Source: Anadara kagoshimensis (Eukaryota > Mollusca > Bivalvia > Arcoida > Arcidae). Taken from it: a stretch of DNA of 64,000 bases. The notes under the pieces were generated by a model. That model had not been told where the DNA came from and did no database searches. It saw nothing but the letters and a program-made list of their open reading frames with translations. This document shows positions 1 through 64,000 of the stretch, piece after piece. The translations under genes and the position numbers were made by a program. Each line of letters opens with the position of its first letter. Position 1 is the first letter of the stretch. The DNA is taken from positions 47,988,077 to 48,052,076 of the forward strand of contig CM037869.1 of NCBI GenBank assembly GCA_021292105.1. The letters are read 5' to 3'.

Positions 1-13
1 CCCCCCCCCCCCC

Positions 14-44
<31 letters not shown>

Positions 45-46
45 AT
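1..46. repeat. Poly-C run followed by (AC)n microsatellite
   Basis: The window opens with about 30 consecutive C followed by an AC dinucleotide tract. Such runs are common assembly break points, so the left edge may be imprecise. Confidence 0.9.
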
Positions 47-984
47 ACACCTTGTCCTTCTATCAATTTCTATCATTTAATGAATAATTATTTTTCAGAT
101 AGACTATATTCAAAATGGCTTATTCAAAAAAATTTAGGCTGTTCAGACAGTCAAACTTTAATATTTAGTGAAGGATGCAAATGGGAACTTGTTCTCAAAG
201 TTTGCTGTGCATCACATCGGTACACAATCCATAGATATCGACAGTGTGAAAACGAAAGTAGATCTACGACACCCAAGAGTTATCTACCTTGACTGTGTTT
301 GATCAATTTTTTAAAACACCCCGACCTGCTTAATCCTCTATTCGATCCAAGTTACAATATAGACAGATGGAACTGAAAAGTTTGACGATTTATCCATTTT
401 ATTCGTAAAAATGTGACATTAATAAATAAATAATAAATGTTAAAATCACGAAGTGAAAACATGATATATCATCCGGGTTTCTTCGGACTTTTATATGGAA
501 AGAGAACGATAAATCTGATTACATTAGCATTCCGAAAACATAACTTGTCCTTACCTTGGACTTTCTGTCTTTTTCTATGATAGATGTCCCACCAATTTTT
601 CCCTTTTTCGTCAAGATTTGTTGAATACGCACATGATATTATTTTGCTTATGCGATCAAGCGTACATTTTTGTTTTAATTTCCCGTGCAACTGAAATATT
701 TTGCATCCACAAACAGACGTCCTCCTGACATGAGAATGCATGACTAAAGGGGAGATAACTGTATTCCGTGTATCATCCAATGACGGGAAAGTGAAGACTA
801 TTAAAATGGGGGTTTAGTGGGAGGTTTGAAGAGCGTTTCTTTCTTTTCTTTTTTCTTTCTTTTTTTTTAGTTCAGGGGCGTAATTTACTACCGGCCAAAA
901 GGCACGTGCCTACACATTATTTTGACAAATTATATGTCAATGTATCTATTAAGAATCAAATCAAATTAAATTAATACATGTACA

Positions 985-1195
985 AGTTTCTAGTGCGTGT
1001 AGGGCAATGTGCCGCCGCGATGAGCGTTTTTCGCGTATCACGCTTACCATGCCAAGGGCATCGGTTTTTTAAAGATCCCCGATCCAAAGGATCGGCGACT
1101 TTCATTTATAATTGCTGAAGACTGCCACTTTTCAAGTCTTTGGTCTGCCTGGCCTTCCACATACGAAGCGAGCACCAACTAAGCTACCGCATTTA
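985..1195 (-). repeat. Degenerate tRNA-derived SINE
   Basis: On the minus strand this begins with an A-box-like GCGGTAGCTTAGTTGGTGCTC and continues into a body containing GGATCGGGGATC, resembling the better-preserved SINEs elsewhere in the window. The B box is eroded, so this is an old copy. Confidence 0.5.
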
Positions 1196-1512
1196 ACATA
1201 GACTATGACGAGGCACTAAGAGTTTTCAAAAACTAAAATCAGAAAAACATCCCGACTGCTATAAAAAATCATTTGACAGCAATCTACTGAATAAGTCAAA
1301 ATTTCGCTTTCAATTAACGATTTCAGTGTAAGTTTTTACAGCATACAGTGTGTTATATAAAGACACTAAGACAGTCCGAATTGAGTGTTAATTCGATTTA
1401 ATATTTAAAAATTTCCCGGACCCCACCCCCAACTCCTCAGTCCCGCACCCACTCCCATCGATACTCTGCACACCATGCGTCTGTGCCTACACGATGTCTC
1501 GGACACAGCTAC

Positions 1513-1566
1513 GCCCCCCCCCCCCACACACACACACTCACACACACACACACGCGCGCGCGCGTT
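1513..1566. repeat. C-run, (CA)n and (CG)n alternating purine-pyrimidine tract
   Basis: A run of C is followed by CA repeats and then a CGCGCGCG stretch. Alternating CA/CG DNA is a classic Z-DNA-prone sequence. No gene is adjacent. Confidence 0.8.
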
Positions 1567-2289
1567 GTTACATAATGCTTTATAATAAATTTCAGTTTTT
1601 CAAATTTCTTTATACAGAGAACATGTTAACATAATTATAAATAAACATGTTGCATGCGCGAGTTACATACATATACATTATACATAATATAAATGCTAAC
1701 CTGGAGGATTGACTCTTTTAAAAAATGACACATATAAATTTGCATAGGTTTTTTAACAATGACAATTTTTTTGTAGAAAATAATGAATTGTATTTTAACA
1801 CATTTGGATTTTTTCTATAAAACAGAGGTAAATATTTCTTTCTTATATAAAGTCATGGCGCATTAATGGTGAAAATAAGTTTTACAGATTAATAACATCC
1901 AAGGATAAGTCACAAAAAATCACATTCTTACATCTTAATTAATCTTCATGTGGTCCACGTCTCCCGATCTGCTTCAAACTAATTTTCACAAAGCGTATGC
2001 ATTGTTTTACCATGGCAATCAGTATCAACCAGAGGACGAACTATTAATGATAATTATTTGAAAACGCATAAAATAATAATAATAATAAAACCCTCAAAAC
2101 GCCAGAAATTAACTCCAAGGAAAGAGGATGGTCCCTTCTTTTACTCCACATCAGCAATTTACCAGCCTTTCTTCATGTGTTGCTCTACTCCTGATATGTT
2201 TTTTCGCACATTATTTTGAGGGGCAAATTGGCAACGGATATATACATTTGTACCTTGACTTTAAAAATTGATCATAAGTTGAGTGATAA

Positions 2290-2420
2290 CGTTTTAGATA
2301 CCAGTCAAGAACATTTCACTTAGACAAAGACATTACCAGCTATAGGCTAAGGTGCAGAAATTTTACCGGTGTTGCGCTGATGCCATTAAACAGCAGGGTT
2401 CATTAGGTACCTTGTGATTA
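2290..2420 (-). repeat. Diverged fragment of the composite SINE 3' body
   Basis: Read on the + strand, the segment with AGGTGCAGAAATTTTACC and GTTGCGCTGATGCCATTA is a diverged reverse complement of the 3' part of the composite SINE at 16528-17111. It is an old truncated copy. Confidence 0.5.
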
Positions 2421-3189
2421 AAGGCTTTAACCACTAGGCAACCGTAGCCCAGGAACAGAGGATAGATACCCACTGACCCAGTGGAACCCTAGACTACAGA
2501 CGCCATGTGATAAAAGATTTGTACTTTAACCGCTAGGCAACCGTAACCCAGGAGAGTTGAACCCTGAAGTACTAGGCAACAGTAGTCCAGGGGCAGATGA
2601 TGGCTATTGTAAGCAATAGAACACCAACTGTACAATGCAAGACAGAAATCAGAAAAGTAAAAAGTCAGAAATAGTATAAGAATTGAGAGAGCGCCCCGAA
2701 AGGGCGAGTGGTCAAAACATCCATCACGGATATAATGAACCACCTTCCCGTTTGATATCGGAGACTCCTCCGACATCTTACACTATTCTGTTAAGAACAG
2801 CCCGGGAAACAGAATTGATTAGAATTGAGTAATGTTGGTTTATAACGATATCTGGAATCACTTCATTCTGGTGTCGTCTAGTAATGCATTTAAAATTAAC
2901 TTTGTAGATACATGTTATATTTTATGTTTAATTTTGATATAAAGATAAAAATATATATATATTTTTTTATAGAAGTTTCTTCACAGTATAGCTTAACTTT
3001 TTGAAGAATTTGGTTAAATACAATTAAAATTATTCTATTATACTTGGTTATGTCATTCCACGTAACTCTTACATACCACAAAATGTTTTATGAATAGTGA
3101 ACACAGCTCCGGATCGAAGACATGCACGATTTACATAACTACCTGTAGGGTAAATTACATTTAAATCCAACTTGATCCAGAACAATAGG

Positions 3190-3218
3190 ACAAATAAAGT
3201 ATATTTTCACGAAACTCG

Positions 3219-3273
<55 letters not shown>

Positions 3274-3337
3274 GGGGGGGGGATGAATGCATAGTGTGCT
3301 ACATATGCAAATAAAGTATATTTTCACGAAACTCACC

Positions 3338-3370
<33 letters not shown>

Positions 3371-3400
3371 TATGGGATGAACGCATAGTGTGCTACATAC
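3190..3400. repeat. Tandem segment with internal (AC)n/G-run and (GA)n
   Basis: Two tandem copies of a roughly 110-120 bp segment that starts AAATAAAGTATATTTTCACG and ends in ATAGTGTGCTACATA. The first carries about 25 AC repeats plus a G run, the second a GA repeat, so the same locus has expanded two different microsatellites in adjacent duplicates. Confidence 0.8.
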
Positions 3401-3543
3401 ATATTATTTATATCTTATGTATGTACGGGATTTGAACCGTGTACTTTGGATAACAATTGATTGAATGGGGGTTTACGTTCTAGACAAGACTATTTCACTT
3501 AAATCGATACGTCACCAACTAAAAGTAAAGTGACAGAAATTTT

Positions 3544-3790
3544 GACCTTTCCAAAGTTCTAGTGCGCTCAGGGCAGTGTGCAGGGAGGGCCACAGTCAAC
3601 GTGCCACGTCTGTCGTGACACGTGGCATCGTCTCTTGCGAAAGACCCCGTGACATTCATTTTTAAATGATGAAAGGGAACAGTAAACGCCTATTTTCAAA
3701 TCTAGGTCTGACACGGTTAGGGTTCGAACCCACAACTTTTCACAGACAAATCTACCACTCTACCAACTAAGCTACAACTGTGGTTCCAAG
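3544..3790 (-). repeat. tRNA-derived SINE, unit A
   Basis: On the minus strand the head has an A box (TAGCTTAGTTGGTAGAGTGG) and a B box (GGGTTCGAACC, at 3720-3730), followed by a body containing AGGCGTTTACTGTTCCC. Box spacing fits a tRNA-derived Pol III promoter. Its counterparts in the other units are more eroded. Confidence 0.75.
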
Positions 3791-3982
3791 GTTCCAACAA
3801 AAGATAACTTGGATTACATATATATAATGCATGTTTGTTAGTAAACAATATACTAAAATAAACTATATTTAATATAAATTAACTTAAGCTTAAAATCAGT
3901 GTTTTATCTAAATCATCCAAATTGAAGCTGATTATTAAAACTTAACGTATCAAAGTACAAAATATTAAATTATCTACACCGG

Positions 3983-4080
3983 TATATATAACCCGGTCTC
4001 AGGACAGTATCTCTGATAGTCGAGTATTATACAGAAATATACACAGCATCACAAAAATCAGAGAAAATACTGCTGAAAAA
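3983..4080 (+). promoter_or_regulatory. TATA promoter and noncoding exon 1 of TRIM-like gene A
   Basis: A TATATATAA box at 3983-3991 is followed about 30 bp on by a short segment ending in a strong splice donor (AAA|GTAAGT, intron from 4081). TATA box, segment and donor recur at the same relative position in units B and C despite divergence around them. Pairing with the conserved acceptor at 5305 gives a 5'-UTR exon of roughly 65 nt. Transcription start is inferred, not observed. Confidence 0.55.
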
Positions 4081-4231
4081 GTAAGTTACGCTTTTATACA
4101 AACAAATTACTTGTCTTCACGTATTGTATTTTTTACAAGTGGTCAATTTAATGTCTGGATTCAGTTGGATGGAATGAATTTAGGGTGTTTCTTGACCAAA
4201 TCAAGATTTTACCCTTATATGGAAGTAAACC

Positions 4232-4794
4232 TACGAAAGCCTATTAAGCTCATGAATAAAAAAAATTAAAAGGCGTAATAACGCGAAATAAAGGCGTTAT
4301 AATGCGAAAAAGGCGTTATAACGCGAATTGAAAGGCGTTATAACGCGAAATAAAGGCGTAATAACGCGAATTGAAAGGCGTTATAATGCGAAATAAAGGC
4401 GTAATAACGCGAATTGAAAGGCGTTAAAACGCGAAATAAAGGCGTTATAACGCCTTTAGAAAGGCGTAATAACGCGAATTGAAAGGCGTTATAACGCGAA
4501 ATAAAGGCGTAATAACGCGAATTGAAAGGCGTTATAACGCCTTTATTTCGCGTTATAACGCCTTTCAATTCGCGTTATTACGCCTTTATTTCGCGTTATA
4601 ACGCCTTTCAATTCGCGTTATTACGCCTTTATTTCGCGTTATTACGTCTTTATTTCGCGTTATAACGCCTTTCAATTCGAGTTATTACGCCTTTCTAAAG
4701 GCGTTATAACGCCTTTTTTCGCATTATAACGCCTTTATTTTGCGTTATTACGCCTTTTAATTTTTTTTATTCATGAGCTTAATAGGCTTTCGTA
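4232..4794. mobile_element. Foldback transposable element with tandem subrepeats
   Basis: A 563-bp near-palindrome. Its ends are TACGAAAGCCTATTAAGC and the exact reverse complement. Inside, both arms are built from about 21-bp subrepeats of the form AAGGCGTTATAACGCGAAAT. It is flanked by direct repeats TAAACC (4226-4231 and 4795-4800), read as a 6-bp target-site duplication; units B and C have a single TAAACC followed by the same GAACTAACC flank and no insertion. It lies in the 5'-UTR intron of gene A and has no coding capacity, so it would need a transposase in trans. Confidence 0.85.
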
Positions 4795-4869
4795 TAAACC
4801 GAACTAACCCAAGAAAACAAATCTTTGGCAAGTGAATTGACAAACTTTGTTATACTAAGATCTGCCCAA

Positions 4870-5160
4870 GTAAATGTTGTGAGCGGATGTAGACAACTGC
4901 AACTGCAAAGTGTTTGGCAAAAGAACAGTCACTACCTACTTTCAAGTTTTGGTCAGACCCGATCGGGGTTTGAACTCACAACCTCTCTTATAGGGAGCGA
5001 TCATTTCACCAACTGAGTAACCGTAGTGGTTTACTTAGCAAAAGAACAGTCGCTATCTATTTTTAAGTATTGGCCAGACCCAGGATGGGGTTGAACCCAC
5101 CACCCCCACATACAAAGTGAACACTCTACCAACTGAGCTTCTAAAGTGGTGCTTCATAGT
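4870..5160 (-). repeat. Two adjacent minus-strand SINE copies, unit A
   Basis: Each copy read on the minus strand carries an A-box-like motif (ACTCAGTTGGTGAAATGATC; AGCTCAGTTGGTAGAGTG) and a B-box-like motif (GTTCAAACC; GGTTCAACCCC), then GGTCTGACC or GGTCTGGCC and AACAGT-containing bodies. They lie head to tail in the 5'-UTR intron. Homologues are at about 17,190-17,500 and 29,388-29,700. Confidence 0.65.
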
Positions 5161-5305
5161 GGTTTTAGAAGTAAACAGTTTAAATCAAACTATTTCATTA
5201 AAATTTACAATGGTTTTTAGGATGAACTATCTACTTTTGGCTTTAAAATGTTGGGTCGATGGAAAGCCACAATTACAATTGAAGTTCATTTGTTCTTTTC
5301 TACAG

Positions 5306-5475
5306 AAAACGAGTCAATCACTGACTGACTGGATTTAGTTATAATTATACACAAGCAGCATGAACACCCCTAAGTCTTAACACCTGTTGAAAGCGGTCAC
5401 TATGGCAATAGTATTTGCCCAAGGACAGTAGCAGACTACACGGCAATCAACTTTTACCTTTTGAAAGCAGTCACC
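5306..5475 (+). promoter_or_regulatory. 5'-UTR exon 2 leader with decoy upstream ORF, gene A
   Basis: A pyrimidine-rich acceptor (TTCTTTTCTACAG, AG at 5304-5305) is conserved in all units. Between it and the true start, 5402-5431 forms a nine-codon upstream ORF (MAIVFAQGQ, stop). It resembles the real N-terminus (MATAVAQD), and the preceding GAAAGCGGTCAC resembles the Kozak region GAAAGCAGTCAC. The leader therefore appears to be a degenerate local duplication of the start region and could reduce initiation at the main ATG. Confidence 0.5.
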
Positions 5476-7137
5476 ATGGCAACAGCAGTGGCTCAAGACA
5501 AATTTACACTGCAATGTGACCTCTGTAAGAATCCCCACGATGTCAAGTGGAAATGCCTAGAATGTAAAGAATGGTTATGTTTCAACTGTAAAACGGCCCA
5601 CACCAACAGCAGTGCTAGCAAAGACCACCACGTGTCGTCACTAATGGATGCCGATCTCGCTGATCAACTTCAAATACAGAGTAAATTGTGCAAGACACAC
5701 AAAACAGAATCCCTCTGCATGTACTGCAACAACTGTAAACAGCCCATTTGTCTTCGTTGCATAACAGGTCATCATAAGTCGCACGCGTTTGAACATCTTT
5801 CTGACATCATTAACAGAAAGATGAAAGACCTGAAAAAATACTTTGAAGATCTTAAAAAATATGAGATGCAAGACTTAGAGAAAATAGGCAGAGAAATCCA
5901 ATGTGTCCAGGATCGATACGAGGGGGAAATCCAAACCTGTATGGACAACATCAGACAACAAGGAAGGCAACTGAAAGACGCCGTGGACACAATGGTAGAG
6001 ACTTCCGTCAAATTGGTAGAACAAAAAGCAAAGGAGGGCAGGACACATATAAAAACCATCAAAGAAGAACATGTAAAACAAAAACAAAATTTACGGACAA
6101 TCATTGAAAATGGCGAGAAGAAGATGGAGTCATCAAGTGCCATAGAAATTATTAACATGTCAGATGAGATGAAAACCAAAACAAAACAACTTCTAGCCAC
6201 CAAAAAACAACAAATCCATGTCCAAGCTCCGGTATTCGTCCACCGTCCTCCTGATACAAATACCAGCGACATGCTTAAGGAAATGTTCGGCCATTTTGAT
6301 TTCGAAATGGAAGATGAAAAAGGTTCAGAATGCTTTGCCATAGCGAGAATTTCCAACAAAACACCACAAGTACAGGTTATATCAAAATTCAAATATGGTG
6401 ATGGAGTAGCTAAAGTTTGCTGCTGTGATCAAGAGACAGCATGGTTGGGAGCTGGAGCAACACTGACAAAAATAAAAAAAGATGGAACTGAACTTAAATC
6501 TATTAGAAGTCAAAATAATGTAAGAGGATTAGCCAGGTCAAACACGGGTCAGTTACTTATCTCCACAAGAAACTGTAGTATTGACACACTGAATACTACA
6601 GAAACAGGTACTAAAACATTCTGTAGAACAAACAGTGCTTATTATTATGGTGGAATCTATGTGGCTCAGGATGGCGATATTTATCAATGCCAATATACCA
6701 GAGTGGTAAAGATGTCACCTGGTGGAAAAGAGAAACAAATTATAGATTTTAAAGATGGAAAATATGCAGGTGTTAAAAATGTCAGGTGCATAACCCAGAA
6801 TGTTAATGGTGACCTGTGGATAACTGGTGGTGCTGGTCCTAATTGTGTGGTTCTGAGTAAAGATGGGGAATACAAATTCTGCTACAATGGACCAAAAGTC
6901 ATTCAATTAGAAACCCCTCCAGGATTTTGTGATCTAACTCATAATAAAGATGGCGACGTTCTAATTTGTGATTGTAACAACGACAAGGTACACATGGTGG
7001 ACAGAGATGGTAACTTTATTCAGTTTTTACTAACAGAGGACCATGGAATAAAGAAGCCATGTTATATATCACATGATGAACAAAGGGGTGTGTGGGTAGG
7101 ATGTGATGATGGAACTGTATTAGTTGCTAAATACTAA
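5476..7137 (+). CDS. TRIM-like protein: two B-boxes, coiled coil, C-terminal NHL-type propeller (copy A)
   Basis: Intact 553-aa single-exon coding sequence. I chose the ATG at 5476 (CACCATGG, strong Kozak context). An N-terminal B-box has Cys14, Cys17, Cys27, Cys30, Cys35, Cys38 and His51/52. A second B-box has Cys72, His75, Cys84, Cys87, Cys92, Cys95 and trailing histidines. Residues about 108-260 are charged and heptad-like (coiled coil). About 290-553 form a repeat-rich domain with NHL/beta-propeller strands such as NGDLWITGG and GDVLICDCNNDKVHMVD. There is no RING domain, so it is a TRIM-like rather than a canonical E3. Such proteins are greatly expanded in bivalves; roles in innate immunity or RNA/protein binding are inferred from the family. 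Start of a three-copy tandem array. Confidence 0.9.
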   Translation: MATAVAQDKFTLQCDLCKNPHDVKWKCLECKEWLCFNCKTAHTNSSASKDHHVSSLMDADLADQLQIQSKLCKTHKTESLCMYCNNCKQPICLRCITGHHKSHAFEHLSDIINRKMKDLKKYFEDLKKYEMQDLEKIGREIQCVQDRYEGEIQTCMDNIRQQGRQLKDAVDTMVETSVKLVEQKAKEGRTHIKTIKEEHVKQKQNLRTIIENGEKKMESSSAIEIINMSDEMKTKTKQLLATKKQQIHVQAPVFVHRPPDTNTSDMLKEMFGHFDFEMEDEKGSECFAIARISNKTPQVQVISKFKYGDGVAKVCCCDQETAWLGAGATLTKIKKDGTELKSIRSQNNVRGLARSNTGQLLISTRNCSIDTLNTTETGTKTFCRTNSAYYYGGIYVAQDGDIYQCQYTRVVKMSPGGKEKQIIDFKDGKYAGVKNVRCITQNVNGDLWITGGAGPNCVVLSKDGEYKFCYNGPKVIQLETPPGFCDLTHNKDGDVLICDCNNDKVHMVDRDGNFIQFLLTEDHGIKKPCYISHDEQRGVWVGCDDGTVLVAKY

Positions 7138-7149
7138 GTACACAGAATG

Positions 7150-8300
7150 AGAAAGAATATTTATATTATCGTGAAGATGTGTATGGTAGATGGTGGCGAG
7201 GTGTAGGGTGGAATATGAGGGTGTATGAAGTAGGTTGTGAGCGTGTGTTGTATGTTCCGAAGGTTTGTTGGGTAGATTGTGAGGATGTTTGGGGTACAAT
7301 GTGGTGATGTATTAGTATAGGGAGAATGTTAAAACATGTGGCGTGGGATATGTGGAGTAGGTTGTGAAGGTATGTGGGTTGTTATGTGAGGGTATGAGTG
7401 GCAGGTTATGAGGGTGTGTGGGGTGGAATGTGAGGGTATTTGGAGTATGTTGTGAGTGTGTGTGGGGTATAATGTAAAGGTATATGGGGTAGGTTGTGGG
7501 AGTGTGTGGAGTGGAATGTGAGTGTATGTGGAGTATGTTGTGAAGGTGTGTGGATTGTAATATAAGGGTATGTGTGGTAGGTTGTGAGAGTGTGTTGGGT
7601 GGAACGTGAAGGTATATGGGGTAGATTGTGAGAGAGTGTGTTGAGTGGAATGCCAGGGTATTTGGAGTATGTTGTGAGGGTGTGTGGGTGGAATGTGAGG
7701 GTATTTAGAGTATGATGTGAGGGTATGTAGGTGGAATGTGAGGGTATGTGGAGCATGTTGTGAGTGTGTGTGGGGTGGAATGTAAGGGTATGTTGGGTAG
7801 GATATTGGAATGTGTGGGATAGATTGTGGAAATATTCATAGCATGTAAGTGTGTGACAGGAAGTGGCGATGGTTTTTGTATAAGTTGCTGAGTACTTTGT
7901 GAACGTCTACAACTGTAAGATAAATGTGGGGACATGGACATGTTGGGTAGAATATAGGGAGTTGTGGGGCTATTGGGAGATGTAGGCTAAAATATGAAGA
8001 CATAAGAGGTAGAACATGTGGGAGTTATGGGGCAGGCTATTGGAAAATGTAGGATAAAATATGAGAACATAAGAGGTAGAACATGGGGATGTGTTGGCTA
8101 AAATATGGGAGTTGTGGGGTAGGGGATATAGAAAGATGTGAGGTAGAATGTAGGGATATGTTTGGTATAATATGGTGGGGGGGGGGGCGTTGTGCAGGAT
8201 GTGACGTAGGATTTCGCTAGGTTATGGGGACATGATAGATAGAATGTTGGGTACTACATGGTGAGATGAGGGGTAGGATGTGGGGATAAGACACGCTACT
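7150..8300 (+). repeat. G/GT-rich minisatellite in the presumed 3' UTR of gene A
   Basis: More than 1 kb of degenerate roughly 20-21 bp repeats of the type GGTATGTGGGGTAGGTTGTG, starting just after the stop codon. G is on the coding strand throughout, so the RNA would be G-rich and the antisense reading frames are meaningless Pro/Thr/His-rich products. Equivalent tracts follow genes B and C. Confidence 0.8.
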
Positions 8301-8332
8301 GAATACCAAGGATCATGGAATACAGTGGTTTT

Positions 8333-8338
8333 AATAAA
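8333..8338 (+). terminator. Candidate poly(A) signal, gene A
   Basis: AATAAA in the conserved context GTGGTTTTAATAAACATAGCTGG. The same hexamer in the same context sits at 20383 and 32582, immediately after each G-rich tract, so the 3' UTR probably includes that tract. Confidence 0.5.
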
Positions 8339-8395
8339 CATAGCTGGACATTATGATAAAACAAAAACATAAGAGTATTAATTGTTTATATGTTG

Positions 8396-8760
8396 ATCGA
8401 GTTTTGTATTAATACAATTGGTGCAATTTTACAAGGATTTATTTATTTCAATAAAGACTTATTGGTGATTTTTCCTGAATGACATTTAATGTTGAGTTTT
8501 GTATTAATACAATTAGTGAAATTTAAACAGGGACTTACTCTGCGATTTACTTAATTCTATAAAGACTTATTGGAGTTTTTTCCTGAATGACATTTAATGT
8601 TGAGTTTTGTATTAATACAATTAGTGAAATTTTACAGGGACTTACTCTGCGATTTACTTAATTCTATAAAGACTTATTGGAGTTTTTTCCTGAATGACAT
8701 TAAATGTTGAGTTTTGTATTAATAGAAGTACATGTAATCCAATTTTACAAGGAGTCTGAT
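8396..8760. repeat. 107/108-bp tandem repeat, unit A only
   Basis: A segment beginning GTTGAGTTTTGTATTAATAC and ending GAATGACATTTAAT starts at 8491, 8599 and 8706, with a shorter copy from 8396. The two central copies are almost identical. Units B and C lack the whole block. Confidence 0.85.
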
Positions 8761-10610
8761 TCATGATTTTACAAAAAATAGTGTCTTACTATCCTCGACA
8801 CAGTGATTTGTCCTTCGACGTCTAGTGATGTATTCTTGTGTACCATAACATTCGTAGCATATTGGTTTGTTCCAGTGCAATAACAAACTGATTTGAAATT
8901 GACAGGTTGGTTTTTTAAATGCCAATTTATGGTTGGTGCACCAACAGGCCTCCTCTGGTAGCGAGTTCCAAGTGTCATTCTTTTGACCTAACTACTTTTG
9001 GTATGGTTATAATTTAACGTTGTTTTGTATAGCCTTTTTTGTATTATGACAAGTGATATCATATCAGATTGTTCATTTAAATGGCCAACTCCACTTAGAA
9101 TTCTAAAAGTTTGTAACATATCAGCTGCCAGTCCTCTAGGTTAGATTTAAATAAATATAAATTCAGTAACAGCGTTATCCATAGTGTGAACAGAATTCAA
9201 ACTAATTTTGTTCAATCTAACAAAGACTTGAAGATATCCATGGTTTGTTTTTGTTTTAAAAATAAGATTCAATTTTTAGCACCGTGAATAGAGTTTAAAT
9301 AACAAACTTCATGCCATGATACCACATCCAATGGATACTTTTTACCCTACTGTAAACCAACTTTTATTCTTAAAATTTAACTTTTTAGATTCTCTTGCCA
9401 AAATGTTTCGTGAATCGCGATATTAATTATAGCTGAATATTAAGTTTAAATAATATATAATCTTCAAAAACATGTTGATAAACTTTCACGGTTATATTAT
9501 CGCAAAATACACGAAAATTAATCACATGAGATTTGTTGGTTTACAGGATAGTTATTTCCGTTACCAGTATATGAACATTATTTAAAGTGTAAATAGTTCG
9601 GCAAAAATGTATGAAAGGTAATCACGTGCAGAATTCACAAATAGCCCCAATTGATATACATTGTATGATTTTGTATCTTATTTGATGTTTTCTGTTCAAT
9701 CTAGTATTCTTTAAAAATTGTCATTTGTAAAAATAACATGAATATGTATATATATAAGAATTGAAGTTTTCTTCGCTTTGAGATTTATGTGATTTGTCCC
9801 AGCATGGTTTAACAGTTTTTACCATGATAAAAAATTGAAAAAAAATACCAAATTATCAATCCGGTATACTCAAACTATACTATATATATATATGTTATTT
9901 TGATGTTGTATAATTGTTAATTTCATTAAATTATTGGAATTGTTTATAATATACAGGACATTGAATTATGTAAACTTTTAACTGTAATGATTTTTTATCT
10001 TGTAACTCATTAAGAATTTAATGCGCACCCGATATACTTGAACATTTTTCAACAAAGGAGACTTTTTTACGAAGTGATTATTGCCCCGTACGTGTCAATA
10101 ACAAATGTGTTATCACCACATATTTTTTATACCCGTATTTTGTAGTATACGTGTACATGGGCCTTATAACTTTATGATTGGGTGAAAGTACATCAATTTA
10201 GTGATTATTAAAGTATATTTAATAGAAATTTGTCATATTTGGGTCAATTAATAGATTATTTTGATAAAAAACGTAAATACGGTTTTAGATCCGCCATTTT
10301 GTTTTTTGTCATACGGTCGGATTGTTTTTTTTTTTTTTTTTTTTTTTGCAGTTCATCACGATCAAAGATCGATCATCTATCATTAAGACAGCAACTTTCT
10401 GGAAAAATATCAATAAAATTGTGTTTTGATTAAAATTGGACTAATTAATCCTATTCAATCGTATGAAGTTACATGCGTACGATTATACCGGTATAAAAAA
10501 TACGTGGTAATAACATCCGCTTTTTTTTTAAATACTGAAAAGTTTTCAAGTGTTTTGATGTTGTGTAACTCCACTTTATGGTAAATATTAAAGTAAGAAA
10601 AGATAAAGTG

Positions 10611-10776
10611 TACAGTCAAACCTGTATATAAAGGCCACACAAGGGAACCAGTTAAAGTGGCATTTAGGGACAGGTGGTCCTTATATAGAGGTTCAAATAA
10701 CATTAATAAAGAGCACTTACGATGAAATTTTACTGACCCTTATATATTGTTGGGGTTTAAGACAGGTTTGACTGTA
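10611..10776 (+). mobile_element. MITE with TACAGTCAAACCTG inverted ends (family 1, unit A)
   Basis: 166 bp bounded by TACAGTCAAACCTGT and the near-perfect inverse ACAGGTTTGACTGTA, with AAGGCCAC-type internal motifs. No coding capacity. Further copies are at 22328, 34525, 44290 and 54511; the first three are unit homologues, the last two independent insertions in SAP130 introns. Confidence 0.75.
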
Positions 10777-12134
10777 CTTATGCATAATTCAGGTTTTTTG
10801 CAGGTTATATGTGCATGGTCCCAAGTACCCTGTCAAAGATTTGCTGTATAAGAAGAAACATTACCAGTAGAAGAGTTTCACCGTTTTGATGTTCTAAACT
10901 ACTGTATTTCCATAAATTGAGTGCACATGGTTTTTATTATTTATTTCTTTTAATTGAAAATGTTTCCATTAAATCAATAAAATGCATTTAAAATGAACTG
11001 ACCTAACCAAATTATGTTTTTAATTATAAACATTATTGTTCAGTTCTCCTGTACATAGAGAAATTTTGCGAAAATTTTGAACTGATCAAGTTAATACATC
11101 AATTGGGCCTCATTCGAAGTTACATTAGGGCATTTAGGGCCAGGTAGGTCATTGTTGTTCGGCTTTTTTCCAGAATATTCCAATTATGACATAACGTTTA
11201 TATTTGTTCCAAGTAAAAAGGAACAGAAGAGATAATTTTGACACAGTCACATTTGTTGTTTTCTTAAAAAGTTCAAAAATTGCTCTATGTAAAGAATTGA
11301 GTTCACTTTTTTATGAATGAAAAATATTTTTTTCTGATTAGGTCAGTATATTTTGTATTAAATTGTGACAAATATTTTTGTGAGTTTGTTGGAAAATACG
11401 ACTTTATTCTTGCATTTGCCATGTGTACTGAATTTGTGGAAATACAATACATGTAATCCGCTGTAAGACATTTTACTGTTGAGTGTACCAAGGGAAATAA
11501 AAATCTATGAGAAAAAGATATATTCACGTTACCAGAGTCAGCATGAAAATAGCGAATATTTTTCATTCGTAAATGTTTCTTTTCATAAAGTATGCCTCCT
11601 TGGCTCCAGGCAAATATAATTGATAAAATGAACATAAATGTATTACGCGTCGTATTATATTGATGAAATTGTTCTAAAGTCCATTTACGATGCTTTAGTC
11701 TCTTGGTTTTTCGTAAAATTCTCTAAAACGAAACTTTTTATTGTAAAAGTAAAATCGTACATGTATTATACAATTCATGCCGTAATTGATTTTTAATATT
11801 TCTATCCTTAAACTTTTCTCAGTTTTGCCCCATACTCCGTAAATTTTGGTCAATTTTGAGCAACGGCTATTTTGTCTAAGTCCTACATTTCGGTCGAAAC
11901 CATTTCGGACAGGGAAATACTGAGCTAATTTGCATAAGAAATACTTATCGACAATATGTTGATACGCAACATTACACATGATTGACAAGGACGGATATTG
12001 TTTTCATAAATGTGTTTATAAAATTACTCAAAATTGTTTAAATCTATCAATAGTTATCAATATACATATGGTGTTATAATGCATGTCATGTACAAAAAAT
12101 GCTTGTTTACGAGATTTTTTTGCGAAATAGCATT

Positions 12135-12299
12135 CTTGCCACAATTCACGTGCAAATCATTATTTGAGACAACGCTCTTTCTCTCTCTCTCTCTCTATCT
12201 CTCTGTGCCATAATTCTTACTGAAATTCATTTAAGAACGGTCATACTTAACCCTGAAAAACTTAAAACAATTCACATGCAAATCATTATTTGAGACAAC

Positions 12300-12356
<57 letters not shown>

Positions 12357-12449
12357 TGCCATAATTCTTACTGAAATTCATTTAAGAACGGTCATACTTA
12401 ACCCTGAAAAACTTAAAACAATTCACATGCAAACATTATTTGAGACAAC

Positions 12450-12495
<46 letters not shown>

Positions 12496-12560
12496 GTACC
12501 ATAATTCTTACTGAAATACATTTAAGAACGGTCATACTTAACCTTGACAAACTTAAAACG
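12135..12560. repeat. Triplicated segment with expanded (TC)n tracts
   Basis: Three tandem copies of a segment containing TTCTTACTGAAATTCATTTA and CACATGCAAATCATTATTTG, each separated by a (TC)n tract of different length. Present only in unit A. Confidence 0.8.
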
Positions 12561-14330
12561 TTGAATGAAAAAGACCGGACTTGCATAACTTTATAGATTC
12601 ATTAAAAGTTCTACAAATAAAAGAAATGCCACCCGAGAAGTCTGAATTCATTACAGTAAGTGTTCACGGTTTTCCCTTTCGAAATATTTAATTAAATTAT
12701 TCATAAATTGTTTTATTTTTATTTTCCCCCATTTCAATGATTAATAGATCATGGAAAACTTGATACTTTTTTGACAAGTAAAATTCTAATATGTAAGAAA
12801 TGGTAAATTATGGTAACTGATAAAACTTATAAATCGTGTGTACGGATAATTAGTAAGACTGCAAGAACTTGTCTAATCTACTTGGTGGTTGGCAAGAACT
12901 ACGTATACCGTATTCATGATCAGGTGTACACGTGTTGTAAAAGTCGGTCAACTTTGCCTTTAGCCATTAGGTAACCGGATTATAATTAGATGCGTATGTT
13001 AACAAATATTTCTGATCGTTGTAGCAAAAAATATGAATTAAATAAAAACGATAAAACAACAACTGAGACATTCAGTTAAAAAGAGTTTCAGGAAAACTGA
13101 TGGTAATATAAATATACACGTGGTTGGGACTGTGGGAGTGACTATCTTCGTATAGTCGAAGAAGCTAAGATTGTGTTAATGACCCGTAACAGAAACTGAT
13201 TAGCATATGAAAAACCCTCTCACTCCTGTTTTTGGTATCGCCGCAAAGGTTAACAATTTACATAGCGATATAGAAGGCGATATTAAAAAGTTTTAATATG
13301 AAGTCAAGAGGGTAGATTAGACGCCGGTTACATCAGGCCACATTACGGCATAGGCTTGTTTTCACGATGCAAAAAGCTATGATTTTTATTCACACGTTAA
13401 CCACATGAAAAGGGACAAAAACCAAGAGACTAATTGGTTGTAAACAGACTTTAGTAATTAAAATTAACCTTCTTTAGATCAACCTGTTTGTTTTTGCTGG
13501 CATTCAATCGCTCATTGATAGATGCTTTATGGGTCATGACCTCTAATTATGTAACATTTGATTATCCGATGACATCATGGAACGTCATCCTATTACGTCA
13601 TACTGTAAATGTATTTAATTTCGCGTGTATTTATTTTCGCGGTTAAGGTCTTTTTGACATATCCGCGTAGTTAAATTTTCACGTTTCTAAAATATGCACT
13701 ATATAACACAATAGACATAATTTTCGCTCTGTATTAATTTTCGCGCAAAACAAACGACGTTGTGTGATTGGTCAGCATTCAAGCCTCGTTCCGACATTTC
13801 CATCTTTATTTGAAAAAAATCTGTTCCATCAATACCACATCTTTGTCGGAATCTCGAATCAAATAAATTTTTGTAGCGATAATTATATATTTCTGTCAGG
13901 CTGACAATATTTGTATGATTGTAAATATGAGAAATAAAATTCTATTGTGAGCGTACTCATTTGGTATTACAAATAAATCCATTGAAATAGAATGTTACTG
14001 TAGTTCTTAATTCTTGATAAGTTAGATGTGGGTTGTACACGTTCAACAGGTGTAACTCTGTATGAATTATTTATAATTAATGATACAAGTGACTGTGCAA
14101 CTGCTCCAGTGTAAGTCTGTATAAATTATTCGTCATCCTTCAAAGTGCCACAACACGTATTTTTAACTTTAATTTCATACTTTGTGTGATTTGAGAACCT
14201 TGTTTGATCTATAGACAATAAATTCTACCTAATTTGAGTCACGGGTATTTGTCGTGTATTAAGGAGTATGCAAATGAAGAGTAGAAAAGACAGATGTTTC
14301 ACTCAGGTCTGGGATCTCCCTCAAACTAAA

Positions 14331-15290
14331 ACAAGTGGCCCATGGGCCTTAACACTCACCTGAGGCTGACCACATATATGATGCAGAGGTTCAATCGTCA
14401 ATGGCTTTACTTATAGAGAATGTCCAAATTTTCACCAGTAAGGGCCAATTACATGCAAGGTTTTTTTTCAAATTATAACTTGTCCTAAGAATGCTACCTA
14501 TAAAATATCTAAAGTCTTGCAACAATATATAATTTATAAACAGCAAAAACAAAGCCATAACCTTCATCGATACATCAAAATGACTATTAGGCAAATACCG
14601 ACATTTTTTTAGATAATTAACCATTTCAGTAATCATTTGCATTTATGACCTTGATCTTTGAACCTATGATTTTCATTTATATATCAAAATGATTGATAGG
14701 CCAATGCCTACAATATTCTAATATACATAGCTTTACAAAAATTTTATAGTTTTAGAGAAAATTAATTATTTCAGTATTCGTTTGCATCTTTGACTTTGAC
14801 CTTTGAACCTAGGACTTTCATTCATATATTATTATGATCGAAAGGCCATTGCCTACAATATTCAATACAAAGAAGTTTATAGTTTTTGAGATAATTAACC
14901 ATTTCAGTAATTTAGCATCTATGACCGTGACCTTTGAACCTATGACCGTCATCTATATATAAAAATGATCGTTGGGCTAATACCTACAATATTCTAATAT
15001 ACATGCCTATACAAAGTTTATAGTTTTTCAGATATATTGATAAATGCATAAATTTTAGCAATTTCCCCATTTTGGCCCCAACAGTTACGATTTGTGCAAA
15101 TCTGAAACTAGATGTCCTAAGTATGTTTCACATGAAATAACTAAGCTATAACTCTTGTAAGTTCAGAGGAGATGATTTTTAAAGATTTTCACAATTTAGC
15201 CCTTTATAGGGCCATGGAGCCTCCTTTCATTTGTGCAAATCTGAAAGCCCCTCACCTAGACATCATTACTGCCATCATCCAAATTGGCTT
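14331..15290 (+). mobile_element. Helitron-like element at the A/B junction
   Basis: Begins ACAAGTGGCCCATGGGCCTT followed by CACTCACCTGAGG, the same head as the elements at 46,450 and 47,322. Inside are diverged repeats around TGACCTTTGAACCTA. The 3' end is uncertain. The near-identical partner at the B/C junction starts at 26,525; the end of unit C lacks it. Confidence 0.5.
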
Positions 15291-15789
15291 TCTTTTCTTT
15301 CTTTCTTTTTTGCGTTGCTTTTTCATGTCTTTTGCAGAGTAGAAACGTCTAAAAACTAAGCTTTAAATGACAAAATTGCGAATGAGTTGAATAGATATTC
15401 CGAAATTCCGAAAATAAACAGCTTATGAATAAAAAATTACTCAAGAGTCGTGGGCAAATGTTTGGTTACTGAAACTATTACAACCGGATTAACAGGACTA
15501 GGCCTATCTATATAAAGAAACTCGTTTTGAGGAAAATATATTTCACATTTCTGTAGAAAACGGAGCATGTCTTCAGAATGGGAAGTTACTTTTCAGTTGA
15601 TATTGCTACGATGGTAACAATAAGAAAAAGTAACTTGCCATTGTTAAGATATAGTTCGGCCTAGCCTTTCTAGTTGTTATACACATATCAACCGTGTACT
15701 TTGGATAACAATTGATTGAATGGGGTTAACGTCCTAGACAAGAATATTTCACTTAAATCGATACTTCACCAACTATAAGTGAAGTGACA

Positions 15790-16052
15790 GAAATTTTGAC
15801 CTTTTCGGTGCGCTCTGGGCAATCACTGTACAGGGAGGGTCACAGTCAACGTGCCACGCCTGTCAGGTCACGGGGCGTCGTCTTAAATAAGGTCTCTTTC
15901 GAAGTACCCCGTGACATCCATATTTAAATGGCGAAAGGGAACAGTAAACGCCTATTTTCAAATCTTTGTCTGACCCGGTTATGGTTCCAACCGGCAACCT
16001 TTCACAGACAAATCTACCACTCTACTAACTAAGCTACAGCTGTTGTTCCAAG
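15790..16052 (-). repeat. tRNA-derived SINE, unit B
   Basis: Homologue of the SINE at 3544 in the same upstream position. On the minus strand an A box (TAGCTTAGTTAGTAGAGTGG) is still clear, but the B box is mutated (GGTTGGAACC). Confidence 0.65.
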
Positions 16053-16247
16053 GTTCCAACAAAAGATAACTTGGATTACATATATTTATATATGCATGTT
16101 TGTTAGTAAACAATATACTAAAATAAATTATATTTAATATTAATTAACTTAAGCTTAAAATCAGAATTTTATCTAAATCATCCAAATTGACACTGATAAT
16201 TAAAATATAACGCATCAAAGTACAAAATATTAAAATATCTACACCTG

Positions 16248-16336
16248 TATATATAACCCGACCAAAGGGCAGTAGTCGAGTATTGTACAGAAATATACAC
16301 AGCATCACAAACATCAGAGAAATTACTGCTGAAAAA
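16248..16336 (+). promoter_or_regulatory. TATA promoter and noncoding exon 1, gene B
   Basis: TATATATAA at 16248-16256 and a donor GTAAGT at 16337, in the same arrangement as unit A. The acceptor partner is the CTACAG ending at 17618. Confidence 0.5.
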
Positions 16337-16527
16337 GTAAGTTATGCTTCTATAAAAAGAAATTACTTGTCTTTCTGTATTGCATTTTATACAAGTGGTC
16401 AATTTCATGTCTGAATTCAGTCTGAGTTGGATGGAGTGAAGTTATGGTGTTTCTTGCCCAAGTCAAGATTTTTTTTACTTATCTGGAAGTTCTAGGATGG
16501 CGTAGTAAACCGAACTAACCTGAGAAA

Positions 16528-17111
16528 TGACCACTGCGGTAGAGAGCTCGCTCCGTAAGTGGGAGGTCGTCGGTTCGATGTCCGGCCGGGTCTGACCCAA
16601 GACTTGAAAGTTAGTAGTGACTGTTCTTTCGCCAAGCATCCGGCATTACGAAATTAAAGTCAAGGTTCTTTTGGATGGGAACTTAAAACTAGAAAAACTG
16701 TGAGCCACAAGCTTACAAAAAATCCCCCCCGCAAATCCATCGGATCAAATTTTTAAATAGAAGGTGCACATCTTCATTATATCACAAATATTGTGTAAAA
16801 GTTTCATGAAAATCCATTAAAGTGTTTAGGAAGAGTTGCGGATAAAAGATAGGTACCCTAAAGTGTAACAGAAGGACGGACACACGGACGGACACCCCTA
16901 TCACTATATAACCCCGGTTTTTGAAGCGGGGGTATAATAAACAAGGTCCCGTGTCACGGTGGGCTTGGCACGCTAAAGAGCCCTGCTGTATAATGCCATC
17001 AGCGCAACGCAAAGGCAAAATTGCTGCACCTTCGCGTATAGCTGGCGAAGTCTCGATATAAATGAACTATTCTTGACTGGGACGTTAAACATCATTACTC
17101 AACTCAACTCA
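16528..17111 (+). mobile_element. Composite full-length SINE with 12-bp target-site duplication (unit B)
   Basis: A 584-bp insertion flanked by TAACCTGAGAAA at 16516-16527 and 17112-17123; unit A has one uninterrupted version of this site. It starts with a tRNA-like head (A box GCGGTAGAGAGCTCGCTCC, B box GGTTCGATGTCC), contains GGACGGACACACGG and a body with CCCGTGTCACGGTGGGC and GGGACGTTAAAC-like sequence, and ends in an ACTCA-type simple tail. The 3' domain resembles widespread invertebrate SINE 3' domains, which I recognise only by motif. It lies in the 5'-UTR intron of gene B. Confidence 0.8.
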
Positions 17112-17189
17112 TAACCTGAGAAAACAATAGACCTTTGACAACTGAATTGACAAATTTTGTTATACTAAGATCTGTCTAAGCTAAGTGAG

Positions 17190-17500
17190 GAGAGGAAGTG
17201 TTGTGAGCGGATGTAGACAACTGCATTTGCAAAGTGCTTGGCAAAAGAACTTTCACTGCCTATTTTCAAGTATTGCTCAGACCCGGCAAAAGTTCGAACT
17301 CACATCCTCCCTAATATGGAGCGATCATTTCACCAGCTGAGTAACCGTAGTTGTTCGGTAGTGGTTCGCTTAGCAAAAGAACAGTCGCTATCTATTTTCA
17401 AGTAATGGTCAGACCCCGGATGGGGTTTGAACGCACCACATACACATACAAAGTTAACACTCTACTAACTGAGTTACTGAAGTGGTGCTCCATAGTGGTT
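17190..17500 (-). repeat. Two adjacent minus-strand SINE copies, unit B
   Basis: Homologues of the pair at 4870-5160 with similar A-box-like motifs, retained in the same position upstream of the acceptor. Confidence 0.55.
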
Positions 17501-17773
17501 TGAGAAGTAAACAGTTTAAATAAAATCATTTCATTAAAATTTATAATGATTTTTAGTATAAACTGTCTACTTCTGGGTTTAAAATTACAATTAGAGTTCA
17601 TTTGTTTCTTTTCTACAGAAAACGAGCCAATAGCTGACTGGATTTAGTTATACACAAGCAGCATTTAAACACACTTAAGTCTTAACCTGTTTAAAGCGGT
17701 TACTACGGTAACATTGGTTCATATACTTTAGCAGCATAAGGAACAATTATCCTTAACGTTGAAAGCTGTCACT

Positions 17774-17803
17774 ATGACAACGGTATTGGCTCAAGGACAG
17801 TAG
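17774..17803 (+). promoter_or_regulatory. Upstream ORF in the leader of gene B
   Basis: Nine codons (MTTVLAQGQ, stop) paralogous in sequence to the true N-terminus (MATVVAQD). A further, ATG-less echo (AAAGCGGTTACTACGGTAAC) lies about 80 bp upstream, so the start region appears three times in units B and C. Confidence 0.5.
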
Positions 17804-17847
17804 CAGACTACACGGCCATCATCTCTTACCTTTTGAAAGCAGTCACC

Positions 17848-19507
17848 ATGGCAACAGTAGTTGCTCAAGACAAATTTACACTGCAATGTGACCTCTGTAA
17901 GAATCCCCACGATGTCAAGTGGAAATGCCTAAAATGTAAAGAATGGTTATGTTTCAACTGTAAAACAGCCCACACCAACAGCAGAGCCACCAAAGACCAC
18001 CACGTGTCGTCACTAATGGATGCCGATCTCGCTGATCAACTTCAAATACAGAGTAAATTGTGCAAGACACACAAAACAGAATCCCTCTGCATGTACTGCA
18101 ACAACTGTAAACAACCCATTTGTCTTCGTTGCATAACAGGTCATCATGAGTCGCACACGTTTGAACATCTTTCTGACATCATTAACAGAAAGATGGAAGA
18201 CCTGAAAAATACTTTGAAAATCTTAAAAAATATGAGATGCAAGACTTAGAGAAAACAGGCAGAGAAATCCAATGTGTCCAGTATCGGTACGAAGGGGAAA
18301 TTCAAACCTGTATGGAAAACATCAGACAACAAGGAAGGCAACTGAAAGACGCCGTGGACACAATAGTAGAGACTTCCGTCAAAATGTTAGAACAAAAAGC
18401 AAAGGAGGACAGGACACATATAAAAACCACTAAAGAAGAACATGTAAAACAAAAACAAAATTTACGGAAAATCATTGAAAATGGCGAGAAGGAGATGGAG
18501 TCATCAAGTGCCATAGAAATTATTAACATGTCAGATGAGATGAAAACCAAAACAAAACAACTTCTACCCACCAAAAAACAACAAATCCATGTCCAAGCTG
18601 CGACATTCGTCCACCGTCCTCCTGATACAAATACCAGCGAAATGCTTAAGGAAATGTTCGGCCATTTTGATTTCGAAATGGAAGACGAAAAAGGTTCTGA
18701 ATGCGTTGCTATAGCGAGAATTCCCGACAAAACACCACAAGTAAAGATTATATCAAAATTCCAATATGGAGGATTTGGAGCAAGAAAAATATACTGCTGT
18801 GATCAACAGATAGCATGGTTGGGCTATAGAACAACACTCACAAAAATAAAAAAAGATGGAACTGAACTTAAATCTATTAGAAGTCAAAATAATGTAAGAG
18901 GATTAGCCAGGTCAAACACTGGTCAGTTACTTATCTCCACAGATAACTATAGTATTGACACGCTAAAAACCACAGAAACAGGTACTAAACCATTCTGTAG
19001 AACAAACAGTGCTTATTATGGTGGAATCTGTGTGGCTCAGGATGGCGATATTTATCAATGCCATATACCAGGGTGGTAAAGATGTCATCTGATGGTAAAG
19101 AGAAACAAATAATTGATTTTAAATATGGAAAATGTGCAGTTGTTAAAAGTGTCAGGTGCATAACTCAGAATGTTAATGGTGACCTGTGGATAACTGGTGG
19201 TGCTGGTGCCAACTGTGTGGTTCTGAGTAAAGATGGGGAATACAAATTCTGCTACAAAGGACCAACAGACATTCAATTGGAAAACCCTTCTGCATTTTGT
19301 GATCTAACTCATAATAAAGATGGCGAGGTTCTGATTTGTGATTGTAACAACAACAATGTACACATGGTGGACAGAGATGGCAACTTTATTCAGTTTTTAC
19401 TAACAGAGGACCATGGGATAAACGGGCCATATTATATATCACATGATGAACAAAGGGGTGTGTGGGTAGGATGTGATGATGGAACTGTATTAGTTGCTGA
19501 ATACTAA
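17848..19507 (+). pseudogene. TRIM-like gene copy B, disrupted by two 1-base deletions
   Basis: Nearly identical to copy C but broken into three reading frames. The first deletion shortens an A6 run to A5 at 18205-18209, in the codons for the start of the coiled coil, and gives a stop at 18249 after about 133 aa. The second removes one A of CAAT at 19063 within the propeller. The frame resumes to the normal stop at 19507. As it stands only the two B-boxes could be made. Both lesions are in short homopolymers and flanking noncoding differences from C are also homopolymer length changes, so consensus errors are a real alternative to true pseudogenisation. Promoter, noncoding exon and leader are retained. 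Confidence 0.8.
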
Positions 19508-19549
19508 GTACACAGAATAGAATGAAGAATATAATTATTATTGAGAGGA

Positions 19550-20345
19550 TGGTTGGGTTAGATTGTGGGGGAGGTGTTGAGTGGAATGTAATAGTATGTG
19601 GAGGTAAGATGTGAGGTGTGTTTATAGGTTGTGGGGATGGTTGGGGTAAGTTGTCAGATTTTTTGGTCAAGTTTGTTAGGGTGTGTTGGTTTGGTAATGA
19701 GGATATGTGGTGGTACGTAGTGGGGATATTTAAAGTAAGTTGTAAGAATGTTTGGGTGGAATCTAGAGATGTGTTAGGTAGAATGTTAGGACATATGGGG
19801 TGGGATCTGATGATGTGTGGAGTAGGATTTGAGGTGTGTGGAGTAGGTTCCGAGGGTGTGTGGGATAAGGTTTGGGGATGCGTGGGGCACAATGTTGGGA
19901 TGTTTTAGGTAGGTTTTAAAGATGTGTGGTTTGGAATGTGGGGATGTGTTAGGTGGATTTTTGGGGATAGGTATAGCATGCAGGTGTGTGACAGGAAGTG
20001 GCAATGGATTTGTATAAGTTGCTGAATACATTGTAAATGCTTACAATTGTACGATAAATGTGGGTGGGGACACGGACATGGTAGAATAAAGAAAGGTGCG
20101 GGTAGGATATCGGGAGATGTGGGGTAGGATATGGGGACATGTGGGAGATGTGGGGACATGAGAGGTAGAATGTTGAGATATGTTTGGTACAATATTGGGA
20201 GTGTGGGGTAGGATGTGGGGAGATGTGAGGTAGGATGTAGGGATAAATTGGGTAAGATATTGGAATGTGTTAGGTTGGGTGTGGGGTAGAATGAGGCAAT
20301 GGGTAGAATGTGGTGACGTATGGGTAGGATGTAGGAATAATACTT
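19550..20345 (+). repeat. G/GT-rich minisatellite after gene B
   Basis: Degenerate GGGGTAGGATGTGGGGA-like repeats between the stop codon and AATAAA at 20383. Shorter than in unit A and almost identical to unit C. Confidence 0.75.
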
Positions 20346-20382
20346 GCTGCTGAATACAAAGGATCATGGAATACAGTGGTTT

Positions 20383-20388
20383 AATAAA
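20383..20388 (+). terminator. Candidate poly(A) signal, gene B
   Basis: AATAAA in the same context as at 8333 and 32582. Confidence 0.45.
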
Positions 20389-20399
20389 CATAGCTGGCC

Positions 20400-23090
20400 A
20401 ATATGATAAAACAAAAACAGACTTTTAACTTTTTGTATGGTGAATTTCTGGAAATATAGTAGTTTCTTACCATCGTAGATACCGTGAATTAGCTTTAGGC
20501 TTCTAAAGATGCATCCTTGTGCACCATAACATTCCTAGCATATTGGTTCCGGTTGTGCAATAACAGTCTGATCGGAACTTGACTTTTTATGTAATAATGT
20601 TTATTTAGCCGACACTTATATGATGAAATTTATGGTAGGTACACTAACAACCACATCTAGTAACGAGTTTCGAGTGTCTACAGCCCTTTGGCTGAATGAC
20701 TTTTGGCATGGTGATAGTTTAACCTTGTTTTTGTTGTTACCTCGTGTTTGTATTACATGTGATCTTTTATCAAGATTGTTCATTAACATGGCCTACTCCA
20801 CTTAGAATTTTAAAAGAGCTCCAAGTCCTCTAGGTTAGAAATTCAGTAACAGTGTTATCCGTGATGTGAACATAATATAACATTCAAACCGATGTTGTTC
20901 AATCTAACAAAGACTTGGAGATATCTCTGGTTTTACAAGATTAAAAATGAAACAAGACTCATTTTTTCACCGTGAATAAAGTTTACTTTACAAACTTTCA
21001 TCCTATGATGTAATAGAATACTGTTTACAATACTGTAAATCAAACTTTATGTTTTTCTCTTGCTAAACATTTCGTTACTTTTGAACAATTGACTATAGCT
21101 GAATATTTCCTATAAATAATACCATTTTCATAAACATGTTTGCGTTCATTAACTTAAGCAATTACCGGTATTGTGATACTGTTAAACACATGGAAGTTAT
21201 TCACACGAGAATAAAAGTTGGTCTACAGTATTTTTATCGCTCTTTGTCGTATATCTTTTTTTCTTCAACTGACATTATTTTTCGATGAACTGTTAAGGTG
21301 TAAATAGTTCGGAAATATTGCATTCAGAATTCACAAAGAGTCCAAATTGATATACATTGTATGATTTTGTATCTAATTTGATGTCTTCTATTCAATCTAG
21401 TATTTTTTAAAATTTTCATTTGTAAAAAGAACATTTACATGATTGTATATATAAGAATTGAAGTTTGCTTCGCTTTGAGATTTATGTGATTTGTCCGAGC
21501 ATGATTTAACAGTTCATACTATGATAAAAAATTGAAAAAAAATACCAAATTATCAATCCGGTATACTCACACTATATGTTATTTTCATGCATAATTGTTA
21601 ATTTCATTTAATTGTGACTTGGAATTGTTGATAATACAACAGGACATTGAATTATGTATACTTTTAACTGTAACGATTTTGTATCTTGTAACTCACTAAG
21701 AATTTAATGCGCACTCGATATACTTGAACATTTTTCAACAAAGGAGATTTTTTACGAAGTGGTTATTGCCCCGTACGTGTCAATAACAAATGTGTTATTA
21801 CCACATATTTTTTTACCCGTATTTTGTATTATACGTGTACATGGGCTTTATACATGTAACTTTATGAATGGCTGAAAGTACACCAATTTAGTGATAATAA
21901 AAGTATATTTAATAGAAATTTGTCATATTTGGGTCAAATAATAGATTATTTGATAAAAAACGTAAATATGGTTGTAAATCCGCCGTTTTGTTTTTCGTCA
22001 TACGGTCGGGTCGTGTTTTGCAGTTCATCGCGATCAAAAATCGATCATCAATCATTTAGACAGCAACTTTCTGGAAAAATATCAATAAAATTTTGTTTTA
22101 ATTTAAAATTGGACTATTTAATCTTATTCAATCGATGTATGAAGTTACATGCGTACGGTTATACGGGTATAAAAAACGTGATAATAACATCCGCCTTTTT
22201 TTAAATATAGAGTTTTTAGTGTCAATATCTATCCATTTTATTAAAATAGAACTAAAAAGTTTTTAAGTGTTTTGATGTTGTGTAACTCTTCTTTATGGTA
22301 AATATCAAAGTAAGAAAAGATAAAATGTACAGTCAAGCCTATTTATAAAGACCACCACAGGGAACCAGTTAAAGTGGCATTTAGGGGCAGGTGGTCCTTA
22401 CAGAGAGGTTCAAATAACATTAATAAAGAGCACTGACGATAAAATTTTACTGACTCTAATATATTGTTGGGGTTTAAGACAGGTTTGACTGTACTTATGA
22501 ATAATTCAGGTTTTTTTGCAGGTCATATGTGCATGGTCCCAAGTACCTTGTCAAAGATTTACTATATAAGAAGAAACATTACCAGTAGAAGACTTTCACC
22601 GTTTTGATGTTCCAAACTACTGTATTTCCATAAATTGAGTGCACATGGTTTTTATTATTTATTTCTTTTAATTGAAAATGTTTGCAATAAATCAATAAAA
22701 TGCATTTTAAATGCACTGACCTAACCAAATTATATTTTTAATTATAAACATTATTGTTCAGTTCTCCTGTACATAGAGAATTTTGCGAAAATTTTGGAAC
22801 TTTGATCAAGTTTATACATCAATTGGACCTCATTTAAAGTTACATTAGGTCATTTAGGGCCAGGTAGGTCATAGTTGTTTCGGGTTTTTCCAGAATAATC
22901 CAATTATGACATAACGTTTATAGTTGTTCCAAGTAAAAAGGAACAGAAGGGATAATTTTGACATAGTCACATTTGTTGTTTCCTTAAAACGTTCAAAAAT
23001 GGCTCTATGTAAAGAAATAAGTTCACTGTTTTATGAATGAAAAATATTTTTTCCGATTATGTTAGTATATGTTGTATTAAGTTGTGACAA
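20400..23090. other. AT-rich tail of unit B up to the retroposon
   Basis: Homologous to 8,760-11,365 of unit A, without its 107-bp repeats. Holds the MITE at 22328-22493. No gene seen. Confidence 0.6.
22328..22493 (+). mobile_element. MITE family 1, unit B
   Basis: Homologue of 10611-10776, with ends TACAGTCAAGCCT and AGGTTTGACTGTA. Confidence 0.7.
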
Positions 23091-23302
23091 CCAACTCAGT
23101 AGGCAATAATTCCGTATTATTGTCAGAAATATACTATAATTGTCTAAATTTCCTGCAAGTTAAAATTTGAAATTTCTCAAAAACTAAGGTATACTCCCTC
23201 ATGCAAAGTATTTCCTTAGCTTAATTTGGTAAAATATATTTTGGCCCTTTGGGTAGCTTTTCAACATCTTCAAAATAATTTTGGTTTCATAACTTTGGTC
23301 CA

Positions 23303-23348
23303 AGCACTACTGATGAGGAATTGTATTCCGAAACGGCCGTCTAGTGCT
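23303..23348 (+). ncRNA. Hammerhead ribozyme, type I, copy 1
   Basis: In order: stem I strand AGCACTA, conserved core CTGATGA, stem II GGAAT/ATTCC closed by TGT, GAAA, a minimal stem III (AC/GT with GGCC loop), C17, and stem I strand TAGTGCT (perfect 7-bp complement). All invariant hammerhead core bases are present. Predicted cleavage is after the C of GTC at 23341. Open ends on stem I make it type I, the form known from metazoan and plant retrozymes. Confidence 0.93.
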
Positions 23349-23641
23349 GTAAAATTAAAACTGGTATAATATGTAATTTAAACCCCTGAGCCGATATCTC
23401 TGCTGGTGGCTGGTGCCCCGAGGATATCACCAACTCAGTAGGCAATAATTCCGTATTATTGTCAGAAATATACTATAATTGTCTAAATTTCCTGCAAGTT
23501 AAAATTTGAAATTTCTCAAAAACTAAGGTATACTCCCTCATGCAAAGTATTTCCTTAGCTTAATTTGGTAAAATATATTTTGGCCCTTTGGGTAGCTTTT
23601 CAACATCTTCAAAATAATTTTGGTTTCATAACTTTGGTCCA

Positions 23642-23687
23642 AGCACTACTGATGAGGAATTGTATTCCGAAACGGCCGTCTAGTGCT
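23642..23687 (+). ncRNA. Hammerhead ribozyme, type I, copy 2
   Basis: Identical to copy 1; predicted cleavage after 23680, 339 nt downstream of the first site, so paired cleavages would release a 339-nt monomer. Confidence 0.93.
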
Positions 23688-23980
23688 GTAAAATTAAAAC
23701 TGGTATAATATGTAATTTAAACCCCTGAGCCGATATCTCTGCTGGTGGCTGGTGCCCCGAGGATATCACCAACTCAGTAGGCAATAATTCCGTATTATTG
23801 TCAGAAATATACTATAATTGTCTAAATTTCCTGCAAGTTAAAATTTGAAATTTCTCAAAAACTAAGGTATACTCCCTCATGCAAAGTATTTCCTTAGCTT
23901 AATTTGGTAAAATATATTTTGGCCCTTTGGGTAGCTTTTCAACATCTTCAAAATAATTTTGGTTTCATAACTTTGGTCCA

Positions 23981-24026
23981 AGCACTACTGATGAGGAATT
24001 GTATTCCGAAACGGCCGTCTAGTGCT
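23981..24026 (+). ncRNA. Hammerhead ribozyme, type I, copy 3
   Basis: Identical to copy 1; predicted cleavage after 24019. Confidence 0.93.
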
Positions 24027-24319
24027 GTAAAATTAAAACTGGTATAATATGTAATTTAAACCCCTGAGCCGATATCTCTGCTGGTGGCTGGTGCCCCGAG
24101 GATATCACCAACTCAGTAGGCAATAATTCCGTATTATTGTCAGAAATATACTATAATTGTCTAAATTTCCTGCAAGTTAAAATTTGAAATTTCTCAAAAA
24201 CTAAGGTATACTCCCTCATGCAAAGTATTTCCTTAGCTTAATTTGGTAAAATATATTTTGGCCCTTTGGGTAGCTTTTCAACATCTTCAAAATAATTTTG
24301 GTTTCATAACTTTGGTCCA

Positions 24320-24365
24320 AGCACTACTGATGAGGAATTGTATTCCGAAACGGCCGTCTAGTGCT
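24320..24365 (+). ncRNA. Hammerhead ribozyme, type I, copy 4
   Basis: Identical to copy 1; predicted cleavage after 24358. Confidence 0.93.
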
Positions 24366-24658
24366 GTAAAATTAAAACTGGTATAATATGTAATTTAAAC
24401 CCCTGAGCCGATATCTCTGCTGGTGGCTGGTGCCCCGAGGATATCACCAACTCAGTAGGCAATAATTCCGTATTATTGTCAGAAATATACTATAATTGTC
24501 TAAATTTCCTGCAAGTTAAAATTTGAAATTTCTCAAAAACTAAGGTATACTCCCTCATGCAAAGTATTTCCTTAGCTTAATTTGGTAAAATATATTTTGG
24601 CCCTTTGGGTAGCTTTTCAACATCTTCAAAATAATTTTGGTTTCATAACTTTGGTCCA

Positions 24659-24704
24659 AGCACTACTGATGAGGAATTGTATTCCGAAACGGCCGTCTAG
24701 TGCT
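24659..24704 (+). ncRNA. Hammerhead ribozyme, type I, copy 5
   Basis: Identical to copy 1; predicted cleavage after 24697. It is the last ribozyme before the unique 3' part, so cleavage here would detach the poly(A) end from the multimer. Confidence 0.93.
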
Positions 24705-25287
24705 GTAAAATTAAAACTGGTATAATATGTAATTAATGCTGTGAACTGTCCATCTTTTGTGCTTAATATTGATAATGTATACATATAAACAAACACAAAA
24801 TATATGACAAGTACTTCTTCCTTTCCTCCTTCCTTCCTTAGTCTAGTTTTCTAGTCCTGTTACCAGATGTTCTCCTTTTTTTCGCTATTATGCTACACTG
24901 TCATTCTTTCTGGTAACCTATCTCTCAATCTCCATTTTATCTATCTTACATATACACACACACACACATGCATATGCTAACATGAACACACACACACACA
25001 CAACACACACACACACACAAATGCATGCATACCAAAACAAATTTAAAAACCAGACTGCATGAAATAGCTTTATTTGCCAAATGCTATATAAAATGTAAAG
25101 TACCAAATTTGACAATATATTAAGTAGGTATATGTTAAATATACCTAGTATATATACAAACATTATGTAAATTTTTGTTAAAAATATTTTGTGGCTAAAA
25201 TTTGTAAGTATGATGAACCCAGGGCAGGTTCCAATCCTGGCATCATTCATCCATTAGTTAAGTCTGGCCAATAAAAAATATCAATTA

Positions 25288-25320
<33 letters not shown>

Positions 25321-25332
25321 AAGTTGTGACAA

Positions 25333-26524
25333 AATTTTTGTGAGTTTGTTGGAAAATACGACTTTATTCTTGCATTTTCCATGTACACTGAATTTGTGGA
25401 AATACAGTACATGTAATTCGCTGTGAGACATTTTTACTGTTGAGTGTACCATGGGAAATAAAAAATCTATGAGGAGACGATATATTCACGTTACCAGAGT
25501 CAGCATGAAAATAGCGAATATTTTTCATTCGTAAATGTTTCTTCGTATAAAGTATGCCTCCTTGGCTCCAGGCAAATGTTATTTATAAAACAAACATCAA
25601 AGTATTATGCGTCGTAATATATTGATGACATTTGACTGTAATAGTAATTGAAATTAACCTTCCTTAGATCAACCTGTTTGTTTTTGCTGGCATTCAATCG
25701 CTCATTAATAGATGCTTTGTGAGCATTACCTCTAATTATGTAACATTTGATTATCCGATGACATCAAGGAACGTCATCCTATTACTCTTACTGTAAATGT
25801 ATTTCATTTCGCCTGAATTTATTTTCGCGGTTAAGGTCATTTAGACATATCCGCATAGTTAAATTTTCACATTTCTAAAATATGCACTATAACACAAGAC
25901 ATAATATAATTTTCGCTTTGTATTAATTTTCGCGCAAAACAAACGACGTTGTGTGATTGGTCAGCATTCAAGCCTCGTTCCGACATTTCCATCTTTATTT
26001 GGAAAAAATCTGTTCCATCAATATCACATCTATGTCGGAATCTCGAATCAAATAAATTTTTGTAGCGATAATTATATATTTCTGTCAGGCTGACAATATT
26101 TGTATGATTGTAAATATGAGAAAAAAATTCTATTGTGAGTGTACTCATTTGGTATTACAAATAAATCCATTGAAATAGAAAGTTACTGTAGTTCTTAATT
26201 CTTGATAAGTTAGATAAGGGCTGTACACGTGCAACAGGTGTAACTCTGTATGAATTATTTATAATTGATGATACAAGTGACTGTGCAACTGCTCCAGTGT
26301 AAGTCTGTATAAATTATTCGTCATCCTTCAAAGTGCCACAACACTTGACGTATTTTTAACTTTAATTTCATACTTTGTGTGATTTGAGAACCTTGTTTGA
26401 TCTATAGACAATAAATTCTTCCTAATTGGAGTCAAGTGTATTTGTCGTGTATTAAGGAGTATGCAAATGAAGAGTAGACAAAAACAGATGTTTTACTCAG
26501 GTCTGGGATCTCCTTCAAACTAAA
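25333..26524. other. AT-rich tail of unit B after the retroposon
   Basis: Homologous to parts of 11,380-14,330 of unit A and to 35,290-36,900 of unit C. No gene seen. Identity to the A counterpart is only about 90% by eye until about 26,620, where it becomes almost complete. Confidence 0.55.
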
Positions 26525-27480
26525 ACAAGAGGACTCTGGGCCTTAACACTCACCTGAGGCTGATCAAATATATCTTGCAGAGGTTCAATGGTCAATGACT
26601 TTAATTAGAGACAATGTCCAAATTTTCACCAGTAAGGGCCAATTACATGCAAGGTTTTTTTCAAATTATAACTTGTCTTAAGAATGCTACCTATAAAATA
26701 TCTAAAGTCTTGCAACAATATATAATTTATAAACAGCAAAAACAAAGCCATAACCTTCATCGATACATCAAAATGACTATTAGGCAAATACCGACATTTT
26801 TTAGATAATTAACCATTTCAGTAATCATTTGCATTTATGACCTTGATCTTTGAACCTATGATTTTCATTTATATATCAAAATGATTGATAGGCCAATGCC
26901 TACAATATTCTAATATACATAGCTTTACAAAAATTTTATAGTTTTAGAGAAAATTAATTATTTCAGTATTCGTTTGCATCTTTGACTTTGACCTTTGAAC
27001 CTAGGACTTTCATTCATATATTATTATGATCGAAAGGCCATTGCCTACAATATTCAATACAAAGAAGTTTATAGTTTTTGAGATAATTAACCATTTCAGT
27101 AATTTAGCATCTATGACCGTGACCTTTGAACCTATGACCGTCATCTATATATAAAAATGATCGTTGGGCTAATACCTACAATATTCTAATATACATGCCT
27201 ATACAAAGTTTATAGTTTTTCAGATATATTGATAAATGCATAAATTTTAGCAATTTCCCCATTTTGGCCCCAACAGTTACGATTTGTGCAAATCTGAAAC
27301 TAGATGTCCTAAGTATGTTTCACATGAAATAACTAAGCTATAACTCTTGTAAGTTCAGAGGAGATGATTTTAAAGATTTTCACAATTTAGCCCTTTATAG
27401 GGCCCCATGGAGACATAATCCTTTCATTTGTGCAAATCTGAAAGCCCCTCACCTAGACATCATTACTGCCATCATCCAAA
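26525..27480 (+). mobile_element. Helitron-like element at the B/C junction
   Basis: Near-identical partner of 14331-15290. The head has mutated (ACAAGAGGACTCTGGGCCTT) and lost the palindromic CCCATGGG. 3' end uncertain. Confidence 0.5.
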
Positions 27481-27989
27481 TTGGCTTTCTTTTCTTTTCT
27501 TTCTTTTTTGCGTTGCTTTTTCATGTCTTTTGCAGAGTAGAAACGTCTAAAAACTAAGCTTTAAATGACAAAATTGCGAATGAGTTGAATAGATATTCCG
27601 AAATTCCGAAAATAAACAGCTTATGAATAAAAATTACTCAAGAGTCGTGGGCAAATGTTTGGTTACTGAAACTATTACAACCGGATTAACAGGACTAGGC
27701 CTATCTATATAAAGAAACTCGTTTTGAGGAAAATATATTTCACATTTCTGTAGAAAACGGAGCATGTCTTCAGAATGGGAAGTTACTTTTCAGTTGATAT
27801 TGCTACGATGGTAACAATAAGAAAAAGTAACTTGCCATTGTTAAGATATAGTTCGGCCTAGCCTTTCTAGTTGTTATACACATATCAACCGTGTACTTTG
27901 GATAACAATTGATTGAATGGGGTTAACGTCCTAGACAAGAATATTTCACTTAAATCGATACTTCACCAACTATAAGTGAAGTGACAGAA

Positions 27990-28250
27990 ATTTTGACCTT
28001 TTCGGTGCGCTCTGGGCAATCACTGTACAGGGAGGGTCACAGTCAACGTGCCACGCCTGTCAGGTCACGGGGCGTCGTCTTAAATAAGGTCTCTTTCGAA
28101 GTACCCCGTGACATCCATATTTAAATGGCGAAAGGGAACAGTAAACGCCTATTTTCAAATCTTTGTCTGACCCGGTTATGGTTCCAACCGGCAACCTTTC
28201 ACAGACAAATCTACCACTCTACTAACTAAGCTACAGCTGTTGTTCCAAGG
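27990..28250 (-). repeat. tRNA-derived SINE, unit C
   Basis: Copy of the unit B SINE at 15790-16052, with the same mutated B box. Confidence 0.6.
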
Positions 28251-28444
28251 TTCCAACAAAAGATAACTTGGATTACATATATTTATATATGCATGTTTGT
28301 TAGTAAACAATATACTAAAATAAATTATATTTAATATTAATTAACTTAAGCTTAAAATCAGAATTTTATCTAAATCATCCAAATTGACACTGATAATTAA
28401 AATATAACGCATCAAAGTACAAAATATTAAAATATCTACACCTG

Positions 28445-28533
28445 TATATATAACCCGACCAAAGGGCAGTAGTCGAGTATTGTACAGAAATATACACAGC
28501 ATCACAAACATCAGAGAAATTACTGCTGAAAAA
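28445..28533 (+). promoter_or_regulatory. TATA promoter and noncoding exon 1, gene C
   Basis: TATATATAA at 28445-28453, donor GTAAGT at 28534; acceptor partner ends at 29816. Confidence 0.5.
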
Positions 28534-28724
28534 GTAAGTTATGCTTCTATAAAAAGAAATTACTTGTCTTTCTGTATTGCATTTTATACAAGTGGTCAAT
28601 TTCATGTCTGAATTCAGTCTGAGTTGGATGGAGTGAAGTTATGGTGTTTCTTGCCCAAGTCAAGATTTTTTTTACTTATCTGGAAGTTCTAGGATGGCGT
28701 AGTAAACCGAACTAACCTGAGAAA

Positions 28725-29309
28725 TGACCACTGCGGTAGAGAGCTCGCTCCGTAAGTGGGAGGTCGTCGGTTCGATGTCCGGCCGGGTCTGACCCAAGAC
28801 TTGAAAGTTAGTAGTGACTGTTCTTTCGCCAAGCATCCGGCATTACGAAATTAAAGTCAAGGTTCTTTTGGATGGGAACTTAAAACTAGAAAAACTGTGA
28901 GCCACAAGCTTACAAAAAATCCCCCCCGCAAATCCATCGGATCAAATTTTTAAATAGAAGGTGCACATCTTCATTATATCACAAATATTGTGTAAAAGTT
29001 TCATGAAAATCCATTAAAGTGTTTAGGAAGAGTTGCGGATAAAAGATAGGTACCCTAAAGTGTAACAGAAGGACGGACACACGGACGGACACCCCTATCA
29101 CTATATAACCCCGGTTTTTGAAGCGGGGGGTATAATAAACAAGGTCCCGTGTCACGGTGGGCTTGGCACGCTAAAGAGCCCTGCTGTATAATGCCATCAG
29201 CGCAACGCAAAGGCAAAATTGCTGCACCTTCGCGTATAGCTGGCGAAGTCTCGATATAAATGAACTATTCTTGACTGGGACGTTAAACATCATTACTCAA
29301 CTCAACTCA
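28725..29309 (+). mobile_element. Composite SINE with target-site duplication, unit C
   Basis: Duplicate of 16528-17111, made by the unit duplication rather than by a second insertion, since the same 12-bp TAACCTGAGAAA flanks it (28713-28724, 29310-29321) and the sequences are nearly identical. Confidence 0.8.
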
Positions 29310-29387
29310 TAACCTGAGAAAACAATAGACCTTTGACAACTGAATTGACAAATTTTGTTATACTAAGATCTGTCCAAGCTAAGTGAG

Positions 29388-29700
29388 GAGAGGAAGTGTT
29401 GTGAGCGGATGTAGACAACTGCATTTGCAAAGTGCTTGGCAAAAGAACTTTCACTGCCTATTTTCAAGTATTGCTCAGACCCGGCAAAAGTTCGAACTCA
29501 CATCCTCCCTAATATGGAGCGATCATTTCACCAACTGAGTAACCGTAGTTGTTCGGTAGTGGTTCGCTTAGCAAAAGAACAGTCGCTATCTATTTTCAAG
29601 TAATGGTCAGACCCCGGATGGGGTTTGAACGCACCACATACACATACAAAGTTAACACTCTACTAACTGAGTTACTGAAGTGGTGCTCCATAGTGGTTTG
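29388..29700 (-). repeat. Two adjacent minus-strand SINE copies, unit C
   Basis: Homologues of the pairs at 4870 and 17190, in the same position relative to the splice acceptor. Confidence 0.55.
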
Positions 29701-29971
29701 AGAAGTAAACAGTTTAAATAAAATCATTTCATTAAAATTTATAATGATTTTTAGTATAAACTGTCTACTTCTGGGTTTAAAATTACAATTAGAGTTCATT
29801 TGTTTCTTTTCTACAGAAAACGAGCCAATAGCTGACTGGATTTAGTTATACACAAGCAGCATTTAAACACACTTAAGTCTTAACCTGTTTAAAGCGGTTA
29901 CTACGGTAACATTGGTTCATATACTTTAGCAGCATAAGGAACAATTATCCTTAACGTTGAAAGCTGTCACT

Positions 29972-30001
29972 ATGACAACGGTATTGGCTCAAGGACAGTA
30001 G
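29972..30001 (+). promoter_or_regulatory. Upstream ORF in the leader of gene C
   Basis: Identical nine-codon upstream ORF (MTTVLAQGQ, stop) to unit B, 45 nt before the main ATG. Confidence 0.5.
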
Positions 30002-30045
30002 CAGACTACACGGCCATCATCTCTTACCTTTTGAAAGCAGTCACC

Positions 30046-31707
30046 ATGGCAACAGTAGTTGCTCAAGACAAATTTACACTGCAATGTGACCTCTGTAAGA
30101 ATCCCCACGATGTCAAGTGGAAATGCCTAAAATGTAAAGAATGGTTATGTTTCAACTGTAAAACAGCCCACACCAACAGCAGAGCCACCAAAGACCACCA
30201 CGTGTCGTCACTAATGGATGCCGATCTCGCTGATCAACTTCAAATACAGAGTAAATTGTGCAAGACACACAAAACAGAATCCCTCTGCATGTACTGCAAC
30301 AACTGTAAACAACCCATTTGTCTTCGTTGCATAACAGGTCATCATGAGTCGCACACGTTTGAACATCTTTCTGACATCATTAACAGAAAGATGGAAGACC
30401 TGAAAAAATACTTTGAAAATCTTAAAAAATATGAGATGCAAGACTTAGAGAAAACAGGCAGAGAAATCCAATGTGTCCAGGATCGGTACGAAGGGGAAAT
30501 TCAAACCTGTATGGAAAACATCAGACAACAAGGAAGGCAACTGAAAGACGCCGTGGACACAATAGTAGAGACTTCCGTCAAAATGTTAGAACAAAAAGCA
30601 AAGGAGGGCAGGACACATATAAAAACCATCAAAGAGGAACATGTAAAACAAAAACAAAATTTACGGAAAATCATTGAAAATGGCGAGAAGGAGATGGAGT
30701 TATCAAGCGCCATAGAAATTATTAACATGTTAGATGAGATGAAAACCAAAACAAAACAACTTCTAGCCACCAAAACACAACCAATCCATGCACAAGCTCC
30801 GGCATTCGTCCACCGTCCTCCTGATACAAATACCAGCGAAATGCTTAAGGAAATGTTCGGCCATTTTGATTTCGAAATGGAAGACGAAAAAGGTTCTGAA
30901 TGCGTTGCTATAGCGAGAATTCCCGACAAAACACCACAAGTAAAGATTATATCAAAATTCCAATATGGAGGATTTGGAGCAAGAAAAATATACTGCTGTG
31001 ATCAACAGATAGCATGGTTGGGCTATAGAACAACACTCACAAAAATAAAAAAAGATGGAACTGAACTTAAATCTATTAGAAGTCAAAATAATGTAAGAGG
31101 ATTAGCCAGGTCAAACACTGGTCAGTTACTTATCTCCACAGATAACTATAGTATTGACACGCTAAAAACCACAGAAACAGGTACTAAACCATTCTGTAGA
31201 ACAAACAGTGCTTATTATGGTGGAATCTGTGTGGCTCAGGATGGCGATATTTATCAATGCCAATATACCAGGGTGGTAAAGATGTCATCTGATGGTAAAG
31301 AGAAACAAATAATTGATTTTAAATATGGAAAATGTGCAGTTGTTAAAAGTGTCAGGTGCATAACTCAGAATGTTAATGGTGACCTGTGGATAACTGGTGG
31401 TGCTGGTGCCAACTGTGTGGTTCTGAGTAAAGATGGGGAATACAAATTCTGCTACAAAGGACCAACAGACATTCAATTGGAAAACCCTTCTGCATTTTGT
31501 GATCTAACTCATAATAAAGATGGCGAGGTTCTGATTTGTGATTGTAACAACAACAATGTACACATGGTGGACAGAGATGGCAACTTTATTCAGTTTTTAC
31601 TAACAGAGGACCATGGGATAAACGGGCCATATTATATATCACATGATGAACAAAGGGGTGTGTGGGTAGGATGTGATGATGGAACTGTATTAGTTGCTGA
31701 ATACTAA
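30046..31707 (+). CDS. TRIM-like protein: two B-boxes, coiled coil, C-terminal NHL-type propeller (copy C)
   Basis: Intact 553-aa single-exon coding sequence starting at the ATG in CACCATGG. Same architecture as copy A: an N-terminal Cys/His B-box pair (residues about 14-52 and 72-107), a coiled coil (about 108-260) and a propeller-like C-terminal half ending GCDDGTVLVAEY. No RING. It is largely identical to copy B outside a coiled-coil stretch where C is the odd one out (TQPIHAQAP against KKQQIHVQA in both A and B). Substitutions from A are concentrated in the propeller (residues about 300-360) and in the coiled coil, while both B-boxes are nearly constant, as expected if the propeller face is the variable recognition surface. 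Function is inferred from the family only. Confidence 0.9.
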   Translation: MATVVAQDKFTLQCDLCKNPHDVKWKCLKCKEWLCFNCKTAHTNSRATKDHHVSSLMDADLADQLQIQSKLCKTHKTESLCMYCNNCKQPICLRCITGHHESHTFEHLSDIINRKMEDLKKYFENLKKYEMQDLEKTGREIQCVQDRYEGEIQTCMENIRQQGRQLKDAVDTIVETSVKMLEQKAKEGRTHIKTIKEEHVKQKQNLRKIIENGEKEMELSSAIEIINMLDEMKTKTKQLLATKTQPIHAQAPAFVHRPPDTNTSEMLKEMFGHFDFEMEDEKGSECVAIARIPDKTPQVKIISKFQYGGFGARKIYCCDQQIAWLGYRTTLTKIKKDGTELKSIRSQNNVRGLARSNTGQLLISTDNYSIDTLKTTETGTKPFCRTNSAYYGGICVAQDGDIYQCQYTRVVKMSSDGKEKQIIDFKYGKCAVVKSVRCITQNVNGDLWITGGAGANCVVLSKDGEYKFCYKGPTDIQLENPSAFCDLTHNKDGEVLICDCNNNNVHMVDRDGNFIQFLLTEDHGINGPYYISHDEQRGVWVGCDDGTVLVAEY

Positions 31708-31749
31708 GTACACAGAATAGAATGAAGAATATAATTATTATTGAGAGGA

Positions 31750-32545
31750 TGGTTGGGTTAGATTGTGGGGGAGGTGTTGAGTGGAATGTAATAGTATGTG
31801 GAGGTAAGATGTGAGGTGTGTTTATAGGTTGTGGGGATGGTTGGGGTAAGTTGTCAGATTTTTTGGTCAAGTTTGTTAGGGTGTGTTGGTTTGGTAATGA
31901 GGATATGTGGTGGTACGTAGTGGGGATATTTAAAGTAAGTTGTAAGAATGTTTGGGTGGAATCTAGAGATGTGTTAGGTAGAATGTTAGGACATATGGGG
32001 TGGGATCTGATGATGTGTGGAGTAGGATTTGAGGTGTGTGGAGTAGGTTCCGAGGGTGTGTGGGATAAGGTTTGGGGATGCGTGGGGCACAATGTTGGGA
32101 TGTTTTAGGTAGGTTTTAAAGATGTGTGGTTTGGAATGTGGGGATGTGTTAGGTGGATTTTTGGGGATAGGTATAGCATGCAGGTGTGTGACAGGAAGTG
32201 GCAATGGATTTGTATAAGTTGCTGAATACATTGTAAATGCTTACAATTGTACGATAAATGTGGGTGGGGACATGGACATGGTAGAATAAAGAAAGGTGCG
32301 GGGTAGGATATCGGGAGATGTGGGGTAGGATATGGGGACATGTGGGAGATGTGGGGACATGAGAGGTAGAATGTTGAGATATGTTTGGTACAATATTGGG
32401 AGTGTGGGGTAGGATGTGGGGAGATGTGAGGTAGGATGTAGGATAAATTGGGTAAGATATTGAATGTGTTAGGTTGGGTGTGGGGTAGAATGAGGCAATG
32501 GGTAGAATGTGGTGACGTATGGGTAGGATGTAGGAATAATACTTG
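31750..32545 (+). repeat. G/GT-rich minisatellite after gene C
   Basis: Near-copy of the tract after gene B, differing mostly by single-base length changes in G runs. Confidence 0.75.
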
Positions 32546-32581
32546 CTGCTGAATACAAAGGATCATGGAATACAGTGGTTT

Positions 32582-32587
32582 AATAAA
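32582..32587 (+). terminator. Candidate poly(A) signal, gene C
   Basis: AATAAA in the conserved context also found at 8333 and 20383. Confidence 0.45.
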
Positions 32588-32599
32588 CATAGCTGGCCA

Positions 32600-35500
32600 A
32601 TATGATAAAACAAAAACAGACTTTTAACTTTTTGTATGGTGAATTTCTGGAAATATAGTAGTTTCTTACCATCGTAGATACCGTGAATTAGCTTTAGGCT
32701 TCTAAAGATGCATCCTTGTGCACCATAACATTCCTAGCATATTGGTTCCGGTTGTGCAATAACAGTCTGATCGGAACTTGACTTTTTATGTAATAATGTT
32801 TATTTAGCCGACACTTATATGATGAAATTTATGGTAGGTACACTAACAACCACATCTAGTAACGAGTTTTGAGTGTCTACAGCCCTTTGGCTGAATGACT
32901 TTTGGCATGTGATAGTTTAACCTTGTTTTTGTTGTTACCTCGTGTTTGTATTACATGTGATCTTTTATCAAGATTGTTCATTAACATGGCCTACTCCACT
33001 TAGAATTTTAAAAGAGCTCCAAGTCCTCTAGGTTAGAAATTCAGTGACAGTGTTATCCGTGATGTGAACATAATATAACATTCAAACCGATGTTGTTCAA
33101 TCTAACAAAGACTTGGAGATATCTCTGGTTTTACAAGATTAAAAATGAAACAAGACTCATTTTTTCACCGTGAATAAAGTTTACTTTACAAACTTTCATC
33201 CTATGATGTAATAGAATACTGTTTACAATACTGTAAATCAAACTTTATGTTTTTCTCTTGCTAAACATTTCGTTACTTTTGAACAATTGACTATAGCTGA
33301 ATATTTCCTATAAATAATACCATTTTCATAAACATGTTTGCGTTCATTAACTTAAGCAATTACCGGTATTGTGATACTGTTAAACACATGGAAGTTATTC
33401 ACACGAGAATAAAAGTTGGTCTACAGTATTTTTATCGCTCTTTGTCGTATATCTTTTTTTTCTTCAACTGACATTATTTTTCGATGAACTGTTAAGGTGT
33501 AAATAGTTCGGAAATATTGCATTCAGAATTCACAAAGAGTCCAAATTGATATACATTGTATGATTTTGTATCTAATTTGATGTCTTCTATTCAATCTAGT
33601 ATTTTTTAAAATTTTCATTTGTAAAAAGAACATTTACATGATTGTATATATAAGAATTGAAGTTTGCTTCGCTTTGAGATTTATGTGATTTGTCCAAGCA
33701 TGCTTTAACAGTTCATGATGAAAATTGAAAAATAACCCACCAAATTATCAATCTGGCATACTCACACTATATGTTATTTTCATGCATAATTGTTAATTTC
33801 ATTTAATTGTGACTTGGAATTGTTGATAATACAACAGGACATTGAATTATGTATACTTTTAACTGTAACGATTTTGTATCTTGTAACTCACTAAGAATTT
33901 AATGCGCACTCGATATACTTGAACATTTTTCAACAAAGGAGATTTTTTACGAAGTGGTTATTGCCCCGTACGTGTCAATAACAAATGTGTTATTACCACA
34001 TATTTTTTTACCCGTATTTTGTATTATACGTGTACATGGGCTTTATACATGTAACTTTATGAATGGCTGAAAGTACACCAATTTAGTGATAATAAAAGTA
34101 TATTTAATAGAAATTTGTCATATTTGGGTCAAATAATAGATTATTTTGATAAAAAACGTAAATATGGTTGTAAATCCGCCGTTTTGTTTTTCGTCATACG
34201 GTCGGGTCGTGTTTTGCAGTTCATCGCGATCAAAAATCGATCATCAATCATTTAGACAGCAACTTTCTGGAAAAATATCAATAAAATTTTGTTTTAATTT
34301 AAAATTGGACTATTTAATCTTATTCAATCGATGTATGAAGTTACATGCGTACGGTTATACGGGTATAAAAAAACGTGATAATAACATCCGCCTTTTTTTA
34401 AATATAGAGTTTTTAGTGTCAATATCTATCCATTTTATTAAAATAGAACTAAAAAGTTTTTAAGTGTTTTGATGTTGTGTAACTCTTCTTTATGGTAAAT
34501 ATCAAAGTAAGAAAAGATAAAATGTACAGTCAAGCCTATTTATAAAGACCACCACAGGGAACCAGTTAAAGTGGCATTTAGGGGCAGGTGGTCCTTACAG
34601 AGAGGTTCAAATAACATTAATAAAGAGCACTGACGATAAAATTTTACTGACTCTAATATATTGTTGGGGTTTAAGACAGGTTTGACTGTACTTATGAATA
34701 ATTCAGGTTTTTTTGCAGGTTATATGTGCATGGTCCCAAGTACCCTGTCAAAGATTTACTATATAAGAAGAAACATTACCAGTAGAAGACTTTCACCGTT
34801 TTGATGTTCCAAACTACTGTATTTCCTTAAATTGAGTGCACATGGTTTTTATTATTTATTTCTTTTAATTGAAAATGTTTGCAATAAATCAATAAAATGC
34901 ATTTTAAATGCACTGACCTAACCAAATTATATTTTAATTATAAACATTATTGTTCAGTTCTCCTGTAGATGGAGAAATTTTGCGAAAATTTTGGAACTTT
35001 GATCAAGTTTATACATTAATCGGGCCTCATTCGAAGCTACATTAGGCCATTTAGGGCCAGGTAGGTCATTGTTGTTCGGGTTGTTTTCCAGAATATTCCA
35101 ATTATGACATAATGTTTATATTTGTTCCAAGTGAAAAGGCACAGAAGGGATAATTTTGACACAGTCACATTTGTTGTTTTCTTAAATAGTTAAAAAATTG
35201 CTCTATGTAAAGAATTAAGTTCAATTTTTTATGAATGAAAAATATTTTTTCCTATTAGGTCAGTATATTTTTTATTAAGTTGTGACAAAATTTTTGTGAG
35301 TTTGTTGGAAAATACGACTTTATTCTCGCATTTTCCATGCGTACTGAATTTGTGGAAATACAGTACATGTAAGATGCTGTAAGACATTTTTACTGTTGAG
35401 TGTACCAAGGGAAATAAAAAATCTATGAGAAGTCGATATATTCACATTACCAGTGTCAGCATGAAAATAGCGAATATTTTTCATTCGTAAATGTTTCATC

Positions 35501-35740
35501 TTATAAAGTATGCCTCCTTGGCTCCAGGCAAATATTATTGATAAAACAAACATCAAAGTATTATGCGTCGTATTATATTGATGACATTTGTACTAGTAAT
35601 TAAAATTAACCTTCTTTAGATCAACCTGTTTGTTTTTGCTGGCATTCAATCGCTCATTGATAGATGTTTTGTGGGTCATGACCTCTAATTATGTAATATT
35701 TAATTATCCGATGACATCATGGAACATCATCCTATTTTAT
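32600..35740. other. AT-rich tail of unit C
   Basis: Homologous to the tails of A and B. Contains the MITE at 34525-34690 and the uninterrupted retroposon target site near 35,275-35,290. No gene seen. Confidence 0.6.
34525..34690 (+). mobile_element. MITE family 1, unit C
   Basis: Homologue of 10611-10776 and 22328-22493. Confidence 0.7.
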
Positions 35741-36225
35741 TATACCTTTTGTAAATTTCTCGAAATTTAATTGGGTAATAAGCATTTGGGTAAATTTAAT
35801 GTCACCCTCGGATGTCAGAAAATGTGACGTCACAGGGTGACATTACGTGAGTGGTTGACATTACGGAAAATGTCACATGCGCAGAAAAACTGCGTATGCG
35901 TTTCGAACGCATTTGTCTTCTAAATCAGTAAAATGCTTTTCTAAGGTAATGTTAAATATGATTAATGTCACAAGCGTCTCAGAGTCTTAGAGACAACAGG
36001 TGACTGTCATGATTTTCAATCCAGTATATATTTGGTTGCACAGTATAATAAACATCAACAATCGGTATAATAAAATAAATATTACATTTCTGATAGGGTG
36101 ACAGTACATATTGTCACCCCGAGAAATTTCATTGTCAAACGGGGCGAAGCCGCGTTTGACAATGAAATTTCTCGGGGTGACAATATGAACTGTCACCCTA
36201 TCAGAAATGTAATATTTATATCATA
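35741..36225. mobile_element. Unit C-specific insertion with a 144-bp palindrome
   Basis: Absent from units A and B, where CCTATTACG or CCTATTACT is followed directly by the TACTGTAAATG-type sequence. The insert holds several TGTCAC/GTGACA motifs, a TGACGTCA at 35825-35832 and a near-perfect palindrome at 36076-36219 with a short loop around GGGGCGAAGCC. I cannot define the ends or a clear target-site duplication. Confidence 0.6.
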
Positions 36226-36928
36226 CTATAAATGTAATTTATTTTGCGTGTATTTATTTTTGCGGTTAAGGTCACTTAGACATATCCGCGTAGTTAAATT
36301 TCGCGTTTTTAAAATATGTCTTATATAACACAATAGACATAATTTTCGCTTTGTATTAATTTTCGCGGAAAACAAACGACGTTGTGTGATTTGTCAACAT
36401 TCAAGCCTCGTTCCGACATTTCCATCTTTATTAGGAAAAACATTTGTTCCATCAATACCACATCTTTGACGGAATCTCGAATCAAATAAATTTTTGTAGC
36501 GATAATTATATATTTCTGTCAGGCTGTCAATATATTTTTTATGATTGATTGTAAATGGAAGTAATATTATTCTATTGTGAGTATGTTCATTTGGTATTAT
36601 GGATAAATATACACTGGAATAGAACATTATTTCTTAAGAAGATACATGGGGCTGTGCAGCAGGTGTAATTCTATATACAATATTTATAATTGAAAAAGGT
36701 ACAAGGGGCTGTGCAGCCAGTGTAATTCTGTATAAATTATTCATCATCCTTCAAAGTGCCACATCATTTGACATATTTAATTTCACTTTGTGTGATTTGA
36801 GAACTTTGTTTGATCTATAGACAATAAATATTCGCTAATTTTAGTCATGTGTATTTGTCGTATTTTAAGGAGTATGCAAATGAAGAGAAGAAAAGACAGA
36901 TGTTTTACTCAGGTCTGGGATCTCCTTT

Positions 36929-39770
36929 TAACGGGAGCAAATTCTTCCAATCGGTGGACAAAGTGTCTAATGCATCTTTTTGCAACTACAGCATTTTGTA
37001 TGCAAACTTTAATTGTTTGCCTCGAAACAGGATTAATAAGCAAGTAAAAATGATGACCTTAGGGCAGCAGAGGTTTGTTTCTTTTTAGGGAGGATTAAAA
37101 TTTTGAGCAGTTACAGTAAACATATATATCTAAAGATCTGTCTTGTGGGGAAAAAATGTCGTGTGGAAACTTTACAAGCTCTTAAAAGTGCACTTCCGAT
37201 AATAAATGTTGCAGTTAAAATTATACCGATGTTACCTGTATAGGAATACTGAACATTAAGCTTTCAGTTCAAACATTATTTTTTAACAATAATTATAATA
37301 AGAATAGTACCCGGTACTTAAAACGTAAAATATTTTGCTGTAAAATGGCATTTAATAAACTTTAAGATTGAACATGCCAACGTGATGAAGAACCTCAAAT
37401 ATTTGCTATAAAACCATCTCAATCAATATTTATGAACAAGGATGCAAACAGGAAGTGAACAAATAATGCATATGAACAGATCTTTCCAGTATGTTCTCTT
37501 TACAGACGTGGTGGGTGTAGCTAGCTAAACAGGGGGTGCTTACACTTCCAGAGCTACCGGCCTCACTTCCTTGGGGTAGTTCACGTGTCTAACCTGACTT
37601 GTCAGTTCCAAAGTTTTTACTTTGCTTCTGGGTTGTGATTCAGGACAGTAGTTTGTTTTTGATTCACAACATATTTAGTTAACATGACACTGACAGTTTG
37701 GTATGTTAGGGGTAGGGCATATAGTCTTCCGACATTGGTAGTGCACATCAGTTTCAAAATCATTTCTAAACTAACATGTTCCTTAACTCAAATCTTGTAA
37801 ATCTGAAAACTGAATAATTTTGTTAGTTGTCAAGACAATCATGAATTTAAAGTGTCATTTTGGAGACATTTTGCTATTCTAATTTTGTTTAAACTTTTTT
37901 ATTTGTAGCACCATAAAATATTGTGAAAAGCTGCCAGATTTAAATAAATGAAAATCTTAGTCAAGAAATAATTGTGAAACTAAGACATGGCCAATTTAAG
38001 GACAATCTTGAGTTAAAGAACAGCTGTAGACTAGATTCACTGGTTAAAACTTTATATAATAAATATTTACAATATGACTGTATCTCTCTTCGATGAAACA
38101 TACAGAGGCTATTGTATTTCAATTCCCATTGAAAGACAATAGGGGTCATGACCCTTGATGTGTATAAATTTTCCCACAATATTATGTCATGTCCTGCACA
38201 GGGGGTCAGGTGATCATGTGAAGCATGGCTAAAAAACCTATACAACACGAGCAGATATGGAAAAAATAGCGCCAAGGTACAAAATATTTATTAAAAGAAA
38301 AAATTGTATATATAAGAAATGACATTTCTGCTCATGGTATTTTGCCCTTCATCGAATTTGGCAAACGGCACACTATCTTTCATTACCCCTTGAAATACCA
38401 TGATCAGAATATCATTTCTTAAATAACAGCCCTTGTCAAGTAAGATTGTCTTTTCCATTATCAATCAAGTAATTTTTTTATTTTGAACACTGCAAAAAAG
38501 ACAAACAATTCAGATCATATTGTGTAAATTGTGTTTATTCAAAACTTTCTGTTAACACAGAAAAATATTTTCTCATCTAAAACAGTGTTTGAGATTCCAC
38601 AATCCAAAAGGGCTTTTAGATCATGTAAAATTCAATCATAATGCAGAAGACAGATTTTGAATGCAATATAAATATAGTCTGTTATATGAAAACGGCTTTG
38701 TGTTTGTTTTTATTGGTTTTTATTTTACAATTTATTCACAACTATTTCACTTTTATCACTACTTTTGTACTACCCAATGTGGGTGCCTCAAAAATATAAC
38801 AAAAAGTGAAAATCATTTTTTTTTACCTAAAGGCCCTTTTTACATATGGATGGTCAATTTGACATTCAGTACAGTATTATTTCTATTAAATTTCTGTCGG
38901 GTCTGTATCTAATGTCATACCTCTCTTGTTCAAATACACACTAGAACTTTTAAGTCAATTTTCTATAAAAAGGCTGTCATGATGTCCATTTTATGAATGT
39001 TTTACTGTAACAAAGAATTACTTACCAGGATTTCATATTTAAATACATTTTTAAACTTCTGAAATTTGAAGAAGTAACCAAAATCAGTTCTGTGGAGTTC
39101 ACATACAAGGAATTTCATACATACGACGAGTAATTTTAAAATAGCACTGACAATAAATGAACTCTTCACATTTCCAATAAGTTGTTTGATGTGTCCCCAA
39201 TAATTCATTCCAAACTTGTCATGAGATCTCTTATTTTACTATCATCAAGTTTTTCTCTCTGACCACTCCAGTTTCCTCCGCCATCCTTTTTTGGATGTTA
39301 ATTTCTAATGCCTATTTATACAGAAAATAAAACTTTATAACTTCCATGTCGACACAACCAGATTTGTCCTCGAAGATTTTTTTTCTTTTTCAATTTCAGT
39401 CAAATTTTTTAAACAAATTTCTGTGATGAAATTTAATGTTTTTGACATTACCAGTTTTATTCTGCTGAAAGATATGAATTATTATAATTCATTCTCAAAA
39501 CCAGAGATACTGATCCTTCCAACATCTCCATCCAGAATATTTTTCAGTGGAAATAAATTCATTCACAACTTCCGACAGATTCCATATTCCGCCATCATTG
39601 ATTTTGTTCTAAAAACTCTGAGGAAATTTTTTTAGAAGTGGCAATAACATTCTTAATCTGTGATAAAACTTAAAATTCCCACCATTTCAGATCCGGCCAT
39701 TTGGATAAACAAGAATTATTTAAACAAATGAAATTGAATTGCGACAAATTTGTTCCTAACTTCTGTGATG
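36929..39770. other. Intergenic stretch between the array and SAP130
   Basis: AT-rich, with only short unrelated reading frames. It forms the downstream flank of both the array (+) and SAP130 (-), and presumably includes the SAP130 3' UTR nearest 39,770. No gene, RNA or element recognised. Confidence 0.6.
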
Positions 39771-39920
39771 CTATGAACGTTCCTTCTTTTTGATTGGTCG
39801 TTTACTCATATGTTTGTTAATAATCTCAAATATTTTTTGTTTATGATCTAACACTTTTAACATAGAAGTCCTTGCTTCCTCTAACTGGTCCATAATTAAC
39901 TTGCATCTCTGAATATTACC
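39771..39920 (-). CDS. SAP130: SAP130 terminal coding exon 18
   Basis: Enters in phase 0 and stops at 39771-39773. Heptad-like MDQLEEARTSMLKVLDHKQ, then a basic tail ending RPIKKKERS. Confidence 0.88.
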   Translation of the reverse strand, partial: GNIQRCKLIMDQLEEARTSMLKVLDHKQKIFEIINKHMSKRPIKKKERS

Positions 39921-42900
39921 CTGGAAAAGAAAAAAATAATAGCAATTATCATATTGCATTGATCATAGAAAACTAATTCTCCATTTCTTGTATACTGTAT
40001 ATCAGGAAATTATTGCAATCACTGTGCATAAAACTGCAAGAGTAACAAGATGCCATAATTAATTGCTAATATTTTATTATGAGGTTTTTAATTTGCTGTT
40101 GTGATTGTGATTTGAACATGGACCTGTATGTTTGTGATTGTGATTTGAAGATGGACCAGTAAGTTTGTGACTGACTTCCGTGATTGTTACTTGAACATGG
40201 GCTAATATGTTTGTGATTGACTTTCCAGATTGTGATTTGGACATGGACTGGTAGGGATGTGATTGCCTTTTTGTGATTGTGATTTGAACATGGACCAGTT
40301 TGTTTGTGATTGTGATTTGAACATGGACCAGTATATTTGTGATTAACTTTTAGGATTGCCATTTGAACATGGACAGGTATGTTTGTATTTGACTTTTGGG
40401 ATTGTGATTTGAACATGGACCAGTATATTTGTGATTAACTTTCAGGATTGAAATTTGAACATGGAAAGGTATGTTTGTGACTGACTTTTGGGATTGTGAT
40501 TTGAACATGGACCAGTATATTTGTGATTAACTTTCAGATTTGCAATCTGAACATGGATAGGTATGTTTGTGACTGACTTTTGGGATTGTGATTTGAACAT
40601 GGACAGGTATACTAGTGATTGACTATCGGGATTGTTTCCAACTACAAACTAATAAATTTAGACATTTGAAAATAATTATTAGCTCATCAGCATTGCTACC
40701 TGTGTTAGTTCATGTAAAACACCTTCACTGTCGTCCATTATATTATTTTTGGATGGTCCTCGAGGTGCCACTGATGACTGGATTGTGGATACTTTGGAGA
40801 ATAATGTCTTTTCTAATTCAGTCTACAAAAAAGTAACATACATATACATATTTACGTCAGTGTTTAGTTACATTTTGATAATGGCGCACTCACAATTTTC
40901 AGACTCACAGCTATTACTGGGTACCAAGTCCGAGGGCTGTTGGAAATGTAGAAAAACAAGTGTGGTTTTTGGGAATATAAAATAGCAAAAATACATAAAA
41001 ATTGAACAGGTAGTTTAATCACATTAGAAAATACACCAAAATATTTGGGAAAAACATAGGTTTTAAACATCGGAAATGAGGCCCATTTTTGGTCCCAAAT
41101 TAAGGAGACTGACAGCTCTTCACACTCAACAGGGTTATCTATTAATTTCAAATTTTCTAAGATATAAAATGGTCAGTTGAAATATTAACCATCATATACT
41201 TCATATTGCTTATCTGTTACAGTGTCGGTTGCTAAAGAATTAGATTATATGAATCCATTTTGAATATCCATGTAGGATCTAAATCTCAAATAACAAATTG
41301 TAGATCAATTTTACTGGCCTTTAATTACTGGGAAGTTTTTTTTTAAACCATTAGATTATAAAACAAACTTGAGCTCTAAATTGATTTTTTTAATTTAAAC
41401 AGTGAAATGTTCGGCCATACATTATCTAATGTCCATCTTATACCATCTTCATCAACATATTCTGAAAAATTCAAAAAGTCAATTTTCATATTTGGAAAAC
41501 CACTGCAGTAGCTCAGTTGTGAACAAGTGAACAACAATGACCTGTCTGTTTGACCTTTTATGTATAGATTGATCCAGCCAATACATGGGTAGTGTTAGGA
41601 ACATCTTTTTTATGATAAATCATTTACCTATCTATATAGATTTGGATGCAGTTGCACAAAGCTTAGTTAGTGCTTATGAATAATTAAACTACAATGGGTT
41701 CATTTCTGTACCACATGATCAATACCTCTTATTGATTGTGCGGAACCTTTTTGAAAACATCACAATTTCCTGGAATAATGTCATTTTTTCAGGAAAACAT
41801 CACCATGCAATTTCATATCCATTGGAAATAAATGTTCTACACACACATTAGAGGGTATCGCGTTTAATGTCACAAATTCCCAGAATATTTAGAAAACATC
41901 ATCTTATGCAATTCCATATACAATGGAAGCAAGTGTTTTGCACAAACATTAGTGAGTAATTACATAGTAAATCAGGGAACACCCCCGTTAGCATCAATCT
42001 AATGTATTTGTTAATTATGGTTTAATTAATAATTAAATTTAATTAAGCTTTGTGCAACTGGGACATGTAGTTTGGTCCAAAATAAAAACAAATGTATAAT
42101 AATCATCTCACAGTTAGTTTAGATATAAAAATACACTTAAAATTGTCCTTCCTTACCAAGTCCTCTAACTGTGCTGCCATGTGATAAAGTTTCCAACCAC
42201 TAGCTTTTTGTGATACTCCTCTCTGATTGGATAATTCATTAACTGTAGGCCGTCTCTCTTCTGTAACCAATAAAATGAAATTTTTTTAAAATTTACATGT
42301 AAATAATTATCAGTGATTTTGTTTGCTAAAAATTACTACCGAATAAAGGTAGTTTCCCCTTGGGAAGAATAACTAAAATTTCCCAGTTTGCCTATTAAAA
42401 TTCCCTTAATTGGCTACTAAAATTCCCCAAAAACAATAGTGGTGCAATGAAAAATTAAATCTAGTTGTCTTTGCTCACAAAATATCAGATAGTACCACAA
42501 TGTAGTGTCTTTGCAATGGAGATACTAGCTATCGCCAGCATATCATAATGCAGATTGTTCTATCTCAGAATTGTAATTTTCCTGATCTTGATGGCAGAAG
42601 GCAATTTTCAAAAAAAAGTACCAAAACCACTGATTATATGAACAAGTGTGACAAAAATGTCTAATAACATCAACACTGGAATAATAAGTACATGTATTTG
42701 TAAATTATTTATGAAGGTTTTAGCACATTTAGCTTAACCTCCTTTGAATGCATACATAGACAACTCAAACCAAAGACTAACTAGTGAAGAGGTTGACAGG
42801 TCATGCTAGTTTACTGAATTGATATTTTTGTTAATACATGTATGTTCATGTAAGAAAAAATCAGCAATTGTAAAAATAACCACTGAACTCTTTAGAAATA

Positions 42901-45900
42901 GCAATTATTGTGCTATTAATTCCAATGCAATGCAAACTGAATAATATACCACTTGTTGAAAATTATAGCAGTAAAACACCATTGCAATGGTTGCATTTTA
43001 CATTTTGCATTTTTTTAAAAATCCTGATATTATTAAAAACACTGCCACGTTTTACATGCACAGTGATTTCCTTAAAATTTGCAGCAGGAGGTAGATTTAC
43101 TTATCAAACAGACCAGGGGTCAAGGTGGCTTCCTAGACCAAAAACGATTTTCAGGTCTTCTGAAGGCAATTTTATGAATTCTAAACAGCCAATTTGACGT
43201 TTTAGGCAGTAAAATCTGCCTGCTGTGGTCTCAAGGTAAACACTACATGCAATTTCAACTAGAGCAGCCAATCTATGACATCACACATATAGGTATAAGC
43301 AGTAAACATCACTTAAGCAATGGCAATTATAGTCCTATAACGGGGTTCACCATTATACCATGTTATACCTCATAAAGTTTCTGCAGAACAATAATTTCCG
43401 TAGATGTAATCCCTTCAGTTCATGTTCATGTGAAATAAAATTACTCTGGGAAATTTTGACCTTATTGTTTTCCAAAATGTTCTGCACAAACCTTTAAGGG
43501 GTATTGATCATATGGTATGTCAGTGAACTCCGTTACATTTTGTTTGAAGCAGAGCTTGATACAATTAAACATACAATAAAATAAACAAACCTTTAGGTTT
43601 AACGTCTGTGTATCTCAGAAAATGATTGTGTTTTGGTTTCCAGGAAATATTATAAAAGTTTAACAATGAAATGTTCGGCCGTACTTTATCTAACGTCCAT
43701 CTTATCCCATCTTCATCAACATATTCTGAAAAATTCAAAAAGTCAATTTTCACACTTGTGGTAGCCCAGTTGTGAACAAGTGAACAACATTAACCTTTCA
43801 TGTATAGAATGATCCAGCCAGTACATGGGTAGTGTTAGGAACTGCAGTTAATAATACACAAGTACTTGGCATGAAGTCCATGATGTAGACATGATGAACA
43901 CATGTTCCCTAAACATGAATATACTGGTCAATAATAAATGTTTAAATTTATTGTCAACACTGAAACATTTTCATTTATTCTAGGTATTTTTAGCTGTAAA
44001 ATTTCAAAAAGGCACAACTGTTGAGACAGAAATATAAAATATCTTGATATTTCTGTTATTTTTAAAATTTTCTGACCTTAAAAAAAATCAAACTTCCCCG
44101 ACTTTTCCCCCTGAAACATGGGAACCATGAGTTATCTATAAAGATCAACCTACCATCTCTAAGTTCCTGTTTAATGATAAGTTCATCTTTAATGTCCGTT
44201 AACTTTTCAACCTCTTCATCATCCTCATCACTCGAGGACTGGTCTCGGATTTCTTCATTAGCATGACTACAATATATAATCAAAATATATACTGTCCAAC
44301 CTGTCTTAAAGGTCACCTCTGTATAAAGGCCACCTGGTTATAAAGGCCAGTAGAATTGTATCCTAATTGCTCTTTATTCAGTTTTTTAACCTGTCTATAA
44401 AGACCACCTGCACATAAAGGTCACTTTCATTGGTTCCCAAGGGTGGCCTTTATAGACAGGTTTGACTGTACTGTGTGGTTTTAATTTTAGCTTAATTTGC
44501 AGTCACAATTTTCCGTGAAAATTTGTACCATGCATAGAGCAATATATATTCTTGATCTTATACTCAGCTTCATAAATCTGCAAATATTACATCCTGCTAA
44601 AAGTTCGGAAATAAAAATAGCAAAAATTTGAACCCATAAATTAAGTGCATTTAATTATCGTACATTTTGTATTAAAAATAAAGATAAATCTTCTGACCTT
44701 GGACCTGTGGAATTTTGAAGCCTTGACAACATATAATAATCAATAGGTCCTAAACCTCGGACATGGGGGATTCTGAAGCCCTGACAACATATGATAATCA
44801 ATAGGTCCTGAACCTCTGTCCTTGGGGATTTTAAACCCCTGAAAACATATGATAAATCAATAGGTTTTGGACCTTGGACCTGGGTAATTTTGAAGCCCTG
44901 ACAACATATGATAATCAATAGATCCTTGACTTCGAACCTGTGGAATTTTGAAGCCCTGACAACATATGATAAATCAATAGGTTCCGGACCTCGGACATGG
45001 GTAATGTTGAAGCCCTGACAACATATGATAGATCAATAGGTCCCAGACATCGGACCTGGGTAATTTTGAAGCCCTGACAACATATGATAATGACACTTTT
45101 GACACTTACAGTAATTGCTTTCTTGGTTTCTTTCTTGGCGATGCCTCTAGATTATTTGGTAAGGTGCTGACATTACTGTTCAACGAAGGGAATCCTAAAA
45201 TTAAATCATATTACAATACAATTATCAGTATACAATAACTTTTTATAGCAATTCTAATATTTTACAATCTTGTCTTGAAATATTCTTATTCAATGAAGAG
45301 AAACCTAAAATTCAACCAATATACACTTGTCATCCATAAATAACTTTACAAATTTATATTTTCCATAGGTTTACATTATAATCATATCAAATTTTGTTCA
45401 TACAATTGAAATATTGAAATTTTTCTGAATTTGAAAGTGATATGGTAAATTTATGACCTAAATCCATGTAGTAAAGTGGTTTTTCTTGAAAATCAACTTT
45501 TTGGAATTTTTCTGAAATTTTGGGGAAAAATAAAAAAAATTTGGTAAAATTTTATCCGTCAAGATAAAAACACTATTTCCATGATAAAACGCTCAGCTTT
45601 AGCATAATGGTGTTTTCAACAATTTAGTTTTGTGAAGATTTTGAGTCTGTTGTGACAAGACCAGTTTTAACCATGTACGATAATTTATGGAGGGCAGTGT
45701 ATAATTCAACTATCAGTATACATATATTTTTATTAAAGCTTTGATATCAGTCAGTGTTCATTCTAGGACTTTCCAGAAAAGGCCATATCTAAAACATTTT
45801 GTCTAAAACAATATTTTTGCATTTATGTAATGTTAAATATAACCTACTAATGAGTTAACAAGGGCCTCATTTGGCAAAAACAGGATTCTATGGCCTAATA

Positions 45901-48900
45901 GCCTCTTCCAGATTAAAAAAGCATACAATTCCATCAGATTTTAATATATCTCTAATCGATTAACTTTTGTATTTTTTGGAATGCAGATTTTTAATGAATA
46001 GAACAGTTATCTGAAGTGAAAGAATCTTGACTGGGCATAATACCACATTACTTCACACAACTTAATGATTATAAATAATAAACAGCAGTTATGTTTTCGA
46101 AAATTGGTTACTAAAATCATCTTTTCTGGAATAAAAGGATTAAATGTAACAAACTGTTATGCCAATTTGAAAATTTTGAATTTTATTTTAATCTTGGGAT
46201 CTTGGGGGTCATTCATCATCTCTCTACAGTTTGTTTCATATACTGCTTGTAATCTTGGGTTTTTGTCAGAAAAGTGTCATTCCTGAAAACTTAGTGAAAC
46301 CAAAAAATAACATTTACCATTTTCTAAATTATCAGGAGGTTCCTGTTTTATTTTAAGATCTGTAGAATTCTGAGTCGGTGTGGTAGCTTCACTTGATAAT
46401 GCAGTATCTGTCGAAGATTGACTCTCCCTAAAACACACACAAAAAAAAAACAAGAGGCCCATGGGCCTTAACGCTCACCTGAGGAAGAGTACATATCTTA
46501 TGTAGAGGTTCAATGGTCAATGACATTAATAAAAGAGAATATTAAAATTTTTAGCAGTAAGGGCCAATAATATGCAAGTATTTTTGCAAATTAATTATAA
46601 TAATTATTATATAAGTATGCTATATATAACATATTTAAAGTCAGGCTACAATATATTATTTATAAACAGCTAAAACATCTGTATATTAAAATGTGCATTA
46701 GGCCAATACCTACAATACCTATACAAAAAGTTTATAGTTTTTGAGATAATTAACCATTCAAGTATTCGTTCAATTCTATGACCTTGACCTTTAAACCTAT
46801 GACCTTCATTCATATATCAAAATGATCATTAGGCCAATACCTACAATATTCCAATATACATGCCTACACAAAAAGTTTATAGTTTTTGAGATAATTAACC
46901 ATTTAAGTATTCGTTCGCGTCTTTGTCTTTGACCTTTGAACCTATGACCTTTATTCATATATCAAAATGATCGTTAGGCCAATACCTACAATATTCCAAT
47001 ATACATGCCTATACAAAAAGTTTATAGTTTTTGAGATAATTAATCATTTCAGTACTTGTTTACATCTGTGACCTTGACCTTTGAACCCATGACCTTTATT
47101 CATATATCAAAATGACCATTGTGCCATTACCTACAAAATTCTGATATATATGCCTATACAAAAAATTCATAGTTTTGCAGATAATTAACTATTTTGGTAT
47201 TCTTGGACATCTGTGACCTTGGCCTTTGAACCCATGACCTTGATCTATGTATCAAAATGATCGTCATGTCAATACCTACAAATAACTGAAAATCCTACGC
47301 CATTATCACAAGAAATATTAAACAAGAGGCCCATGGGCCTTATACGCTCACCTGATAACTAATGGCTAGCTGATAGATTTAAAGACAACGTAAATACTAA
47401 ACCCCAATGACCCCATTTTTTCTTTACATCAAAATGATCATTGTATCAATACCTACAACATTCTAATATACATGCCTATACAAAAAGTTTATAGTTTTCA
47501 AGATAATTAACCATTTCAGTATTGTTTTACATCTGTGACCTTGACCTTTAAACCCATGACCTTTTCTATACATCAAAATGATTGTTTTATCGATACCTAC
47601 AACATTCTAATATACATCCTTATACAAAAAGTTAATAGTTTTCGAGATAATTAACCATTTCGGTATTGTTTTCGCATCTGTGACCTTGACCTTTGAACCC
47701 ATGACCTTTTTCTATACATCAAAATGATTGTTGTATCAATACCTACAACATTCTAATATACATGCCTATACAAAAAATTTATAGTTTTCGAGATAATTAA
47801 CATTTTCGGTATTGTTTCGCATCTGTGACCTTGACCTTTGAACTCATGACCTTTTTCTAATACCTACAACATTCTAATATACATGCCTATACAAAAAGTT
47901 AATAGTTTTCGAGATAATTAACCATTTCAGTATTGATTTGCATCTGTGACCTTGACCTTTGAACCCATGACCTTTTTCTATACATCAAAATGATCGTCGT
48001 ATCAATACCTACAACATTCTAATATACATGCCTATACAAAAAGTTATAGTTTTCGAGATAATTAACCATTTCGGTATTGTTTCGCATCTGTGACCTTGAC
48101 CTTTGAACCCATGACCTTTTTCTATACATCAAAATGATTGCTGTATCAATACCTACAACATTCTAATATACATGCCTATACAAAAAGTTTATAGTTTTCG
48201 AGATAATTAACCATTTTGGTATTGTTTCGCATCTGTGACCTTGACCTTTGAACCCATGACCTTTTTCTATACATCAAAATGATCGTTGTATCAATATCAA
48301 CAACATTCTAATATAAATGCCTATACAAAAAGTTTATAGTTTTCGAGATAATTAACCATTTCGGTATTGTTTCGCATCCGTGACCTTGACCTTTGAACCC
48401 ATGACCTTTTTCTATACATCAAAATGATCGTTGTAACAATATCTACAACATTCTAATATAAATGCCTATATAAAAAGTTTATAGTTTTCGAGATAATTAA
48501 CCATTTCGGAATTGTTTCGCATCTGTGACCATGACCTTTGAACCCATGACCTTTTTCTATACATCAAAATGGTCGTTGTATCAATACATACAACATTCTA
48601 ATATACATGACTATACAAAAAGTTTATAGTTTTAGAGATAATAAGTATAATCAGAGGTAAAAAAAATTAGGTCACGACCTTCACAATTGACCTTGACCTC
48701 ATTTTGAAGATACTAACAAGAAGATGTCAAAACTGAAAACCCCATGTCATTATCTGGTCAAGTAGTCAAGTTATAACAATTTGAAGCTATTTTATGATTT
48801 TTTCAAAATTAAACGCAAAAACGCGTAACCCATTTTTCGACCGAATTTCACGAAATGAACAAACTACAGGCTTAAGACCCTAGAGAAGCCAAATATCACA

Positions 48901-49075
48901 TCAGATTTTTTCTCCAATCAATACTTTCGGAGAAGAAGATTTTTTAAGATTTTTGCACCCCTAGGTCACCTTGACCTAGTTATGGTAGCCATGGCAATGC
49001 CACGAACAAATCTGAATTGCACCGACCCAGACATGCTTCTGACCAAGTCTCGTTGAAATCTGCCCAGTGGTTCGT

Positions 49076-49114
<39 letters not shown>

Positions 49115-49137
49115 GATGACGACGACAGACAACGGAC

Positions 49138-49169
<32 letters not shown>

Positions 49170-52100
49170 TGGCTCAGGTGAGCTAAAAAATAGCATTTTT
49201 TATCAAAGGTCAAAAACTGGGACATGACCTTGACCTTCGACCTTGACATCAATTGGAAGAAAATTGCAAGACAAGATCAACAGTGAAAACTTCATACAAT
49301 TATCTTCAGCCGTTATGAAGTTATAACAATAAATGTCTCATTTTAAAAATTACGTAACTTTACACAAAAAACGCGTAACCTATTTTTCGTTCAATTTTCA
49401 TGAAAAACACAATTTTAATGTTCCCAGGTATGCTGAATCCAAATATCCAATCAAAATTTGCCTGCACCTTTTGGTTTCAGAGAAGAAGATTTTTTTGTCT
49501 TTTTGCTATTTTTAGTAACAGCGGCCATTTTGTTGGGCGTGGCCAAACCCCGAACACAATTTTGAAAGGCTGTTACCTAGGCATGATAATCACTGAGTTT
49601 CATCAAATATGGCCCAGTAGTTTTGGAGGAGAAGATTTAAATGTAAAGTTTATACACGACGCACGACGGACGGTGATAGATTGCAATAGCTCATCTGAGC
49701 CTTTGGCTCAGGTGAGCTAAAAACCAATAAAAACATGTAAAAATAAACAATGGTTACTCAAACATCAAGATTTGCTGATTAAATCTTGAACATTGATTGA
49801 TATATTTCTACATAAATTTGTTTAAATAAATTTTACCTCATAAAGGTTTTGAGTTGTGCTCCAGACAAAATTTGTAACAGAGACACATGGACACATGGAT
49901 ACATTTGGTAAAATGTATTTTGGTCCTTTGGGTATCTTTTCAACATTTTGGTTTCAAAATTTTGGTCCAAGCACTACTGACGAGGAATTGTATTCTGAAA
50001 CAGCAGTCTAGTGTTGTTATAATATGTAAATATACTTACCCAGCTGGAGTAGCTGGTGTTTTTGGAGAACTGGTATTGGACTGTGGAGCGGAGTCTGTTC
50101 TAGAATCTGGTCTAGGACTGTGACGGTCCATATTATTTAGACCACACACTGGCTTTTTTACTGGAGTGCTGTAACAATTCAGATTATAACTGTTATTAAA
50201 CTTTGCATCAACGAAGTTGTTTTGCCCATTACTTTGGACATAATACATAAATTATAAGTGTTTGTCTCTAAATACTGTGCTCATACTTTTAAAAGAAAAG
50301 TATGTAAAATATGACCAAAAAAGGTAAAATATAAAAACAAGAGCACCGCCGAGCGGAGCATTATACGCCCGTGTTATATTGATCGAGTAGTACTATTTAC
50401 TGAGAAGTATAAGTACAATTAGGATATATGTATGTAAAAATATATTACCAACTCCGTGTTCGGGCCATAACTCGTAACCCAAAAAAGTTGTAATTCAAAT
50501 TTGCACGAGATATTACCATGATTAAGGTGTAACTGTATAACAAATTTCATTTAAATCCATGTTTGTATTGTCTACTGAATGGAATACTAACCACATGGTC
50601 ATACATACACAAATTTCTAAGTTAAAAAGGGGCATAACTCCTCCAAAAATAATCCGAAAAAGTTGTAACTCGAACTTGCACCAGATATTAACATCGTAAA
50701 TGCGTATACCAAATTTCATTTGAATCCATAAATAGTTGTAGGCTCTAATGATCGGAAACCACATGGTCATACATACAAAAATTTCTAAGTTAAAAAAGGG
50801 GCATAACTCCTCCAAAAATAATCCGAAAAAGTTGTAATTCGAACTTGCACCAGGTATTAACATCGTAAATGTGTATACCAAATTTTATTTGAATCCATAA
50901 ATAGTGGTAGGCTCTAATGATCGGAAACCACATGGTCATACATACAAAAATTTCTAAGTTAAAAAAGGGGCATAACTCCTCTAAAAATAATCCGAAAAAG
51001 TTGTAATTCGAACTTGCACCAGATATTAACATCGTAAATGTGTATACCAAATTTCATTTGAATCCATAAATAGTTGTAGGCTCTAATGATCGGAAACCAC
51101 ATGGTCATACATACACAAATTTCTAAGTTAAAAAGGGGCATAACTCCTCCAAAAATAATCCGAAAAAGTTGTAATTCGAACTTGCACCAGATATTAACAT
51201 CGTAAATGTGTATACCAAATTTCATTTGAATCCATAAATAGTTGTAGGCTCTAATGATCGGAAACCACATGGTCATACATACACAAATTTCTAAGTTAAA
51301 AAAGGGGCATAACTCCTCCAAAAATAATCCGAAAAAGTTGTAATTCGAACTTGCACAAGGTATTACCATGGTAAAGCTGTATACCAAATTTCATTTGAAT
51401 CCATAAATGTTTGTGGTCTCTATTGAACGGAATACAAATTGTTAACAGACGCCCGCTCGGACGGACAGCACCGTAACATAATACGTCCCGTCATATGACG
51501 GGCGTATAAAAACATACTTCGAGGTAATATTTGTGATGTCATCAGTCATCAAAGTGTTATTTTGACACAAATAGTCTTCATTAAACTTAAAACTTTAAAT
51601 TGATATAGAATTCAAATCTAAGGGTTGTTTTGTATTTCGGGGCCCTTATTATATAAACTCCTTTTACCCTTCATTTGTTCTTTTCCGTAGTATACTTGGT
51701 CGCGGTGAAGCGTTGGGAGTGCTAACTGGTGTAGAAGCAGTATGATTGGTTGAGTGTTGCTGTTGTTGTAAAATCGCTCCACCTTGAGGAGCAGTCTGTC
51801 CAGAATACAGATTGCTGGTGGGTAATGACCCAGATATCTGTATGGCCGAGATGGCAGGAATTGGGATTGAAGCGGTCGTAACCAAGCCCATGGCAGATGA
51901 TGTGGCATCTGAAGGAGTAGATGATCGCCCAGCACCTGTAAAGAAAGCTAACAAAAATAAGTCATCTCCTACACAAAAAAACAAAACAATTTTGTCGAGT
52001 GGAGTGACATGGAGGAGTACATGTATGGTGATACGCCCTCGTCAAGATTCTTTCACTTGTACAAAGGTGTTCATTTTACTACCAACGGTGAAAACTGATC

Positions 52101-55100
52101 TGTAAGACAATGCTTAAGTCTATATGGCCACTGACATCCCTAAAAACTATTTTTTGATGATTGTTAAAAACTCAACAAAAATGCAAATTTTGAGTAAATA
52201 AAGAGTGGATAAAATAGGATAATACCAAAACATAACATTATTTTGTTAGACCAGTAAATCCTTTTTTGTCGTGATTCCCATCCCCCATCCCCCCCCACAA
52301 CATCTGTCTCTTCCAAACTGGTAAAGAAGCTACTTACTTTCAGAAGATGAGGATACGGATGATGTGGTAAATGGTGAGTGTACACCGGACAATGATTGTG
52401 TCGTATCTGGTCTATTGCTAACATTTGCATGGAATTAAATCTAACGGCTGCTGCTGTACTTGATGTTCCTGCTAGCCCTGCTGCCTGTAATGTTGCTGCC
52501 AGATTAGGTGTTTGGCTAGGTACTATAAATACCAGAAGTATGGATCATGATATATTAAGTTGTCAGGGTTCGTACATGACATTTGGACTCCAAATTTAAG
52601 GACTTTTAGGGTCTTTTCATGGTCTTACATGTATTTGCAAATTTAAGGCCTAATCAGGACAATTTTAGCAAAAAAATATTAGTGAAAAGGCAATTACATC
52701 AATAAATCAATTAATTACATGTCTATGGTATAAGCGACACTTGAAGTGGAGGTTGAAGCTGGGCATTTGGGAGGGCCAGGTACCTTGCTCATTTAAACAT
52801 AACTTATTAATTAATTAATTTATATCAGTCTATTCACAACCATTTAATATTGAAATACAGACACCCAACTGGCCAAATTCAAGGGCTTTTTAGGGCCTTC
52901 ATGATAAATTCAAGGGCTTTTTAGAATCAGACTTGTTTTTAGGGTCTTTTTAGGGCAAGCCTAAAAATTTAAGGACTTTTCCAGGCCTGTATGAACCCTG
53001 GTTATAGACTATCTCAAGCCTACAGACTTATCGGTCTGGGACTAGCTGTTCATAGCTTTGTTAGCTTAATCAGCTGGTTAGTATATATACATGTAGTGTA
53101 TTAGGCAATGTATACAGGGATTAAAATTATGTTTTGTAATAGAAGGTACACAACTTTTTAAGTTTTTGTTTTAATTGTGAAAATCAACTTGGTGTGTGAA
53201 AAAATATTAAGATTTTTAATTGTGAATATGGTCCAAAATAGGCCCAAATTGGTCCAGAGAGAGAGCCCAATTAGTTTTGAGATTTACCCCCGACAAGTAT
53301 TTCACACTTCAAAGGACCATACTGACACACAAACTTGGTTTAAGAGTAATTATAACTTAAGGTCGCGGTACTTACTGAGACCTTGTCGTAAAGGTGATGT
53401 TACTGGAATGGATGGCATGCTAGCAATTTGAGCCATTAGATTTTGCTGGTACATCAACTGATAATCTGCCGGTATCAAATACGGCATTGCATATGGTATT
53501 CCTGTCGGCCTGAAACCACAAAAAACAAATCATCAAAGTACTGCAAGTACTGACAGAAAAATGTAACATCTGTGATCATTTAAATATTAATGTGCAAATT
53601 CAGTGAATTAGTATCCATGGCATAAGATAATTTGTTTGCACTTACGTACAATAGTATGTACATCTGCTATCACTGTCATTATTTTCTAGAGGGCGCGGTG
53701 GCCTAATGGATAAGATCAGTCTTCAAATCCAGGGTCTCTCACCGCTGTGAGTTCGAGTCCCGCTCGGACCACATGTGGGAAAGTGAATTTTCCTTACCGT
53801 TGGCCTTTACTGATTCACCTGGTATCAGTATAATGGACTGGGGGAGTGGTACGCTTGTCTGCGGCGTACTGACTCTGTGAGCTAGCACGGTAAAGTCGCC
53901 CTGAGTGCGCGCTAGTACAAGGCAGACCATACAACATACTCGCACTTCACATGCATACACAAAATTGTTCATAGATTAATCCATAGAGATTAATTAAATA
54001 GTTCTTGTCGCGAATAGCTGAAAAATTGCTGATACGACGTTAGGCAACATTCAACTAACCAACCATTATTTTCTGTTTGATACTTTTTTCTTCTGTTGAC
54101 AAATAGTTTCACACAATAACTCTGGACAATAAAATCCAAAGGGCCATAACTCAAAGGAAAATTGGCAATAAAACACAGGTTAATAATATGCACTTCTCCT
54201 ATCACTTCACTGTTAACACTATCCATTAAATTTTGTAGTCTTTTGAACTGTCCGTCAAATTTTGTAATCTTCTGATAAAAAGTTTTGGAGATTTTCTCTA
54301 GTCAAGTACATGTATTTCCCATTGAAATCCTCAAAGGACCATATTGACAAACAAACTTGGGTTAACATGTGCATCTTCTGTCACTGTTGTTACTGTCCAA
54401 CCCATATTTTGTTCTAAGGACAAGTTTTTAATTCCAATTTTTCATCAAATAACTTAAAATCTCTATTCTCTTCCAGGAACCAATATTGTAATATGAATTC
54501 AAAATTTGAATACAATCAAACCTGCCAATAAAGGTTACCCAAGGGTACCAGTGAAAGAGGACTTTATGGACATGTGACCCTTATATACAGGTTCAAATTA
54601 CATTGATAAAGAGCAATTGCGATAAAAATTTACTGGCCTCTAAAAGCAGGGTGGCTTAGAGGTGACATTTAAGGCAAGTTTGACTGTACCTTCAAAATTT
54701 CTCTGCATTTGAATATTTGAACATTCATTACAGTTGTAATGTCAACCATAATCATACAAAACTACAATATATATGACAACCCCTCTTTGCTTTATACAAG
54801 CAAGCTAAAATATCATTGCAAAGTGATATCTAAATTTGTTGAAATCTGGTTGCATACCTATCAGACCTTGAATCTACCTGTCCCAGCGACGTTGATATCG
54901 GAATACTACTGGTCATCACCGTGGTAACGGGTGTTGCCCTATGAGCTTGTGGTATAAATACATTGCTAGTGGACCCCTGTGTGTTGGGAAAACCATGTGA
55001 TACAGATGTTATCTGGTGCTGACTAGATGCCTCCGTTCGGGTATGATCATATGCCTGCGAGGGTGCTGTGGGTGCCGAGGTGTTAACCACTGCATGTCCT

Positions 55101-58100
55101 GCAACTGTTGTATGGGTGACACTTAATGGTGTTAATGCAGATGGCTGCTGCTGCCGAACTGGTGGTACTTTTGCTGGAAACAAATTAATTTTATCAAAAT
55201 TATATTATTAAGCCTTGGTCAGACTCTGTTGGGGTTCGAAACCATGCCAATTATTTAATATGAAGCCTGCAAGTTTTCTGCATGAAACTTTATATTGATA
55301 TATTTATATTTATCATTTCTGCTGGTCCAAATTGTAATCAGCTATTCTTGTATAATAACTTGATAAAACAAAAATTCCTGACAAAATCACTCCTGTAAAT
55401 TGTGAAATTTCTGTGTCACTTAATATTTTGGCATCAAGATATTCCCTTAACTTTATCTAATTTCACAGGGTTCGTACAACTCCCAAATTTAATGACTTTT
55501 TAGGGTCTTTTCAGGTCTTATTTGCAAATTTAAGGCCTAATCAGAGGTACAATTGTAGCAAAAAAAATATTGGTTCAAAGGCAATTAAACTTAAAAGTAG
55601 ATAAGGTTGAAGATGGGCGTTTAGAAGGGCCAGGTACCTTTCAAGTAACTTATTAATTAATATTTATTTATTTACATCAGTCTATTTGCAACCACTTAAT
55701 ATCCAAATACAGACACCAAGCTGCCCAAATTCAAGGTCTTTTTAGGGCCTTCAGGATAAATTCAATGGCTTTCTAGGGTCAGACTTGTTTTTAGGGTCTT
55801 TTTAGGGCAAACCTCAAAATTTAAGGACTTTTCCAGGCCTGTACGAACCCTGTTTCACTTTGTCAGAAAATACAAGATGTCAATAAAAATGCAAGTCAAT
55901 TATATCAAAATAGAAGATTCTTGAACGTTTTATTATCATGTCTCTTGAATGTTTTATTTTCATGTCTCTTGAATGTTTTATTTTCATGTCTCTTGAATGT
56001 TTTATTTTCATGTCTCCCGAATGTTTTATTTTCATGTCTCTTGAACATTTTATTTTCATGTCTTGTTCACTTTAGCAAATTTATGTGAAAATAAAACAAA
56101 GGGTGAAAATTTAAAGATTAACAGTATGTTTTCAAATTTCAGAATGTCTGATTTGTGAAGTACATACCAACTGGGATTGAGGTTATGCTTGCATTTGTTG
56201 TGGCTACCGTGGTAACAGATGTAGACATTGTCGGTACTGTAGGTCCTGGTGTGGATATGTAAGAAGGATTGGATATCGATGTTCCAGTGGCTACAATGAT
56301 ATGTCAAAAATCAATTACTCTTTCCAAGGTAAAAATTTCATCATACATGTACATACACTGATATATAGTTACACATACCTAAAACCAAACGCAGTTATCT
56401 ATTAGAAATTCATACACACTAAAATTGGTATATTTTTGAGGAAATTTGTCATCTAAAAAATACGTTTCCATTACTGAGTAGCCAAAATCACAACTGGCTA
56501 CTCCCAATTTTCGAAAAAAACTCTTTCTAAAAGTAATCTAATTTCGCAAATTTATGGAAATAATATATGAACGACTACTACTGTATTTTCACACATTTTG
56601 GAAATTTGGCTACTCATAATTTGCGGAAACCTAGTACAAGACGTGAAAATAAAATACTTGGATCAATTTTATGTTCTTTCTGCAAATGGCATTACTGTAG
56701 TTTTTTATTTCTGTATATGTTGTTACTGCTAGACAATTCTCAACATTATTCTAAGAAAGGTTTCAAAATTTAATTGTTTAGCAGAACTCTTACCTTTTCC
56801 TTTTGATAGAGTAGCAGCTACACCTGGTGGCAAGGCAGGTGTAATTGTTGATGGCCCCAGTTTATATCCTGTCCCTATAGCTTGCTGTGTCATGTGGATC
56901 TGTTTAGGGGGTTGATGTGTGATGATGGGTTTAGGGGTCATCTCAGAAGATGTACGTGGAGCTGGCAGTGTAATCTGTATACTGGATGTGTTTGATGAAG
57001 CTCCACTGCTCTGTATGGTTATACTAGACCTATAAATATTACATATAATGTTTTAGTACCAGTAATGTATAATGGGGAAACAATAAAGAATTCTTCTACA
57101 ATATCAACAGTCCAAGAGTAGAAAAATTTGACATTTACACACCAAGGGTAGAAAATTTTGACAGCATCAATGGCCAAGGGTAAACAAGAGGCCAAAAAAA
57201 GGGCCTGTAATGATCAAATGACAAAATTTGACCTAATTTGTTAAAATTGGATCAATGAAATCTAATATTTCTCAGAAAAAAACAATATATACCTTGGATT
57301 TTGTACAGAGTCACCTTCTACTCCAACCAGGGACCTTCCAAATCAAATTTGGGTTCAATCGGCTCAGTGGTTTCTGAGGAGAAGATTTTCTAAAATCTCA
57401 TTTTAGATTTTCTAAAATGGCCATTTTAGTCGTTTTGCTATTTATAGTAATTGTGGCTATCTTGGATTTCATACAAGGTCGCCTTGTACAAACTTTAATC
57501 TACTCCACCTAAGGCCTTTCATGCCAAATTTGGTTTCAATTTGCCTAGTGGTTTCAGAGGAACGAAGATCAAAGTTTACTCATGAACGCATGCTTCACCA
57601 TGCCAAAAGCTCAGAATGTACTGACTATAGCCAGTTAAGCTAAAAGTTTGACTATCAACAGGCCAGTAAAAAGTCAAAACTTTGAAAACTTGCATATTAA
57701 GGTAAACTTGAATTTTGACCAGGGAAGTGATGTCTGGTGTTACCAAAGGGTAAGCATCTCCTGTCTGACTAGCTACACCTGCCATGTGTCAGTGCATTGC
57801 TCAATGTATTCTGATAATATCTGACCATTCAAAATGTTCATTTGTGAAGCATTTAATTTTTAAGATGGTAAATACTGGATAAGGAAGCAATGTCAATCCT
57901 AATTAACTAACCTTAGAGCCTCGGATGTAGGAACAGGAGAGGCACTTATACTGACAACTGGGGAGACAGACCTGGTTGTCGACAGTGGTGGTGTAGTAGG
58001 TCTAATCGCCTGGTTTATTATGGGACCACGTGTTCCCAGTCCATGTACTGTATTAGGCAGACCAGGATGGCTAGATCTCACCGGGACAGCTGTAGACGTT

Positions 58101-61100
58101 GACTTGGGTCCTGCTAAACCTGCCGCAATTGTAGCACCTAAAATAATTGAAAATGATTAAACATTTGTAATTTATACCTGTAGCTCTTCTCAAACCTCAT
58201 ATGGTGGGAATCGGCTGTATTTTCATAATGGACGATCGAAATTGCTCAAGTAACTAATAATTGGAAATAATTGATAATGTAACAAATACAAATTGGAAAT
58301 AAACGCTTGTTGATTAAGAAGTACAAAATATGGCATTTCAGATGTTAGTCTAATTATTGTTTTGAATTGGCATTTCCATTACATTTTTATTTGAATTTTG
58401 TGCCATTATGCACACTTTTGACAGTAATAAAAAGTAAAGTCATACCCTGCTGCCTAAATCTAGGCTTAGATCCAATGAACAGGTATAACCCTTCACTGAG
58501 AAGAGCAGAAAGCTATAACCTTGAGTTATTTTTTGTTCTCTGCCCACAATGTTTTTTCACCAAAAAAGAACAGATGATCAATTATTCAATACTTTAGTCA
58601 AGGACTTAATATCTGGTCAGAATGAATCATCTATGTTTTAAAATGGATATTTCGCATCAAATTGTTGCCTTTTTGTATCAGCTATTGTACAGTGCAATTT
58701 TTTTCCATAACCATTAAAGGGCTTCAAGTGATCCAAAATCTAAATCTAGACTTATAGAGGATGGATCACAGTTTATTTGAGTGACCAATTCTGACAACTC
58801 CTAGTGTAAAATGTTGTAAGTTTATTTGCTAAAGGTCAGTGGTTTTCTTCGGTGGCCATTTATTTCAGCTTCCTCCCAATCCCAAAACTGACCACCTCTG
58901 TATAAGTGAAAGTCTTGACTGAGGAGTACTCAAAAATTTCTTTGGATACTGAGCATCAAAAATAATTCTATCTTGAAGACATTTGCATGATTTGACAAAT
59001 GCTACGTTTTAGCCTTTTCATGAGACAAAAACAAAATATACATCTAGCAAATCTACTAGGTTTCCACAAATTTAAAATAATTAGTAGCCAAATTTCCAAA
59101 CTTTGTGAAAATATAGTCCTTTTCAAAGTATTTTTCCACAAATTTGCTAAAATATATGTTACTTTTTGAAAGAATTCTTCAGAATTAGTAGCCAATGGCG
59201 ATTTTGGCTACCAGGAATGGAAACATAGAATCAATGAGTACTTTACTTTCTTTGCAAGTTTTATGTTTTGCTTGGGTCTTTGTCTGTCAGTCTACCCTGC
59301 CTAAAGGATGCTGACCTATGTGAATGCCACAGCATGATTCCCACAAAATTCCCTGAAATTTCCCCGACAGATTTCCACTTTTCCCTGACATTCTAAGACA
59401 TTTCAAAAAGTGAATCTTACCTCTGGGCAGATGAGTTGGGAATGAAGGATTAGCCTGAGCTCTAACGATAGAGCTGACATTATAGGGCACCTGTGAGGAG
59501 CTCAGGGTGGATGGTGCGTTGATTTGTACTATACTGGCTTGTGATGTAATGGAAGATGTGGATGATGAAGTGGATGATGGAGTTGTTGTAGATGTCTGAG
59601 CCTTGTCTACATTAGTACTCAGTAAACCTACAATATAACAAGCTGAATATAAACACCACAACTAGAGAGACAATACTTGTCAGGTGTCTGATAAACTCAT
59701 ACCAACCATGTGAACAATAATTGCAAGACTCTCTCTCTCTCTCCCTTTATCTCTCAATCTTTCGTGAATGGGACCAAGGCCCCTTGTAATTGTGAAAAGT
59801 AGCTGTCAAATAACTAAAACAGTGAAAATGAAAAATACCATTATATTTCCAAACTGTAAAATGGACAGATGAAAATATATTATTATATATATATTATTAT
59901 TATTATTTGTTTCCAGATTAACTTTTGACATGAATTTAGTTACAATTTTATTTGGCATTTCTATAGTCAATTTTTAAGTTACTGTAAAGGGGATTATTTT
60001 CACGGGGTGAAAATTTTCGTGATATCTGAAATTTTGTGCTAGTGTAATTTTCGCTGGTGTTTATACTATATAGTGATATATTGACCTGTATGATAGACAT
60101 TTTTGTGTGGGTAAAATTTTCACGATAATTTCATTAGCGCGAAATAAGTGAAAATTATACCCACCCGAAAATTTCCCCCTTTACAGTATTTTTATGAATT
60201 ATGCAAATCAGCTTGGAGTTTCTGAAAAAAACTAGAAGATTTTCAATTGTGAATGGGGCCCATTATCGGTCCCAGTGAGACCCATGACTTCTGTTTTTTC
60301 AAGGCCTAGCCAAGATGACGCAACCAAAATTATACCTGATGGTAGAGCTGAAGGTCTGGTAACAACAGAACTATGAGCTGGAGGCACCACTAGAGGCGTC
60401 CCACCTGTAAGTTGTAATGGTGTCCTTGCTAAAGTCTTGGATAATGTCTGAAAGAAAATGAAATGAAAACTTCAGATATTTTTCTCGACACAAACAAACA
60501 AACAAATTTGGCTCTAACTTAAACTGACTGGTTAAGGCCACACCATTCCAAAAACGTGTTAAATAATTCTAAGTGGAAAAGGGACAAAACTCCATTAAAT
60601 ATCCAAATAAGTGTTAGGATTTTATAATATGCACACCTTCAGGGCATAACAAATACACATATCAAATTTCATTAATTCTTTTTAAAACTAAAGGACTACC
60701 GGTAGTTAAGGTCACTTAACTAAATGTTAACAGATGGACAAACAGACAGACAGACAGACAGATGGACGGACAGCATGATAACATAATACATTTGTAGTTT
60801 AATGCATTGTGCTTTATCAAAAATGAGTATATATAATAATATTTAATAATAAATTAATGACTACCGGTACTTGCCTACCATTTTGAGACTAGGAGTAAAT
60901 TTGAGTAAATTTTTAAATGTAAGTTTTACAACATCAACAGTAAGGACCTGATCTCATTATGTCTTCCTCACTTTTCTAGTCAGCAGAAGATCCAGATTGT
61001 CACTTTTATAACCATGAAGTTGAGAAGCTATGATTAAGAACATGTACAACACTAGATCGCCATCTTTCGCTCTTGGACAGTATTACATGCAAATATGAAA

Positions 61101-61791
61101 ACACTGGCCTTCTTTCATATTGAATTGAGGAAGTTGATATTTCACTAAAAACACAAGACTAGAAAACGATTTCAATTCAAACTTCCAGGAATTACTCGAT
61201 TTTTTTTTTAAAAATAAAAAGTTTTACCTGGCAACCATACGGTTGTAATTTTAACTTCAAAATTGTACAACTTACGCCAAAATTGTAAGGGTAAGCAAGT
61301 ATATAAAATGTGCAAGGAACATTGAATTCAATAGGTCTTTTCAGACTGTCTGACAGAATGAATTTGGGTCAAAAGTGTTCACAAAAATTAGGAATGATTA
61401 AACGATTTGGACAGCAACAAAACTCCCAGTTTCAAAATATTAGCATTAGTCTTTTGACCGAGACCAGTAAAGTTCTTGGTTACGAAATAACTTGACTATG
61501 ATCCAAAGATTTGTACCACCGGAAACCTGATACATGTAGCCCATATGGCGGTATCACTGGTACAACATTTCATACCGGTAAAATACCATTTTTATTGGTA
61601 TATTGTTACAGCCCTAAAACAAACATATGAATCAACCATTTTACCTGGTACTGATGAATATTTTGACTAACAGTAGATACTGGGGTGGAAATGTGTGCTG
61701 GTGGCCTTGTTGTAAATGACTGTTGAGGCCGACTTGTAGGATTTGAACCCTGGTCGTCATGACGACGTTCTCCGCTGCTTTGGCTACTCAT
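39771..61791 (-). CDS. SAP130: SAP130, Sin3A-associated protein 130, 18 coding exons
   Basis: Subunit of the nuclear Sin3/histone deacetylase corepressor complex, where it bridges Sin3 and HDAC and stabilises assembly. I assembled coding exons (minus strand) with GT/AG borders and matching phases: 61645-61791, 60336-60447, 59421-59627, 57912-58137, 56794-57029, 56168-56290, 54858-55173, 53376-53509, 52338-52522, 51668-51935, 50040-50168, 46318-46427, 45110-45194, 44154-44266, 43591-43725, 42157-42260, 40700-40822, 39771-39920. The sum is 2,903 nt, or about 967 aa with one base restored in exon 9 (human protein roughly 1,050 aa). Family landmarks: a long Ser/Thr/Pro-rich N-terminal half, ASPRPSILRKR, SPRKKPRKQ, an acidic SSSDEDDEE stretch, WKPKHNHFLRYTDVK, and a C-terminal coiled coil. 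Introns are rich in repeats. Confidence 0.9.
40080..40630. repeat. 46-bp minisatellite in SAP130 intron 17
   Basis: About twelve copies of a roughly 46-bp unit containing GATTGTGATTTGAACATGGA and CCAGTATRTTTGTGA. It lies between exons 17 and 18. Confidence 0.85.
40700..40822 (-). CDS. SAP130: SAP130 coding exon 17
   Basis: Phase 0 to phase 0. Encodes TELEKTLFSKVSTIQ and a polar linker ending in HELTQ; continues the C-terminal helical region. Confidence 0.85.
41375..41609 (-). pseudogene. Truncated duplicate of SAP130 exon 15 and its upstream intron
   Basis: From 41,397 to about 41,609 the sequence matches 43,661-43,839. It includes the acceptor (TTTTTCAG at 41462 onward) and the first part of exon 15 (EYVDEDGIRWTLDNVWPN). 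Homology breaks inside the exon; reading on gives a stop at 41375-41377. It needs phase 1 input, so it could follow exon 14 or 15 as an alternative terminal exon but not exon 16 (phase 0). Confidence 0.75.
42157..42260 (-). CDS. SAP130: SAP130 coding exon 16
   Basis: Phase 1 to phase 0. Encodes GWKLYHMAAQLEDL, aligning with GWRVHHVAEQMDDL of vertebrates. Confidence 0.9.
43591..43725 (-). CDS. SAP130: SAP130 coding exon 15
   Basis: Phase 1 to phase 1. Encodes SWKPKHNHFLRYTDVKPK, almost the vertebrate EWKPKHNYFLRFTDVKK, in the conserved C-terminal Sin3-binding region. A truncated duplicate lies at 41,397-41,461. Confidence 0.92.
44154..44266 (-). CDS. SAP130: SAP130 coding exon 14
   Basis: Phase 2 to phase 1. 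Acidic (SSSDEDDEEVEK) followed by a second candidate sumoylation motif, IIKQELRD. Confidence 0.85.
44290..44470 (-). mobile_element. MITE family 1 copy in SAP130 intron
   Basis: Minus-oriented copy ending GACAGGTTTGACTGTA, with the complementary end mutated (TACTGTCCAACCTGT). It lies just upstream of exon 14. Confidence 0.65.
44690..45090. repeat. 59-bp minisatellite in SAP130 intron 13
   Basis: Six to seven copies of a unit with GCCCTGACAACATATGATAA and CCTCGGACCTGGG, ending about 20 bp from the donor of exon 13. Confidence 0.85.
45110..45194 (-). CDS. SAP130: SAP130 coding exon 13
   Basis: Phase 1 to phase 2. Ends EASPRKKPRKQLL, matching the basic TPRKKPRKQQ patch of vertebrate SAP130, a probable nuclear localisation signal. 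Confidence 0.9.
46318..46427 (-). CDS. SAP130: SAP130 coding exon 12
   Basis: Phase 2 to phase 1. Contains a candidate sumoylation motif IKQEPPD within STDLKIKQEPPDNLEN (psi-K-x-E). Confidence 0.82.
46450..49722 (+). mobile_element. Helitron-like element interrupted by a nested relative
   Basis: Outer head AACAAGAGGCCCATGGGCCT at 46450 and outer 3' hairpin at 49688-49718 (AGCTCATCTGAGCC, TTT, GGCTCAGGTGAGCT). Inside lie a second head at 47322 and a second 3' hairpin at 49154-49184, so one element has inserted into another. There is no target-site duplication I can see and no coding capacity. Terminal hairpin plus internal tandem repeats fits non-autonomous Helitron/Helentron or 'pearl'-type bivalve elements; that assignment is inference. 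Confidence 0.6.
47322..49192 (+). mobile_element. Inner Helitron-like element with 145-bp repeats
   Basis: Contains about eight tandem copies of a 144-146 bp unit (one shortened to about 120) centred on CTGTGACCTTGACCTTTGAA, then a unique segment with a GACGACGACGATGACGACGA run and the closing hairpin. Confidence 0.65.
49900..50033 (+). repeat. Diverged partial retrozyme monomer in SAP130 intron 11
   Basis: Matches about 130 bp of the 339-bp monomer, from the TTTGGTAAAAT part through the ribozyme to AATATGTAA, with scattered substitutions and small deletions. The rest of the monomer is missing. Confidence 0.85.
49970..50015 (+). ncRNA. Hammerhead ribozyme, diverged intronic copy
   Basis: Stem I AGCACTA/TAGTGTT (one G-U), core CTGACGA (position 7 is tolerant), stem II GGAAT/ATTCT (one G-U) with TGT loop, GAAA, stem III AC/GT with AGCA loop, C17 at 50008. 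No invariant core base is lost. It is antisense to SAP130, so it would act only in a + strand transcript. Confidence 0.85.
50040..50168 (-). CDS. SAP130: SAP130 coding exon 11
   Basis: Phase 2 to phase 2, donor CTGG|GTAAGT. Encodes MDRHSPRPDSRTD and TSSPKTPATPAG. A hammerhead ribozyme sequence begins 24 bp beyond its donor, on the opposite strand. Confidence 0.88.
50336..51510 (+). mobile_element. Element with 168-169 bp tandem repeats
   Basis: Begins ACAAGAGCACCGCCGAGCGG and ends in a palindromic CCCGTCATATGACGGG followed by CGTATAAAA. Between are five good copies and one decayed copy of a 168-169 bp unit with GGGGCATAACTCCTC. Same architecture as the Helitron-like elements, different termini. 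Lies in SAP130 intron 10. Confidence 0.7.
51668..51935 (-). CDS. SAP130: SAP130 coding exon 10
   Basis: Phase 1 to phase 2. Carries the family hallmark NASPRPSILRKR, near-identical to SSPRPSILRKK of vertebrates, after a QQQQHS stretch. Confidence 0.9.
52338..52522 (-). CDS. SAP130: SAP130 coding exon 9, with an apparent -1 frameshift
   Basis: Enters in phase 1 (IPSQTPNLAATLQ... AAAVRFNSMQ, similar to VHLNPMQ of vertebrates). Read straight through it would turn His-rich and leave in phase 0. The next exon needs phase 1, and the -1 frame of the second half gives typical serine-rich SAP130 sequence (SLSGVHSPFTTSSVSSSSE). One base is therefore missing between about 52,338 and 52,434, possibly in the AAA of CAAATG. 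Confidence 0.75.
52564..53000. mobile_element. MITE with CAGGGTTCGTAC ends (family 2, copy 1)
   Basis: 437 bp bounded by CAGGGTTCGTAC and GTATGAACCCTG, with TTTAAGGACTTTT motifs inside both ends. hAT-like termini by appearance; no clear target-site duplication. Confidence 0.65.
53376..53509 (-). CDS. SAP130: SAP130 coding exon 8
   Basis: Phase 2 to phase 1. Encodes GIPYAMPYLIPADYQLMYQ, matching the aromatic/proline segment in the middle of SAP130 proteins. Confidence 0.85.
53688..54063 (+). mobile_element. SINE with 11-bp target-site duplication in SAP130 intron 7
   Basis: Flanked by CATTATTTTCT at 53677-53687 and 54064-54074. The tRNA-like head has A box TGGCCTAATGGATAAG and B box GTTCGAGTCCC. 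It ends in a GACGTTAGGCAAC motif and an AACC-type tail. Lack of a matching acceptor stem argues against a functional tRNA gene. Confidence 0.8.
54511..54688 (+). mobile_element. MITE family 1 copy in SAP130 intron 7
   Basis: Ends TACAATCAAACCTG and CAAGTTTGACTGTA, internal motifs shared with 10611-10776. Confidence 0.65.
54858..55173 (-). CDS. SAP130: SAP130 coding exon 7
   Basis: Phase 1 to phase 2. Largest exon, with a QQQ run, TPVTTVMTSSIPIS and a basic end (VDSRSDR). Confidence 0.85.
55466..55852. mobile_element. MITE family 2, copy 2
   Basis: 387 bp with ends CAGGGTTCGTAC and GTACGAACCCTG, a perfect 12-bp inverted repeat, flanked by TTTCA on both sides (55461-55465, 55853-55857). Lies in SAP130 intron 6. 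Confidence 0.75.
55918..56064. repeat. 24-bp minisatellite
   Basis: Six copies of CTTGAATGTTTTATTTTCATG-type 24-bp units in SAP130 intron 6. Confidence 0.9.
56168..56290 (-). CDS. SAP130: SAP130 coding exon 6
   Basis: Phase 1 to phase 1, donor GTTG|GTATGT. Threonine/serine-rich (TMSTSVTTVATTNASITS). Confidence 0.8.
56794..57029 (-). CDS. SAP130: SAP130 coding exon 5
   Basis: Phase 2 to phase 1. Contains ITLPAPRTSSEM and KPIITHQPPKQIHM, the latter similar to histidine-containing stretches of vertebrate SAP130. Confidence 0.85.
57184..57645 (+). mobile_element. Short Helitron-like or related element
   Basis: Begins AACAAGAGGCC and ends CCAGTTAAGCTAAAAG, echoing the heads and tails of the larger elements, without tandem repeats. 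Confidence 0.4.
57912..58137 (-). CDS. SAP130: SAP130 coding exon 4
   Basis: Phase 1 to phase 2. Contains RSSHPGLPNTVHG and SVSPVVSISASPVP; proline/serine-rich low-complexity sequence typical of this part of the protein. Confidence 0.82.
59421..59627 (-). CDS. SAP130: SAP130 coding exon 3
   Basis: Phase 1 to phase 1. Serine/threonine-rich (TTTPSSTSSSTSS) ending HLPRG, which resembles a conserved HLPRG motif in vertebrate SAP130. Confidence 0.85.
59980..60188. mobile_element. MITE with TACTGTAAAGGGG ends
   Basis: 209 bp with inverted ends TACTGTAAAGGGG and CCCCTTTACAGTA and palindromic GTGAAAATTTTC motifs internally. Lies in SAP130 intron 2. Confidence 0.7.
60336..60447 (-). CDS. SAP130: SAP130 coding exon 2
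   Basis: Enters in phase 0, leaves in phase 1. Encodes TLSKTLARTPLQ... with proline and valine-rich sequence (VVPPAHSSVV). Confidence 0.8.
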
Positions 61792-61801
61792 TTTGGTAAA
61801 G
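61645..61801 (-). CDS. SAP130: SAP130 exon with start codon
   Basis: ATG at 61789-61791 (MSSQSSGERR), phase 0 donor TACCAG|GTAAAA. Ten untranslated bases precede the ATG, up to an acceptor TTTCAG|CTTTACC, so a noncoding exon must lie upstream. Confidence 0.85.
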
Positions 61802-63289
61802 CTGAAATTTTATAACATTAAATAAAGGTACAGAAGTGAAAGATCTGATCATCAGTTGTAAACATTTCAGATGTTCTCTTTGTTTAAATATTTTTACCCT
61901 AAATTAAAATTTGAGGTTTATATGTTTGTATTTTATTTTGTAATGCCTAATGGAGTTTTACACTCCAATTAAATATATTGAGGTAGTCACTCAATCATCA
62001 ATGGATGGTGGAAGAATCTGGAGTGTCTTGAGAAAACCATTACTTTCTGCATGCATAAACATTTTCTTACACTAGGATCTGTTTTGAGAGGATTCCAACT
62101 TAAGCGGGGAGACATGCTGTGATCTATTAATGTATGCTTCAGACCACCCAGTCTCTGTCACCAAGGCCCTTGTTTATTCATAGTTGAGAAAAACCATGAC
62201 AAATAGGATCACTGCAGTAGCTCAGTTTGCAAGGTAATGTTAAGTACTGTTTTATTTTGAAAATTTTAATAATTTGCTTATATTAGTTTCACCTAATTGT
62301 TAAGGGAGCACTCTATTAATAATTTCATTTAAAAAGATATCCTATAGGTGAGACAGTAATAACAACTCTTAACCTGTACATAGTAATACGACAACATGTA
62401 AAGTCAGTGTGTTCGTGACAGTGAACTACACGTCATTTCCATAGAAAATCAGCTAAAAAAATCTGAATGCGCATCTGCGATTGTCATTCATTATATCTGT
62501 AGAGCGGAAATGTTGGCGCTATGGGTATTTTACAAGACAAAAAGTGGCTATGTTTACATAGCGATGTCCTTAGGCTTAGTGACGTTTTATGTCATATGTG
62601 CGACATGTTTAAAAATCCCCATAGTGGCAATGTTTTACTCTGTGCAGAAATATTCTACCCTTATCATGGATGCATATACAAATTTCCTGTTAAGACTAGG
62701 TACAAGTGAGTGAAAAATACTGGTTACTTCAAATTTATTTCGTTTTCTATGTAAATAAAGTGTTATTCACAGTTACAGCATGGGTTTCTTGAATCAGATC
62801 CTTCAGTTTCAACATCCAAGTTGTCCAGCTTAAGTCTCCGATTAACACCCATATTTGGTGATGACTGTCAGACTCTATTGTCTCCGTAGACCTGGTCAAT
62901 AGGCTTTCCTTGATACAAGCACTTGGCACCAACATTACATGTACCGGAAGTTGCATTATGAGTGTTTTGAAACAACCCCTCCGAGTCCGATGACTCGTTC
63001 TTCTTTCACTCCAAAATCCCGGGGCTCAATAATTCAGCATTACACTTCCAGGAATTCTCCCTAGTACTATAAATATTGTATCCCTATATTTAAATATCCT
63101 AAAATGTTTACAATCGACGCATATCTACAAGAAATTGTAATCACTTTCGGTCTTCTACGTATCACCTCTCGTGTAAAATATTGATACAAAATTGCCAGAC
63201 GTTTAAATGTTTTGAAATCGAGCTTGATACATTATCAACTCTAAACATGAAGACCCGACACAAAAATATTTTAAAACTGTAAATCTTAC

Positions 63290-63430
63290 CATGTTTTGGA
63301 ACGTGTTACAATGGGGAAATTTTAAAATTGTCTTCATTCGTTTGCGAGTTCCGAGTATGTTTTCGTTCTTCGAGGTCAAACAAGCCTCCAATCGGCGGTT
63401 TGTAAAATGCGCGCCGATTGGTTGAAAAAT
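63290..63430 (-). promoter_or_regulatory. SAP130: Probable SAP130 promoter and noncoding first exon
   Basis: On the minus strand a strong donor (CATG|GTAAGA, exon edge 63290) lies below an inverted pair of CCAAT boxes (CCAATCGGCG at about 63,391 and its inverse CGCCGATTGG ending near 63,421) around a TGCGCGCC core. Two NF-Y-type sites and no TATA box would suit a housekeeping chromatin gene. It pairs in principle with the acceptor before the start codon at 61,801. Inferred from sequence only. Confidence 0.45.
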
Positions 63431-64000
63431 CACATGACTAGCACCTGTTCTAAACTATGTCCATACGGTGTGTGTCTCCATTTGGTCTTTTTCTCCAAAT
63501 TTAGTAAAATATAGTATCGGGCGTGAAAATAAATGTCTATATTTTGTTTTCATTTGTACTCATTATTGATTTGTAAAATGACACCGACCATCACAGGTAT
63601 AAATCAATCATAACCTAAAAATAGGTTAGTAGAACACTAATTTCTTCTCTCTATCCATTCATAAGAACCGTTACTAGGACACGCCGTGCATAATGAAAGA
63701 CTAATCTTAGGGTGTTTAATAATAGACAATTTTTGTGCATGAGAAGAATGAATTCCATTTTACCCTCCACTAAATTCTGAAAAGTCAAAAATGACAGAAT
63801 CCACTTAAAAAAATTATATTAAACGGGGATTCGTTACAAATGGAATCCTATCATGCAGACAGCGCTTTCAAGAATAGAAGACGGTGTCGGTTTGTATCTA
63901 CAGGACCAATGCAACAAAACACTAATATTTTACTAAATAAATTTATGAAATACGCACAAAAAATGAATATAACATGACTGACATGCAAAATAAAAGGAGA
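63431..64000. other. Upstream flank of SAP130
   Basis: AT-rich sequence with no reading frame, repeat family or RNA I can support. Confidence 0.5.

Follow-up and report, generated by a model that had tools for sequence, protein, structure and literature searches.

A tandem hammerhead array of the animal retrozyme class joined to a LINE 3' end in Anadara kagoshimensis, and the common 3' edge of its genomic relatives

Retrozymes of animals (Acropora, Mytilus galloprovincialis, axolotl) have been described as tandem units carrying type I hammerhead ribozymes. The units are noncoding, AT-rich and a few hundred bp long, occur in thousands of copies per genome, and have a weak stem III with a palindromic loop; dimeric action has been reported for animal hammerheads with such a weak helix III (PMC7229834, accessible part). 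Plant retrozymes are likewise noncoding and flanked by hammerheads, and a circular RNA intermediate has been proposed for them. However, their hammerheads are of type III, and they possess LTRs, a primer-binding site and 4-bp duplications (PMC7229834). The accessible parts of PMC7229834 and PMC7761336 leave unanswered which reverse transcriptase copies animal retrozymes back into DNA and which RNA it uses as template. Penelope-like elements (PLE) also harbour a hammerhead near their end. An anole Penelope-like protein was found to initiate reverse transcription internally, at two neighbouring sites, and to cut at 5'-ATT-3' in vitro, where unprocessed RNA was accepted as well, hammerhead cleavage being unneeded (PMC11167929, accessible part).

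The stretch of Anadara kagoshimensis DNA analyzed here (64,000 nucleotides, referred to as the window) contains an array of hammerhead-bearing units with the following features.

23091..24734, plus strand: retrozyme array of 4.85 head-to-tail units of 339 bp, noncoding
23303..23348, plus strand: hammerhead of unit 1, by strict descriptor and direct reading; predicted cleavage after 23341
23642..23687, plus strand: hammerhead of unit 2, by strict descriptor, with an Rfam match of 17.9 bits (under the gathering score); predicted cleavage after 23680
23981..24026, plus strand: hammerhead of unit 3, by strict descriptor and sub-threshold Rfam match; predicted cleavage after 24019
24320..24365, plus strand: hammerhead of unit 4, by strict descriptor and sub-threshold Rfam match; predicted cleavage after 24358
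24659..24704, plus strand: hammerhead of unit 5, by strict descriptor and sub-threshold Rfam match; predicted cleavage after 24697
23386..23438, plus strand: predicted hairpin directly 3' of the 3' edge of the family, first of four in the array

An earlier note on this DNA had proposed the 339-bp tandem array at 23091..24734 and its five intact type I hammerheads, and both were recovered. Tandem Repeats Finder reported a period of 339 over 23090-24734 of the window, with 4.9 copies and 100 % match, and comparison of the four full-length units with each other and with the final one of 289 bp revealed no differences. Base 23090 (A) can be assigned equally to the array or to the target duplication described below. 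A strict hammerhead descriptor, which required a stem I of 6 bp or more, CTGANGA, a stem II of 4 bp or more, GAAA, 2-14 nt and UH, matched the 64-kb window exactly five times, with cores at 23310, 23649, 23988, 24327 and 24666; the minus strand of the window and 100 dinucleotide shuffles of it yielded no matches. Direct reading showed the stems to be as claimed: the 7-bp stem I (AGCACUA/UAGUGCU) is followed by CUGAUGA, the 5-bp stem II with its 3-nt loop (GGAAU-UGU-AUUCC) by GAAA, and then come the palindrome CGGCCG, a U and C17, stem III being the palindrome ACGGCCGU. Cleavage is predicted after 23341 and at each 339 bp from there. The GC content is 0.32-0.33 across 22001-26000, an AT-rich setting. 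No open frames of at least 110 codons lie within 23091-24734, and the reverse transcriptase and GIY-YIG coding of a PLE is thus absent from the array. The Rfam check for type I hammerheads proposed in the same note turned out negative: no hammerhead was matched in the window at gathering score. With E values up to 5, Hammerhead_1 (RF00163) matched four of the five units, all but the first, at 17.9 bits versus a gathering score of 34 and in a register off by 3 nt.

Folding predictions point to cooperation between units. The minimum free energy predicted for a single motif (-12.3 kcal/mol) belongs to a misfold, compared to -7.8 kcal/mol for the hammerhead fold, and two motifs folded together are predicted to form a double hammerhead whose stem III measures 8 bp (-34.5 kcal/mol). 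Since a lone motif misfolds while two motifs co-fold, ribozyme activity probably depends on a dimer, that is, on adjacent units. The predicted double hammerhead agrees with the dimeric action described for animal hammerheads (PMC7229834, accessible part). The circular 339-nt unit folds no more strongly than its shuffles (z -0.76), and the hairpin 3' of the putative start site was dismissed as an exceptional structure, its energy being ordinary (z -1.1 and -0.8 with the stretch cut in two ways).

Type I hammerheads occur here in tandem units within the ~150-450 bp range of the class (five motifs, 339-bp units), and related copies are dispersed in large numbers over the genome without LTRs (see below). 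The array shares the other traits listed above for metazoan non-LTR retrozymes, the mussel units being compared by description, and differs from the plant type in the points named (PMC7229834, accessible part). These sequence characters support the assignment, made already in the earlier note, to the known class of animal non-LTR retrozymes.

Other repeats are present in the window. Three related segments lie in tandem (3435-11676, 13452-25783 and 25642-35736), each with a B-box (TRIM-like) frame; the frame is open in the first segment (5374-7137, 587 aa) and in the third (29938-31707, 589 aa), and in the middle one, at 17740-19507, it is in three pieces. A dense array on the palindrome GCGTTATAACGC occupies 4264-4762 and changes orientation near 4530. 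A satellite of ~145 bp recurs at 14605-15038, 26797-27230 and 46700-48648, and array L010 of the genome-wide sample sits in apparently the same satellite, as read by eye from its flank. Five copies of a 169-bp unit (96 % matches) are found at 50589-51432, and window positions 1-30 are a run of 30 C.

Searches of the host assembly (1.115 Gb, 36 contigs) revealed a large family. The hammerhead pattern gave 8,072 matches compared to 11 for a reversed control, and the 35 nt following the cleavage site, with up to three mismatches, gave 14,798 compared to 0. Viral contigs contained no exact match to the 32-nt core. Thirty-eight arrays, including that of the window, were read. They were picked among the best matches (39 of 1,359 candidates scored) and therefore represent the young end of the family. 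The arrays are dispersed over many contigs and lack LTRs. Leaving out L025, L040 and L042 as duplicates of L024, L047 and L028, 35 independent arrays were obtained. In all 35 the 3' edge falls at unit positions 287-292, 36-41 nt beyond the cleavage site, whereas 5' edges, measurable in 34 arrays, are scattered round the unit (KS p 0.19); the 5' edge of L046 lies outside the sequence fetched. The 3' edge of L013, placed at 295 by BLAST, was entered as 289 by eye. Three 5' edges were also shifted by eye, to 206 in L010, 329 in L013 and 328 in L054.

Less biased samples agree in the main on the 3' edge. Among 20 motif loci taken in order along contig C1, one was an internal unit; TATGTAA or a one-base variant forms the end of 14 of the remaining 19, while the five exceptions (L071, L072, L074, L075 and L083) end differently or are too diverged. 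A further 33 loci with the exact 3' 20-mer were obtained from the 82 listed matches up to C1:11.98 Mb by subtracting 33 with a listed motif and 16 already taken; 28 of them stop within a few nt and five continue into the next unit. The ends in these two samples were read by eye, and the 33 loci include the duplicates L113/L116 and L128/L129. Sixteen additional loci showed the same 3' stop. Following ...ATAATATGTA at the 3' edge, the next bases are A (32/33), T (33/33) and T (28/33). As the retrozyme RNA itself reads AUUU there, the ATT following the edge does not establish that a target motif is chosen.

Target duplications of ordinary arrays did not rise above the control. In 33 arrays (L014 and L046 also left out; for L054 the script took an internal unit) their mean was 2.73 versus 2.65 in the shuffled control. 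Repeats of at least 5 bp were found in 9/33 arrays (control 24 %), of at least 6 bp in 4/33 (8 %) and of at least 7 bp in 1/33 (2 %). Single candidates were rejected as well: the repeats of 6-7 bp seen at L010, L012 and L019 do not exceed chance expectation, the sequence of the 15-bp repeat across array L047 is itself repeated in the 3' flank, and the 10-bp repeat at L048 is no longer than the best control.

The 5' edges lie within 2 nt of the cleavage site in 3 of the 34 arrays (p 0.014), but other edges are commoner among the further loci described above, and their interpretation as a trace of in vivo cutting was rejected. L098 is a 35-nt copy reaching exactly from the cleavage site to the 3' edge; it occupies the identical place in one dispersed repeat as L024, an array also starting at the cleavage site. 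The 5' edges of L023, L027, L090, L114, L134 and L135 cluster around unit positions 228-230, within hammerhead stem II. Internal deletions whose right end lies at 250-252, the cleavage site, are seen in L088, L093/L094 and L132, loci that had been preselected because they are intact from 252 or 267 onward; they could reflect jumps of the enzyme at cut RNA. Array L045 lies ~0.29 Mb inward of the contig C5 end, and its 5' edge adjoins three telomere-type TTAGGG repeats, with TTAG common at the joint.

Variation among the units suggests one founder per array. Units of the 38 arrays diverge by 0.54 % within arrays (303 pairs) compared to 2.94 % between arrays (9,993 pairs). Of the 133 within-array variants of the 35 independent arrays, 122 are confined to one unit. 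Array-fixed variants are common to more than one array in 108 of 138 cases, and segregating variants segregate in just one array in 108 of 120. Most simply, each array would have been copied repeatedly round one unit-length template, and mutations would have come later. Variation is also uneven along the unit. In 103 full units, 73 variant events fall on the 127 sites of positions 213-339, comprising the hammerhead, the putative start site and the following hairpin, versus 222 on the 212 sites of positions 1-212, which is about half the rate per site. Two common changes in stem I keep the pairing as G-U (22 and 21 of 137 units). Taken by itself, 289-339 is the 22nd least variable of 339 windows of the unit. 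The counts lend modest support to a functional 3' block at 213-339.

It is considered fairly probable that the array arose as a rolling-circle retrozyme product, with an internal start of reverse transcription by what is likely a PLE enzyme, and that the copy in the window entered as one LINE-type insertion. Multimeric transcripts would be cut to 339-nt noncoding RNA by the hammerheads, most likely paired via the palindromic stem III, and this RNA would be closed into a circle. The reverse transcriptase, primed at an AT-rich nick, often ATT, would start at one internal place ~36-41 nt 3' of the cleavage site and copy the circle for one to many rounds, halting at a scattered 5' point. A single internal start with a variable stop on a circle would yield a fixed 3' edge, a variable 5' edge and one founder per array. 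Alternatively, the template may have been linear, a multimeric transcript from a parent array with uniform units, with the 3' edge marking the enzyme start or the RNA end. Such a multimer could likewise yield uniform arrays, and the acceptance of unprocessed RNA by the PLE protein in vitro fits with it (PMC11167929, accessible part). However, within-array variants are not inherited from array to array, as the segregating variants indicate, and a linear template, though possible, is judged rather unlikely beside the rolling circle.

The array of the window is not the stand-alone multimer suggested in the earlier note, but one part of a fusion with a LINE 3' end. The structure of the whole insertion is as follows.

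23076..23090, no strand: left copy of the 15-bp target duplication, ATTAAGTTGTGACAA, present as a single copy in each uninterrupted paralogue
24732..24734, plus strand: junction of array and LINE with shared ATT (3-bp overlap), from comparison with LINE copies
24735..25288, plus strand: 5'-truncated LINE 3' end, 554 bp, with AATAAA at 25270-25275
25289..25318, plus strand: poly(A) of 30 A, the final A of which may be part of the duplication
25318..25332, no strand: right copy of the 15-bp target duplication, ATTAAGTTGTGACAA, on the same basis as the left copy

The insertion spans 23091-25317, with the array as its 5' part. Including both copies of the duplication (23076-25332), it corresponds to C13:48,011,152-48,013,408 of the assembly. 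Comparison of the window with itself shows three related segments of ~8-12 kb, two of which are continuous through the site while the middle one is broken at 23091-25317. The insertion is absent from these two paralogous copies of the flank, one of them 98.4 % identical; together with the identity of the units, this bears out the young age proposed before. The insertion carries a poly(A), 5' truncation (3' UTR only) and a 15-bp duplication, all hallmarks of LINE insertion. Its 554-bp tail matches a separate family elsewhere in the genome (40 of 589 candidates scored), and its LINE identity rests on seven copies, L033-L039, each terminated by an A-rich run. Upstream of the tail, a reverse-transcriptase frame of 799 aa is open in L037 (RVT_1 3.5e-34, zf-RVT 2.9e-8); the frames of L034, L035 and L036 are 407, 130 and 172 aa long, and L033, L038 and L039 are shorter. 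As the copies elsewhere are LINE 3' ends, the tail in the window is taken to be a 5'-truncated LINE with the array replacing the remainder, and was ruled out as part of the retrozyme. Searching the assembly with as many as three mismatches allowed, the junction of array and LINE was found a single time.

Mammalian chimeric retrogenes, e.g. U6/L1, arise by LINE template switching. They resemble the insertion in the window in having a copy of a foreign RNA 5' of a truncated LINE end, a poly(A) and one enclosing duplication, but the foreign RNA in the window is a multimeric hammerhead unit. Neither fusion to a LINE 3' end nor a constant 3' edge combined with a single founder for each array is reported for metazoan retrozymes in the accessible part of PMC7229834, and a search of titles and abstract beginnings, mostly outside subscription journals, found neither a fixed 3' edge nor a LINE chimera for retrozymes.

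Array and truncated LINE 3' UTR would have been inserted together, in one LINE-type event. The LINE enzyme may have switched template onto retrozyme RNA; it must then have landed at the usual 3' edge of the family, a coincidence in need of explanation. By the other route, a LINE transcript already containing the array, acquired in a LINE 3' UTR elsewhere, would have been retroposed and truncated within the array. Such transduction accounts for the usual array edge within LINE sequence without coincidence, but its source junction is not found in the assembly even with three mismatches, and the source may be polymorphic or lost; taken by itself, this route is possible rather than probable. Template switch and transduction both fit the chimera, which does not separate them. 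A third order of events, in which the LINE with its duplication came first and an ordinary retrozyme later inserted exactly at the LINE 5' boundary, at ATT, is unlikely. The array does end at the usual family edge, and ordinary arrays lack a duplication of their own, so that the second event would be traceless. However, this order demands a base-exact insertion on the boundary, next to a duplication enclosing both parts, and in view of that single 15-bp duplication it is judged the least likely of the three.

With respect to the enzyme, the host genome contains at least 50 matches to GIY-YIG frames of the PLE kind. In one PLE family the copies end 42-44 nt (20/41) or 53-57 nt (21/41) past their own hammerhead cleavage site, the ends being taken from BLAST alignments in AT-rich sequence, with 40 of 177 candidates scored and the query's own place left aside. 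PLE therein resemble the retrozymes, both having fixed 3' ends beyond the cleavage site, and the published internal start and ATT cuts compare with the retrozyme edge (PMC11167929, accessible part). Unlike PLE, the retrozyme unit has no coding frame, and sequence similarity between the two was not found, save for a separate retrozyme copy beside one PLE. PLE hammerheads in this genome are minimal forms, with GCGC or GTAC where the retrozyme has CGGCCG. Since similarity is lacking, the retrozyme is said to work like a PLE product, not to be one. By analogy, the usual reverse transcriptase of retrozyme arrays is most likely Penelope-like. PLE copies often occur as inverted pairs with their 3' ends outward (C16:41985043-41985633, C1:3800374-3803749, L086 and L087).

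LINE enzymes might be the general movers of retrozymes instead of PLE, as the LINE hallmarks of the chimera would suggest. However, no duplication above control was found in ordinary arrays, and the LINE tail is present in 0 of 20 other arrays with long flanks, beyond short simple-sequence pieces at three loci (L018, L022 and L026); general movement by LINE enzymes is slightly less probable still than a later nested insertion. An ordinary satellite grown by unequal crossing over would account for the uniform head-to-tail units, but is highly improbable in view of the dispersal over many contigs, the one 3' edge of all 35 arrays where satellite edges should have no preferred unit position, the one founder per array, and variants that are mostly single-unit and seldom spread over neighbouring units.

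It is proposed, tentatively and with slightly less than even confidence, that animal retrozymes are non-autonomous partners of PLE, that their arrays are rolling-circle cDNAs made on a ribozyme-generated RNA circle from a fixed internal start just 3' of the hammerhead, and that capture by LINEs is possible. Thousands of copies with a common 3' edge and one founder per array turn the question of the enzyme into a concretely testable one: a PLE or a LINE protein may act on circular or linear 339-nt RNA, with a predicted start at unit positions 285-290. The copy in the window would represent a datable capture of retrozyme RNA in a LINE-type insertion.
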